Shown here: positions 1 through 43,703 of the stretch, piece by piece
Layout: every line of letters starts with the position of its first letter
Numbering within the stretch: position 1 is the stretch's first letter
From: a virus
Reading direction: 5' to 3' (one strand)
IMG/VR virus record: IMGVR_UViG_3300025645_000140
Location: 1-43,703 of that record
Length of the DNA: 43,703 nt
The notes under the pieces: generated by a model
Seen by the model: only the letters and a program-made list of their open reading frames with translations
What the model was told of the DNA's origin: nothing
The model's database searches: none
Position numbers and translations under genes: made by a program

Positions 1-1
1 T

Positions 2-3000
2 GTGAAAGCTTTGATGCAGCGTATTCTTGGTGGTGTGCCGGCCGACATGTTCTCGAACATCCTGTTCAACACAGAGTTGATCATTACCGGTGGTGAGGGT
101 GATGTCAGCGTGACAGGCGGTGGTAATGGAACTGGTGGTGGCAATAATAACACAGGTGGCAATTTGACACCTCCTGCCCACAACCAGACAAACCACTGGA
201 TCGAACTGGCGAAGACTCGTCTGCAAGCGATCAATGATTCCACAGATGGAACCAAGGCAGCTCGCCTGGACCAGATGACCAAGTACCATGACAATGCTCA
301 AGGTGCGCTTGATACCCTGGCTCAGGGTGGGTTCTCGATGGATGCTTACCAGCGTGAGACATTCACTGCGATCCACTCAGTCCTGGCGACAGAGATGCGT
401 CTGGATACTCAGTCGTCGATCGCACTCAACGAGTTGTTTGAGCATGTGACTGACAACCTGACTCCAAACATGCTTGGACCAAACAACGCACAAGACCGAT
501 TCTCGGCAGTGATGAACCTCTTTGGAGATACCAAAAATGATGAAGGCGTCTCGGATGCTATTGCTGTGCTCTTGGCTCTGTCACAAACCAGTGATGGTTT
601 CCGTCGGGCTCTTGATCAGCTCCCAACTCCGCCAAGCAATGGTGGTATCGAAACCAACACACTGAATGATTTCCTCAGCACAATCACAGCAAGGTTGATG
701 ACCAAAGCTGTGGGGTCGATCGACACTTCGGCAGCCTCGGTTGGAGATACTCTGGATCAACTCTCAACCAGTATTATTCTGGAAGAGTCGGATCGTGAGT
801 TCCGGGTTATTGCTGGACTAATGAGCAACATCACCAAAGCTGATGAATTTATGAAAGGTGCCTTTGTAGGTCTGGCCAATTTCACTGAGGGTAAGAACAC
901 AGTGATCCAAGCGGGTAACCGGTCCTCGATCGTGAAAGCTGCTGCTGGTGCGGTGACAATTACCGCAGGTCTGCTGGATTCTGAGCGTGCAATGATCGCA
1001 GCTGAGGGTATCAAGAAACTGACTCACCAAACCACAGCATTCGATAACGCTGTGTTCATTCGTGAATTGGTTTCAGAGATGATCGGTACAGATGAGAACA
1101 GCAAAGACTTGGTTGCTCTCCTCGATGAGACGACGTTTGCCGTATCTGGTGCTCGTCAGAATTATCGTGAGGATTTGCCGGTTCTTCTTCAGGATGCGTT
1201 CCAGAATTCTCCTGATGAGAGCCAGTGGAAAGCAACACATCATGTGATGGCCAAGACAGACTTCGCTGCTGTCTATTCTGATGCCAATGCAAACAGCTCC
1301 TTCCGGTTGATTTCAGATGAGGCTTTCCTGGACAAGAAGATTGCCCAGTCAGAAAGTATCATACGCTCAAATTTCTCAGGAAATACTCGTGACCTGATTC
1401 TTGAGAAGGCACAGCAACTGGCTGACTACCAAAATGGTAAGGGCGCCGGGTTCCAACTCTGGACCAATGCTCTGGCGATCAACAGACTTGCTGGTGATTT
1501 CAAGCAACCGATGACTGCTGAGATCGATAAGCTGGCCAGCTACTATGCAATCAAAGGCTCCGATCCTCAGATGCGGATTCAGGTAGCTGAGATGTATCGT
1601 GATGATCCCGAGGCTATGAGAAACTTGGTTGTCTATGCTCAGTCTCTCAATGCTAGAGAAGAGCTCAAGCCTCGATCCTTCGCTGCTGAGATGGGTGGAT
1701 ACAAGGGCCACATCCCTGATCATGGTGTTCTTGGTTCAAAGACCATCATTGGAAAAGATGATGATCGTGTATCTCTGGAGCGCCAAGGGTACATTCGGGT
1801 TGGTGATGCTCCTGCTGATGACAACATGTCGATCATCAGCCGCGGGTATTACACAACGATGACCAAGCAAACCGGGACATACTCCCAGGGGATCATGCAG
1901 ATCGTACACGACACTTACCGCGGTGTTGATGCCACGACTGGTCTATCTCTGAATGGAACCACTTCAGGTATCATCGCTGATGCCTCCTCATTGAATTCAA
2001 TCAATGCTGAACTGAACCGAGCTCAGAGAGTGAACGATGTGAAAGAGGTTTTGATTCCTCGTTACGACGAAGATGACAACGGTGATTTGATCATCGTGGC
2101 CTATGAGCGTGCGATGAACCCAGACATCATTGCCAAGCACTCGGCTCCCAAGTCCAACATGGCTTTGATGTTGGGTGCATGGAGAGGTCGTCAGGCAGAG
2201 GAACAGAACGCACAGACATATAATGATCAGTTGGTTCAAGAACTGAAGAAGCTCTACGATACTCGTGAGCCTGGTTCGGATGATTCTTTTGTGAACCTGG
2301 TTGCCGAAGCAAAGAAACTGGAAGACTGGGATGCTGCTTCACCAGCTACACGTAAGCGTCTGAACATGAAGCAACCTGATCGGGCTCATGTTGAGAGCTG
2401 GAAGGTGATCTCTCCTGCAACCAAGGAGATGATTGCAGATGTATTCGGTGAAGGTAACTTCTGGGTCCGTAAGGATCAGGTGAACTTGAGCCTTGGATAC
2501 CGTGATCCATCCATCATCGACCTGTGGACTGGTGATACACGCATACCAAAAGCTGTCCAGGAAGGCGTACAGGCCATCGCAGGTCTCTTCATGGGTAAGC
2601 ACGCCATGAAAGCTCTTGCGGCTACTGAGGGCGGAGTACAAGGGCTGGTGTCCACAGCTAAAGACCTGATTGTGGTTCGTTCGTTGGTTGTTCCCTACAT
2701 GAACACACAAGCAAACGTATTCCAGCTCCAGACTCGTGGGATCCCAATCAAGCAGATGTGGAAGCAGTACCCCAACAAGCTTGCTGAGATCGAGCAGTAC
2801 AATGCGAACGTGAAAAAACTGATTGAGCTGGAGACACGGATTCAATTGGCCGGCACGGATAAGAACCGTGTTGCTGTTTTGCAACAGCAGGTTGATGTGA
2901 TCAAAGGACAGAACAAACGGTTCACGATCGCACCATTGATTGAAGCTGGAGCCTACAAGAATATCTCTGAAGGTCTCACGGATTTGGATGTGGACATCAC

Positions 3001-3514
3001 ATCGGGTCGTATTGGTCAGTGGGTTGAGGGTCAAACGAACAGGCTTCCAGGCGGTGTTCAGACGATCGCCAAGTATGGCTTGTTGTCGAAAGACACGGCT
3101 GTTTACAAAATGGCAAACAAAGCTGTTCAGTATGGAGATTTCATTGCCAAGGCTATCTACTACGAGCACTTGCTGGCTGAGAAGGGTCTCGACCACGACG
3201 CTGCAATGAAACTGGTGAACGAAGAATTTGTAAACTTCTCTGTTCTACCTGGGCGCACACGTTCTTATCTTGAGGGTATCGGAGCCACATGGTTCCTGAG
3301 CTTTAAGATCCGGATCATGAAGATTGCGATGAACCAGATTCGTGAGAATCCAGTTCGTTCGTTGATCACCGGTGGCTTTGTGGATGACTCTCCAATCGGA
3401 GATAACCTGGCCACAGTGATTGCTGAGGATCGTCTTGGATACTCATTGGGTTGGGAGATGTTGTTCGGATCAGCAGGGCTGAACCCTTGGTTGAACATCT
3501 CGGACTGGAGGTAA
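2..3514 (+). CDS. C-terminal part of N4-type virion RNA polymerase (partial, open at window edge)
   Basis: The frame is open from the first base, so only the last ~1,170 residues are present and the true start lies upstream. In N4-type phages the ~3,500-residue virion RNA polymerase is packaged, injected with the DNA and transcribes early genes. The call rests mainly on context: the gene faces, tail to tail, a minus-strand SSB / primase / DNA polymerase block, where N4 has gene 50. No T7-type catalytic motifs are visible, as expected for the domain after the polymerase core. Visible residues ~38-55 are a Gly/Asn-rich linker; the rest is long, charged and mostly helical, ending in a segment rich in basic and aromatic residues (~1085-1140). 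It could instead be another giant internal virion protein. Confidence 0.7.
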   Translation: MKALMQRILGGVPADMFSNILFNTELIITGGEGDVSVTGGGNGTGGGNNNTGGNLTPPAHNQTNHWIELAKTRLQAINDSTDGTKAARLDQMTKYHDNAQGALDTLAQGGFSMDAYQRETFTAIHSVLATEMRLDTQSSIALNELFEHVTDNLTPNMLGPNNAQDRFSAVMNLFGDTKNDEGVSDAIAVLLALSQTSDGFRRALDQLPTPPSNGGIETNTLNDFLSTITARLMTKAVGSIDTSAASVGDTLDQLSTSIILEESDREFRVIAGLMSNITKADEFMKGAFVGLANFTEGKNTVIQAGNRSSIVKAAAGAVTITAGLLDSERAMIAAEGIKKLTHQTTAFDNAVFIRELVSEMIGTDENSKDLVALLDETTFAVSGARQNYREDLPVLLQDAFQNSPDESQWKATHHVMAKTDFAAVYSDANANSSFRLISDEAFLDKKIAQSESIIRSNFSGNTRDLILEKAQQLADYQNGKGAGFQLWTNALAINRLAGDFKQPMTAEIDKLASYYAIKGSDPQMRIQVAEMYRDDPEAMRNLVVYAQSLNAREELKPRSFAAEMGGYKGHIPDHGVLGSKTIIGKDDDRVSLERQGYIRVGDAPADDNMSIISRGYYTTMTKQTGTYSQGIMQIVHDTYRGVDATTGLSLNGTTSGIIADASSLNSINAELNRAQRVNDVKEVLIPRYDEDDNGDLIIVAYERAMNPDIIAKHSAPKSNMALMLGAWRGRQAEEQNAQTYNDQLVQELKKLYDTREPGSDDSFVNLVAEAKKLEDWDAASPATRKRLNMKQPDRAHVESWKVISPATKEMIADVFGEGNFWVRKDQVNLSLGYRDPSIIDLWTGDTRIPKAVQEGVQAIAGLFMGKHAMKALAATEGGVQGLVSTAKDLIVVRSLVVPYMNTQANVFQLQTRGIPIKQMWKQYPNKLAEIEQYNANVKKLIELETRIQLAGTDKNRVAVLQQQVDVIKGQNKRFTIAPLIEAGAYKNISEGLTDLDVDITSGRIGQWVEGQTNRLPGGVQTIAKYGLLSKDTAVYKMANKAVQYGDFIAKAIYYEHLLAEKGLDHDAAMKLVNEEFVNFSVLPGRTRSYLEGIGATWFLSFKIRIMKIAMNQIRENPVRSLITGGFVDDSPIGDNLATVIAEDRLGYSLGWEMLFGSAGLNPWLNISDWR

Positions 3515-3515
3515 T

Positions 3516-3554
3516 AGACAGGGGATAGGCCGCTAAACCTATCCCCCGATGTCT
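3516..3554 (+). terminator. Hairpin just after the virion polymerase stop codon
   Basis: Starting two bases after the TAA, GGGGATAGG (3521-3529) pairs with CCTATCCCC (3538-3546), extended by AGACA/TGTCT (3516-3520 with 3550-3554) across a 3-base bulge. No T-run follows on the plus strand, so it may stabilise or process the 3' end rather than terminate by itself. The 3515-3835 gap between the convergent gene sets holds this hairpin and the minus-strand terminator at 3710-3755, and no credible gene. Confidence 0.55.
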
Positions 3555-3709
3555 ATGAGGATTTCAGTTAGTAAAACCGCATCAGCTAGGTATCCTCACT
3601 AGCCTCCGTTTTCAGACATCCCGGATTGAAGTCCCCCATCATGATAACCTGTGGATGGGGACACCGACGAGCAGTACCTGGTTTACTAGACCAGACTGCC
3701 AATTCTTGA

Positions 3710-3755
3710 AATAAAAAGACCCACCCGCTCTTGGTAAACCAAGTTGGGTGGGCCT
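3710..3755 (-). terminator. Rho-independent terminator for the leftward replication operon
   Basis: A strong two-part stem: CCCACCC pairs with GGGTGGG and, inside it, CTTGGT pairs with ACCAAG around a two-base loop. On the minus strand it is followed by TTTTTATTT (complement of 3710-3718). It lies about 80 bases after the last minus-strand gene (ends 3836) and would stop transcripts before they run into the convergent virion polymerase gene. Confidence 0.85.
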
Positions 3756-3835
3756 GATTGCTACTTTTTATAGACCGACCTAGCAAAGATCGGTATCGGG
3801 GTGCCAAACATCCATGGAATAGTGTGACACGCGGA

Positions 3836-4021
3836 TTAGTCTGGTTTGCTACCAGTCTCGTAGTCTTTGGTTGCGAACCACACTCCCCATAGTCCCGTGA
3901 AAACTATGAGGAAGGGTGTGATCATGGCAAGCAAGATTCCGAGCAGACTCCCCAGTACAACTGTGGCGACTGATAGCAAACCAAAGAGAAGGGTAAGACA
4001 GATTGCCTTCACCGGTCTCAT
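3836..4021 (-). CDS. Small two-helix membrane protein
   Basis: 61 residues with two hydrophobic stretches (about 7-27 and 30-49), a basic N-terminus and a short hydrophilic charged tail. The pattern predicts an inner-membrane hairpin protein. It overlaps the end of the RusA-like gene by four bases (ATGA), so it is probably translationally coupled, and it is the last gene before the terminator at 3710-3755. Function is not recognisable; small membrane proteins in phages can be holin-like or superinfection-exclusion proteins, but nothing here decides. Confidence 0.7.
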   Translation of the reverse strand: MRPVKAICLTLLFGLLSVATVVLGSLLGILLAMITPFLIVFTGLWGVWFATKDYETGSKPD

Positions 4022-4905
4022 TGGTCAAAGATAGACGGTGGCTTTACTTTCGGCGCACTGTCACCTTCTTTGGTTTCGGGGGAATCACTGTCAGCTTCCG
4101 GTGAGGATTCCTCTGGGGATTCCCCGAAAAGGTTTTTTGTGTTCCCAGCCGCCTTGGTTGGTTTGGCTGCGGGGGTCTCTTCAGCGGTGGTAGCCGGTTC
4201 TTCTGCTTCTGTTGGTTCAGCAGCTCCTGAGCTATCGTTACCATCGCCATCTTCAGCAGTCGGCTCCACATCAGCGGGCTCCTTCGTTTTGTTCTTGGAG
4301 CCAGCGGGCCGGCCGCCTTTGCTTTTACGTGGGGTCTTCGGAGCTGATGTCTTTGCAACACCAAACAGGACTTCAGCAGTGATGTTTCCAGTTTCATCAC
4401 AGTCCATGCTGACACCAGTTACATCCGCCAGACCCAGTGTTCCCACAAAGGTCTCCAGAGCTGCCTGGATTTCGTCTTCATCTAAAAGAATACGCATAGC
4501 GTTTCCCTTTCTTGGTTCAATTTCTGTTATCGTCACGAGGACGTGTTCATCTTTGACGAGTCCGCCAAAACCAAAAGAGACACGGTTGATGAAGTGATGG
4601 TTATCGTCCTCTATCTTATCCAGCTCCACGAGGGAGTCTGAGAAGTATTTGTCAACGATTGAACCAACGTTCATTATATCGAGTCTGACTTTTGTCCTTG
4701 GACAGATGTCATAGTGTAGATGGATTCTCCCGAGTGGAGGTAAGTCCCGCAACAGCTTGACCATAATCTCATGGAAGAGGTTCTTCTGTGCGCTGAGACT
4801 TCGGAAATGGAGGTTGCGATAAACGTTCAGGTTCAACGCAGTTTTCTTCTTGCGTGAGGTTTGTATCCTCATTGGCAATTTAAACTGGTGTACCCTCTGG
4901 TCCAT
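4018..4905 (-). CDS. RusA-like Holliday-junction resolvase with extra domain, AT-hook and acidic tail
   Basis: 295 residues from ATG 4905, five bases after AGGAGG; a GTG three bases earlier is too close to that site. Residues ~20-125 resemble RusA resolvases, which cut four-way junctions: spaced acidic residues D76, N79, D85, D90 and D100/D101 follow the RusA order, ending in a DD pair. Residues ~137-185 form a second small alpha/beta domain starting MRILLDEDE. A GRPAGSKNK AT-hook-like motif (~199-207) and a long Glu/Pro/Thr/Ala disordered acidic tail follow, ending PSIFDQ. Usual RusA proteins are ~120 residues, so more than half of this one is added. It lies next to SSB. The resolvase call is moderately sure; the rest is description. 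Confidence 0.6.
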   Translation of the reverse strand: MDQRVHQFKLPMRIQTSRKKKTALNLNVYRNLHFRSLSAQKNLFHEIMVKLLRDLPPLGRIHLHYDICPRTKVRLDIMNVGSIVDKYFSDSLVELDKIEDDNHHFINRVSFGFGGLVKDEHVLVTITEIEPRKGNAMRILLDEDEIQAALETFVGTLGLADVTGVSMDCDETGNITAEVLFGVAKTSAPKTPRKSKGGRPAGSKNKTKEPADVEPTAEDGDGNDSSGAAEPTEAEEPATTAEETPAAKPTKAAGNTKNLFGESPEESSPEADSDSPETKEGDSAPKVKPPSIFDQ

Positions 4906-4931
4906 CACAACCTCCTTCAGATCATCCGAGA

Positions 4932-5750
4932 TCAGTCGTCAAACAGCGAAGTTTTCTTCGCAGCTTTAGGAGCTCCGCCTGATGCACTTCCACCACCGAA
5001 CGATTTGCCTTCGGACGAACCTTTGCCAGACGACTTGTCGTAAGTCTGGCCTTTGTTGCGCTCAAGCCATTTGTCGGCATAAGAGCCGGCTTCGTCTGGC
5101 ATGTTTGCAATGGCCTTTCCAACTTCTCCGGCATCAACGATGTCATCGAAGTTTCCACCAAGTCCACGAACGAATTCAGCGACTTCGGAAATCGAAACCA
5201 GCTTGTCTTCTGGAAAGAATTTCACGATTTCGTTCTGGTCACGTACTTCGCCAGTTGGCTCATAGTTCCCAGTGTTTTCGTTCTTCGCTGTCTTGTCGAC
5301 AGTTTGACGTTGGAGTGCCACGTTGACCTTTTCACCATGGAGTTCGGTGAAGCAATCAACTGCTTGTGGCAGTTCCTTGCCGGCCGTGAAGTCATAGAGC
5401 TTAACTGTCAGCTCTTCGACATCCATTTGACCCATCTCTTTGGAGCAGACCAGCATGCAGAGTGAATTGATCTGGTTGAATCCTGGGAGATTCTTGTCAT
5501 CCCCAGTCTTCTTGTCCTTGTAGGTGACTTCACCTGCACGATTGGACACCCAGATTTGCTGACGGACTTCACGTCCGTTGATGTCCAACAAGAGGGTTAC
5601 ATTGCGTGCTTCGGAGGCTGCTGCCTTACCGATGTACGCTGTTTTGATGGTGGCCAGATAGATATCTGTGTCCAACGCACCACCGCCGCCCATGAAGTCT
5701 TCTTCGACTTTTTCAGCTGCGGCTTTCTTTCCTGCGAAAATATTGCTCAT
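4932..5750 (-). CDS. ssb: Single-stranded DNA-binding protein (N4 gp45-like)
   Basis: 272 residues, close to N4 SSB (265). It would coat single-stranded DNA in replication and recombination; in N4 the SSB also takes part in late transcription. Start ATG 5750 (MSNIFAGKK), preceded by a purine-rich AGAAAG; the open frame runs further upstream but there overlaps the previous gene. The body has the mixed beta content expected of an OB-fold core, then a Gly/Ser-rich linker (~235-260) and an acidic tip TSLFDD typical of SSB tails that recruit partners. It is flanked by the Sak4-like ATPase and the RusA-like resolvase, matching the N4 gp44-gp45 neighbourhood. Confidence 0.8.
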   Translation of the reverse strand: MSNIFAGKKAAAEKVEEDFMGGGGALDTDIYLATIKTAYIGKAAASEARNVTLLLDINGREVRQQIWVSNRAGEVTYKDKKTGDDKNLPGFNQINSLCMLVCSKEMGQMDVEELTVKLYDFTAGKELPQAVDCFTELHGEKVNVALQRQTVDKTAKNENTGNYEPTGEVRDQNEIVKFFPEDKLVSISEVAEFVRGLGGNFDDIVDAGEVGKAIANMPDEAGSYADKWLERNKGQTYDKSSGKGSSEGKSFGGGSASGGAPKAAKKTSLFDD

Positions 5751-5790
5751 ATAGTTTTCTTTCTGGTTTGATTCGAGGTTAGGTATCGGG

Positions 5791-6525
5791 TTATTCCGCG
5801 TAGTAACCTGCAAGTTGATCCATGATGACCTGTGCATCGTTTTCGATGTAGGTTTCTTCATCACTGAACAGCCCAAAAGGAGAGCGAATGCGATCTCCTA
5901 CTGTGGCCTTTGTGGTCCGAGTCTGGATGACGTGCTTGTAACCCAGAGCTCGATCTCGATCGGAGATGGTGAGCAGCTTGCCTTCTACGGCATCTTTCTC
6001 GATCTCCTTGATCGTAGCCTTTTGAGCCACGACTACGGTTGTGAAGTAAGCCTCCAAACCGTTCTTCTTCAGAGCACCTTTGACAGGTACGCTGTAATGG
6101 AACCGTCCGGTATTCTCATCGAGTACCCCGTCCAAGTGTCCAAGCATGACGCTGTAGCCATCGAACTTGGCGACATAATCATACATCAAGGTCTTAAAGA
6201 ACTGACCGTAGGCTCCCCACTGCTGCATGGTATTGGCTGAACCAACAACATGAACAGATTCGAACCGGTCCATCATGAAGCTGACTGTGTCAACAACGAT
6301 GGTGTGGAACCGTCCAGGGTTATCCATGACCTGTTGATACAGATCAAAGATTTCATAGGGATCGTCGACAGTGACCCGCTTGAATTTGTTTTTGAAGGGT
6401 AGCGGCTTGCCACCCTCACAGTTGATGTACAAGACACCTTCCTGGCCGCGGATGTTCCGGAGACTGGCCGATTTGCCAGTCCCTGATTCTCCAGCGATCA
6501 GGACACTTTTTGGATCTTCAGACAT
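5791..6525 (-). CDS. RecA-like P-loop ATPase, Sak4 / N4 gp44 type
   Basis: 244 residues. Walker A GESGTGKS (12-19) and a Walker B-like TIVVDTV near residue 95, in a compact RecA-fold layout as in Sak4 (AAA_24) single-strand annealing ATPases, which are often encoded beside an SSB. Here the SSB is the next gene. Expected role: ATP-dependent strand annealing or loading during replication and recombination. Start ATG 6525 with AAGGAG eight bases upstream. A 119-base gap separates it from the primase gene; it contains only a short AGTCC/GGACT hairpin. Family identification is good, the exact role inferred. Confidence 0.75.
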   Translation of the reverse strand: MSEDPKSVLIAGESGTGKSASLRNIRGQEGVLYINCEGGKPLPFKNKFKRVTVDDPYEIFDLYQQVMDNPGRFHTIVVDTVSFMMDRFESVHVVGSANTMQQWGAYGQFFKTLMYDYVAKFDGYSVMLGHLDGVLDENTGRFHYSVPVKGALKKNGLEAYFTTVVVAQKATIKEIEKDAVEGKLLTISDRDRALGYKHVIQTRTTKATVGDRIRSPFGLFSDEETYIENDAQVIMDQLAGYYAE

Positions 6526-6644
6526 GATGTCTCCTTGGTTTGAATTACGTGAGCAGTTTAAAGACGGGCTTTGCAGGCCGGTTTACTCAGGTCTCCCAAC
6601 TCGTCGTGGTCAAAGTCCGTGGACTACACGCGAGAAGTGCAGGG

Positions 6645-8804
6645 TTAGGTTGCGTATTTGGCTGCAACCGATTTGAGAACAGTTGATTCCAACTCATCCT
6701 TTTTCAAGGGTGATACGGACTGTTCGTTGAGAGTGATGGTCTTGCCTCGCATCTCATCGTATGTCGCTCCAGCATCTTTCAACATCATTGCGAAGTTGAG
6801 CAGATTGTTGTTACGATTTCCGACTTCCATGTTGTTCAAGAACCAACGCTCAAGGTGATCGAGCCTTCCTAGATCCGCTACACCTTTGACGTACTCCGTG
6901 TTCTGTTTCGTCTTTGGAATGAACGGGAGAACGTTGACCAAGGATGTGCCTTTGTGAACAGATATGACGCTGTTCTCATTGGTCATCCATTTCTTTGATC
7001 TCTGGTTCGCGGACGCATCCGACTCGAATGGCAGCCAAAGAAGAAAGCTGTTCATGAATTCACGATAGTCATCTTTGTCCAGCTTTAGATTGTAGTTGGA
7101 CGGCATGATGAGGCGAAAGCGATTCACATCATCAGTATGACGTTTGGTCGTTGCAGTGATGTAGGTATATTCCTTCATCAACTCATGAACTGCATCGAGA
7201 GAGATTGAGCCATCCACATCGACAACGAGAGTATTGAATCCTTCGAGAACATTCTCTTCGGACCTGTGCTCTTTGTCGAAGTGGTGGTTGCACCAGTGGA
7301 GTCCTGGCGCCCCCAATAGCTTTGGAAGGCTATCGAGTGGCTTGGTTTCCGGGACGTAATCAGAAGCGAAGTGATCAGAGAAGCTGAAGCTGATCTTGTT
7401 CAGATCAGTCTCTTCCAAGGTTGAACCTGTGAAGAAATCAACTCCGCTGATCACATTCTTCTTGATCACAACGTGGTTACCCACTCCCCATGCCATAGCG
7501 AGATCCATGATCTCTCGACGAGGTGTCGAAGAGTTTGGATAATATGGCAGATCTTCTACAAGATCGGCATGGGTGAGTGTCACTCCAGACTCAGCAATAT
7601 ACTTGGCCAAGCGTACAAAATTACGTTCACGCTTGAGAAGAGTCTGGAAACTCTTGCCGCTTTCTTCAGCGACTTTGATTGCTTGTCGGAGATTCTGCGC
7701 TGTGATCTTGTCACTTTCGTCCAAGAACGCATAGACCCCTGCAAGCTTCAGGGCTTTGAAGTACCGGTGCGAAAGTTCAGCCTTCCGGATTACTTCGTGT
7801 TCGGGCAAAGCGTTTGCCACAGCCTCTGAGTATAAGCGGTAAGCAATGAGCTCAACGCCTACATTTTTTGGCACATCAATCTTCTGATTGAAGAACCGAG
7901 TGTCCGCAAACCGAGCCAGTTCACCCTTCCAATATTGAAGAGCTTGGCTCCGGTTCTTGTTCACCAGACCGTTGTAGACATCTTCAGGATTGATGGTAGC
8001 TGAGAATGTCTCAGGCTTACCCATCCCAAAGAAGCAGCGTCGAGCGAAACCTGTCTCCAGTAAACTGAAGAACTCTTCCTCTGACTTGCTGCCGTCAAAT
8101 AGCTTTGACGTTGTGCCGAAGAACAGGACGTTGGCAGGTGTTACCCCAACCAAGTCGATTCCTCGTTCACTTTCAGCGGTGTTCTTGATTAGCTTGGTTT
8201 TGATCTTACCAAGGTCATACAACTCCAAGAAGGTGTTGATGATTTCGATGTTGCCCTGGATGTTGGAACCAATCTCATCCATCTGGAAATTGATTGATCC
8301 GCTACGAGCCAGGAGAAGCTTGTAGCGCAGCTGTTTCAAAGCTGGGCCAGTACCACTGTCAAAAACGAATGGAGCGTGTCCCTGACGCTTAAAATCGACC
8401 TTCAGGGACTCCATTTCTTCCTTCTCATCTCCGCCTTTGGCACCAGCGATGTTCACAGCCAGGTCAAAGAGAGATGACTCGGCTATGGTTGGAAAGACTG
8501 TGCCAGTAAATGTTTGACGGAAGTCGCCAATGACATCCTCCATCAAAGAGACAGAGTGACCTTTACCAAAGCCTGATGTAGCCAGAGCAATGGAGTAGAT
8601 GTTGATGGGGATTTTCCCCCGTTCCGGGCTGACGATAGAGGCACGCATAGCACTTGGGATCATACCCAAGAAGTATGCGACTTCAGCTTGGAAGAAGTCA
8701 CGGTTGACGTTTCCTGTACGGTGGCACAGGAGGTCAACTAATTCCGACATAGCCGGGTGGTGAGCTTGTTGCTCAATCACATCCAGGTCATAGAGATTTG
8801 ACAC
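6645..8804 (-). CDS. Replication ATPase fused to AEP-type primase (N4 gp43-like)
   Basis: 719 residues from a GTG start (8804) seven bases after AGGA. N-terminal P-loop ATPase of DUF3987-like style: Walker A SGFGKGHS at 77-84, MDEIG as Walker B further on. The C-terminal part looks like an archaeo-eukaryotic primase: VDVDG (528-532) gives the DxD pair, KRH ends at H556, then NRFRLIMP and ESD (D596). A PriCT-like helical segment (GNRNNNLLNFA, ~662-690) follows. Together these suggest a primase with its own ATPase. Domain order is ATPase first, primase second, opposite to T7 gp4. It sits between the Fe-S nuclease and the Sak4-like ATPase, as in N4 gp42-gp43-gp44. Confidence 0.7.
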   Translation of the reverse strand: MSNLYDLDVIEQQAHHPAMSELVDLLCHRTGNVNRDFFQAEVAYFLGMIPSAMRASIVSPERGKIPINIYSIALATSGFGKGHSVSLMEDVIGDFRQTFTGTVFPTIAESSLFDLAVNIAGAKGGDEKEEMESLKVDFKRQGHAPFVFDSGTGPALKQLRYKLLLARSGSINFQMDEIGSNIQGNIEIINTFLELYDLGKIKTKLIKNTAESERGIDLVGVTPANVLFFGTTSKLFDGSKSEEEFFSLLETGFARRCFFGMGKPETFSATINPEDVYNGLVNKNRSQALQYWKGELARFADTRFFNQKIDVPKNVGVELIAYRLYSEAVANALPEHEVIRKAELSHRYFKALKLAGVYAFLDESDKITAQNLRQAIKVAEESGKSFQTLLKRERNFVRLAKYIAESGVTLTHADLVEDLPYYPNSSTPRREIMDLAMAWGVGNHVVIKKNVISGVDFFTGSTLEETDLNKISFSFSDHFASDYVPETKPLDSLPKLLGAPGLHWCNHHFDKEHRSEENVLEGFNTLVVDVDGSISLDAVHELMKEYTYITATTKRHTDDVNRFRLIMPSNYNLKLDKDDYREFMNSFLLWLPFESDASANQRSKKWMTNENSVISVHKGTSLVNVLPFIPKTKQNTEYVKGVADLGRLDHLERWFLNNMEVGNRNNNLLNFAMMLKDAGATYDEMRGKTITLNEQSVSPLKKDELESTVLKSVAAKYAT

Positions 8805-8821
8805 GGAATATCCTTTCTTGC

Positions 8822-9820
8822 TTAGACGGGTAGACCGTCATCATTGAAATAATTCGTCCGCTGTTGGCAGACCGAGAAAGCAGGGCAATAAGGACATGCC
8901 TTTACGGCTCCAGGTACTCGAACAACGATCCCTTTGCCTTTCTCTTTCAGCCACAACTGAGCGTCAGCTTCTTTAGCGAAGTTTTTCTGGCAACGGCCGC
9001 CTTTCTTGGCGGTTTCCGGATTGGAATAGTATTTGAATTCGTCTTCCGATTGCCACAATTCCTTGGGAGTACACTCGACCATCTTGTCCTGGTCTAAACC
9101 AGCGTTGGCAATGATGTGATCAACCTTGTCGTTGATCCATGTCTCAGTGTCTTCCAAAGAGAGAAGTGCAAACTCCCGATGAGGAGTACGGATCTGTGGA
9201 TACTTGGGATCAACAGTCCGAAACTTCTGCCAGTCAGTGAAGATGAACTGGATTCGCATGATGTCATCTTTGATCAGATCAGGCATGATCCAGCGATACA
9301 TGGAACCTTGGAGGATGTAGTCGTCATCCTTGTTGCCGGAGGTCCAAGCGAATGTGCTTGTGGTTTTGAAATCCCGATAGGCTTGACCGATCAGGAAGTC
9401 CAACTGACCCGTGACAATAATATCACGGAACTCTTTGAAGCCACGAATCTCCAAGTAAATTGGGATGTCGTCATCCTTCAGAGTCTTTGGATCAGGGTTG
9501 ATTTTGATCTTGTTGATGATCTTCTCAGGGTAGTTCAGCTTACGCATTGCACCACGCCAATCACCCTGGGTCCATGCACGTTCGATTGAGTCATGAAGGC
9601 CATGGCCCACACGTGAAGCTATCATGTCCGATAGGTCAAACTCTTCTTGAGTCTGATCGACCTTACGCTTGAGGATCAATGACCGGGTAGGCTTCATGAG
9701 TGTGGTCACAGAGATCAACTCACCTGGAGGAGCCTCTGCGGCGCCGGAGTTGTATCCGTCTTGCAAGAGCCACACTGCCAGGGGCAGGTCGATCTTGTGG
9801 TTGTTGGTTATCTTAACCAT
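8822..9820 (-). CDS. PD-(D/E)XK exonuclease with Cys cluster (N4 gp42-like, Cas4/AddB style)
   Basis: 332 residues. RecB-family motifs in order: H73..H76, GQLD (D141), YRDFK (D150, K152) and QGSMY (Q171-Y175), the usual catalytic set for metal-dependent cleavage. Near the C-terminus C277 is followed by C309, C312 and C318, the one-plus-three spacing that holds a [4Fe-4S] cluster in Cas4 and AddB nucleases. It starts inside the end of the polymerase B reading frame (8-base overlap), so the two are probably co-translated. Expected role: exonuclease in phage replication or recombination, or host DNA degradation. Confidence 0.75.
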   Translation of the reverse strand: MVKITNNHKIDLPLAVWLLQDGYNSGAAEAPPGELISVTTLMKPTRSLILKRKVDQTQEEFDLSDMIASRVGHGLHDSIERAWTQGDWRGAMRKLNYPEKIINKIKINPDPKTLKDDDIPIYLEIRGFKEFRDIIVTGQLDFLIGQAYRDFKTTSTFAWTSGNKDDDYILQGSMYRWIMPDLIKDDIMRIQFIFTDWQKFRTVDPKYPQIRTPHREFALLSLEDTETWINDKVDHIIANAGLDQDKMVECTPKELWQSEDEFKYYSNPETAKKGGRCQKNFAKEADAQLWLKEKGKGIVVRVPGAVKACPYCPAFSVCQQRTNYFNDDGLPV

Positions 9821-10559
9821 TGATCTTCTCCAGATGTTTGGTGATGAGAGTTTTCACCTCACCGACTGTGGTTACGTTGGGGATGTCAAAATCTTTCCCC
9901 CAGTTGGGGTAGAATATTGAGAGCTCCCCGCTCATTTTGATGTGCTCATTCTGAATGGCTGGATCTTCCTGCCAACTCACAGCCTTTGAGAGGTGAGTGT
10001 TGGTATAGAGGAGGACTTCCATGTCATCCCGGATGAGCAAATAGTTTGCATCATGAATCTGAGCACAAGGTTTGATGTCCAAACGATGCTTACTCTTTCG
10101 GACACCCCTCATGAATTCACTCATGGCACGGGAGTTGAGCATGCAGTAGCTTTGCCCAAGGGCATTACCGGCTGTCCTGCCTTCGGCAGCAGCCTCGTAT
10201 GGTGTTCTACTGGTTCCCAGAACAACCTGCTTGAGCAGGGGAGTCCTGAGCCTCAGACCGAATGCCAGTGTGACGTAGCCGTCCTTACAGGCTTGTTCCA
10301 GTTTATCTGCGACCCACTTGTCTGACACGTGGTACAGATTGTGATAGCTGGCTTCGATTGAACGAGCCAACTCAGCAGTGAAGCCACAGTTTGTCATCAA
10401 GGTTATGTACGTCCCCTGATATGTCAGAGCAAAGGTTGGTGCCTTGGACTCTTGTCTATGGTGGGAGTATTTTTTCTTGATGGAATTCACCCTCGAAACG
10501 TTGTGCTCCGAGGGTGAAACTGTAAGCAATTCACTGAGAGGTTCAGTGATCTCAATCAT
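9813..10559 (-). CDS. DNA polymerase family A, C-terminal fragment (motifs B and C)
   Basis: 248 residues from ATG 10559, ten bases after the stop of the N-terminal fragment. Motif B is RQESKAPTFALTYQG (R35, K39, Y47), the fingers helix that binds dNTP; motif C is QIHDANY (H169, D170), carrying a catalytic Asp. The N-terminal fragment has the exonuclease and motif A, so the two must act together or be joined. Upstream of 10559 the same frame is open to 10730 but reads as a shadow of the first gene. No strong ribosome site precedes 10559, which favours coupling to the preceding stop or a +1 frameshift. The end overlaps the nuclease gene. Confidence 0.8.
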   Translation of the reverse strand: MIEITEPLSELLTVSPSEHNVSRVNSIKKKYSHHRQESKAPTFALTYQGTYITLMTNCGFTAELARSIEASYHNLYHVSDKWVADKLEQACKDGYVTLAFGLRLRTPLLKQVVLGTSRTPYEAAAEGRTAGNALGQSYCMLNSRAMSEFMRGVRKSKHRLDIKPCAQIHDANYLLIRDDMEVLLYTNTHLSKAVSWQEDPAIQNEHIKMSGELSIFYPNWGKDFDIPNVTTVGEVKTLITKHLEKING

Positions 10560-10569
10560 CGTTGGATTC

Positions 10570-12657
10570 TTACTTGTTGATGAGGGCAAACAACTCTGAA
10601 CCGAGAAGTTTTTGACCCATGTAGTCCACCTCCTCATTGCTGTGGAAGTAGAACTCCTTGTCTCCGACGGTGGCTTTGTAAGCCTGCTCCCCATCAGGAA
10701 GCAGAGCAACGTCAGGCATGTGCTCACCAAAGTAAGCTAACGCCCGAAGACAGTGGCCATCGTACCCGTCTGAATAGACCTTGATCTTCTCTGGATCTTT
10801 GGTCGTGACTGCGGAGATTTTGTCCTCCAAAGAATCGAAGTCCAAACCCACAAAAAGCCATCCGGGAGGTGCTTCAAAGCACTCCTTGATCAGCTTTGCA
10901 AGCCTTTGTTTTACTGGTGTTGAGCCAGCAGAAGGAATGTTCTGTAGGTTGGGGTTGTTCGATGACAACCTACCAGATGCTGTGCCACCGAGCCTGAAGT
11001 TTCCGAATAAATAATGCCATCCATCTGGTCCCTTCTTGGCTTTTAGGAAAGCCGGAAGGAATGTTGATAGGATGATTGCGGAAGCCTTGTACTCGATCAG
11101 GATGTTGAGGAACCGAATCACTTCAGGATCACTGGTGTGATTGATGAGTTTCTCCAGAGTATCTGCACCTGTGGCAGGCTGTTTGGTGTCGGTGTAATCC
11201 AGCACAGGCAAACCAAGGAAGTCTTCCTCGTACAAGAGACGTTGAAGCTGCTTGGGTGATCCTGGGTTGAACGCAACGATGGTATCTTTTGTGTTACCAA
11301 GATCAGCCTTCGTTATCTGTTTGCTTTTGAGCTTCAGGTTCTTCTCGATCACCTTCTCATCTTTGAGTTGGTCCATAAAAGACCAGATGATTTGGAGACT
11401 GTTCATCCGAGCCAGGTTGAGGTCTGACTCTTTCTGAAGCTGCTTGTCCAAGGCTTTGACCTTGTCCATGTTGATTGGCATACCAGTGAGCTGCATCTGG
11501 ATGATGTCGATGACAGCTGGTCGGAAGAGAGTCTGGTATGGTTCATCCTGAAGATCGGCAAGCATGATCGGCAAGTTCTTCTTGTAAACATACCAAGTGG
11601 CGAGTCCATCGATCAGATTATACTTCAGCAGATCATCCATAGGAATCAAAGTGATGTCATGGATATCGGACTGAGCATAGTTCCCTGCAAACTCTTGAGC
11701 CTGGGTCTTGAGTCCGAGCTCATTACCGGCACAGGAGTTGGTCGCCAAGTATGTGATGAGCTGGGTACACTCCCAGTTCCTCAAAAGAACTTCGAGTCCA
11801 GTTAGGAGACCCTCTTGATCTAAGATGTCCTCCATAAACAACTGGTAAACCAAGACATAAACATCATAGCAGATGTTGTGATAAATCATCTTGTGTTGAA
11901 AATTCTCAAAGAAGATTTTCAATGCACGACGAACGTCTGGATTATGTCTTCTGCCTGTTTGCTTGTTGTCGTCTGCCATGAATGTGTACAGACGATTTGA
12001 GTCTACGGGGAAAGCTACCCCTTCATGCTCATTCCAACAGAACGTGATGGTGCCTATGCCAGCATCATAGTGCTTGAGATCAAAGCCTTCGATGTCACAG
12101 GTGAGGTCACACTCCATGGCCTTGAGTCTGTCAATCCAGGTGAGGATCTCAGAGTAATCCTCTGGATAAGCAGAGAATTTGATGATGTTTTTACCCGTCA
12201 CAGAATGATCATTAGAAGCCCAGCGAGATGTCGCTTTGAGAGCCAATTCGATCTTGGCCTTCATCTTGTCTGGGTCATAGAACACACGGCCGTAGTTGGG
12301 GCAGTAGGTCACATGGAAGTCCGGATCAAACTCACTGCGACACACGTCACCGATGGTGGCATCTGTCTTGGCTTTCTTTGTCAGGACTTTGAAGTAATCA
12401 GGCTGAGTGACAACCAGCATTGTGATGCCGGCCGCCTTCAGGTTTTGAAGGAGCTCCGCAGTGTACTCTTTAATCTGAGTGACTGCGGTCTTCTTCTTAT
12501 GGGGATCGAGATAGAGATCAGCAATCATCACATCCTCACCCAACGTTCTCAGGTGCGGATTATAATAGTGCTTCATTACCTCCGCTGACTGGAGACGTGG
12601 AACGAGGAAGGCTATCCGGGGAGATTTCCCGGTGCCACCGATGACTTCATATTTCAT
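10570..12657 (-). CDS. DNA polymerase family A, N-terminal fragment (exonuclease domain and motif A)
   Basis: 695 residues, N4 gp39-like. Residues 1-150 are an N-terminal domain of unclear role. The 3'-5' exonuclease follows: Exo I DIE (188-190), Exo II HNICYD (D265), Exo III YNLID (D350). The polymerase domain has TASGRLSSNNPNLQNIP and motif A GLDFDSLEDKI (D606). The frame ends with TAA about 40 residues after the HMPDV segment, before motif B; the last ~45 residues have no clear counterpart in the T7-type core. Motifs B and C lie in another frame starting ten bases on. N4 DNA polymerase is a single chain of ~870 residues; the two parts here total 943. Confidence 0.85.
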   Translation of the reverse strand: MKYEVIGGTGKSPRIAFLVPRLQSAEVMKHYYNPHLRTLGEDVMIADLYLDPHKKKTAVTQIKEYTAELLQNLKAAGITMLVVTQPDYFKVLTKKAKTDATIGDVCRSEFDPDFHVTYCPNYGRVFYDPDKMKAKIELALKATSRWASNDHSVTGKNIIKFSAYPEDYSEILTWIDRLKAMECDLTCDIEGFDLKHYDAGIGTITFCWNEHEGVAFPVDSNRLYTFMADDNKQTGRRHNPDVRRALKIFFENFQHKMIYHNICYDVYVLVYQLFMEDILDQEGLLTGLEVLLRNWECTQLITYLATNSCAGNELGLKTQAQEFAGNYAQSDIHDITLIPMDDLLKYNLIDGLATWYVYKKNLPIMLADLQDEPYQTLFRPAVIDIIQMQLTGMPINMDKVKALDKQLQKESDLNLARMNSLQIIWSFMDQLKDEKVIEKNLKLKSKQITKADLGNTKDTIVAFNPGSPKQLQRLLYEEDFLGLPVLDYTDTKQPATGADTLEKLINHTSDPEVIRFLNILIEYKASAIILSTFLPAFLKAKKGPDGWHYLFGNFRLGGTASGRLSSNNPNLQNIPSAGSTPVKQRLAKLIKECFEAPPGWLFVGLDFDSLEDKISAVTTKDPEKIKVYSDGYDGHCLRALAYFGEHMPDVALLPDGEQAYKATVGDKEFYFHSNEEVDYMGQKLLGSELFALINK

Positions 12658-12666
12658 ATTACTATC

Positions 12667-12924
12667 CTAGATGTATAAGCAATCGGAGATGATCCTGTTA
12701 CCTTTGGAGTCATAGGACTTAGAGTGCTGAACTGTGTTCTCATTCCAGTGCCTGACCTCATTGGTTACAGCTTTTTCAGCAGCTAACTCACTGTCACCTT
12801 TGTAGATTACGTGGTCTTCAACAGAGGGAGACTCGAACCAGTTTCTCTTTATGGAAGTATGGCGGTAGGCAATGACTCTCCCATCAAAATACTCATCAAT
12901 GGAGTAGGTGATTGTGGTTTTCAT
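12667..12924 (-). CDS. Small hypothetical protein, 85 aa
   Basis: Starts with ATG overlapping the previous stop by four bases and ends nine bases before the polymerase start. The N-terminus (KTTITYSIDEYFDGRVIAY) reads as beta strands; the middle is charged and the end has Ser/Asp-rich turns. No family is recognised. One of three small genes between helicase and polymerase linked by ATGA overlaps, so it probably shares their middle transcript. Confidence 0.7.
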   Translation of the reverse strand: MKTTITYSIDEYFDGRVIAYRHTSIKRNWFESPSVEDHVIYKGDSELAAEKAVTNEVRHWNENTVQHSKSYDSKGNRIISDCLYI

Positions 12925-13118
12925 GGTTTTCTTCCAGTGGTTACGGGATCATCTTTCTTGAAGTAATCCCAATGGCGACCAAGCGGTCCTTGATGTGATC
13001 TCAAACCAACAGCAGTTCTACCACTGCGTTTGAACCAAACAGCTCCGCTTGCAGAGGAGAAAGCAGTTCCAACTAGAAGCTTACCAAACGTGGTCTCTTT
13101 CAATGTTATCTTTGTCAT
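12921..13118 (-). CDS. Small basic hypothetical protein, 65 aa
   Basis: Overlaps both neighbours by ATGA. Rich in Gly, Ser, Arg and Lys with several aromatic residues (AVWFKRSGRTAVGLR in the middle, HWDYFKK near the end), so possibly a nucleic-acid-associated protein, but nothing is diagnostic. Confidence 0.65.
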   Translation of the reverse strand: MTKITLKETTFGKLLVGTAFSSASGAVWFKRSGRTAVGLRSHQGPLGRHWDYFKKDDPVTTGRKP

Positions 13119-13300
13119 TTGAGACTCTCCGGATATTGGATTGGGGTTTCTTCAGAGAAAATGATGAACTCATCATCACGATCGGGTTCATAATCTTCAG
13201 CAAGGAAGGTGATGAAGTCCATCTCGGTCATACCTTTTGACCGAAACAGATAGGTGCTTACCCCATGCTTATGTTCATGGGTTCCAATGTAGAATTTCAT
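13115..13300 (-). CDS. Small acidic hypothetical protein, 61 aa
   Basis: ATG overlaps the helicase stop by four bases. It begins MKFYIGTHEHKHGVSTYL and becomes acidic towards the C-terminus (EDYEPDRDDEF). No family recognised. Tight coupling to the helicase gene suggests co-expression with replication proteins. Confidence 0.65.
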   Translation of the reverse strand: MKFYIGTHEHKHGVSTYLFRSKGMTEMDFITFLAEDYEPDRDDEFIIFSEETPIQYPESLK

Positions 13301-14568
13301 GTGAAATACCTTTCTGGAAGATGACCTCGGATATAAATCCGAGACTTGGGACGGGACAGAGCAACGTACTGGAGACGTGCGGTCTGTTCCTTGTTGGTTG
13401 ACTTACCGATGTCAGCCAGGTCCACGATCACAGAGTTATAGGTTGAGCCCTGTGCCTTGTGTGTGGTGGATGCTGCGACTGAACGGAGATCAGGATATGC
13501 AGCTTTGATCTTGAAGAACCGGTCCCACTTCTTGAGACCAGAATAATATTTCAGAACCAAAGCACGATCATTGTGGTCAGCAAACGCAGTCAGGAAATAG
13601 ATCTGCTGGTTGCCTACGTCTTCGACCTCCATCATGATCATGCGAATCTCTTCACCGTCAACGATGTACTTGTCCATGTAGTCATCAGTGATTGCTGTCA
13701 CACGAACCACCTGATCAGTGTACAGGCGTTCTCTGTTTGCCAGTTCAGCTGCTGAGTTGTTCGAGAGAATCTCTCCCACCTCATACGGGTGCTCATATGT
13801 GCGAAGCTGTCGTATGTACGTGTTGTACTCGATGACTCGTTTGTTTGTGTAGGAGATGATCCGCTTTGATGGATCTTCCTCCAGGAACTCACGCTCCAGG
13901 ACACCCTGTACGAAGGTGCCATCGACCAGATCAATGACCCCTGGGACTTGCGTGATAGGTGTGAACACACCGGTCAGCACTGTCTGCTTGGCCTGCTCAC
14001 AGAGGTCCATCAGAGCCTGCTGTTCAGCATTACGAACTGGGACACTGAGATAGGCTGTCTGGAAGCCCTGGGTGTAGATGCAGGAAACTGTCTCCCCAAC
14101 AGGAGCGAGTTGGTTTTTGTCACCAACAAACAAAACCTTGCAGGTGCTGCTGATTCCCATCTGCAAATACTTGAAGAGGTTTTTATCTATCATCGAACAT
14201 TCGTCAATGATGATGAGGGTATCGTTGTGAACATCCCACTTAGCAGTGGGTACAATCTTCACAGTACCGGTCGAGAAATTCTCAGAGACTCGGAGATTCA
14301 TGAACTGATAGATGGTTCCGATCTCGCTACGTCGATGAGGCATGGCCTCTGATATGACCGCGGCCGCCTTGTTGGTGGTCGCTGTGATCACAACTTTGTT
14401 GAGTGGATTGTTTGGAGACTTATGTTTCAGAATTGCATCAGCAATCTGAGAGATCAGGTAAGTCTTACCTGTGCCGGCACCACCGCTTACGTCCATGAAT
14501 TGATCTGGACCATTAATAAAGTCAATGACTTGTAGAAATGCGGCATGCTGCTCTTGGTTTAAAGCCAT
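13297..14568 (-). CDS. SF1B DNA helicase, Dda / RecD2-like (N4 gp37-like)
   Basis: 423 residues from ATG 14568, five bases after AAGGAA; an upstream in-frame start at 14619 would lie inside the intergenic hairpin. Walker A GGAGTGKT (29-36), Walker B DECS (122-125), motif V-like THKAQGST and motif VI YVALSRPKSR near the C-terminus are the superfamily 1 set, closest in layout to T4 Dda. Expected to unwind DNA 5'-3' and strip bound proteins at the fork. It is the first of a run helicase - three small genes - DNA polymerase. Confidence 0.85.
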   Translation of the reverse strand: MALNQEQHAAFLQVIDFINGPDQFMDVSGGAGTGKTYLISQIADAILKHKSPNNPLNKVVITATTNKAAAVISEAMPHRRSEIGTIYQFMNLRVSENFSTGTVKIVPTAKWDVHNDTLIIIDECSMIDKNLFKYLQMGISSTCKVLFVGDKNQLAPVGETVSCIYTQGFQTAYLSVPVRNAEQQALMDLCEQAKQTVLTGVFTPITQVPGVIDLVDGTFVQGVLEREFLEEDPSKRIISYTNKRVIEYNTYIRQLRTYEHPYEVGEILSNNSAAELANRERLYTDQVVRVTAITDDYMDKYIVDGEEIRMIMMEVEDVGNQQIYFLTAFADHNDRALVLKYYSGLKKWDRFFKIKAAYPDLRSVAASTTHKAQGSTYNSVIVDLADIGKSTNKEQTARLQYVALSRPKSRIYIRGHLPERYFT

Positions 14569-14590
14569 TTTCTTTCCTTGAGGATTGGGT

Positions 14591-14620
14591 GGTGTCCCCC
14601 GTCCGAAGACAGAGGACACC
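14591..14620 (-). other. RNA hairpin with TTCG loop between nrdJ and helicase
   Basis: GGTGTCC (14591-14597) pairs with GGACACC (14614-14620); inside it on the minus strand GTC-TTCG-GAC forms a stable tetraloop stem. No T-run follows, so it is not a standard terminator. It lies between the nrdJ stop and the helicase ribosome site and could be a processing or mRNA-stability element. Confidence 0.5.
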
Positions 14621-14628
14621 GATTTACA

Positions 14629-17058
14629 TTACCCACATTTACTGTGGCCGCAGTCACCACAGGTTGGGCAACCACTTAACACGTGAACATTGAACCCCTT
14701 GCATGAGGTACACTGTATTGGTTTTGCTTTGGTTTCTTGGACAGCTTCTGTGAGTGCCACGTCTGCTGGACCGTCTTCAACAAACACTGGTTCAAATTCA
14801 GCATCCATCTTGAGAAAAGCAAGATGTTCCTCAAGTGTGAGACCGAGAAGAGCCATGAACGAAGGAATATACTTTCCTCCGACCCAGTCTCCTCCATTGG
14901 GATCCATGATTGACTTGAGATCCTCAATGACAAAGCTGATGTCACCACCACGACGGAAGACTGAAGACATCATCCGCGTCAGAGCCAGGACATATTGAAA
15001 CTTCGACATGTCTTGGGTGTTGATGAAGATCTCAAAGGGAATAGGAATCCCGTCGAGACCCAGATGGTTGTTGATTGTCACGTAGAAGTTGTTGCCTTCC
15101 CACTTGAGCTTGTAGGTTTGACCACCCAAGATTTTGACTCGTGGGATTGGACCTGCCGCAACTTCGATTGGCGGCGCCATTGTCGTACTTTCAGCGACAG
15201 GTGTCGTTTCCTGAGCGACAGGTGGCACTGCCAATTCCTTCTTTGGTTCGACAGATAGAACTGAACCAGTGACAGCATTGGGACGGTAGGTTGTGCAACC
15301 TTTGCAGCCCATGTCGTATGCCTGCATGTAAACGTCTCCAAAGTCTTCGAAGGAGATGTCTTCAGGTAGGTTGACTGTCTTGGAGATGGAACTGTCCACC
15401 CATTTTTGGACGGCAGACTGCATCTTCAAGTGAGCCATTGGCTCCAGGTCTTGAGCTGTCTTCAGGGTAGAGACATCTGCGTCATACTCATAGCCTAGAG
15501 ACTCACGACGCTCATGATAAATCTGTACGGCGTAGTCCCGTACAACTTCTTCACGTTTGCTCCCATCTTTCTCCAGAACTTTACGGGTATATTCGGGTGC
15601 GAATATGGGTTCGACACCACTGGATATGTTCCCAGCGTAGAGAGAAATGGTTCCCGTTGGAGCGATCGAGGTGAGCAAAGCATTACGAATACCATGTTCA
15701 AGTACACCGTCTCGGATGTGATCAGGCATGTTTCTCATGTTGCCAGACATGATGAACAGTTCTCGCTGATCTTCAGTAGCAGTCACAGGACATGGACCAA
15801 AGAGTTTGGCCAGTTCTATCGACTCCTCGTAGGCAGCGATGGCTATGTCCTCCATGATGGTCTCTGTGAATTCAACAGCAACATCTGAGCCGTACTCAAA
15901 GCCCAGCATCCAAAGCATGTCATGGAGCCCGGTAACACCGAGGCCCATACGACGTTTGGCTTTGGCTTCCATCTTTTGTTCAGCGATTGGAAACTTGGAT
16001 ATGTCAATGACAGCATCCAACATCTGAACAGCTGTACGTACAGTTGTACGGAGGAGCTCACGGTCAACCTGAGCTGAGGTATCGAAGGGATCGGTGACCA
16101 TCTTAGCCAGGTTGATTGAACCAAGCAGACAAGCTCCGTAGGGTGGGAGTGGCTGCTCACCACAAGGATTGGTGGCCGAGATCTGTTCGATGTACCAGAG
16201 GTTGTTCATCGTGTTGATACGATCGATGAAGATGACACCTGGTTCAGCAAAATCGTAGGTCGATTGCATGATGGAGTCCCAGAGATCTTTAGCCTGGACC
16301 CATTCGTAAATCCATTTGCCTTGGGCGTCTTGACCAAGAGATGTATCAGCAGGTGGTACATTGTGAACCAATGCCCACATCTCATCGTTCTTGACAGCTC
16401 TCATGAACATGTCTGTTGCAAGGACTGACACATTGAACATGCGAAGACGATTTGGGTCTTGCTTGGCTGTGATGAAGTCAAGAACATCTGGATGATCACA
16501 CCGCATGGTGGCCATCATGGCTCCACGACGGCTGCCGGCAGACATAATGGTCCGACACATCGCATCCCACACATCCATGAAGGAGAGTGGGCCTGAAGCA
16601 TCAGCATCAACACCTTTGACAGGTGAGTTCTTTGGACGGAGAGTTGTGAAGTCGTAACCGATCCCACCACCCTGTTGCATTGTGAGTGCAGCTTCACGGA
16701 GCATCTCGAAGATGCCACCCATATCGTCAGGGATCGTACCCATCACGTAGCAATTGAATAGTGTGACATTACGGCCACTACCAGCACCAGCTACGATGCG
16801 GCCGGCCGGGATGAATTTGAAATCTTTCAGGGCTTCATGAAAGTTGTAACGCCGTTCTTTAGCCACCATTCCCATGTCAGGAATAGTTTCTTGTAGATAC
16901 GTCTCAATCTCTGCATCAGCACAGGCATTTGCAATCCGAACCCAGGTATCATTGACACTGAGATCGTCAAGAATGTTGGGGTTGGGTGTGGTCAGACGAT
17001 ATTTGTCATTCCAAATCTGCTCACAGATTGGCTGTGGGAATGGGTTGTTCTTGCTCAT
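14629..17058 (-). CDS. nrdJ: Adenosylcobalamin-dependent (class II) ribonucleotide reductase
   Basis: 809 residues. It reduces ribonucleotides to deoxyribonucleotides using vitamin B12 as radical source. Signature residues: FNCYV (C103) and GACLLGSIN (C310) as the redox pair, NPCGE (297-301) with C299 as the thiyl radical site, and PTGTIS (467-472). The C-terminus has CTSC and a cluster of Cys pairs (CPTCGDC) usual in NrdJ for re-reduction or zinc binding. No small beta subunit is encoded nearby, as expected for class II. Start ATG 17058 after AAGGA. It is preceded by a terminator, so it should have its own promoter in 17059-17110, though none is recognisable. Works with Dcd and kinase-ThyX in dNTP supply. 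Confidence 0.92.
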   Translation of the reverse strand: MSKNNPFPQPICEQIWNDKYRLTTPNPNILDDLSVNDTWVRIANACADAEIETYLQETIPDMGMVAKERRYNFHEALKDFKFIPAGRIVAGAGSGRNVTLFNCYVMGTIPDDMGGIFEMLREAALTMQQGGGIGYDFTTLRPKNSPVKGVDADASGPLSFMDVWDAMCRTIMSAGSRRGAMMATMRCDHPDVLDFITAKQDPNRLRMFNVSVLATDMFMRAVKNDEMWALVHNVPPADTSLGQDAQGKWIYEWVQAKDLWDSIMQSTYDFAEPGVIFIDRINTMNNLWYIEQISATNPCGEQPLPPYGACLLGSINLAKMVTDPFDTSAQVDRELLRTTVRTAVQMLDAVIDISKFPIAEQKMEAKAKRRMGLGVTGLHDMLWMLGFEYGSDVAVEFTETIMEDIAIAAYEESIELAKLFGPCPVTATEDQRELFIMSGNMRNMPDHIRDGVLEHGIRNALLTSIAPTGTISLYAGNISSGVEPIFAPEYTRKVLEKDGSKREEVVRDYAVQIYHERRESLGYEYDADVSTLKTAQDLEPMAHLKMQSAVQKWVDSSISKTVNLPEDISFEDFGDVYMQAYDMGCKGCTTYRPNAVTGSVLSVEPKKELAVPPVAQETTPVAESTTMAPPIEVAAGPIPRVKILGGQTYKLKWEGNNFYVTINNHLGLDGIPIPFEIFINTQDMSKFQYVLALTRMMSSVFRRGGDISFVIEDLKSIMDPNGGDWVGGKYIPSFMALLGLTLEEHLAFLKMDAEFEPVFVEDGPADVALTEAVQETKAKPIQCTSCKGFNVHVLSGCPTCGDCGHSKCG

Positions 17059-17110
17059 GGGAGTTCCTTGTTTGAGTAAGCGGAACCGACCGGTGTAGTC
17101 AGTTCGATTG

Positions 17111-17160
17111 AAAAAGAAAAGCCTCTACCGACTCCAGGGAGGAATAATCGGCAGAGGCTT
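17111..17160 (-). terminator. Rho-independent terminator upstream of nrdJ
   Basis: GCCTCTACCGA (17121-17131) pairs with TCGGCAGAGGC (17148-17158) with one mismatch; on the minus strand TTTTCTTTTTC follows directly. It ends the cupin-gene transcript and isolates nrdJ from it. Confidence 0.85.
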
Positions 17161-17161
17161 T

Positions 17162-17223
17162 ACACGGGGACGGAGAGCCATGGGGGGATGGTCCATGAGC
17201 CACTCTTCCGTTACACCGCGTGT
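17162..17223 (-). other. 62-base extended hairpin in the 3' UTR of the cupin gene
   Basis: Three nested stems: ACACG/CGTGT at the ends, ACGGA-(A)-GAG with CTCTCCGT in the middle, and CATGG with CCATG around a C-rich loop. It starts five bases after the cupin stop codon and is followed at once by the terminator at 17111-17160. It is not tRNA-shaped: no CCA end or cloverleaf arms. It may be an mRNA-stability element, an RNase III site or a small structured RNA. Confidence 0.45.
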
Positions 17224-17227
17224 TCGG

Positions 17228-17842
17228 TTACCAGAACATCCAGTAGATGAGAGGCGTCCAGATTAGTAAGACTGATGCGACGATCATGAAGAAGAGGATC
17301 GTGATCAGGTTGATTCTTGCCCGTCCGATATCACTGGATTCCAGATCATCTAGGGTGGGTGTTGGCATCTCACCACAGCCTCGACCGACAGCACCTGGTG
17401 TGTCTGGTGAGACGTAGTCCGTCCAATGGCGCCAGCCTTTAGGACAAAGGAATCCCCACTCACGGATCTTTGGACCTGTGAAAAAGACTGTGACCGGTGG
17501 AAGATCCTGGACAGGAACAACCAGTCGGTGTGCAAATTGTGCAGGACGGTATGTCCAATCACCATGTTGGAGGTATCTCTTTCGAGGGTAACATCCATTG
17601 GGGCTCAGGTGATGCTCAAGCATGCCACCTCTGACAAGCAGAGATAGGCTGGCCCAAGGGTGATCATGCAGAGCCCGGTCATCATCGTCCTTGAGAAACT
17701 CATGGATATAGATGTTGAAGAGTCTGTTTCTCGGGATCCAGTACCAACGAAGCATGTATGGATCAGCTTGGTCTCCGACCGCGAAGTCAGGAACAGTATT
17801 TATGTGCTTGAGCGCAAGTTTACGTAAGAGTTTGGTGAACAT
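17228..17842 (-). CDS. Cupin-fold protein with C-terminal membrane anchor
   Basis: 204 residues. The centre has a cupin-like metal site: LHDHPW (H59, H61), GGMLEHH (E76) and QFAHRL (H105), as in a family of phage proteins beginning with a DDDRALHDHPW-type motif; the substrate is unknown. Unusually, residues ~178-203 are a strongly hydrophobic Trp/Ile-rich stretch that should span the membrane, leaving the cupin domain tethered. Start ATG 17842 after AGGAG, in a TGAAATG junction with the SLOG gene, so the two are probably coupled. Last gene before the structured 3' UTR and terminator. Confidence 0.7.
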   Translation of the reverse strand: MFTKLLRKLALKHINTVPDFAVGDQADPYMLRWYWIPRNRLFNIYIHEFLKDDDDRALHDHPWASLSLLVRGGMLEHHLSPNGCYPRKRYLQHGDWTYRPAQFAHRLVVPVQDLPPVTVFFTGPKIREWGFLCPKGWRHWTDYVSPDTPGAVGRGCGEMPTPTLDDLESSDIGRARINLITILFFMIVASVLLIWTPLIYWMFW

Positions 17843-17843
17843 T

Positions 17844-18350
17844 TCATTCTCCTAAGAGCTGTTGAATCAAAACTTCAGCTCCCTCCTTGTCATGGAGTGC
17901 GAAGTTGACGACTGGGATTTGATAGTGCTCCGCCATGCGTAGAGCTTGGCCGGTGCCACCAACAGGTTTCCCATTCTTGGTCCAGCAAACAATGAAGTCT
18001 GCTGGTGTCTTTAAATCTTGTCCGAGCACCTGGTATACGTTCCGAGCCATGAAGTCTCGGCCGAGGTCTCCCAGGTTGTCCCAGTATGGGTGGAACTGCC
18101 TAGCAATTTGTCGGGATGCTAGGCACGAACCAAAGAGAAGAGATAGATTACCTCGAAATCCTTCCCTCGGAAGGAAGATTTGCTTGGTTCCATCATGCTC
18201 GTCACAACCTTCTTCGAAGGCTGAGTCTGCGCCGTTAGCACCACCTGATCGGAGGGTATGTCCACACTTGGCCATGAATCGGCCGACTGATCTCATAAGT
18301 TTGAGGGTCTCAGGTGGCGTATCTCTAGCTCCAATTCCGCTGTAGATCAT
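17844..18350 (-). CDS. SLOG-superfamily nucleotide-binding protein
   Basis: 168 residues from ATG 18350, nine bases after AAGGAA; the longer frame from 18428 lies within the preceding gene. It begins MIYSGIGARDTP and has GGANGADSAFEEG (36-48), the Rossmann-like phosphate-binding loop of SLOG/YpsA/DprA-like proteins, then ADFIVCWTKNGKPVGGTGQALRMA, a typical second half. SLOG proteins bind nucleotides or nucleotide-like ligands and appear in defence, counter-defence and nucleotide metabolism. It sits just before the cupin gene. The fold is fairly sure, the ligand unknown. Confidence 0.7.
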   Translation of the reverse strand: MIYSGIGARDTPPETLKLMRSVGRFMAKCGHTLRSGGANGADSAFEEGCDEHDGTKQIFLPREGFRGNLSLLFGSCLASRQIARQFHPYWDNLGDLGRDFMARNVYQVLGQDLKTPADFIVCWTKNGKPVGGTGQALRMAEHYQIPVVNFALHDKEGAEVLIQQLLGE

Positions 18351-18561
18351 CGCCTTCGTTTCCTTGTTTGGTTCGCCAGTAGTATGACTCCCGGCGTGCG
18401 TTGTTACGCTCGTGTTCATTGAGAACATCGGTGCTGTAATCAGCCCTTGTCGAAGACCTTTCGGATTGCATCACGACTTCCTCACCATGTTTGTTTGTGT
18501 GACAAACAAGATACATGTCAGAAGGTCGAACTGCATCGGGATTTAAGAACCGGGATCCCAT
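18325..18561 (-). CDS. Small polar hypothetical protein, 78 aa
   Basis: Starts within the stop of the previous gene (TGATG) and runs 26 bases into the SLOG gene. Very hydrophilic, rich in Arg, Asn, Ser and Glu, with no hydrophobic core beyond residues ~15-22, so probably disordered or bound to a partner. No family recognised. Confidence 0.6.
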   Translation of the reverse strand: MGSRFLNPDAVRPSDMYLVCHTNKHGEEVVMQSERSSTRADYSTDVLNEHERNNARRESYYWRTKQGNEGDDLQRNWS

Positions 18562-18737
18562 CAGAATGAGATCGGTTGGAATGGTCGACCCATTACGATC
18601 GCTTTGACTCGTGCCGCGGCAGCCTGAGCTTGGGCCTGGGCATATTCAGGAGTCTTCCTTTGAGCATCAGCGATGCTGATGTTTACGGAAAGATTCAGGG
18701 TCGGATAGGACACGGTCCCCATAAGGTGCTTACGCAT
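18561..18737 (-). CDS. Small hypothetical protein with Ala/Gln-rich helix, 58 aa
   Basis: Start ATG 18737 seven bases after AAAGG. The N-terminal half reads as beta strands (GTVSYPTLNLSVNIS), the second as an Ala/Gln helix (EYAQAQAQAAAARVK). First gene of the unit that starts after the terminator at 18764-18797 and runs to the cupin gene. Confidence 0.6.
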   Translation of the reverse strand: MRKHLMGTVSYPTLNLSVNISIADAQRKTPEYAQAQAQAAAARVKAIVMGRPFQPISF

Positions 18738-18763
18738 TGGTTCGCCTTTCAAAGTTTAAGAAT

Positions 18764-18797
18764 CAAAAAAGAAAAGCCCCAACTAAATGCTGGGGCT
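18764..18797 (-). terminator. Rho-independent terminator
   Basis: AGCCCCA (18775-18781) pairs with TGGGGCT (18791-18797); TTTTCTTTTTTGATT follows on the minus strand. It comes six bases after the stop of the 49-aa gene and closes the unit that begins near 19404. Confidence 0.85.
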
Positions 18798-18802
18798 CAA
18801 TC

Positions 18803-18952
18803 TTATACGGACGGTTGAGCCAGGTAGGCATCTATCACTGCTTCATCAGCAGGAGTCAGTCCGTTGTTCGCAAGGTCTTGAACCGTGGATCCAACAAGAG
18901 AGTTGAGGATATAGTCACGGATCACTTGTGCAATAACTTGTAACCAGGTCAT
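18803..18952 (-). CDS. Small hypothetical protein, 49 aa
   Basis: ATG 18952 is preceded by a good AAGGAGACCGTT site. The N-terminal half is an amphipathic helix (TWLQVIAQVIRDYILNSLVG), the rest a helix-turn with PADEAVIDAYLAQ. No family recognised. Last gene before the terminator; together with the two genes upstream it may form a small virion-associated set. Confidence 0.6.
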   Translation of the reverse strand: MTWLQVIAQVIRDYILNSLVGSTVQDLANNGLTPADEAVIDAYLAQPSV

Positions 18953-18985
18953 AACGGTCTCCTTTCAAGGGTTGATGCCCTTGAA

Positions 18986-19111
18986 TTATATGAGTCCGTG
19001 GTATGTGGCAATGGCTCTCATGCGAGCAATGAACAGCAGTTTGAAGACTGCTGCATCCGTTGGTGCAATGACTATGGTCTCACAGTCCTTCGGGAACATG
19101 GGTGAAAACAT
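18986..19111 (-). CDS. Small hypothetical protein, 41 aa
   Basis: Its ATG overlaps the stop of the 97-aa gene by one base (TGATG), a typical coupled start. It has a Cys near residue 9 and a hydrophobic, basic helix in the second half (VFKLLFIARMRAIA). Function unknown; support is the coupling and the sensible residue mix. Confidence 0.5.
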   Translation of the reverse strand: MFSPMFPKDCETIVIAPTDAAVFKLLFIARMRAIATYHGLI

Positions 19112-19404
19112 CAGATTGTTTGTCCTAACCACACTTTTGCGGAATCAGATACGATGACTCGCATATAGTTTCCGATTACAATTTCTTCTATAGTATCAAC
19201 TGTAAAAGTCTTGATAGTCAACCATGGTGCATCGAAGTGGATACGCATTTGGAAGTCAACCGTACCAGCTAAAATGTGAACTTGGACAACACCACGAGTC
19301 TCATTCGATGAATGGGCAGACTCTGTGGCACGCAACTCGTTAGAAACATACCCCCCGGTATAACTTCCTCCTGGATCTTCGAAGATCCTTGAGGAATTTG
19401 ACAT
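19111..19404 (-). CDS. Beta-rich small protein, possibly virion-associated, 97 aa
   Basis: Start ATG 19404 with AAGGA seven bases upstream. The second half (HILAGTVDFQMRIHFDAPWLT onward, then IEEIVIGNYMRVIVSDSAKVWLG) resembles short beta-sandwich modules in phage virion proteins, with the APWLTIKTF turn and closing strands. The N-terminus is Gly/Ser-rich and flexible. A decoration or fibre-associated role is plausible but unproven. Confidence 0.6.
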   Translation of the reverse strand: MSNSSRIFEDPGGSYTGGYVSNELRATESAHSSNETRGVVQVHILAGTVDFQMRIHFDAPWLTIKTFTVDTIEEIVIGNYMRVIVSDSAKVWLGQTI

Positions 19405-19474
19405 TTGAGATCCTTTTTCTCATTAAATTCTCCCCGGAGCGGCTCGCGTATTATAGAACAAAACGGGAACGAAA

Positions 19475-19705
19475 CTATCTACGAACTTCTCGGAGTCTTG
19501 CTCCGATTATACGAGCATCTCGGAGTTCATCACGTGCAGCATTTAATGCAAGCTGTGACACTTTCAATTCATTCTTGAGATCTGCGATCAGGGCATCTTT
19601 GATTGCGATACGATCACGCATCTGCCCTGTATCAGCAGCATATTCTTTGGCCTCACTTGTCGTTATCAGTGTGTTGCAGGTTGGACATAGATTTGGCTTA
19701 TTCAT
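19475..19705 (-). CDS. Small CxxC coiled-coil protein, 76 aa
   Basis: Begins MNKPNLCPTCNTLI, a CPTC knuckle that could bind half a zinc site, then a long charged heptad-like helix (~18-72). It overlaps the previous gene by eight bases. The CxxC plus coiled coil suggests a dimerising regulatory or scaffold protein; function unknown. Confidence 0.65.
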   Translation of the reverse strand: MNKPNLCPTCNTLITTSEAKEYAADTGQMRDRIAIKDALIADLKNELKVSQLALNAARDELRDARIIGARLREVRR

Positions 19706-20027
19706 TGTTTGTCTCCCCGAGGGCTGCGAGTGCTAGTTTATACCTGTCGCTCTGGTCGTGGTCGGTCAACCAAGTGTTGTGCTTCATGTACTCTACTAAA
19801 GCCTCTTTCAGCTTATCCCGCTCGGCCTCAAGGGCCAGAACCTCGTTAAACTTTTCCAGTGATTGTGCGCGGACTAAGCGAAGAGCTTCCTCAACGGCTT
19901 GGTGAATGTCGGCGCGGATGTATTCGGCACCATTTGTCACCACGTCCAAGTCTGGTTCTATTGGCCCCCAAGGCGTGTGACCTTTGTATTCCCACGCCCA
20001 TATCCGTTCTTCTGCTTTGTCAGTCAT
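19698..20027 (-). CDS. Hypothetical phage protein with EYIRAD motif and coiled coil, 109 aa
   Basis: The N-terminal part (WAWEYKGHTPWGPIEPD ... AEYIRAD) is typical of a widespread group of small phage proteins that pair a short Trp-rich domain and a YIRAD-type motif with a helical tail; their function is not established. Residues ~48-85 are a charged coiled coil. ATGA overlap with the gene upstream. Confidence 0.7.
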   Translation of the reverse strand: MTDKAEERIWAWEYKGHTPWGPIEPDLDVVTNGAEYIRADIHQAVEEALRLVRAQSLEKFNEVLALEAERDKLKEALVEYMKHNTWLTDHDQSDRYKLALAALGETNNE

Positions 20028-20182
20028 TTAACCACTCTTTCGATTAGCTCCCCTATCACTTTACAAGGATAAGGGTAGGTTGAGATTTGAAATTCAGCAT
20101 CATCCCAGTCGGTTGCCTCGATGTCAAAAGACCGAATCGTACCGTTGGGTTTTTTATAGTCGATGATGAAATACGGCATCAT
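20024..20182 (-). CDS. Small hypothetical protein, 52 aa
   Basis: ATG at 20182 overlaps the stop of the upstream coiled-coil gene (ATGA) and its own stop overlaps the next start (AATGA). It begins MMPYFIIDYKKPNG and has a DWDDAEFQIS stretch, a compact alpha/beta composition. Position in a chain of ATGA overlaps is the main evidence. Confidence 0.6.
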   Translation of the reverse strand: MMPYFIIDYKKPNGTIRSFDIEATDWDDAEFQISTYPYPCKVIGELIERVVK

Positions 20183-20394
20183 CGTGCCGACAGGAATTCA
20201 GGTGGAGGGTTTTTGGCACGAAGATCGTCTACCAAACGTTCCAAACCCAGAATAAGGGTATCGGAGAGTTGAAGTAATTCCGCCATATGCGTGATCTCTT
20301 TTTGGAGTTCAGCAATTCGCAGTTGTGCAATCTTTGCCTCTCGGTCGAGGATTGCTCTATCCCATCGGGCTATGTCTGCTTCAATATCATTCAT
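20179..20394 (-). CDS. Small coiled-coil protein, 71 aa
   Basis: Almost entirely helical with heptad-like spacing of Leu/Ile and charged residues (RWDRAILDREAKIAQLRIAE through LILGLERLVDDL), ending in a Pro-rich tail. Probably an oligomerising protein. Joined to the next gene by an ATGA overlap. Confidence 0.65.
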   Translation of the reverse strand: MNDIEADIARWDRAILDREAKIAQLRIAELQKEITHMAELLQLSDTLILGLERLVDDLRAKNPPPEFLSAR

Positions 20395-20509
20395 TGGTTT
20401 TCTCCGGGTGAAACATCAGTGCCAACAAGCTTCCGCCGTAAGGGATTATGAGGCCCTCATAGGCTCTGGTTTTCCAGCACGCACCGGGCCATTGGAACCG
20501 ATTGGTCAC
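20387..20509 (-). CDS. Possible 40-aa protein with GTG start
   Basis: Reads from GTG 20509 to a TGA that overlaps the start of the coiled-coil gene by eight bases, as in a coupled pair. The residue mix is protein-like (WPGACWKTRAYEGLIIPYGG), but the ribosome site is weak and no ATG is available. It is the only coding candidate between 20394 and the terminator at 20619-20650; the remaining ~110 bases hold nothing recognisable. Confidence 0.3.
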   Translation of the reverse strand: MTNRFQWPGACWKTRAYEGLIIPYGGSLLALMFHPEKTNE

Positions 20510-20618
20510 TGATGTTCTTGTGTAATATGGTGACAGGCAGGACTGTCATTATGCTGCGGGGGGTTTTCAACGGATCATGGTACTGTTCCTTTGTTGAAGG
20601 AATCTGTCTACTGACAAA

Positions 20619-20650
20619 CCAAAAAGAAAGCCGGGGTGTTACCCCCGGCT
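20619..20650 (-). terminator. Rho-independent terminator
   Basis: AGCCGGGG (20629-20636) pairs with CCCCGGCT (20643-20650); TTCTTTTT follows on the minus strand. It sits nine bases after the small membrane-protein gene and closes the long unit that starts upstream of the fibre genes. Confidence 0.88.
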
Positions 20651-20658
20651 TTTGGTCC

Positions 20659-20763
20659 TTATCCGAACCATTTGGTGTACAGGGCGCTTACCCAGGCTGG
20701 TTGGGGTAAAAGATTCCAACCAACTACAAGTCCGACGATTACGCCGGCAATGAAATAAGTCAT
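20659..20763 (-). CDS. Tiny membrane protein, 34 aa
   Basis: ATG 20763 overlaps the phosphoesterase stop (ATGA). Residues 3-17 are hydrophobic (YFIAGVIVGLVVGWN), followed by a Trp/Pro-containing tail, fitting a single-pass membrane peptide. Last gene before the terminator. Function unknown. Confidence 0.55.
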   Translation of the reverse strand: MTYFIAGVIVGLVVGWNLLPQPAWVSALYTKWFG

Positions 20764-21899
20764 TTTTTCTTCCTGTCTTGGAGAAGCAGTGGCTTCAGGT
20801 TTACTTTCTTGCGATCGACTTCACCGTCTTCTTTGTGAAGTGTCACACACTCGATACCTCCTCGTGAGAAGAGGCCCTTCAACATGGCCCATCGGTTGGG
20901 TGCAGCCAGAGTGCGGAAGTGTTCCGCTTCAGCTCCAATAAGTTGTTCCGATCTTCCATGGTGAACATGGGCGGTCCAGATGAACCGCCAGTATTTGGCT
21001 TTAGACCAGGCATCAGGGAACTGATCGGAGAAGACATCTTTGAGGTCTTGCCATTTGGCTTTATCGCCGTGGTGGGGGAAGACTGCGCACTTTCCCCAAG
21101 GGATCACACGGAAGTCATCGTCGTTTACTTTGATGTCTATCCGCGGATTGTCTTTGAAATGCTCGTGGAGAGCCACCATGACGCCGATATAGGCTGTTTC
21201 GTCGTGGTTACCCCTGAGAAGGTGGACTTCCACCTCCTCGTGTGTTTCAGCGAGCAGGACACATGCAAATCGCATGATTTCTAGGGCATCGAGTGTGTTC
21301 TTGAGATGATTCTCTCGAATTACGTCACATTCGTTGCCTGAAGCAGGTGTAAGCCCATGATGATCATTGGCATCGAGCAGATCCCCCATTTCCATGAGGA
21401 CTGCTTTCTTTGCCTTTGGGAGGTTGGTCATCAGTTTGTGGACTGCTCCATGGACTACCTTGAGGTACTCAGGGTCTCCGTATTCACCACCGACATGAAG
21501 GTCACATAGGGGGATGAAGTTGCATAGGTCTTTGGGAAGATCCTTGGGGGATGGAATCACTGGATACGGAAGAACATTCTTCAGTGTTTCTTTGATTGCA
21601 TCTCCAAGGTTGATCGACTCTGCTTCTGGATCCCGTTCGGCTTTCCAGAATACTGAATCGAATGAACCATCAGGATGTTTGACACCTCTCCAACCATGTT
21701 TGGCGCCGGTGATATCCAGGCCGGTTGCTTCGAGTGCTGATTGTTGTCCTGGGGAGGCATTTTCCCATTTGAGGGCTGCTTGAATTGATTGTGTTGCTGC
21801 TTGTCGAGATACACCCTCAAGATCTGCTACTGTTTGAAAGCACTGACCATGAATGTGCCAAAGCTTCAGGCGTCTAGCCTGTTGATCAGTCATTGGCAT
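20760..21899 (-). CDS. HTH-domain metallophosphoesterase
   Basis: 379 residues. The N-terminus (~5-45) is a helix-turn-helix (VADLEGVSRQAATQSIQ); residues ~125-350 are a calcineurin-like phosphoesterase with the full metal set: D133 and H135 in LCDLHVGG, GDLLDAND (172-179), GNHD (230-233), HHGD (276-279) and AHVHHG (310-315). The combination occurs in phage proteins of unknown target; the HTH suggests DNA or RNA binding and the enzyme would hydrolyse a phosphodiester or phosphomonoester. It directly follows the fibre block. Catalytic residues look intact. Confidence 0.8.
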   Translation of the reverse strand: MPMTDQQARRLKLWHIHGQCFQTVADLEGVSRQAATQSIQAALKWENASPGQQSALEATGLDITGAKHGWRGVKHPDGSFDSVFWKAERDPEAESINLGDAIKETLKNVLPYPVIPSPKDLPKDLCNFIPLCDLHVGGEYGDPEYLKVVHGAVHKLMTNLPKAKKAVLMEMGDLLDANDHHGLTPASGNECDVIRENHLKNTLDALEIMRFACVLLAETHEEVEVHLLRGNHDETAYIGVMVALHEHFKDNPRIDIKVNDDDFRVIPWGKCAVFPHHGDKAKWQDLKDVFSDQFPDAWSKAKYWRFIWTAHVHHGRSEQLIGAEAEHFRTLAAPNRWAMLKGLFSRGGIECVTLHKEDGEVDRKKVNLKPLLLQDRKKK

Positions 21900-21922
21900 A
21901 CGTTAATCCTTGAATGAAGTTA

Positions 21923-22915
21923 TTATGTTTTTACTTGGAATCCTACTTCAGCTCCCCCTACTCCAGCAGCAGTCCAAGCGACTCCTGTTGCTGGATCGAC
22001 GGTCCAAGATTCGTTGTGTTTGCCGAATTGATGTGTTGGTGGTGTATAGTCGGCCGCACCATCGTAGTCAGTCGAAGAGATTCGAAGGAACGGCCGGATA
22101 TTTACCGGTCCAGTCGTTCCAATCCTTACGACACTTTGAGCATTTAGAGAGTGGATGAGTCTGCCAGCCGGTACAGTGTATGCGGGAAGATTGTAGGAGT
22201 TCTTGTCGAGGTTGGTTCCACTTGACCATCCAGTTCCACGATCATCATCGTTGATTTCCAGGATGGATGTCGACATGTCTTGGTAGAAACCAATTGTGTC
22301 GGCTGGAATACGTTCCATCTTCATCCCGATCGTGGTTTCCCCGTGGGCAAAGATGACTTGGCTATAGCCGATCCACTCACCGTTGAAGGCGACTATATCA
22401 TTATGGACAAACTGCATTACGGTAGGCATGACTGCCGCGCCAGAAGCGGCGACTGTTGCTGTAAGTTGCAACACTTCATCTGAATAAAGAGAGGCCGTGC
22501 AATTAACGCCGTCGTCTTCATAGATAACATCTACTGTTTGCAAGCCGTTGCCGAGGGGGAACCACGTGAAGCCTGAACTGACAAAACCGCCGGCGCCGTT
22601 ATAGACCCGTATGCCGAACGCGCCGTTTGATATATCCAGGTAAACCCTTAGCGCCCCGTTATTCGTCGACCACCTACCCCACTCGCCATCAGCGCCGCCT
22701 GAGTTGGTACGCGGAGACCACCAATCGAAGTGCATCGACACGAGGCTCTCGCCGGTTAAGTCGACGTTGTGGCCGACTGAAATAGGGTACAGAGATGAAG
22801 TGGTGCTCGATCTGACGCACCCGTCAACATATGCGGAGTCAAACTGGCCGGCGGTCGTTCCCCACGTGCCGCCAGAAAAGTCGTTAATGCTGTTGGTTAA
22901 GAATGTGACAGTCAT
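21923..22915 (-). CDS. Virion fibre-type protein with lectin-like domain, 330 aa
   Basis: Mostly beta. Residues ~10-190 have the look of a concanavalin/LamG-like jelly roll (VSMHFDWWSP, GEWGRW, VDVIYEDDGVNCTASLYSDEVLQLTA split across strands), suited to carbohydrate binding; the rest resembles repetitive fibre ends. Last of the eleven virion-like genes, hence perhaps the receptor-binding tip. Codon use changes inside it: the N-terminal ~200 codons are CG-rich (GCG, CGC, TCG, ACG), the rest matches the genome average. It could also be a non-lectin attachment domain. Confidence 0.65.
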   Translation of the reverse strand: MTVTFLTNSINDFSGGTWGTTAGQFDSAYVDGCVRSSTTSSLYPISVGHNVDLTGESLVSMHFDWWSPRTNSGGADGEWGRWSTNNGALRVYLDISNGAFGIRVYNGAGGFVSSGFTWFPLGNGLQTVDVIYEDDGVNCTASLYSDEVLQLTATVAASGAAVMPTVMQFVHNDIVAFNGEWIGYSQVIFAHGETTIGMKMERIPADTIGFYQDMSTSILEINDDDRGTGWSSGTNLDKNSYNLPAYTVPAGRLIHSLNAQSVVRIGTTGPVNIRPFLRISSTDYDGAADYTPPTHQFGKHNESWTVDPATGVAWTAAGVGGAEVGFQVKT

Positions 22916-22924
22916 GGTGGTTTC

Positions 22925-23542
22925 CTATATCGGCTTGGTGACAACATACGTATCAAAGGCTTGAAGGGAAACCCCTTCATTAATGCCGCCGATCACGATC
23001 TTAGTGTCAAAGGCTTGAACGGCAATACCGCCTTCACGGGCGCCGGCCGTGGCATATGTCGTTAACTGGTTTGATACGCCCTCCTCTACACCGATGTCGA
23101 AGTAAAAGTAAGACGCGTCGAACACCCCGTAGCGCGAGTAAGTGTCTTCTTTCCTAAACGAGCCGATCTGAGTGTAAGTGATGTCGTCGTGCGAGACGTA
23201 GATGTCGGCAGAATCTATGTAATCAATGTCTGATTCAAAATACGTGATGCGGAGGAGGTCGGGCGCTACGTCGGCGCCGAAGTCGAAGTCGAAGTAAGAC
23301 CACGTGGAGATGTTGAACGTGATCGTGGTGTTAGTGAGTACCGCTGTTTGATTGCCGGCCGCGGTCAAAATACTTACTGGTACAAGGTCCACACCGCCGT
23401 CTTGGAAAGCGATGTTGACGATTTGTGGGTTGGAGCCAACAAATGCGAAGTTGTTGATGCGGAAGTACCGTGCTTCTGGCCATCCAACAACAGGTCCAGG
23501 CCCAGAAGGTACAAATACATACCTTGGTCTACGGAGAAACAT
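22925..23542 (-). CDS. Virion fibre-type protein with repeated C-terminal strands, 205 aa
   Basis: Start ATG 23542 in a TAATG junction with the preceding gene. The N-terminal half (RYFRINNFAFVGSNPQIVNIAF, in part) and middle look like a beta-sandwich (discoidin/F5-8-like: DFDFGADVAPDLLRITYFES, DIYVSHDDITYTQIGSF). The C-terminal ~50 residues repeat a strand unit three times: EGVSNQLTTYATAGA, EGGIAVQAFDTKIVIGG, EGVSLQAFDTYVV. From about 23400 downward codon use is CG-rich and unlike its neighbours. Probable carbohydrate- or receptor-contacting appendage protein. Confidence 0.65.
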   Translation of the reverse strand: MFLRRPRYVFVPSGPGPVVGWPEARYFRINNFAFVGSNPQIVNIAFQDGGVDLVPVSILTAAGNQTAVLTNTTITFNISTWSYFDFDFGADVAPDLLRITYFESDIDYIDSADIYVSHDDITYTQIGSFRKEDTYSRYGVFDASYFYFDIGVEEGVSNQLTTYATAGAREGGIAVQAFDTKIVIGGINEGVSLQAFDTYVVTKPI

Positions 23543-25161
23543 TAGCTTGCACTCCCGAGAAGGGTCCATATCGCTGATGCTGCTGTGGCGTCGGCAGTGA
23601 CTGGGCCTATGAAGGATAGGGCAGAACCAGCTGCTACAGTTTGAGCAGTTCCACCAGCAGTTACGAAGGTGAATGCGCCTCCAGTTCCAATCGTTATGGT
23701 TCCGATCGAGACACCGTCATCCTGAACATCAATAGCAAATGATGCTGTTGGATTTGTGTCAATATTTCCGATTGACCCTACGAAGTTGGCAGGGAAAACC
23801 AATGTACGAGCAATCATGATCTTTTCAAGGATCTGTGATGTGGTTGGTGTGGCTTCAAAGCCAGACGATACGTCGTAGAATGAGTTGGACCATTCGTGGT
23901 TGAAGTCTGTGCCATCTATTTTCGTAAGCACTTGGTTCGCAGTTCCACCTGGTTTTATCCATCCAATGTTTCTTTCAACATTGAGTCTCATCTGACATGG
24001 AGCACCGAGTGCAGCATAAACGTTGTCAGATACGGCTGGAGCAACAGTGGCATATCGAACACCAGCAGTGAGCTCAGTTTCCCAAAGTCCGGCAGTATCA
24101 TTTATACCGCCAGAGCCTGGATAACTAACTTGACATGCAGAGGTTGCTGTACCGTCTGTTCTTACAAACATGATTGCATAAGCAACACCAGCTTGTAGTG
24201 CGAGAGGTGTTGGAAATACGAATGATTGGGTACTTGTTGGGTTAACGGCTGACATCGTACCAAGCGGATGGATGATGGAAACAATATTACCTGGATTAGG
24301 TGATGTGAGTTCAGCCACTGAAACATCAATGGTTTGTGTTGGAGATGTGCTTATAAACACTTCAAGACTCTTCAAAAGAATATCAAAGAGCGGAGTGACA
24401 ATAGCACCTTTTGTTGCGTAGGCTGAGGAGCTTGTAGTGAGAGTACCATCGTTGGTTACATTGTTGCTACCAACGACAGCTACACCATCTGCTCCATCAG
24501 CTCCATCAGCGCCTGCTGCACCTGGAGCCCCATCATTTCCTGGTGCGCCGGTTTCACCTGTACCAGTCCCTGTGCTTTTTTTACCAGTAATAATGAGCCG
24601 GCCGGCTGATATTGTAGTAGTGGCCGCAAAGAACCTGATTGCATTAGCTATCTCAAGGCGGTCTTGCCACCCATCAACCTTAAACACAGTGGTGCCAGCT
24701 GCACCTGATGACCACATTCCATGTTTTGATGTGGGTGTGAGAGCTGTTCCGTGGTTCTTTATAGTGGCGAAACCAGAGTTGTTTCCACCTCCATCAACCA
24801 TGGCAAAATAGGCTTGGTCGCTGTCGTCATAGTTGTCGCTGGTGATGCCGGTGTATAGCCGCGAATATTGGTCTGTACGCCATGTTATACCAGCATCAGG
24901 GGAGAACTGATAACGCAGTTGGGAACCACCAGAGGTAATCTCAGAGTGGATATAAATTTCATCATACTGCGTCAGATCAGTTAAGACTTCTTGAGCTGTT
25001 GTCGTGATAGCTGTTGTTGCAAAGTTCTGATCGAGAATAAGCTCCCAGCCAGGAGAGACAGTGATTGGTATAGCTGGTAGGGCAGCAAGGGGAACAGTAT
25101 CTCCAACGGGGAGCTGTTGAGTCTCCCCGTTGATTAAGACCAATGGTTTTTGTTCAGCCAC
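23542..25161 (-). CDS. Tail fibre / appendage protein with collagen-like stretch, 539 aa
   Basis: GTG start (25161). Residues ~30-195 form a beta-rich head, then a collagen-like run of about nine Gly-X-Y triplets at 202-228 (GETGAPGNDGAPGAAGADG and on), a marker of trimeric phage fibres. Residues ~230-400 look like a carbohydrate-binding-type beta domain, followed by a C-terminal domain ending in AGSALSFIGPVTADATAASA, similar in style to pyocin and prophage fibre ends. Role: trimeric adsorption fibre. It overlaps the next gene by one base. Confidence 0.75.
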   Translation of the reverse strand: MAEQKPLVLINGETQQLPVGDTVPLAALPAIPITVSPGWELILDQNFATTAITTTAQEVLTDLTQYDEIYIHSEITSGGSQLRYQFSPDAGITWRTDQYSRLYTGITSDNYDDSDQAYFAMVDGGGNNSGFATIKNHGTALTPTSKHGMWSSGAAGTTVFKVDGWQDRLEIANAIRFFAATTTISAGRLIITGKKSTGTGTGETGAPGNDGAPGAAGADGADGADGVAVVGSNNVTNDGTLTTSSSAYATKGAIVTPLFDILLKSLEVFISTSPTQTIDVSVAELTSPNPGNIVSIIHPLGTMSAVNPTSTQSFVFPTPLALQAGVAYAIMFVRTDGTATSACQVSYPGSGGINDTAGLWETELTAGVRYATVAPAVSDNVYAALGAPCQMRLNVERNIGWIKPGGTANQVLTKIDGTDFNHEWSNSFYDVSSGFEATPTTSQILEKIMIARTLVFPANFVGSIGNIDTNPTASFAIDVQDDGVSIGTITIGTGGAFTFVTAGGTAQTVAAGSALSFIGPVTADATAASAIWTLLGSAS

Positions 25162-25187
25162 AAGAAGACTCCTTCATGCTTATAGGT

Positions 25188-25703
25188 TTATGCAAGAAGG
25201 ATTGGGTTACCAATTTCAACGTTGATCGAAGTTGCTGAGATGGCAACACCTAGCTTTTGCACGATAGCGCCGGTGATTGTAGGAGCAGTCCCTGTGGCGT
25301 CTCCAGCAACCTCTGCGAGGAACACATCCCCACCGACCATACCAGTGACTCCAGCACCATCGTTTGTGCCTCCGAAGTAGACTGTGGCCATCGTGGCATC
25401 CAGGTGTGTAGCCATGACAAAGCCATGAGCACGAGTACCAAGAGCAGAAGCATCTGCCAGACGACATGTGACCACGGCAGCATTGTCATAGATGTTGACA
25501 AAGTCACCGGCAGCCAGGGCGCCGTTACAGAGAATACTTGCTGTGTCTGCACCAATGCCTGTGGGCATCATAGTGGTGTCCAATTTCCCCGTAGCATCAA
25601 GAGCCGGGATCAGGTTTTCTTGACCTGCACCTCCGACTTGTGGGGCAACGGTTTCAGTGAAACCTCCAGCAGCATCATGTTTGAGAAATTTTTCACCGGC
25701 CAT
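25188..25703 (-). CDS. Virion protein, capsid-decoration / fibre-adaptor type, 171 aa
   Basis: Begins MAGEKFLKHDAAGGFTE and contains GALAAGDFVNIYDNAAVVTCRLADASALGTRAHGF (quoted part by part: AAGDFVNIYD, RLADAS, AHGFVMA), a beta-barrel module common in phage head-decoration and fibre-linked proteins. Gly/Ala-rich with no hydrophobic membrane stretch. Packed between fibre genes with 1-26-base gaps, so part of the same structure is likely. Confidence 0.65.
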   Translation of the reverse strand: MAGEKFLKHDAAGGFTETVAPQVGGAGQENLIPALDATGKLDTTMMPTGIGADTASILCNGALAAGDFVNIYDNAAVVTCRLADASALGTRAHGFVMATHLDATMATVYFGGTNDGAGVTGMVGGDVFLAEVAGDATGTAPTITGAIVQKLGVAISATSINVEIGNPILLA

Positions 25704-25704
25704 T

Positions 25705-26277
25705 TTAAGCTCCTATTGTCGGGAAAGGGTCAAAGTTAATTTGTGTTGCAGACATTGCCCAACCGATTCTTCGAACCGGTGAAGATGCACTAACTTGGGT
25801 CAATACACCAGACGCTCCAACGAAGATAGGGGCATCTGGAGTCCAAGACCACATGTTATCAGTGAGTTTCCCCGATCGAATGAGGGATACATCAGTACCT
25901 GGAGTGACTGCGACTTTAGTTACACCTGCATATCGTTCCAGGCTTGGCTGTGTTGGTTCACAGTAGAGCCCGTCTCCCGTCACTGCCCGGTACAAGGATA
26001 AATTGGTTGCAGCTGTCACAACGACATCCACGGTCGCTGAAGCGATAACGTTTGGATTTATGTTGTTTGCCGTGTGTGGACCGATGTCTACGGTGAAGAC
26101 TTCGATCTCCATGTCGACAGAGAAATCTGTGGTGGTGTTCAGTTCAAGAGTGAACTCAGTGTTGGCATCAGCCTCGATGAAGAAATCGAGCTGGTTGTCC
26201 GCAGTCGTTTCAACTGTCAGCTGAGACGCAATTGACTCTTCAACGTTGAGCTCAAAGAGTGGGACAAAATCTACCAT
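25705..26277 (-). CDS. Virion appendage protein with VPLFELN / IGPHTANN modules, 190 aa
   Basis: The N-terminus VPLFELNVEESIASQL and the VDIGPHTANNIN segment are shared, slightly diverged, with the 106-aa gene at 30172. Residues ~15-65 are Thr/Val/Glu-rich strand repeats (QLTVETTADNQLDFFIEAD and on). The C-terminal ~90 residues form another beta module (LYRAVTGDGLYCEPTQPSLE). It is one of a set of mix-and-match modules in this block; function is inferred from neighbours. Confidence 0.6.
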   Translation of the reverse strand: MVDFVPLFELNVEESIASQLTVETTADNQLDFFIEADANTEFTLELNTTTDFSVDMEIEVFTVDIGPHTANNINPNVIASATVDVVVTAATNLSLYRAVTGDGLYCEPTQPSLERYAGVTKVAVTPGTDVSLIRSGKLTDNMWSWTPDAPIFVGASGVLTQVSASSPVRRIGWAMSATQINFDPFPTIGA

Positions 26278-26778
26278 TTAAGTCCCCTGTGTTTGAGCAT
26301 TCGATGCACGAGCGTGATCACGAGCAGTTTCAATAGTGGTTCGATCAGCATCAGTGAATGTACCACCACCGGTGTTTACAGTGACCACTTCAGTAGAAGG
26401 TGGAGGCTCATATGAGATTTTGAGAATAGTATCCAACGGAGTAAGGGGTGTAATATCAATCAGGGAAATACCTGAAAGTCCCTCATCACTGAGCAATTCG
26501 CCTGTGATAGTGATGGAAGCAGTCTCATCAAACGGAGTAATACGAGTCCCACCAAGAAGGCGGAGTGCTCGACCTGTTGTCTTTCCACCACCTTTGTCGA
26601 TCAAAGGGAGAGCTTCACAGAATAGATCATACTTACGCAGATTTTCGTCCAACCGTCGAAGGTTACGGACTTCTGTGTAAATATCATCAACTGGGTTCCA
26701 TGTGACGATCCCAGACAGGAGGTAAATTATCCTGTTGGGACCGTCAATGTAATCAATCACAGGTGAGGCCACTGACAT
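26278..26778 (-). CDS. Virion appendage protein, paralogous N-terminal module, 166 aa
   Basis: Starts ...VIDYIDGPNRIIYLLSG and contains NLRRLDENLRKYDLF, nearly the same motif as RRVDEDLRKYDRW in the 491-aa gene just upstream, in the same relative place after a short beta region. A conserved GGTRITPFDETASITITGE strand set and a Thr/Gly-rich tail follow. The shared motif suggests two proteins assembling at equivalent positions. Confidence 0.6.
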   Translation of the reverse strand: MSVASPVIDYIDGPNRIIYLLSGIVTWNPVDDIYTEVRNLRRLDENLRKYDLFCEALPLIDKGGGKTTGRALRLLGGTRITPFDETASITITGELLSDEGLSGISLIDITPLTPLDTILKISYEPPPSTEVVTVNTGGGTFTDADRTTIETARDHARASNAQTQGT

Positions 26779-26793
26779 AATCAGTTTCCCTTC

Positions 26794-28269
26794 TTATACG
26801 TTAGTCTCGGTAGGCGGCACACAAGATGCAGTGATGATTGCAGTACGAGACATGGTGAAAATGGTCTTAGCCTGAGCTACGCCACCATCACCTTCGCATT
26901 GGAAGACCACATCTTTATCAGTACCTGCTGTACCCCCGACAGTGTCACCGTCGTAGTCATGAGCCCAGATAATACGGTTGACGTTGTGATCAGCCAGTAC
27001 GTTACCTTTGACCGAAGCAGCCAGAGCATCAACAACTGTGACAGCACCTGCTGTGTTGAAGGCTGAGAGGTAGTGTGCGTGATACCAAGCATTTGTATCA
27101 GCAACTGCACCAGCACCAACTGTGACTTCGTTTTGTACGTTAAAGGGGCGAGTTTTTGAAGCAGCAGCATCATCGATAAATACAATCCGTTGTTCATCTG
27201 CTGTTGGAATATTTTCGATAAACAGACCCAGTGCATCAGCACCAGATTGAGTGACGATTTGACCAGCACCGTTATATGAGTACCAGGTTTCAACTCGCTT
27301 ACCATTGGTGATTGTGATTGCACCAGTGTCGATGTCATCATCAGTCTGAGCCAGAGCATCAAGAAATGCTACACACTCGTTCAATGTACCGCTGGCTGTG
27401 TTGTTGAGAACCCAAGTAAAGTCGCCATCGGCTTCGTTAAATCCTGTTTCAGTTTGAGGAGCAGCGAGTTTCTCCAGAGTCATACCTGTCCAAGGAGCAA
27501 TTTGAGTGCCACCGTAAACATCGGCTAGAGCAAATGCACCAGTCGTTAGGTGAGCTGTCTCGTTAACAGCAAAACCTGTGGAGTATGGACCAAGTTCCGC
27601 AATACCCAGATCGGTTGTTGTTTCTTTCCGGTCGTAGTTTTGACCAAAAGTACGAATTGAAACCGCCTGGTATGTACGAGTGTCGAAGTCACCTGCTGTT
27701 GCATCTGATGGAGTATTGGCTGTTGAACCAAACACCTGAACAGCTTCATCAAATTGACCAAGTTTAGCAAAGTTAACTGGAGAACTACCTACACTTAGCT
27801 GGTAGTATGGCTGAGAGGTTGCTTCGATGTTTGAGAGCCCTTTGTCACCAAAGTAAATTCGGTCAACACCACCATCGGTAGCAAACTCAGTCCATCCAGA
27901 GCTTCGCAGAATGTTACGATCTGCTGCTGTAGATGGTTTCCGTGAGTTCACAAAAGCGTAAGCTCCAGCAAACTTAAACGATGCGTCTGTCCAACGGTCA
28001 TACTTCCGAAGATCCTCGTCAACACGACGTTCTTGGTTTTCAAAAGCGTAAGCAGCTTCAAAACGAATACCCAAGGTTTCATCAAGCGGGTTAGCTTCCA
28101 AACCAGAACCTAGATCAACTGAGGCCAGTTCCTGGACAGTGATGAATTCCATCAATCCAGTGACTTTGTTGAAATAGACGTTACCGTCTGGGGATCCAGC
28201 TCGTCCATCAGTGGACTGAACCAGCATTGTGCTGTAGTTTGACAGGTCGATAAGTTGTGCTGTAGCCAT
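26794..28269 (-). CDS. Large virion appendage protein, 491 aa
   Basis: Beta-rich, no signal or membrane segment. The N-terminal ~50 residues describe a fibre-like start (STDGRAGSPDGNVYFNKVTG, LMEFITVQELASVDLG), followed by ERRVDEDLRKYDRW shared with the next gene. The middle has repetitive strands with many aromatic residues; the C-terminal half contains regular loop-rich units ending in a compact domain. Role probably structural in the adsorption apparatus; no enzyme motif seen. Confidence 0.65.
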   Translation of the reverse strand: MATAQLIDLSNYSTMLVQSTDGRAGSPDGNVYFNKVTGLMEFITVQELASVDLGSGLEANPLDETLGIRFEAAYAFENQERRVDEDLRKYDRWTDASFKFAGAYAFVNSRKPSTAADRNILRSSGWTEFATDGGVDRIYFGDKGLSNIEATSQPYYQLSVGSSPVNFAKLGQFDEAVQVFGSTANTPSDATAGDFDTRTYQAVSIRTFGQNYDRKETTTDLGIAELGPYSTGFAVNETAHLTTGAFALADVYGGTQIAPWTGMTLEKLAAPQTETGFNEADGDFTWVLNNTASGTLNECVAFLDALAQTDDDIDTGAITITNGKRVETWYSYNGAGQIVTQSGADALGLFIENIPTADEQRIVFIDDAAASKTRPFNVQNEVTVGAGAVADTNAWYHAHYLSAFNTAGAVTVVDALAASVKGNVLADHNVNRIIWAHDYDGDTVGGTAGTDKDVVFQCEGDGGVAQAKTIFTMSRTAIITASCVPPTETNV

Positions 28270-28272
28270 CTG

Positions 28273-28608
28273 TTAGTCTCCTTTTGATTCGCCCAGGGTC
28301 ATCCGGAGCTTTAAGTTTTCAACCTCAGTTTTCAATTTGTGGTTTTCTTGCTGTAGTTCCTGTATTGCATTGGACGCAGCAAGTCGATGATTATGTTCTC
28401 CCACTTCCATACCATGAGCATATGCAAGCTTCTCAAATTCCCGACCAAAGTGGATGACTCTCATGGCCTCGAAGTCTTTGAGACAGGATGGCAGTCGAGA
28501 GATCTCAACGCCTGTGCTATCAACGATAACCCATTCGTTGTCGTTTTGGTTTATAGCCCATTGTCCTTGGGCATGTTGTAAAGGGAGATTTGTGAATAAA
28601 TTCGTCAT
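28273..28608 (-). CDS. Coiled-coil protein, possible fibre chaperone, 111 aa
   Basis: ATGA overlap with the fibre gene upstream. A globular N-terminal part (QWAINQNDNEWVIVDSTG, LKDFEAMRVIHFGREFEKLA) is followed by a Glu/Leu/Lys coiled coil (~78-105). Small coiled-coil proteins directly downstream of fibre genes often act as assembly chaperones, so that is a reasonable guess; it could also be a minor virion part. Confidence 0.6.
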   Translation of the reverse strand: MTNLFTNLPLQHAQGQWAINQNDNEWVIVDSTGVEISRLPSCLKDFEAMRVIHFGREFEKLAYAHGMEVGEHNHRLAASNAIQELQQENHKLKTEVENLKLRMTLGESKGD

Positions 28609-30164
28609 TGGTTGCTTTCTTTTACTAAGTTGAGTGTTCTGGTCACGTCTGAGACGCCCAGAGAGACCGTTTCAATATATTCAATGTATCCAGCTGCGAT
28701 GATCTGAATCACACCTGTGTTTGGTGTCCCTGTTGTATAGACTTGTGTGGACAATGTAGCAGATTCTTCACCATCCAGTTCAGTTGTATAAAGCTTTCCT
28801 GAAGCGGGATCGTCAATGCCTAATCTCCACTCGTATCCGGTGATTGCAGGGTTGACTGTGAAAGTCAGCGTTTTCAGCCCGACTACCACATTAACAGTGC
28901 CTAGCCCGACGTTGTGAACAGTGGGGGTTGATGCACCAGGTTGTACATTAATGGTCAAGGTAAAGCCAGAATCCACATCTACGAGGATGGTCTCATTTCC
29001 TGTGGTTCCATCTGTAGCAGCGTAACCGGTGTCTGTGTTGTCCCAGTTCAAAGATTGACTTGAAGCAATGTTACCCAAATCCACTGCGTAGCCTGTGCCG
29101 GCAGAAGTGAATACACATTTTGTCACTAAATTAAGATTCCCGGTGACCAAAGCAGATGTGCTTGGGCAGCCAGTGAATGCACATGTGGTTAAAGTGGCGC
29201 CATTCGCTGTAACAGTACCAGCTTCAATCCAACGACATTGACCGAATGTTGCACCTGTTCCCAAGATTGTGGGACCAAAACCAATAAAACCACAGTTGGT
29301 TAGCAGAGCTGTTGCAGCAGATGTCAGCATTTCAAATCGACCTGGGTTGTTAGTACCAAGTGCGTTGAAATTTACGTTTGTAAGGGTCAGAATACTTGAT
29401 GCGTTTTCAAGAAGAATTTCTGTGAAATCTGTAAGTGAGTGAATTGTATCTAAAATATTGATATTGGTGTTCGTATCCAAGAACTCACAGGGAGTACCTG
29501 CACTACCAATGCGTATTTTGCCTTGTAGGTTATACCCACCACCAACGCTTTGAAAAATACCTTCTGATGTTGACTCATCATCTGTTGAGATTCCTAAGAA
29601 GGTAGCCTCTGGGTCTGCGCCTGTACCGTTTAGGATGTCATATCCTGTTCCGATACGTGCTCCGTCACAGGCAAAGTTTGCAAATTTTGCTGATGCTGTG
29701 ATGTTTGCTCCACCTCCAATTTGAGATGGAGTGGTTCCAGGGGATCCTTCAAGAGTTCGCAGATTTGATAAAGCTGTGTTTACAAATCGAACGGCATATG
29801 GCTGCATACCTCCTCGTGGGAGTGTATCAACACCGTTAAGGTGGAACTTCACAAAGGCATTGGTGGAATCACCAATACACATGACAATTCCACGGTTGTT
29901 TCTGGTAGCAGCTAGACCAGGAGTTCCAACAATAATCCATTCAAAAAAGTGGTCATTGGCTCCAATTGTAAAGTTTGCTCCATTGTCATATAGAAAACCC
30001 TTTTCAGCAGCAGATACCTGCTTATCAACAGCGTTTGTTCCTTCAATTGCATAGTCTGAACCAACGCCAAGACCACCAGCACCACCACCGTAAGCTGAGA
30101 CACCTGTGGTGCTCTCAAACAGATAGATGTCAGCAAGATCGGAGGTATATGTTGCAGCTACCAT
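28605..30164 (-). CDS. Beta-helix-like fibre / tail-spike protein, 519 aa
   Basis: Long series of short Asn/Thr/Cys-containing strands (residues ~210-390: LTNVNFNALGTNN, LLTNCGFIGFG, LTTCAFTGCPSTSAL, LVTKCVFTSAG) at near-regular spacing, typical of right-handed parallel beta-helices in tail spikes. The last ~110 residues form Ig-like strands (TLTFTVNPAITGYEWRLGI). No clear catalytic pair for depolymerase activity can be picked by eye. Probable trimeric adsorption protein. Confidence 0.7.
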   Translation of the reverse strand: MVAATYTSDLADIYLFESTTGVSAYGGGAGGLGVGSDYAIEGTNAVDKQVSAAEKGFLYDNGANFTIGANDHFFEWIIVGTPGLAATRNNRGIVMCIGDSTNAFVKFHLNGVDTLPRGGMQPYAVRFVNTALSNLRTLEGSPGTTPSQIGGGANITASAKFANFACDGARIGTGYDILNGTGADPEATFLGISTDDESTSEGIFQSVGGGYNLQGKIRIGSAGTPCEFLDTNTNINILDTIHSLTDFTEILLENASSILTLTNVNFNALGTNNPGRFEMLTSAATALLTNCGFIGFGPTILGTGATFGQCRWIEAGTVTANGATLTTCAFTGCPSTSALVTGNLNLVTKCVFTSAGTGYAVDLGNIASSQSLNWDNTDTGYAATDGTTGNETILVDVDSGFTLTINVQPGASTPTVHNVGLGTVNVVVGLKTLTFTVNPAITGYEWRLGIDDPASGKLYTTELDGEESATLSTQVYTTGTPNTGVIQIIAAGYIEYIETVSLGVSDVTRTLNLVKESNQ

Positions 30165-30171
30165 TTTTCAC

Positions 30172-30492
30172 CTATGGGTAAGTCAGAGAGGCTCGTGTTG
30201 TCCAAGCATCAGTTATGTTTGCAACTCCAGAATTATTAGCCACCGTGGCATCTGAAGTTAGTGCAGTCAGGCGTACCTGTCGGCGTATCATCCATCCCCC
30301 ATTTACAGTAGTCCAACCGAAATAGAAATAAACCGAATCAGCGTCATCTATATAATCTGGGCTGGCCAGAAAACCGGATCCTCCACTACCAAGATTATTG
30401 GCTGTGTGTGGTCCTATCTCGACGACAAACTCATTCGACCCTACAGAGTCAAGATGGATTTCAAACAATGGAGAGAATTTATTAGAAGCCAT
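30172..30492 (-). CDS. Small virion module protein, 106 aa
   Basis: SPLFEIHLD at the start and VEIGPHTANNLGSGG in the middle repeat modules of the 190-aa gene at 25705. The C-terminal part (VYFYFGWTTVNGGWMIRRQVR, split here as YFGWTTVNGGW and IRRQVR, then ATVANNSG) is a beta unit seen in several phage structural proteins. One-base spacing to its upstream neighbour. Likely a connector or tip subunit. Confidence 0.6.
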   Translation of the reverse strand: MASNKFSPLFEIHLDSVGSNEFVVEIGPHTANNLGSGGSGFLASPDYIDDADSVYFYFGWTTVNGGWMIRRQVRLTALTSDATVANNSGVANITDAWTTRASLTYP

Positions 30493-31008
30493 TTAGGACT
30501 CCCGAAGGTCGACATAGAATGTTTTGGAGGAACGTTTACCTAAGCCAGGAATGTCAAAGCGGATGTCTGCATCCAGAAGACGCTTCTTCCATGCAGCAGT
30601 GAGTGTAGAATCCCTGGACAATCGGAATTGGCCCAGTGGCTCATTGACCATGGTTACAACCAGAGTATCTTCGACTGCGTCACACCAGCTCAATTCAGAG
30701 GTGATGGTCCAGCCTGTAATATCCACAACGATAGCAGCGTCATAAGCTGCTTGGTCGATTACTATCTGAGCTGCTGTTGCGTCATAGGCTGCCTGAGCAT
30801 CAGTCTCATCTTGTGCCACATAAGGGATTGCAGCGATCGCAGCATCCAGGGTGGCCTGGTCAAGTACCAACTGAGCTTGAGAAGCTGTCAGTGTAGCCAG
30901 AGCTGCAAGAGCACCGACTGAGTTCTTGTTCTTGACTGTCATGTCGTGAAGGAAGTCATCACCACGTTTGAAGGGTATGACTTTTTTATCACTCGAAATG
31001 GTTGCCAT
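30493..31008 (-). CDS. Virion baseplate/fibre-type beta domain interrupted by a coiled coil, 171 aa
   Basis: N-terminal ~30 residues (KVIPFKRGDDFLHDMTVKNK) and residues ~98-171 (VDITGWTITSELSW ... LGQFRLSRDSTLTAAWKK ... TFYVDLRES) together fit one Ig-like / BppU-N-type phage domain. Between them lies a ~65-residue Ala/Gln/Asp-rich helical insert with two similar halves (VLDQATLDAAIAA and VIDQAAYDAAIVV), probably a coiled-coil arm. First gene of the virion block, following the terminator at 31070-31115. Confidence 0.65.
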   Translation of the reverse strand: MATISSDKKVIPFKRGDDFLHDMTVKNKNSVGALAALATLTASQAQLVLDQATLDAAIAAIPYVAQDETDAQAAYDATAAQIVIDQAAYDAAIVVDITGWTITSELSWCDAVEDTLVVTMVNEPLGQFRLSRDSTLTAAWKKRLLDADIRFDIPGLGKRSSKTFYVDLRES

Positions 31009-31069
31009 TTTGTATCTTCTCCAAAAGTGGGTATTTTTTTCGGTGTAACACGAAAGAAGGATATGACGC

Positions 31070-31115
31070 TAGTCAAGAAAGAAAAGACACGAAATCCGAA
31101 GATTCCGTGTCTTTT
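31070..31115 (-). terminator. Rho-independent terminator between nucleotide genes and fibre block
   Basis: AAAAGACACG (31082-31091) pairs with CGTGTCTTTT (31106-31115), with an inner AATC-CGAA-GATT stem; TTTTCTTTCTT follows on the minus strand. It follows the 54-aa gene by eight bases, so the virion block should be a separate transcription unit; its promoter would lie in 31009-31069. Confidence 0.85.
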
Positions 31116-31122
31116 GGTTTTG

Positions 31123-31287
31123 TCAGACGATATCGCACTGAGTGAACTCATATCCGCTGGAGTCAATTTCGACTCCACCGGTTTCCTCCATCTCTTTTTC
31201 AGCCTTATCTATGGCTTCTTGTGCTGTCTTCGCCTGGACCGTTACCTGATAGGTAACGATTGTCTCAAACTGGACTTTATACTTCAC
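31123..31287 (-). CDS. Small hypothetical protein, 54 aa
   Basis: GTG start at 31287 inside the end of the thyX gene (11-base overlap). It begins MKYKVQFETIVTYQVTVQA and continues KTAQEAIDKAEKEMEE, a strand-then-helix pattern common in small phage proteins of the beta-alpha type. No ATG is available; the GTG start and coupling make it credible. Last gene before the terminator. Confidence 0.6.
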   Translation of the reverse strand: MKYKVQFETIVTYQVTVQAKTAQEAIDKAEKEMEETGGVEIDSSGYEFTQCDIV

Positions 31288-32740
31288 CGGTTAGGGCCTC
31301 CTCAAGGTCACGTCGTGTGTAGAGAGACCTTACCTGTGCAGCTTCACCTTTGGAAAGACCTTCCAGGTCAGAATGAATGATTGCAGAGATTTGGTCCTGT
31401 GTCAGTGACACACTCTCACGAGTACGCATGTAGGCCGCGTAAACCAATGGAAAGAAGTGCTCCACAGCTTCAGCGATCAGCTTGGCGTAGACCCGAATCT
31501 CCCATTGAGCGTGATCATCGTCCCGTAGGTACAGGAATTTGATCAGGTTCGAGACATCCAGTTTCCAAACAACCTCAGTATAGGTGTTCAGAGGAAGCAC
31601 GATTCGAGCTGTCTCACGAGAGACACCTAACCCGAGAAGATCGTCATACGCTTCAAACGCCATTTCTCCAGCTGCATGTATGACAGATCGTGCGATCTCA
31701 GCATCTACAACCTCAAGAGGTTCAGCAGAACCTTGCTTGTTCACCTTGTCCTGTTTGCAGATTTGCTCAGGCTCAGGGACGTAGAAGAGCTTCACCATCT
31801 CCGAATAGCGACCTGAGTATTCATTCAGGTTTGCAGTCCGGTGACGAACCATCTGACGCATGCAAAAGATTGGCATACGCATGTGGAACTTGATTTCACC
31901 CATCTCAAGGGGAGATGTGTGGTGATTCCGAACCAGGTAATTGATGAGACCTTCGTCGTTGTTCACCTTCTTGGTTCCCCGGCCGTAGGACATACGAGCC
32001 GATTCAGCGATACTGGTGTCCGAGCCCATGACTTCTTTGACTTCAAAGAAACCGTGGTCGAGGACTTGGATCGCATTTTCAGGTTTGTCTGTCCATTCAA
32101 GACGATTTTCCAACTGAGGTTGGGTATCGACTTCGATAGTGTCCGGATCTGGATCAGGATCTGGAAAGATCTCAGCGAAAGATGCTGGACCTTTGGGGTT
32201 ATACTTTACGTAATTTACGTCAAACCCCTCTTCATCGAGCTTCTTCTGAAGATTGGTAATGGCAACCTCAAGGTTTGCTTCCGGCCCATTGTTGTCAATG
32301 TACAGGTTGGCTTGTTTGGCTGTGAGCTCATTGGAGGCTTTTGCTTCAGGCTCCAGACGAGCTGAAGCATCAACCCATATCACATGGTCAAAGAGCCCTT
32401 TCTCTATACAAGCTTCCCATTCAGCGATGCGACGCATGCCGATGTACATGTCATTGCCTTCTTCAAGCATCTCAGTGGCTGTCCGAGATTTGTCAGGCGT
32501 GTTGTATGCGGAGATGAGATTTCCCCACACAACTCGATTTTCGGGAGTGATACGAGCTTCAAACATCTTCTCGAAGGAAGCGTAGCGTTCACGTCCCCAT
32601 GTTGGCCAGATTGCTCGGCGGCCGACAAAGTCAGATGAAGATGAGAACGTGAGTCCCATCTTATCTGAGATCATCTGGGCAACGGTGTCTTTACCGTGGC
32701 GCCCATGACCGATGATCAAGAGTCTTGGTTTCCTAGACAT
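31277..32740 (-). CDS. thyX: Fusion of dNMP-kinase-like domain and flavin-dependent thymidylate synthase
   Basis: 487 residues from ATG 32740 after AAAGGAG. Residues 1-185 are a P-loop kinase: GHGRHGKDT (11-19) and IWVDAS (121-126), similar in layout to phage deoxynucleoside-monophosphate kinases. A Pro-Asp repeat linker (193-200) leads to ThyX: RHRTANLNEYSGRYS (299-313) is the family signature that binds FAD and dUMP, followed by the LPLNTYTEV and helical C-terminal parts. ThyX methylates dUMP to dTMP using FADH2 and folate; a kinase domain could pass dTMP on to dTDP. Standalone ThyX is ~230-270 residues, so the N-terminal domain is an addition. Next to dCTP deaminase, which feeds the dUMP route. 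Confidence 0.85.
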   Translation of the reverse strand: MSRKPRLLIIGHGRHGKDTVAQMISDKMGLTFSSSSDFVGRRAIWPTWGRERYASFEKMFEARITPENRVVWGNLISAYNTPDKSRTATEMLEEGNDMYIGMRRIAEWEACIEKGLFDHVIWVDASARLEPEAKASNELTAKQANLYIDNNGPEANLEVAITNLQKKLDEEGFDVNYVKYNPKGPASFAEIFPDPDPDPDTIEVDTQPQLENRLEWTDKPENAIQVLDHGFFEVKEVMGSDTSIAESARMSYGRGTKKVNNDEGLINYLVRNHHTSPLEMGEIKFHMRMPIFCMRQMVRHRTANLNEYSGRYSEMVKLFYVPEPEQICKQDKVNKQGSAEPLEVVDAEIARSVIHAAGEMAFEAYDDLLGLGVSRETARIVLPLNTYTEVVWKLDVSNLIKFLYLRDDDHAQWEIRVYAKLIAEAVEHFFPLVYAAYMRTRESVSLTQDQISAIIHSDLEGLSKGEAAQVRSLYTRRDLEEALTGEV

Positions 32741-32762
32741 TTCTGTCTCCTTTGGATTGGAT

Positions 32763-33266
32763 TTAGTGAAGAGCCGGCTGTGGCCGATCTATTGCGTTCT
32801 GGTATTTGCCATGACCATAGTCACCAGCTTCTTCGAGCCGGCCGAACAAAACTTGAGCAATACCTTGGCCAGACACAATCGTTACACTCTCCGAACCATG
32901 AAAGACAAGCTCCAGAGTCAGGAAGCCATTCCATCCTGGTTCGATCACTGTGTTGAACACAGATAGACCTCTGCGAGCCCAAGTTGATTTGTCCTTGACG
33001 TTGCCGACAAGGTTTTCAGGCATCTGGAAGAGTTCCATTGCTGAAGCCAGAACAAAATTACCCGCGAACACTTCTTCACCACCTTCAGGATCGGTGACTA
33101 CAATTCGCTCCCCAAAAGGATCATTGATGTACTCGATGGTTTGTTTGATCCGGATATCATATCCGGCTTCAGCAAGACCCCAAGAGGTTCCTTCGAATCG
33201 TTCTTTTGAAGAAACCATATCTTTGATTGGTTCCGCTTGGAGGAGTGTTTGGCCGTTAACAAACAT
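32763..33266 (-). CDS. dcd: dCTP deaminase (N4 gp33-like)
   Basis: 167 residues. Family motifs: AGYDIRI (34-40), KSTWARRG (93-100) with the substrate-binding Ser and Arg, VIEPGWNG (107-114), FLTLEL with the catalytic Glu (E119), and GQGIAQVLF near the end. It deaminates dCTP to dUTP, or to dUMP if bifunctional; no separate dUTPase is visible nearby. The residue matching E. coli D128 reads Glu here (IEPGW). Directly upstream of kinase-ThyX on the same transcript, forming a dCTP to dTMP route. Confidence 0.85.
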   Translation of the reverse strand: MFVNGQTLLQAEPIKDMVSSKERFEGTSWGLAEAGYDIRIKQTIEYINDPFGERIVVTDPEGGEEVFAGNFVLASAMELFQMPENLVGNVKDKSTWARRGLSVFNTVIEPGWNGFLTLELVFHGSESVTIVSGQGIAQVLFGRLEEAGDYGHGKYQNAIDRPQPALH

Positions 33267-33278
33267 GGGTTTTCACTT

Positions 33279-34535
33279 TCAGTTGGTTGGTGGGATCAGA
33301 TAGACTGTCCCGTGGATATTTGTAGGAATGTTGTCGTATTCACTGGTGGCTAACCAGATTGATTCCCACTTGGGTTTAGGAGGGATTGGTACACAGAGGT
33401 CTGTAAAGATTACAAGGGCCTCTGGGTCGAGTTCTGACGCTCGTGCGTACACTTCTGTCAGATTGGTGCCACCACCGGCTTTGACCCGTATGCTTCCATA
33501 CTGCTCTTTGTCGGTAAAGGTCTGTTCATGGACAATCTTTGTATCAAAAAAGATGACTGTCATCTTTGATGGGTTGAGAGTGTCTTTCAAGGTTCTGATC
33601 GAGTCATGACATTGCTGTACATGAGCCATCATGGACCCTGATATATCGAAAGCATAAACGAGATGCTTCAGTCTATTGAGGTGTCCCCGTTTAGGGAAAC
33701 GTCCTGGCAAAAGAAGCTTGCCTTTCATGCCATGTTGACGGCGATTTGGCCGCATAAATGTCCGCTTTCCACCGGATAGAGGATCCGTCAGGTAAGGCTC
33801 AAATATCTCATGATACGTTGCCCCTTTGATCATCACAATGTTGTCTGTGAGGTCCAATCTGATGCCATTATTGCCGGATTGGCTGCCGCATCCAGAAGCA
33901 TGTTTATCAACATCTTCTTCAGCATCTGATTTCTGCTGATCAAGGGTCTTACCTTCAGCGTTGACAATCTCTTCGATCATGTCCTCGATCTGTTCGGCGG
34001 AGATGTGTTTTGCCATCGCTTCAAGATCAGGTGGAGCATCTGGATCTTTCGCAGCATAAATGGTGTTGTAAACCTGTTCGGTTGACTGTCCCATATATTG
34101 TGGGTCCATAAATGGATCAGTGCCTTCAAAGGTGAAGCCATCTGCTCCCATGCCGTTGTTAATCACATGGTCTGCGGCAACGTTGTGAGTATAAGGATCA
34201 CAACCTTTGCCTCGATCCAGGTGCTTTAGGATCAGGTGCCATACCTCATGAACCATGACAGAGATACGAGTCTCTTCTGGGATGGAGTCATAGAAGTCTG
34301 GGTTGAAGAAAATGAATCCATGGCCAGCACAAGCTGTTGGGATTGAGCGTGACCAGAAGATCCGAACGTTGGCAATGTAGCCGGCCAAGCCTTTACAGCG
34401 TGGATCGAAACAAACCATGTTTTCAAAGGCTTCTTTGAGTGAGAGAGCCTCAGAAGGTTTCATTGGCTCCGGGACTCCAGTGGTAGGATCCACTGGAGCT
34501 GGAGGCGGTAGAACTTGGTCCGGTAAACCGGTCAT
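33279..34535 (-). CDS. Zincin-like / VWA-domain protein (N4 gp25-like, DUF2201 type)
   Basis: 418 residues from ATG 34535 after CAGGAG. The N-terminal half has HEVWH (96-100), a metallopeptidase-type HExxH, and HNVAADHVIN (117-126) as expected in DUF2201 proteins. The C-terminal half is a von Willebrand A domain with the MIDAS motif DISGS (297-301) in YAFDISGSMM. The pair with the AAA+ gene upstream is the classic MoxR-VWA chaperone arrangement and matches N4 gp24-gp25. Likely works with it to remodel or metallate a phage or host complex; the exact target is unknown. Confidence 0.8.
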   Translation of the reverse strand: MTGLPDQVLPPPAPVDPTTGVPEPMKPSEALSLKEAFENMVCFDPRCKGLAGYIANVRIFWSRSIPTACAGHGFIFFNPDFYDSIPEETRISVMVHEVWHLILKHLDRGKGCDPYTHNVAADHVINNGMGADGFTFEGTDPFMDPQYMGQSTEQVYNTIYAAKDPDAPPDLEAMAKHISAEQIEDMIEEIVNAEGKTLDQQKSDAEEDVDKHASGCGSQSGNNGIRLDLTDNIVMIKGATYHEIFEPYLTDPLSGGKRTFMRPNRRQHGMKGKLLLPGRFPKRGHLNRLKHLVYAFDISGSMMAHVQQCHDSIRTLKDTLNPSKMTVIFFDTKIVHEQTFTDKEQYGSIRVKAGGGTNLTEVYARASELDPEALVIFTDLCVPIPPKPKWESIWLATSEYDNIPTNIHGTVYLIPPTN

Positions 34536-34536
34536 T

Positions 34537-35727
34537 TCATTCTCCTGTTTGGAACGCAGTGGAAGGAAGCTCAGGAGCAAGAGGCATGTCTTGCAGCCCT
34601 ACAACATTCAAACGCTTGCTGACTGAGTCTATCAGCTTTGCATCTGAAACAGTGTTCCCAAGGGTTTCCTTCAGAATCTGAACGAACAGTGAGGAATGTT
34701 CTGCATCCATCCGGTTCATGTAAACCAGGATAGCATCCCGAGATTGTTCCTGAGTATCAATGAAGAACTCAGCACAAGACGCAGTGACCTTTGCCTTCCC
34801 GATGTTGTTGTGCGGGATCTTGGCAGAGCTTGGAGACTGTGCAATTTCCCATGGGAGAGCGATCTGAATCGTATCATCATAGTGTTCTTTGAAGGCGACA
34901 GATGCCATTGAACCAATGGTGCTGAACAGCATTGCTTGAATAGCAGGGCTGATGACATCTCCACTGGTGATCTGGGAGACAGGTACGCCGGCCGAGTCTT
35001 TCCGAGAAGCTTTGGGCTTTTTGCACTCAGCTTCATGGAGTCGAATGATCTTGGACACTTTGCCCCAACCACGAGGGTTGTGGTACGTTTCCAATTCAGT
35101 ACGAGTCTTGGGATCGACTGTTCCGATCAGCATGTCAGGATACTTCTTGATGAATTCATAGACAGCGTCATGAACATCGCCATGGTCTTTGGACCACTTG
35201 AGCCAGTCCTTGGAAGAGACCTTCATCTCCTTCGGTAACATCCGAGTGATCAGAGTGTCAGGGAGCTCACGTGCGATCGCTGAATCAGATGCACGGTTGC
35301 CCGCGGCTACGATCACAGCTTTAGGGTGGACTTTCTTTCCACCAACTGTGTGTCCCAGCAGCAGGCTATAGATTGCAGCCATGACTTCCTCAGTTGCTGA
35401 GGAGAGTTCGTCAAGGAAAATGAGCCATCCGTTCATCTCATTGCCATCTTTGTCAAGTGGCAACGGATCACCTTCCATGGGGAATGTGTCGAATGGATTG
35501 TATTCTGCTTTACCTGTCACTGGGTTCAGGCTGGGTAGACCAGAAAGGTCTTCAGGAAGTTTCTGGCTCAACCGGATATCAAGCAGTTTCATATAAAACT
35601 CATCAGCGACTTGTGCTGTAAGGTCTGATTTACCGATAGCAGGTTGGCCTGAAATGTACGGAATCTCTCCGATCTTGAGACAGTTGATGACAAAAGTCTT
35701 CATTTGAGATGGGGTCAGGGCCTTCAT
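34537..35727 (-). CDS. MoxR-type AAA+ ATPase (N4 gp24-like)
   Basis: 396 residues from ATG 35727 after AAAGGAG. Walker A GQPAIGKS (27-34), Walker B LIFLDE (102-107), sensor-1 region VIVAAGNRASD (138-148). The C-terminal half is helical without extra motifs. MoxR AAA+ proteins act with VWA partners to remodel protein complexes; the VWA gene follows after one base, so the two are surely co-expressed. Confidence 0.82.
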   Translation of the reverse strand: MKALTPSQMKTFVINCLKIGEIPYISGQPAIGKSDLTAQVADEFYMKLLDIRLSQKLPEDLSGLPSLNPVTGKAEYNPFDTFPMEGDPLPLDKDGNEMNGWLIFLDELSSATEEVMAAIYSLLLGHTVGGKKVHPKAVIVAAGNRASDSAIARELPDTLITRMLPKEMKVSSKDWLKWSKDHGDVHDAVYEFIKKYPDMLIGTVDPKTRTELETYHNPRGWGKVSKIIRLHEAECKKPKASRKDSAGVPVSQITSGDVISPAIQAMLFSTIGSMASVAFKEHYDDTIQIALPWEIAQSPSSAKIPHNNIGKAKVTASCAEFFIDTQEQSRDAILVYMNRMDAEHSSLFVQILKETLGNTVSDAKLIDSVSKRLNVVGLQDMPLAPELPSTAFQTGE

Positions 35728-35792
35728 CTGATTTCTCCTTTGGTTTGCCCGGTGCGGAATGCAGTTGGCAAATAAAACCAAAAAGAGAAAGG

Positions 35793-36002
35793 TCAGACGT
35801 ATTCTTGAATGGTGTACCCTGATGTAATCTTTCCCGATTGGGTAAAGAATGCGGCTGCCATCTTTGGATTCGGATTGTCCGAGGTTCCAAGGTAGACCAG
35901 GTTAAGGTCATCTGGGAAGACATCAGAATAATAGATGATCATCCTTGCATCATCGTAGAAATAATACTTATATGGTTTAACGTCTGGTTTTGGATTGGCC
36001 AT
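35793..36002 (-). CDS. Small hypothetical protein, 69 aa
   Basis: Rich in Tyr and Asp (PYKYYFYDDARMIIYYSD), then a Pro/Asn turn and a Gly-containing C-terminus. Start ATG 36002 lies 19 bases after the bidirectional terminator (36021-36066), so it is the first gene of its transcript. No family recognised. Confidence 0.6.
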   Translation of the reverse strand: MANPKPDVKPYKYYFYDDARMIIYYSDVFPDDLNLVYLGTSDNPNPKMAAAFFTQSGKITSGYTIQEYV

Positions 36003-36020
36003 GTCGTATCCTTCCTTGTT

Positions 36021-36066
36021 GAAAAAAACTTCCCGACCCTCAAATTATGAGGGTCGGGTTCTTTTT
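36021..36066 (-). terminator. Rho-independent terminator after RNAP2, T-runs on both sides
   Basis: CCCGACCCTCA (36032-36042) pairs perfectly with TGAGGGTCGGG (36048-36058). On the minus strand seven T residues follow shortly (complement of 36022-36028), and on the plus strand TTCTTTTTT follows. It lies 3-10 bases beyond the RNAP2 stop and would separate early from middle transcription. Confidence 0.9.
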
Positions 36067-36068
36067 TA

Positions 36069-37253
36069 CTAGGCTAGGAGGTACTCGCCGTCAAGAATCA
36101 CATCACGGTCAATCTTCCCAACTTTGTTGGTCTTGATGTCCTGATGAGCCACTTGCTTGGCGATGTCTTGAAGCATGATCGAGTCATTGATGTCAGCAAG
36201 AATGGTGTTGTACTGACGACGTAGGTCGTTGCCGTAATTTGGGTGACAACGGAAGCAGTCATGGACTGTGACTACGTTAAACGGTTTCTTTGGAAGCGTA
36301 TTGATCATCTCGAAGATTGTGTCTTCGTGGACGATCCCAGCATTGTCCGGGGTCAGATGCTCCAGAATTCTGACTGATAGAAAGCCAGTTTCATCATAGT
36401 TAGACCACAGTGCCTCTACCATTTTGTCATCTGGTGTGACGACATTGCTGTTGACCGGCCCACTAAAGATGTGAGCCAGGAACTCAAGTGTAGCTGGATT
36501 GAACATGCACCGACGTAACATCTCCCGGACAACCATCCCATCAATTGAATGGATGATGTTTGGACCGAGACCCTTGTGGAAGTCAGGACGTGCGTCGACA
36601 TTGACAGAGAGTTTGTAATCCTCCTCAAGGAACTTGAAGGGCTTATTCTCTTTGTCTTTGGTTTCGATGCACGCATGGAAGTTGTCAGGCATAATCCATT
36701 CATACGTTGAGCCTGAGACCTCATCCCACAATTGTTGTAAGCCAAGGTTAAGATCCCAGGCGCCAGGTGCCATTGCTTCAATGGTTTCGTAGAACAGATC
36801 GATGTGCTCTCCGAATGTGGACTCAGGTGTAGCCACAGACCCATACAAGCTGGTCATGATAGCAGCCTTCACCTGTTTACGTGTGAGTACCCCATGGAGA
36901 TTCATGGCGCCGTAGATGGCGGTGTATGAGTCCACACACTGATCCGATCGTCCTCCACATAGGTCGAAGGACTTTGGACAGCTCACAAGCAGTGATAGAA
37001 TCTGAAGGCCCGATGAACAGGCATCCAGTGAGATCATATAGCCTGAAGCTAGACCAAGTTCAGTCTGGTTGTGAGCAAGGATGGCTGCACGTAGACCGAT
37101 TGGATCAGAAGCTATCTTGAAGATCCGAGGATCATGCAAGTTGATCGTGTTGAAATGAGCTAGGCGCTCATCCCATGTCTTCTTCTCGAAAGACTTGTCA
37201 TGTTTGCAGGCAATTTCTGCTTGCAGATACTGGAAACCTGTAAGGCTTTTCAT
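36069..37253 (-). CDS. RNA polymerase II large subunit, T7-like, catalytic (N4 gp16-like RNAP2)
   Basis: 394 residues, close to N4 gp16 (~404). It holds the catalytic core of a T7-type RNA polymerase: motif A SLDACSSGLQ (D77), motif B LTRKQVKAAIMTSLYG (R125, K129, Y137) and motif C VTVHDCF (H331, D332). The N-terminal part of a T7-type chain is missing; RNAP1 (39193-39993) supplies it. In N4 the two-subunit enzyme transcribes middle genes, here leftward from about 36 kb. All catalytic residues are present. It is the last gene before the terminator at 36021-36066. Confidence 0.9.
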   Translation of the reverse strand: MKSLTGFQYLQAEIACKHDKSFEKKTWDERLAHFNTINLHDPRIFKIASDPIGLRAAILAHNQTELGLASGYMISLDACSSGLQILSLLVSCPKSFDLCGGRSDQCVDSYTAIYGAMNLHGVLTRKQVKAAIMTSLYGSVATPESTFGEHIDLFYETIEAMAPGAWDLNLGLQQLWDEVSGSTYEWIMPDNFHACIETKDKENKPFKFLEEDYKLSVNVDARPDFHKGLGPNIIHSIDGMVVREMLRRCMFNPATLEFLAHIFSGPVNSNVVTPDDKMVEALWSNYDETGFLSVRILEHLTPDNAGIVHEDTIFEMINTLPKKPFNVVTVHDCFRCHPNYGNDLRRQYNTILADINDSIMLQDIAKQVAHQDIKTNKVGKIDRDVILDGEYLLA

Positions 37254-37256
37254 TGA

Positions 37257-37496
37257 TTAGTCCTCGTTTTCAAAGAGTTTTTTGTTGGAACGACTAAAGA
37301 AGCGACGTTTTTTGGTGTCTTCATTGTAGTCGTTGGGATGAGATGTGCGGGTGTGACCGCTGGGTCTGTCACGACTCTTGGTGTTGAACATCCAAGGGTG
37401 GTTCATGTACCCATCCGACCCTCTTTTATTTGGGTTAGATGGGTCCACTTTAGGCTTCTTCATCCAGCGTTTGGGACGCTGAATGCTATTAGCCAT
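37257..37496 (-). CDS. Small basic hypothetical protein, 79 aa
   Basis: Start ATG 37496 overlaps the previous gene's end by eight bases. Very rich in Lys, Arg, Asn, Ser and Pro (RPKRWMKKPKVDPSNPNK), so probably disordered and nucleic-acid-binding. It ends three bases before RNAP2, suggesting co-expression with the polymerase. Confidence 0.6.
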   Translation of the reverse strand: MANSIQRPKRWMKKPKVDPSNPNKRGSDGYMNHPWMFNTKSRDRPSGHTRTSHPNDYNEDTKKRRFFSRSNKKLFENED

Positions 37497-37734
37497 GCTC
37501 ACGAGCCTCATTCTCATAGCGGTCGAAGGCTTCTTGCCGGTTCTTTAGGAACTCAGCATTGAAGCTGCTGGCGATGGCGTCATCATCTTCGATAAATTTG
37601 CAGGCTAGGTTCCAGCCCATCATGGCTGCCGTCATTGCAACAGCTTTCTCTGAACCAGAATGAAGATTGACCCACCCAAGGAGTGCCTCAGTTGATTCAG
37701 GTGTTGCGAAGAAGTCTGATCTTTGGATTGGCAT
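37489..37734 (-). CDS. Small hypothetical protein, 81 aa
   Basis: Mostly helical with a hydrophobic centre (EKAVAMTAAMMGWNLACKFI) and a charged C-terminus. One of eight small genes placed between the two RNA polymerase subunit genes. No family recognised. Confidence 0.6.
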   Translation of the reverse strand: MPIQRSDFFATPESTEALLGWVNLHSGSEKAVAMTAAMMGWNLACKFIEDDDAIASSFNAEFLKNRQEAFDRYENEAREHG

Positions 37735-37744
37735 TGCATTTCTC

Positions 37745-38026
37745 CTATGCGAAAGCGATGAATGGTACTTTCAAGAGCTCTGCGATTGCACAGATTCTTT
37801 TCAAGCGTTCATGGTAACGGGTTTCAGTGGTTGAATACTTCAGAGCTGCTCTGAGAATTCTGACCCTGATGTGACCCGGAGCTGTCATAGATACAGACAG
37901 TCCGAGGTCTTCAGCCAACTGATAGAAGTTCATGTTGGCCAGGTTCATTGTGGAATCAGGATTCCAATCGTCAGCATGCTCGATGTTGTTACCATCTTTA
38001 AAAGCGGGATAAATATCGACTGACAT
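37745..38026 (-). CDS. Small hypothetical protein, 93 aa
   Basis: Start ATG 38026 (MSVDIYPAFKDG) with AAAGGAG upstream; the frame is open further up but in shadow of the previous gene. A helical region (NFYQLAEDLGLSV) is followed by MTAPGHIRVRILRAAL and a basic helix. The pattern resembles small phage proteins of unknown role. Confidence 0.6.
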   Translation of the reverse strand: MSVDIYPAFKDGNNIEHADDWNPDSTMNLANMNFYQLAEDLGLSVSMTAPGHIRVRILRAALKYSTTETRYHERLKRICAIAELLKVPFIAFA

Positions 38027-38039
38027 GGCAGTCTCCTTT

Positions 38040-38225
38040 CTATTGAACGATTTGAACGGAGTGATAGTCCATTGGCCTTTCATCATTTGCCATTGGAGGA
38101 CCATATTCGTGGAGGTATTTGACAGTCACTCCGACGTAACTGTCCTGTTCGGGGTCTCGGTAGAGGATCACAACACGTTCGTGAGCATCACCGGCTGCCA
38201 TTGCATCGGCTTGTTCATCACTCAC
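38040..38225 (-). CDS. Small acidic hypothetical protein, 61 aa
   Basis: ATGA overlap with the membrane-protein gene upstream. Begins MSDEQADAMAAGDAHERVVI and has a beta-like centre (YVGVTVKYLHEYG). No family recognised. Confidence 0.6.
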   Translation of the reverse strand: MSDEQADAMAAGDAHERVVILYRDPEQDSYVGVTVKYLHEYGPPMANDERPMDYHSVQIVQ

Positions 38226-38404
38226 AGCACATACACCGTGACGAGGTATGAGGCTGACAAGATAGTGAAGCCTTGAGCTGTGGGAGTGATTTTACCCATG
38301 CCCCAATATTTGAGGTATGTGATGTAAGCACATATGGCTGCGAAATAGACCAACCAACCGATCGAGAGAACGGTTAGGAACTTGTACATAAATAGTGACA
38401 TCAT
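38222..38404 (-). CDS. Small two-helix membrane protein, 60 aa
   Basis: Two hydrophobic stretches (about 5-29 and 45-60) separated by a Lys/Pro-containing loop (KYWGMGKITPT). Both ends join neighbours by ATGA overlaps. Being expressed early or middle, it might alter the host membrane, but function is unknown. Confidence 0.65.
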   Translation of the reverse strand: MMSLFMYKFLTVLSIGWLVYFAAICAYITYLKYWGMGKITPTAQGFTILSASYLVTVYVL

Positions 38405-38799
38405 TTTCTTGACTTTCTTTTTGCACGGAGTTTTGCACGCTTTGCTTTACTCGGAGGAGTTTCAGGTCCAGAAGCGAATGTTGTCCGCTTCCAGTCTTTT
38501 TCTTCTGGTTCAGGACCAGCGATACGCTCGGTGATCCAAGGAGGGATATCGCTCCACTCATCAAGAACCATCATTGAAGCTGAGACCCCATATATTTCAT
38601 GATATGGCACATGTCGCCCAGTCGGGCTCATTGTACCAACCCCATATAGAATGGCATCTTTCTCCATTTCATGTATCATTTTAGCCATTTCAGGTAGAAT
38701 TGATTTGCCTGATCGAGCTGCTGACATGATCCGTCTTTCAATTTCTTGAAAGTCTGCCACACACTTTACGTTTGTGGCATACACTTTGTCTTTGGGCAT
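38401..38799 (-). CDS. Hypothetical protein with basic tail, 132 aa
   Basis: A helical N-terminal domain (FQEIERRIMSAARSGKSILPE, in part) contains GVGTMSPTGRHVPYHEIYG; the last ~25 residues are very basic (SKAKRAKLRAKRKSRK) and probably bind nucleic acid. It overlaps its upstream neighbour by 34 bases. No family recognised. Confidence 0.6.
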   Translation of the reverse strand: MPKDKVYATNVKCVADFQEIERRIMSAARSGKSILPEMAKMIHEMEKDAILYGVGTMSPTGRHVPYHEIYGVSASMMVLDEWSDIPPWITERIAGPEPEEKDWKRTTFASGPETPPSKAKRAKLRAKRKSRK

Positions 38800-38957
38800 T
38801 GCTTTTCCAATACTTGTTCATCGGACACCCACGTCCAAGTTTGAACGAAGGCACCGAATTCACCACGGGAAACTGAGACATCGCAGTCGTCTACTTCTAA
38901 TTCATCATTTTCTTCGACGGCTGCGATATACTGAGCATCTGTGAATCGACCAGTCAT
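38766..38957 (-). CDS. Small acidic hypothetical protein, 63 aa
   Basis: Begins MTGRFTDAQYIAAVEENDEL, with DDCDVSVSRGEFGAFVQTWTW and two Cys near the end. ATGA overlap with the gene upstream; its end runs 34 bases into the next gene. No family recognised. Confidence 0.6.
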   Translation of the reverse strand: MTGRFTDAQYIAAVEENDELEVDDCDVSVSRGEFGAFVQTWTWVSDEQVLEKQCPKTKCMPQT

Positions 38958-39196
38958 TGTTCGTCGATCTCGAAGTCTGTATCTAAGAGGATACGGATCT
39001 TGACACGCTCAAGGAGCCCGACCATGACCATGTTGTCCTCCACTCCAAAGCAGGTGTAGAGGCTGTTGTTCTCAGAGCCTTCAGCAACAATGGCTACATT
39101 TCGGAGAGCTCCGCTCCTTGCATCTTCAAGAGCAAGTTCGAGTGCCTCGACCACTTCGGGTACAGGCTGGCTTTTGATGTTTACGATATCGATCAA
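38954..39196 (-). CDS. Small hypothetical protein, 80 aa
   Basis: Directly downstream of RNAP1 with a four-base overlap. Residues VVEALELALEDARSGALRNVAIV (quoted in parts: EALELALEDARSG, NVAIVAEG) followed by YTCFGVEDNMVMVGLLERVK fit a small family of phage proteins with an EALE...ARSG helix and a beta strand, function unknown. Confidence 0.6.
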   Translation of the reverse strand: MIDIVNIKSQPVPEVVEALELALEDARSGALRNVAIVAEGSENNSLYTCFGVEDNMVMVGLLERVKIRILLDTDFEIDEQ

Positions 39197-39993
39197 TTTA
39201 TCACCTCTTTATTTGCGAGTTGAAGCACAGCCTTGTTGTAGTCTGTACCCTGCGGATTTACGTGGTAGCCGGAGGAGTAGCATCTCCCGCGGCGATCGTA
39301 TTTGTGTGTCATGTACAGCTCATCAGATAAACCAATGAGAGTTTCCATGACATCAAGCGTCGACGAGTAGAACGTGTCAGCTTGTTTCTGACGCTTACGG
39401 AACTCGACGAAGTCTTCGCCATTGTTCCGTGTCGGCCGCAGATATTTTCCCTCTGGAGATGTGATCACATCAATGTCGAGGGAGAGAGCGACCGAGTTTG
39501 CCCGGTTCAAGTGATCCAGGCAGATGTCTTTGTCTTCGAAATACTCAGAGCCATTCAGAACAGCTGAACCAAGAATGGTTTCATACCCAGTATGGTAGTT
39601 CTTTGTGACTTTGCGAGGTGCAGTGACCATCGGCAGTGGATACTGGTACTTTTCCAGCATGTTCTGCACATCTTCAGAGACATCATATTTTACGATGAAT
39701 TTTCCTGAAGTCTCCTGGAAGTCGAAGTAATCTATCTGGCACAGATGAAGCAGTTTATCTGCAACCTCTTGAGGAGTGCCAAATTTAGGGCTGAGGATAC
39801 CAACCATGGTTGGAACATCCGCTTGCCTGTGAAGGAACAACTGAGCCAAGGCTTCAGTTGCCATTGCTGGTTCACAGCCTTCACCACAGTCATCTCCCAT
39901 TTGCTGAAACTCAGCACGTAGGACAGGTAGCAACTGATGTTTAGAGAACAGTTCTTCGAGTCCTTGCTGGGTGTCTTTGGTCGGGAGTTTCAT
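39193..39993 (-). CDS. RNA polymerase II small subunit, T7-like N-terminal part (N4 gp15-like RNAP1)
   Basis: 266 residues, like N4 gp15 (~269). The end, KYDRRGRCYSSGYHVNPQG (231-249), is the T7-type DxRGR segment that precedes motif A; the rest corresponds to the N-terminal and thumb-side part of the single-chain enzyme. It must join RNAP2 (motifs A, B, C) to make an active polymerase for middle genes. In N4 the two genes are adjacent; here they are 1.9 kb apart. Start ATG 39993, overlapping the upstream stop. Confidence 0.85.
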   Translation of the reverse strand: MKLPTKDTQQGLEELFSKHQLLPVLRAEFQQMGDDCGEGCEPAMATEALAQLFLHRQADVPTMVGILSPKFGTPQEVADKLLHLCQIDYFDFQETSGKFIVKYDVSEDVQNMLEKYQYPLPMVTAPRKVTKNYHTGYETILGSAVLNGSEYFEDKDICLDHLNRANSVALSLDIDVITSPEGKYLRPTRNNGEDFVEFRKRQKQADTFYSSTLDVMETLIGLSDELYMTHKYDRRGRCYSSGYHVNPQGTDYNKAVLQLANKEVIN

Positions 39994-40337
39994 GATGGTG
40001 TTCCTTTGAGGAGGGTTTGATACGCCTCATGGAGGCAGCTGGCACAGATCCGGTGAACTTCATCACTGCCTGCTTCCATCTCGATCATTGGTTTCCGAGA
40101 TGCTTTCTCACATGAGTGGCAGTTGTTTGTGGTCCACGACGTGTTGCCGATTGCTTTGTCACACTCATCGAGTGTGGTTGAATGGCACAAGTCATCGTAG
40201 ATCTCTTTGGCGGATTTGCTCTTGGCAGTCTCGGAGTAATAGACACCCCTCCACACACCTGTTCTGCCATATTGATGCTTCCATGCTTCAGCCACCTTTT
40301 CAGGTGTTCTGAGCCGGGATATGTTGAATTTAGCCAT
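39990..40337 (-). CDS. Hypothetical zinc-ribbon-like protein, 115 aa
   Basis: Start ATG 40337 after GAAGGAG. The N-terminal half is helical (RTPEKVAEAWKHQYGRTGVWRG, in part); the C-terminal half has Cys pairs NCHSCEK and CASCL about 35 residues apart, a likely zinc ribbon. It sits immediately before RNAP1 as a small conserved gene does in N4-type phages. Possibly a transcription-associated protein; not proven. Confidence 0.65.
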   Translation of the reverse strand: MAKFNISRLRTPEKVAEAWKHQYGRTGVWRGVYYSETAKSKSAKEIYDDLCHSTTLDECDKAIGNTSWTTNNCHSCEKASRKPMIEMEAGSDEVHRICASCLHEAYQTLLKGTPS

Positions 40338-40587
40338 TGTGATCTCCTTCACAGTGAGGGTGATTGAGGTTGAGCACAAACATCTCTGCCTCGTTGTCGC
40401 TGACGATGATTTTGGTGAACACTTCGGCAATGGTCAGAGGACCATTTATCCCGATGTATTTGATGGGAGACCATCGATCGAGTCGGTAATCGTACCAGTC
40501 AACCATGTGCTCATGTTCCATGAAATCGACCAGAGCTTTATACTCTGGATCAGTTTCGTAGAGTATTTTGTGGTCATATTTTGACAC
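40330..40587 (-). CDS. Hypothetical protein, 85 aa
   Basis: GTG start at 40587 seven bases after GGAG; an ATG at 40626 gives a longer, less plausible N-terminus. Charged and aromatic (MEHEHMVDWYDYRLDRWSP), then GPLTIAEVFTKIIVSD. First sizeable gene after the early promoter at 40692-40710 and leading into RNAP1, so it belongs to the early transcript. Confidence 0.65.
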   Translation of the reverse strand: MSKYDHKILYETDPEYKALVDFMEHEHMVDWYDYRLDRWSPIKYIGINGPLTIAEVFTKIIVSDNEAEMFVLNLNHPHCEGDHNG

Positions 40588-40601
40588 AGTTAGTCTCCAG
40601 T

Positions 40602-40673
40602 CTAAATACAGCAGAAACCAACACAAATGTTGCTTTCCAGTTTCACGTTGTTGATTTTGGGAGTTGGTGCCAT
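40602..40673 (-). CDS. Possible 23-aa leader peptide
   Basis: ATG 40673 to TAG 40602, starting 20 bases after the predicted early transcript start (40693). Composition is plausible (MAPTPKINNVKLESN, then a Cys-rich end) but it is short and the ribosome site is weak. It could be a real small peptide, a leader, or chance. Confidence 0.25.
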   Translation of the reverse strand: MAPTPKINNVKLESNICVGFCCI

Positions 40674-40691
40674 TTTCAGGCTCTCGACCCG

Positions 40692-40710
40692 CCAGGGCAG
40701 CCGCAGGCTG
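40692..40710 (-). promoter_or_regulatory. Early promoter hairpin for virion RNA polymerase (site 4)
   Basis: On the plus (template) strand: CC (40692-40693), AGGG, stem CAGCC (40698-40702), loop GCA, stem GGCTG (40706-40710). The spacing CC-4-stem5-loop3-stem5 equals the N4 virion polymerase promoter. Predicted start of the minus-strand transcript is at 40693, beginning GG. It would drive the genes from 40587 through RNAP1. Confidence 0.7.
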
Positions 40711-40727
40711 AATACGGTTGCAAGGGT

Positions 40728-40783
40728 CAACTTTGATCTATCAGAGCAGATCAAAAGTTGAACTTGATCTATCTTGATCTATC
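40728..40783. repeat. Cluster of ttgatctatc repeats with inverted repeat
   Basis: ttgatctatc occurs at 40733-40742, 40764-40773 and 40774-40783, the last two in tandem. In addition CAACTTTGATCT (40728-40739) faces AGATCAAAAGTTG (about 40748-40760) as an inverted repeat with one extra A. It lies between a terminator and an early promoter, so it may be a protein-binding or regulatory site. Confidence 0.6.
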
Positions 40784-40784
40784 A

Positions 40785-40824
40785 AAAATAAAAAGCCCAA
40801 CGTCCCCGGTTAGGGGACGTTGGG
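40785..40824 (-). terminator. Rho-independent terminator
   Basis: CCCAACGTCCCC (40796-40807) pairs perfectly with GGGGACGTTGGG (40813-40824); on the minus strand CTTTTTATTTTTG follows. It ends the transcript of the 128-aa gene at 40836. Confidence 0.92.
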
Positions 40825-40835
40825 TCTTCTCAACC

Positions 40836-41222
40836 TTAGCCAAATAGCGACTTGGCCAGATCAACATCAACAGTTGGGTTAGGAGCAACAGTTGCTTCTT
40901 CCTGGCGACGGTAGAGACGCAACTCCAGGTTGATCGGAAGCGACTCACCTTCGGCAAGTCCAGCAGCCTTCGCCTGGATCTGAGCGATCACCTGGTTGAT
41001 GATCGCCGTCTCGGCTGCCCAGTTTGCATCCATGGAGTCGTAGACCTTCTTTGGCTTCAGGTCAGCGACCGCGATGCCACGTGGAAGACGGACGAACTTG
41101 TCCTCAGCGTCTTTGCCTTCGCCTGCAACGCAGATACCAGCGTTGATGTACAGGCCGTCGAACTCGGAAGCTTCACGAGTGGTACGAGCAGCGGCGCGGG
41201 AGATAGATGTTACAACAGTCAT
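40836..41222 (-). CDS. Early hypothetical protein, 128 aa
   Basis: Start ATG 41222 with AAAGGATC upstream; it has its own early promoter (41266-41284) and terminator (40785-40824), so it is a monocistronic early gene, which usually means high expression. Residues SEFDGLYINAGICVAGEGKD, FVRLPRGIAV and INLELRLYRRQEEAT suggest a small beta-rich domain; the C-terminus is Asp-Leu-rich, ending AKSLFG. The pattern is that of a conserved phage protein of unknown function; a host-takeover or DNA-binding role is possible. Confidence 0.7.
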   Translation of the reverse strand: MTVVTSISRAAARTTREASEFDGLYINAGICVAGEGKDAEDKFVRLPRGIAVADLKPKKVYDSMDANWAAETAIINQVIAQIQAKAAGLAEGESLPINLELRLYRRQEEATVAPNPTVDVDLAKSLFG

Positions 41223-41265
41223 AATATGTGATCCTTTCGAAGATTCACGGTTCAGCCGGAAATGG

Positions 41266-41284
41266 CCAAAGCAGTCGCAGACTG
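41266..41284 (-). promoter_or_regulatory. Early promoter hairpin for virion RNA polymerase (site 3)
   Basis: Plus strand: CC (41266-41267), AAAG, stem CAGTC (41272-41276), loop GCA, stem GACTG (41280-41284), with one more pair possible outside. Predicted start at 41267, 45 bases upstream of the ATG at 41222. Confidence 0.75.
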
Positions 41285-41339
41285 CTACTTTTGGAGCAAC
41301 CTCGCCCCAAAAGAGGGACAAGGCAGAAGAGCGTGTAAC

Positions 41340-41561
41340 CTATGTGTTAGGTTGTTGGGTCATGACTTTGACTTCATGAAGCGGAATGCAGTTCGCTATG
41401 GAACGAGCCCAAGGAGTTGTGGGATCCTTGATCATTTGGATGCCAACTTTGCGAACTTCTGCAATGCAAATTTCTTTTGTCTCCCAGTCACCGAGGTGAG
41501 CTGAGGTTAGTTGGTGGCCCTGTGGGGACATCAACGTGATGATCATCAGGAACGTTTCCAT
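41340..41561 (-). CDS. Early hypothetical protein, 73 aa
   Basis: Begins METFLMIITLMSPQGHQLTS, with a hydrophobic start followed by GDWETKEICIAEVRKVGIQM and PWARSIANCIPL. It resembles small phage proteins with an N-terminal hydrophobic segment and two Cys, possibly membrane-attached or secreted. Start ATG 41561 after AAAGG. It follows the terminator at 41582-41614. Confidence 0.6.
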   Translation of the reverse strand: METFLMIITLMSPQGHQLTSAHLGDWETKEICIAEVRKVGIQMIKDPTTPWARSIANCIPLHEVKVMTQQPNT

Positions 41562-41581
41562 TGTCTTGGCCTTTCATTTGA

Positions 41582-41614
41582 GAAAACGAAAACTCCCCCT
41601 GAATGGGGGAGTTT
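41582..41614 (-). terminator. Rho-independent terminator
   Basis: AAACTCCCCC (41590-41599) pairs with GGGGGAGTTT (41605-41614) around TGAAT; a T-rich TTTTCGTTTTC follows on the minus strand. It lies nine bases after the stop of the secreted acidic protein gene. Confidence 0.85.
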
Positions 41615-41622
41615 CCTAGTTT

Positions 41623-42096
41623 TTATGGTGAACGGTTGCCGTGAGTACCTTTGTCGTTGTTCTTCGAGGTATCACGATCCTTGCCACCTTTGCCGTTGTT
41701 GTTGTCGGCACGTTCGTTGGCATGGTTCGAGGCGTTTGACTTGGATCTTTTCTCCTTGTCGTCGTCGCCATCGGTGGAGTCATCATCATCATGATCATCA
41801 TGACCGCCGCATTTACGGCGGCAGCCGTTGTCATGGTCATCATCATCCTCATCATCTGTGGTTGTGGTCACAGTTGTTGAGTTTGTGTCACGATCTCGGT
41901 CCCTTGGACTATCGACTGGGATAGAAGGACACCAGTTCCAGCGAAGTCCCAAGAACCCATAAACTGGACACGCAGGAGCTGTGATTTCTGGTTCATCCCA
42001 TTCGGACACAGGTGTGCCGGCATGGACGGCCGAGGAGGCCACGAATGAGATGGCGAATACCATCGTGAAGAGGATCATTGTAAAGAAGTGTTTCAT
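41623..42096 (-). CDS. Secreted low-complexity Asp/His/Asn-rich protein, 157 aa
   Basis: Residues 1-26 are a signal peptide (basic start, hydrophobic core FTMILFTMVFAISFVASSA, cleavage after VHA). The mature part has a short folded segment with two Cys and several Trp (~27-62), then an extended run of Asp, His, Thr and Asn (DDEDDDDHDNG, HDDHDDDDSTDGDDD) and a Lys/Asn/Gly-rich basic end. Such composition suggests a disordered, metal- or cation-binding periplasmic or extracellular protein. An exported protein in the early region is unusual. Function unknown. Confidence 0.7.
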   Translation of the reverse strand: MKHFFTMILFTMVFAISFVASSAVHAGTPVSEWDEPEITAPACPVYGFLGLRWNWCPSIPVDSPRDRDRDTNSTTVTTTTDDEDDDDHDNGCRRKCGGHDDHDDDDSTDGDDDKEKRSKSNASNHANERADNNNGKGGKDRDTSKNNDKGTHGNRSP

Positions 42097-42125
42097 TGGA
42101 TTTTACCTTGTTTCAGTTGATAGTG

Positions 42126-42144
42126 GGGAAAGTTGTACCTCTGA
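42126..42144 (-). promoter_or_regulatory. Shared upstream motif (gtacctctga), copy 1
   Basis: GGGAAAGTTGTACCTCTGA on the plus strand, 30 bases upstream of the secreted-protein ATG (42096). The same motif, one or two bases different, occurs at 43598-43614. No hairpin of the early-promoter type is present here, so this could be a promoter or operator of another class. Confidence 0.35.
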
Positions 42145-42163
42145 TCTATAGAATATCAAAGGC

Positions 42164-42197
42164 AAAAAGAAGTTAAGCCCTTTTGGGGGCTTAACTT
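42164..42197 (-). terminator. Rho-independent terminator
   Basis: AAGTTAAGCCC (42170-42180) pairs with GGGCTTAACTT (42187-42197) around a six-base loop, followed on the minus strand by CTTTTTGCC. It comes eight bases after the 63-aa gene. Confidence 0.88.
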
Positions 42198-42204
42198 ATT
42201 GGAC

Positions 42205-42396
42205 TCAGTTGTTCATCTTCAGGCAGAAGAAGTAGCCTGGACGATCGACAGAGTCTTCGAGACGTTGGAGATAATCAGCGACTGCATGACAGTCGCTTTG
42301 CTCATAGAACGTCTCATCGTCGTAGATTTCGGACATCTCAAGTTCGCCATCGGTGATACCTGTGGCGTACATGAGGAAGAATACAGTTTTCAGCAT
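42205..42396 (-). CDS. Early small protein with hydrophobic N-terminus, 63 aa
   Basis: Residues 1-12 are hydrophobic (MLKTVFFLMYAT), perhaps a short signal or anchor; the rest is acidic with two Cys (EQSDCHAVADYLQRLEDS, FFCLKMNN). ATGA overlap with the 32-aa gene. Function unknown. Confidence 0.6.
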   Translation of the reverse strand: MLKTVFFLMYATGITDGELEMSEIYDDETFYEQSDCHAVADYLQRLEDSVDRPGYFFCLKMNN

Positions 42397-42494
42397 CAGA
42401 GTGCTCCTGTGATGAGTTTATGAAGAACGATCGAGACGCCAACCACTACGGCAGAACCGTAGTAGAAGGCGAAGAATGTGATGAGGCTTTTCAT
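42396..42494 (-). CDS. Early tiny membrane protein, 32 aa
   Basis: ATG 42494 overlaps the previous stop (ATGA) and its stop overlaps the next start, forming a three-gene chain. Nearly all hydrophobic (ITFFAFYYGSAVVVGVSIVL), a single-pass membrane peptide. Expressed early, it could act on the host membrane; unproven. Confidence 0.6.
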   Translation of the reverse strand: MKSLITFFAFYYGSAVVVGVSIVLHKLITGAL

Positions 42495-42736
42495 CGGTTC
42501 CGCAACTCACGGATGTAAGCTGCCACCTGGAATCGAGCATCAGCCATATCTTGTTGGTTGATTGCGATCTCTTCCTCGTTGCCACCACGATAGTTGAGCA
42601 CCATCTGAAGCTCTTGGTCGTACTCATGGCAATAACCAATATACTCGTAGCCTTCGTCGATCTGGTTCTCGATCCAGCTATTGCTGCGCTGGTTCATCGG
42701 GAGATCTTGTTGCTTCGGTAATGTGTAAACGGACAT
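42491..42736 (-). CDS. Early hypothetical protein, 81 aa
   Basis: Start ATG 42736 after GGAGGATATACT. Gln/Asn/Tyr-rich (WIENQIDEGYEYIGYCHEYD), then an amphipathic helix (INQQDMADARFQVAAYIREL). First gene after the early promoter at 42774-42792, with the leader only ~39 bases long. Confidence 0.65.
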   Translation of the reverse strand: MSVYTLPKQQDLPMNQRSNSWIENQIDEGYEYIGYCHEYDQELQMVLNYRGGNEEEIAINQQDMADARFQVAAYIRELRNR

Positions 42737-42773
42737 AGTATATCCTCCAATATTGGGAGTTGAGGCATGATTG

Positions 42774-42792
42774 CCAGAGCAGACGCAGTCTG
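42774..42792 (-). promoter_or_regulatory. Early promoter hairpin for virion RNA polymerase (site 2)
   Basis: Plus strand: CC (42774-42775), AGAG, stem CAGAC (42780-42784), loop GCA, stem GTCTG (42788-42792), one extra G-C pair outside. Predicted start 42775. Its left flank, ggcatgattgccagag, almost equals that of site 1. Confidence 0.78.
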
Positions 42793-42794
42793 CC

Positions 42795-42959
42795 TTAACT
42801 TGGGGCTACGAACTTCAAGTCTTTGAAGAACTTGAGAGCCTTCTCAGGAACATCACCATACAGGTGGTATTCCAGGAGTTGATTTCTGAAGGCGAGTTCT
42901 TTTCGAGCCTTTAGTTTCTTCATCTGGTTTTTATCCAGAGAACTTCTTTCAGTAGACAT
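42795..42959 (-). CDS. Early small basic helical protein, 54 aa
   Basis: Start ATG 42959 with GAGAGGA upstream. Lys/Arg-rich helices (LDKNQMKKLKARKELAF) and an aromatic C-terminus. Possibly nucleic-acid-binding. Its stop lies two bases from the site 2 promoter hairpin. Confidence 0.6.
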   Translation of the reverse strand: MSTERSSLDKNQMKKLKARKELAFRNQLLEYHLYGDVPEKALKFFKDLKFVAPS

Positions 42960-42977
42960 TTAACTTGTCCTCTCAAC

Positions 42978-43115
42978 TTAGGGTTGAAGCTGCTCAACTT
43001 GTTGAGCCAGCTGGTTGGCTGTTGTGAAGGCTAGAGCAGAGATCATCTGCATACCCAGCCAGCCTGTGAAGACCACCAGGACGGTGAGTTGGGTGTAAGC
43101 TGCCACGTTGTACAT
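42978..43115 (-). CDS. Early small membrane protein, 45 aa
   Basis: ATG 43115 after AAAGG. Residues ~8-30 are hydrophobic (QLTVLVVFTGWLGMQMISAL), followed by a Gln-rich hydrophilic tail (NQLAQQVEQLQP). Single-pass membrane peptide expressed early; role unknown. Confidence 0.6.
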   Translation of the reverse strand: MYNVAAYTQLTVLVVFTGWLGMQMISALAFTTANQLAQQVEQLQP

Positions 43116-43225
43116 GGGAGAACCTTTCTGCCTCTCAGGGAGGCTAATTGGAGCCGATATCTCTATCAGTCTCTATCTATCATAGACTGTGGTGCTGCCC
43201 CTCCGCGAGGGAGGGACAGACGTTG

Positions 43226-43480
43226 TTAAGCGTACTTAGCGGCAAGCGCGTCGAACTGAGCCTTGAGCTTCGCGTCTGCTTCAAGGGTGTTGGCGATGAG
43301 CTGGTTGTGCTGCGCTTCTGCCAGTTGTGCATCATTGCTGATGGTGCCAGTCAACCTGATGTGGTTCTTGGCTACATATACATTGCATATGTCGATGGAT
43401 TTATTAAGTGACTCGGCAGTGTTGGAGACTGCGTCGAGTGGAGTACAGATAGCACGGGAGAGTGAGCTGAAGATGGACAT
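43226..43480 (-). CDS. Early hypothetical protein, 84 aa
   Basis: Start ATG 43480 after TTTAGGAGG; the longer open frame upstream crosses the promoter hairpin and is not coding. Mostly helical: an N-terminal amphipathic part (SIFSSLSRAICTPLDAVSN) and a C-terminal Ala/Leu/Gln helix (AQLAEAQHNQLIANTLEADA). First gene of the early region within the window. Confidence 0.65.
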   Translation of the reverse strand: MSIFSSLSRAICTPLDAVSNTAESLNKSIDICNVYVAKNHIRLTGTISNDAQLAEAQHNQLIANTLEADAKLKAQFDALAAKYA

Positions 43481-43516
43481 GGGTATGCCTCCTAAATAGA
43501 TGTGATGGCTTGAATG

Positions 43517-43535
43517 CCAGAGAGCCCGCAGGGCT
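43517..43535 (-). promoter_or_regulatory. Early promoter hairpin for virion RNA polymerase (site 1)
   Basis: Plus strand: CC (43517-43518), AGAG, stem AGCCC (43523-43527), loop GCA, stem GGGCT (43531-43535). Predicted start 43518. The leader is ~38 bases to the ATG at 43480, almost the same as at site 2. Confidence 0.75.
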
Positions 43536-43597
43536 GCTGTGTAAGAACAGGTGGGGTACGTGTGTAACTCATGAGATGAAGAGGGGGGGTCCAACTT

Positions 43598-43614
43598 GGG
43601 AAGTGTACCTCTGA
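43598..43614 (-). promoter_or_regulatory. Shared upstream motif (gtacctctga), copy 2
   Basis: GGGAAGTGTACCTCTGA on the plus strand, with a near-identical copy at 42126-42144. The remaining bases 43615-43703 are AT-rich (AAAATATAAAAATTTATG) with no gene or hairpin seen. Confidence 0.35.
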
Positions 43615-43703
43615 GTGTAAAAACCCTACCGTCAGTTACACAAACAGGATTTTCAAAATATAAAAATTTATGATTTTCCCGTATATGAAATACGTGATGT
43701 TCG

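Follow-up and report, generated by a model that had tools for sequence, protein, structure and literature searches.

Predicted hairpin promoters with a GCA loop in an uncultivated N4-like phage suggest a shifted recognition code of the virion RNA polymerase

The virion RNA polymerase of phage N4 (gp50) is the textbook example of a polymerase that reads DNA hairpins, and the rules attached to its promoters, a purine at position -11 and a G at position -8, derive from this one phage. Promoters of the N4 type are early start sites that depend on gyrase and SSB and are independent of the host polymerase. Extrusion of the hairpin requires a C:G closing pair together with the G and A of the loop, while the N4 polymerase reads A or G at -11, G at -10, G at -8 and C at +1 (PMC4496689). 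The polymerase residues that make these contacts are K114 for -10, R119 and W129 for -11, and R904 for -8 (PMC4496689).

The window analysed here is the whole of a 43,703-nucleotide IMG/VR record (IMGVR_UViG_3300025645_000140), a 43.7-kb fragment of an N4-like phage (Schitoviridae) that encodes the C-terminal part of the virion RNA polymerase (vRNAP), RNAP1, RNAP2 and a homologue of gp2, the RNAPII cofactor of N4. Both strands were scanned for a motif in which CC and four purines lead into a perfectly paired, C:G-closed stem of 5 bp or more with a GNA loop. The full motif occurred at 40692, 41266, 42774 and 43517 (Table 1) against an expectation of 0.005 from 200 Markov dinucleotide copies (maximum 1), and no further copy was present on either strand of the window. 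All four hairpins lie on one strand within the final 3 kb and point at leftward genes. The same scan, applied to N4 as a control, recovered P1, P2 and P3 exactly at 102, 571 and 4560, and single-stranded DNA folding energies were -4.1 to -6.2 kcal/mol for the window hairpins versus -3.7 to -5.3 kcal/mol for P1-P3. A sequence-only reading had listed these four sites, and on re-reading its positions, CC, ARRG spacers, perfect stems and GCA loops proved exact, as did its remark that the stems differ in sequence yet pair perfectly (CAGCC, CAGTC, CAGAC and AGCCC, the second and third extending to 7 and 6 bp). It had also named many equal hairpins inside coding regions as a finding that would speak against it; the two-strand scan returned these four sites only. 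Perfect 5-bp hairpins with 3-nt loops, counted over the whole window on both strands, numbered 168 versus 95 in the Markov copies, perhaps a reflection of codon usage.

Table 1. Predicted promoters, genes and terminators of the window
Feature	Position	Strand	Details
Hairpin promoter 1 (predicted)	43517..43535	+	CC-AGAG-AGCCC-GCA-GGGCT; template = + strand; predicted start 43518, leftward
Hairpin promoter 2 (predicted)	42774..42793	+	CC-AGAG-CAGAC-GCA-GTCTG; 6-bp stem 42779-42793; motif core 42774-42792; predicted start 42775
Hairpin promoter 3 (predicted)	41266..41286	+	CC-AAAG-CAGTC-GCA-GACTG; 7-bp stem 41270-41286; motif core 41266-41284; predicted start 41267
Hairpin promoter 4 (predicted)	40692..40710	+	CC-AGGG-CAGCC-GCA-GGCTG; predicted start 40693
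Virion RNA polymerase, C-terminal third	2..3514	+	PHROG 2206 positions 2213-3404
RNAP2 (N4 gp16-like RNA polymerase subunit)	36069..37253	-	PHROG 2051
RNAP1 (N4 gp15-like RNA polymerase subunit)	39193..39993	-	PHROG 2166
N4 gp2 homologue, 128 aa	40836..41222	-	PHROG 4099; 45% to DSS3phi2 'N4 gp2-like'; 29% (E 8e-9) to N4 gp2
Early gene, 81 aa	42491..42736	-	ORF list, leader analysis
First early gene, 84 aa	43226..43480	-	PHROG 14155 (unknown function)
Intrinsic terminator closing gp2 unit, just before promoter 4	40796..40824	-	Terminator scan
Intrinsic terminator closing promoter 2 unit	42170..42197	-	Terminator scan

As in N4 P1-P3, each site comprises a template-strand hairpin with a stem of 5-7 bp and a C:G-closed 3-nt loop holding G and A, together with a CC start and a four-base spacer. 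The length of the spacer between the +1 C and the stem is fixed, and its pattern is CC-ARRG in 4/4 window hairpins, so that all window spacers are purine while that of N4 P1 is made up of A and one T. C-GCA-G, and with it the C:G closing pair and the 5'-G and 3'-A of the loop, is likewise present in 4/4. The window retains all the bases needed for extrusion and start, whereas two recognition bases, -11 and -8, are altered. At the centre of the loop, -11 is C in all four hairpins in place of the N4 purine, and -8, in the stem, reads C, T, A and C across the four where N4 has G in 3/3; within the window -8 has thus drifted and -11 has not. The N4 loops are GAA in P1 and GGA in P2 and P3, so that the GGA which the sequence-only reading gave for N4 describes two of its three promoters; the same reading was right about the C at -11 and overlooked the change at -8. 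The window also carries four such promoters, in contrast to the three of N4.

The placement of the hairpins also resembles that in N4, as the 41266 hairpin precedes the gp2 homologue in the position of P2 and the 40692 hairpin precedes the RNAP1/RNAP2 block in the position of P3. Transcripts started at the C adjoining the spacer would begin GG(C). The predicted leaders of promoters 1, 2 and 3 run for 38 nt to AGGAGG and an ATG at 43480, for 39 nt to GGAGG and an ATG at 42736, and for 45 nt to AAAGGA and the ATG of the gp2 homologue at 41222, respectively. In a correction to the sequence-only reading, a clear ATG was not found close to the 40692 hairpin, the first plausible start downstream of it being a candidate GTG at 40587, at a distance of 106 nt. 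The early region also contains a 157-aa ORF at 41623-42096 (-), which is flanked by two terminators and has no dedicated hairpin promoter. Elsewhere in the window, the coding sequence of a family A DNA polymerase is divided between two frames that overlap, at 9813-10730 and 10570-12657 (-), matching Pfam DNA_pol_A positions 28-201 and 200-336, through a frameshift, a sequencing error or a programmed slip. A ThyX thymidylate synthase at 31277-32740 (-), with Pfam Thy1 at residues 237-431, has an extra N-terminal part of ~230 residues that by eye has the look of a P-loop nucleotide kinase and gave no Pfam match.

Relatives were gathered from IMG/VR and GTDB contigs with RNAP2 and RNAP1 as queries and combined with 15 named isolates, all of which were scanned for hairpins with perfect stems. 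No near DNA match to the window was present among phage records. Under the CC rule, 67 hairpins were counted in 43 genomes, namely 38 GGA, 13 GCA, 11 GAA and 5 GTA. Besides the four in the window, GCA sites were found in the uncultivated genomes IMGVR 3300035034_000437 (G002; three, one of them without the second C), 3300049783_001054 (G018; two) and 3300006805_000056 (G023; two), whose proteins are 60-75% identical to those of the window, and singly in G031-G034. Across differing stems, -11 was C in 4/4 hairpins of the window, 3/3 of G002, 2/2 of G018 and 2/2 of G023. The notion that GCA is unique to the window phage was rejected, as seven more uncultivated genomes carry it. Four genomes carry GTA; among the named isolates with strict hairpins, loops were GAA or GGA only. 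The GCA loop, described as new by the sequence-only reading, is new relative to the N4-promoter literature examined, from which it is absent, and is shared by those seven other genomes.

GTA adds a fourth loop letter, seen in the N4-like contigs L130 (4571-5724 of contig CAKZOO010000061.1), L184, L183 and L187; its sites number three on that contig and two in G036, with others in G035 and G037. L128 and L130 are distinct N4-like contigs, with GGA and GTA loops respectively, in a single Flavobacteriaceae MAG (ERR2094171_bin.138), probably through binning contamination.

A single base per genome was the rule at both recognition positions: in 18 of the 19 genomes with at least two hairpins -11 was uniform, the exception being N4 (A and G), and in 18 of 19 -8 was uniform, the exception being the window. 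Shuffling, a permutation that leaves shared ancestry in, leads one to expect about 8 uniform genomes for each position (P 5e-5). Stem position -6 displayed no per-genome uniformity of this kind among the multi-hairpin genomes. Strict GNA hairpins were not found upstream of RNAP2 in L042, L045, L049, L050, L053, L125 and L126, which include RPP1, DFL12phi1, V13 and phiCB2047-B, and the early promoters of such hairpin-less N4-like genomes may have imperfect stems or belong to another type. For RPP1/RLP1, which are related to the roseophages, a lack of any promoter consensus was reported (PMC4193335).

An alignment of 42 polymerase cores was used to compare promoter bases with polymerase residues, the tree being made without the contact elements and the residue-base association being assessed over 39 polymerases. 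On this tree the minimum number of changes was five for GCA, four for GTA and 11 for the loop base overall. A basic residue (R, H or K) at N4 position 119 was present in 22/22 genomes with G at -11 versus 4/17 of the others (P 3e-7), a value to be read with the loose alignment of the -11 element in distant genomes and with the choice of residues and groupings, made partly after viewing the alignment. Similarly, R or K at N4 position 904 was present in 22/26 genomes with G at -8 versus 2/13 others (P 5e-5). With the strictest collapsing of relatives the two associations gave P values of 0.004 and 0.016, respectively, and among 946 columns 119 ranked third for G at -11 and 904 thirty-first for G at -8. 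Tree-independent pairs pointed the same way, by about 3:0 and 4:0, but such small numbers give no significance by themselves. G015 and G012, whose cores are 76% identical, offer the best natural contrast, the former combining GGA with His119 and the latter GAA with Phe119. A phmmer comparison with the N4 crystal-structure sequences reproduced the alignment placements in G032 and G018. Loss of W129 was considered as a cause of a pyrimidine at -11 and set aside as weak (P 0.03), the tree-independent pairs disagreeing. In G032-G034, the three GCA genomes nearest N4, W129 is nevertheless lost and the -11 element is lengthened by an insert of ~20 residues.

In the window phage itself, the contig end cuts off the promoter-reading core of the vRNAP. 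The C-terminal part that remains is closest to G003, G006 and G008 (59-61%) and to the GCA genome G018 (58%), which group together, with support, in the tree of polymerase cores. A search for the polymerase core of the same phage gave best relatives at ~60-75% identity, so this clade served as a stand-in. In its cores 904 is Q or E, 129 is F, Y or I, and 119 is R as in N4. Q/E at 904 in these relatives thus matches the loss of the -8 contact, and there is no such change at 119 itself for the C at -11; because R119 is kept in these nearest polymerases, reading of -11 may be relaxed rather than switched. The support reaches the recoded promoters and leaves aside the orthogonal polymerase-promoter pair that the sequence-only reading proposed, given that the contig does not include the window core and that Arg119 persists in the closest polymerases.

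That retained arginine also fits a different account, in which the hairpins are vRNAP promoters of a lineage whose polymerase ignores both -11 and -8, GCA being one equally stable G-N-A loop kept by descent; there would therefore be no new specificity and no orthogonality. As mentioned above, the bases that extrusion demands are limited to the C:G pair and, in the loop, G and A (PMC4496689), and -8 varies freely in the window. Nevertheless, C is held at -11 in every hairpin of the four multi-hairpin GCA genomes while unread stem positions drift, and across the family the loop base, uniform in 18/19 genomes, tracks residue 119. We consider this account a real contender and, on balance, somewhat unlikely.

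Far less probable are the readings in which the hairpins have nothing to do with a virion polymerase. As short palindromes between genes they could be taken for protein-binding operators (inverted repeats), RNA elements or terminators of early operons, but their stems are all different and hence provide no common operator sequence, they have no T tract while separate true terminators were found between the units, and their one-sided CC and four-purine spacer matches N4 P1-P3 as returned by our scan; an Rfam search gave no match. Just as improbable is transcription of the early genes from sigma-70-type promoters of the host, with the hairpins incidental. Unusual host promoter types could escape our scan, yet sigma-70-like sites numbered 2 versus 3.4 in shuffles, a virion polymerase is present and four such hairpins are beyond chance. 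Chance itself can be given next to no weight: coding DNA does contain isolated GNA hairpins that have a purine spacer (a GCA example lies at 16844 in Pollock) and the window is rich in 5-bp hairpins, but the full motif recurs at corresponding places in relatives and exceeds its expectation by far, with no copy elsewhere in the window.

We therefore favour, with a probability of about 0.9, the reading that the hairpins are early promoters of an N4-like phage, probably read with a shifted recognition code. Anatomy, rarity, location, recurrence, the uniform loop base per genome and the co-variation with polymerase residues were computed directly. The four hairpins are almost certainly start signals for the particle-carried RNA polymerase of N4-type phages, an assignment already made by the sequence-only reading and now backed by how the sites are built and placed, by their rarity and by their recurrence in related genomes, and they very likely operate by the N4 mechanism. 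In outline, the template strand of the injected supercoiled DNA would extrude a 5-7 bp hairpin whose G-C-A loop is closed by C:G. Bound to this hairpin, the virion RNA polymerase injected along with the DNA would start a transcript with GG, four bases beyond the stem, and the gp2 homologue and the RNAP1/RNAP2 block would thereby be expressed early. The code of this lineage's polymerase would have shifted, C replacing the purine at -11 and the base at -8 not being fixed. Extrusion, activity in the cell and active reading of the C at -11 are what we infer from these comparisons.

On this evidence, all of it comparative, a recoded vRNAP promoter set in the window lineage is well supported; the window promoters are a genuine variant within a promoter class already known, and they belong to a broader recoding in Schitoviridae. 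Tentatively, and at slightly less than even odds, one may go further and regard the vRNAPs and hairpins of this family as a code of two letters, at -8 and -11, that evolves in nature, with all four bases in use at -11, one per genome, repeatedly re-assigned, matched by residues 119 and 904 and forming mutually orthogonal pairs, within which the window would have gone over to C at -11 and given up the -8 contact. Such a family-wide pattern was not found in the literature examined, mostly freely readable main texts. This clear promoter set departs from both N4 rules, the purine at -11 and the G at -8; the rules vary by lineage, and the matching changes fall at polymerase residues known to touch these positions. 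The outcome is a testable recognition code, a means of locating early promoters in N4-like genomes for which none were reported, and candidate orthogonal tools for transcribing single-stranded DNA.

Beyond N4, reports on LUZ7/LIT1/PEV2 and the Pectobacterium CB1 group give stems of 4-5 nt and 3-nt loops modelled on N4, with a central purine described or expected, and so set these phages apart from the window (PMC3715699, PMC6027278). The named relatives nearest to the window by polymerase are the roseophages DSS3phi2, EE36phi1, V12, R7L, SupP_AX and DS-1410Ws-06 (Rhodovirinae), which share its architecture and spacer (CCAAGA and similar) and differ in having a GGA loop with C at -8, and a polymerase with H at 119 and V, N or A at 904. 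The uncultivated G018, G002 and G023 have GCA loops like the window but, unlike it, keep a uniform -8 in each genome, being C, A and G, respectively.
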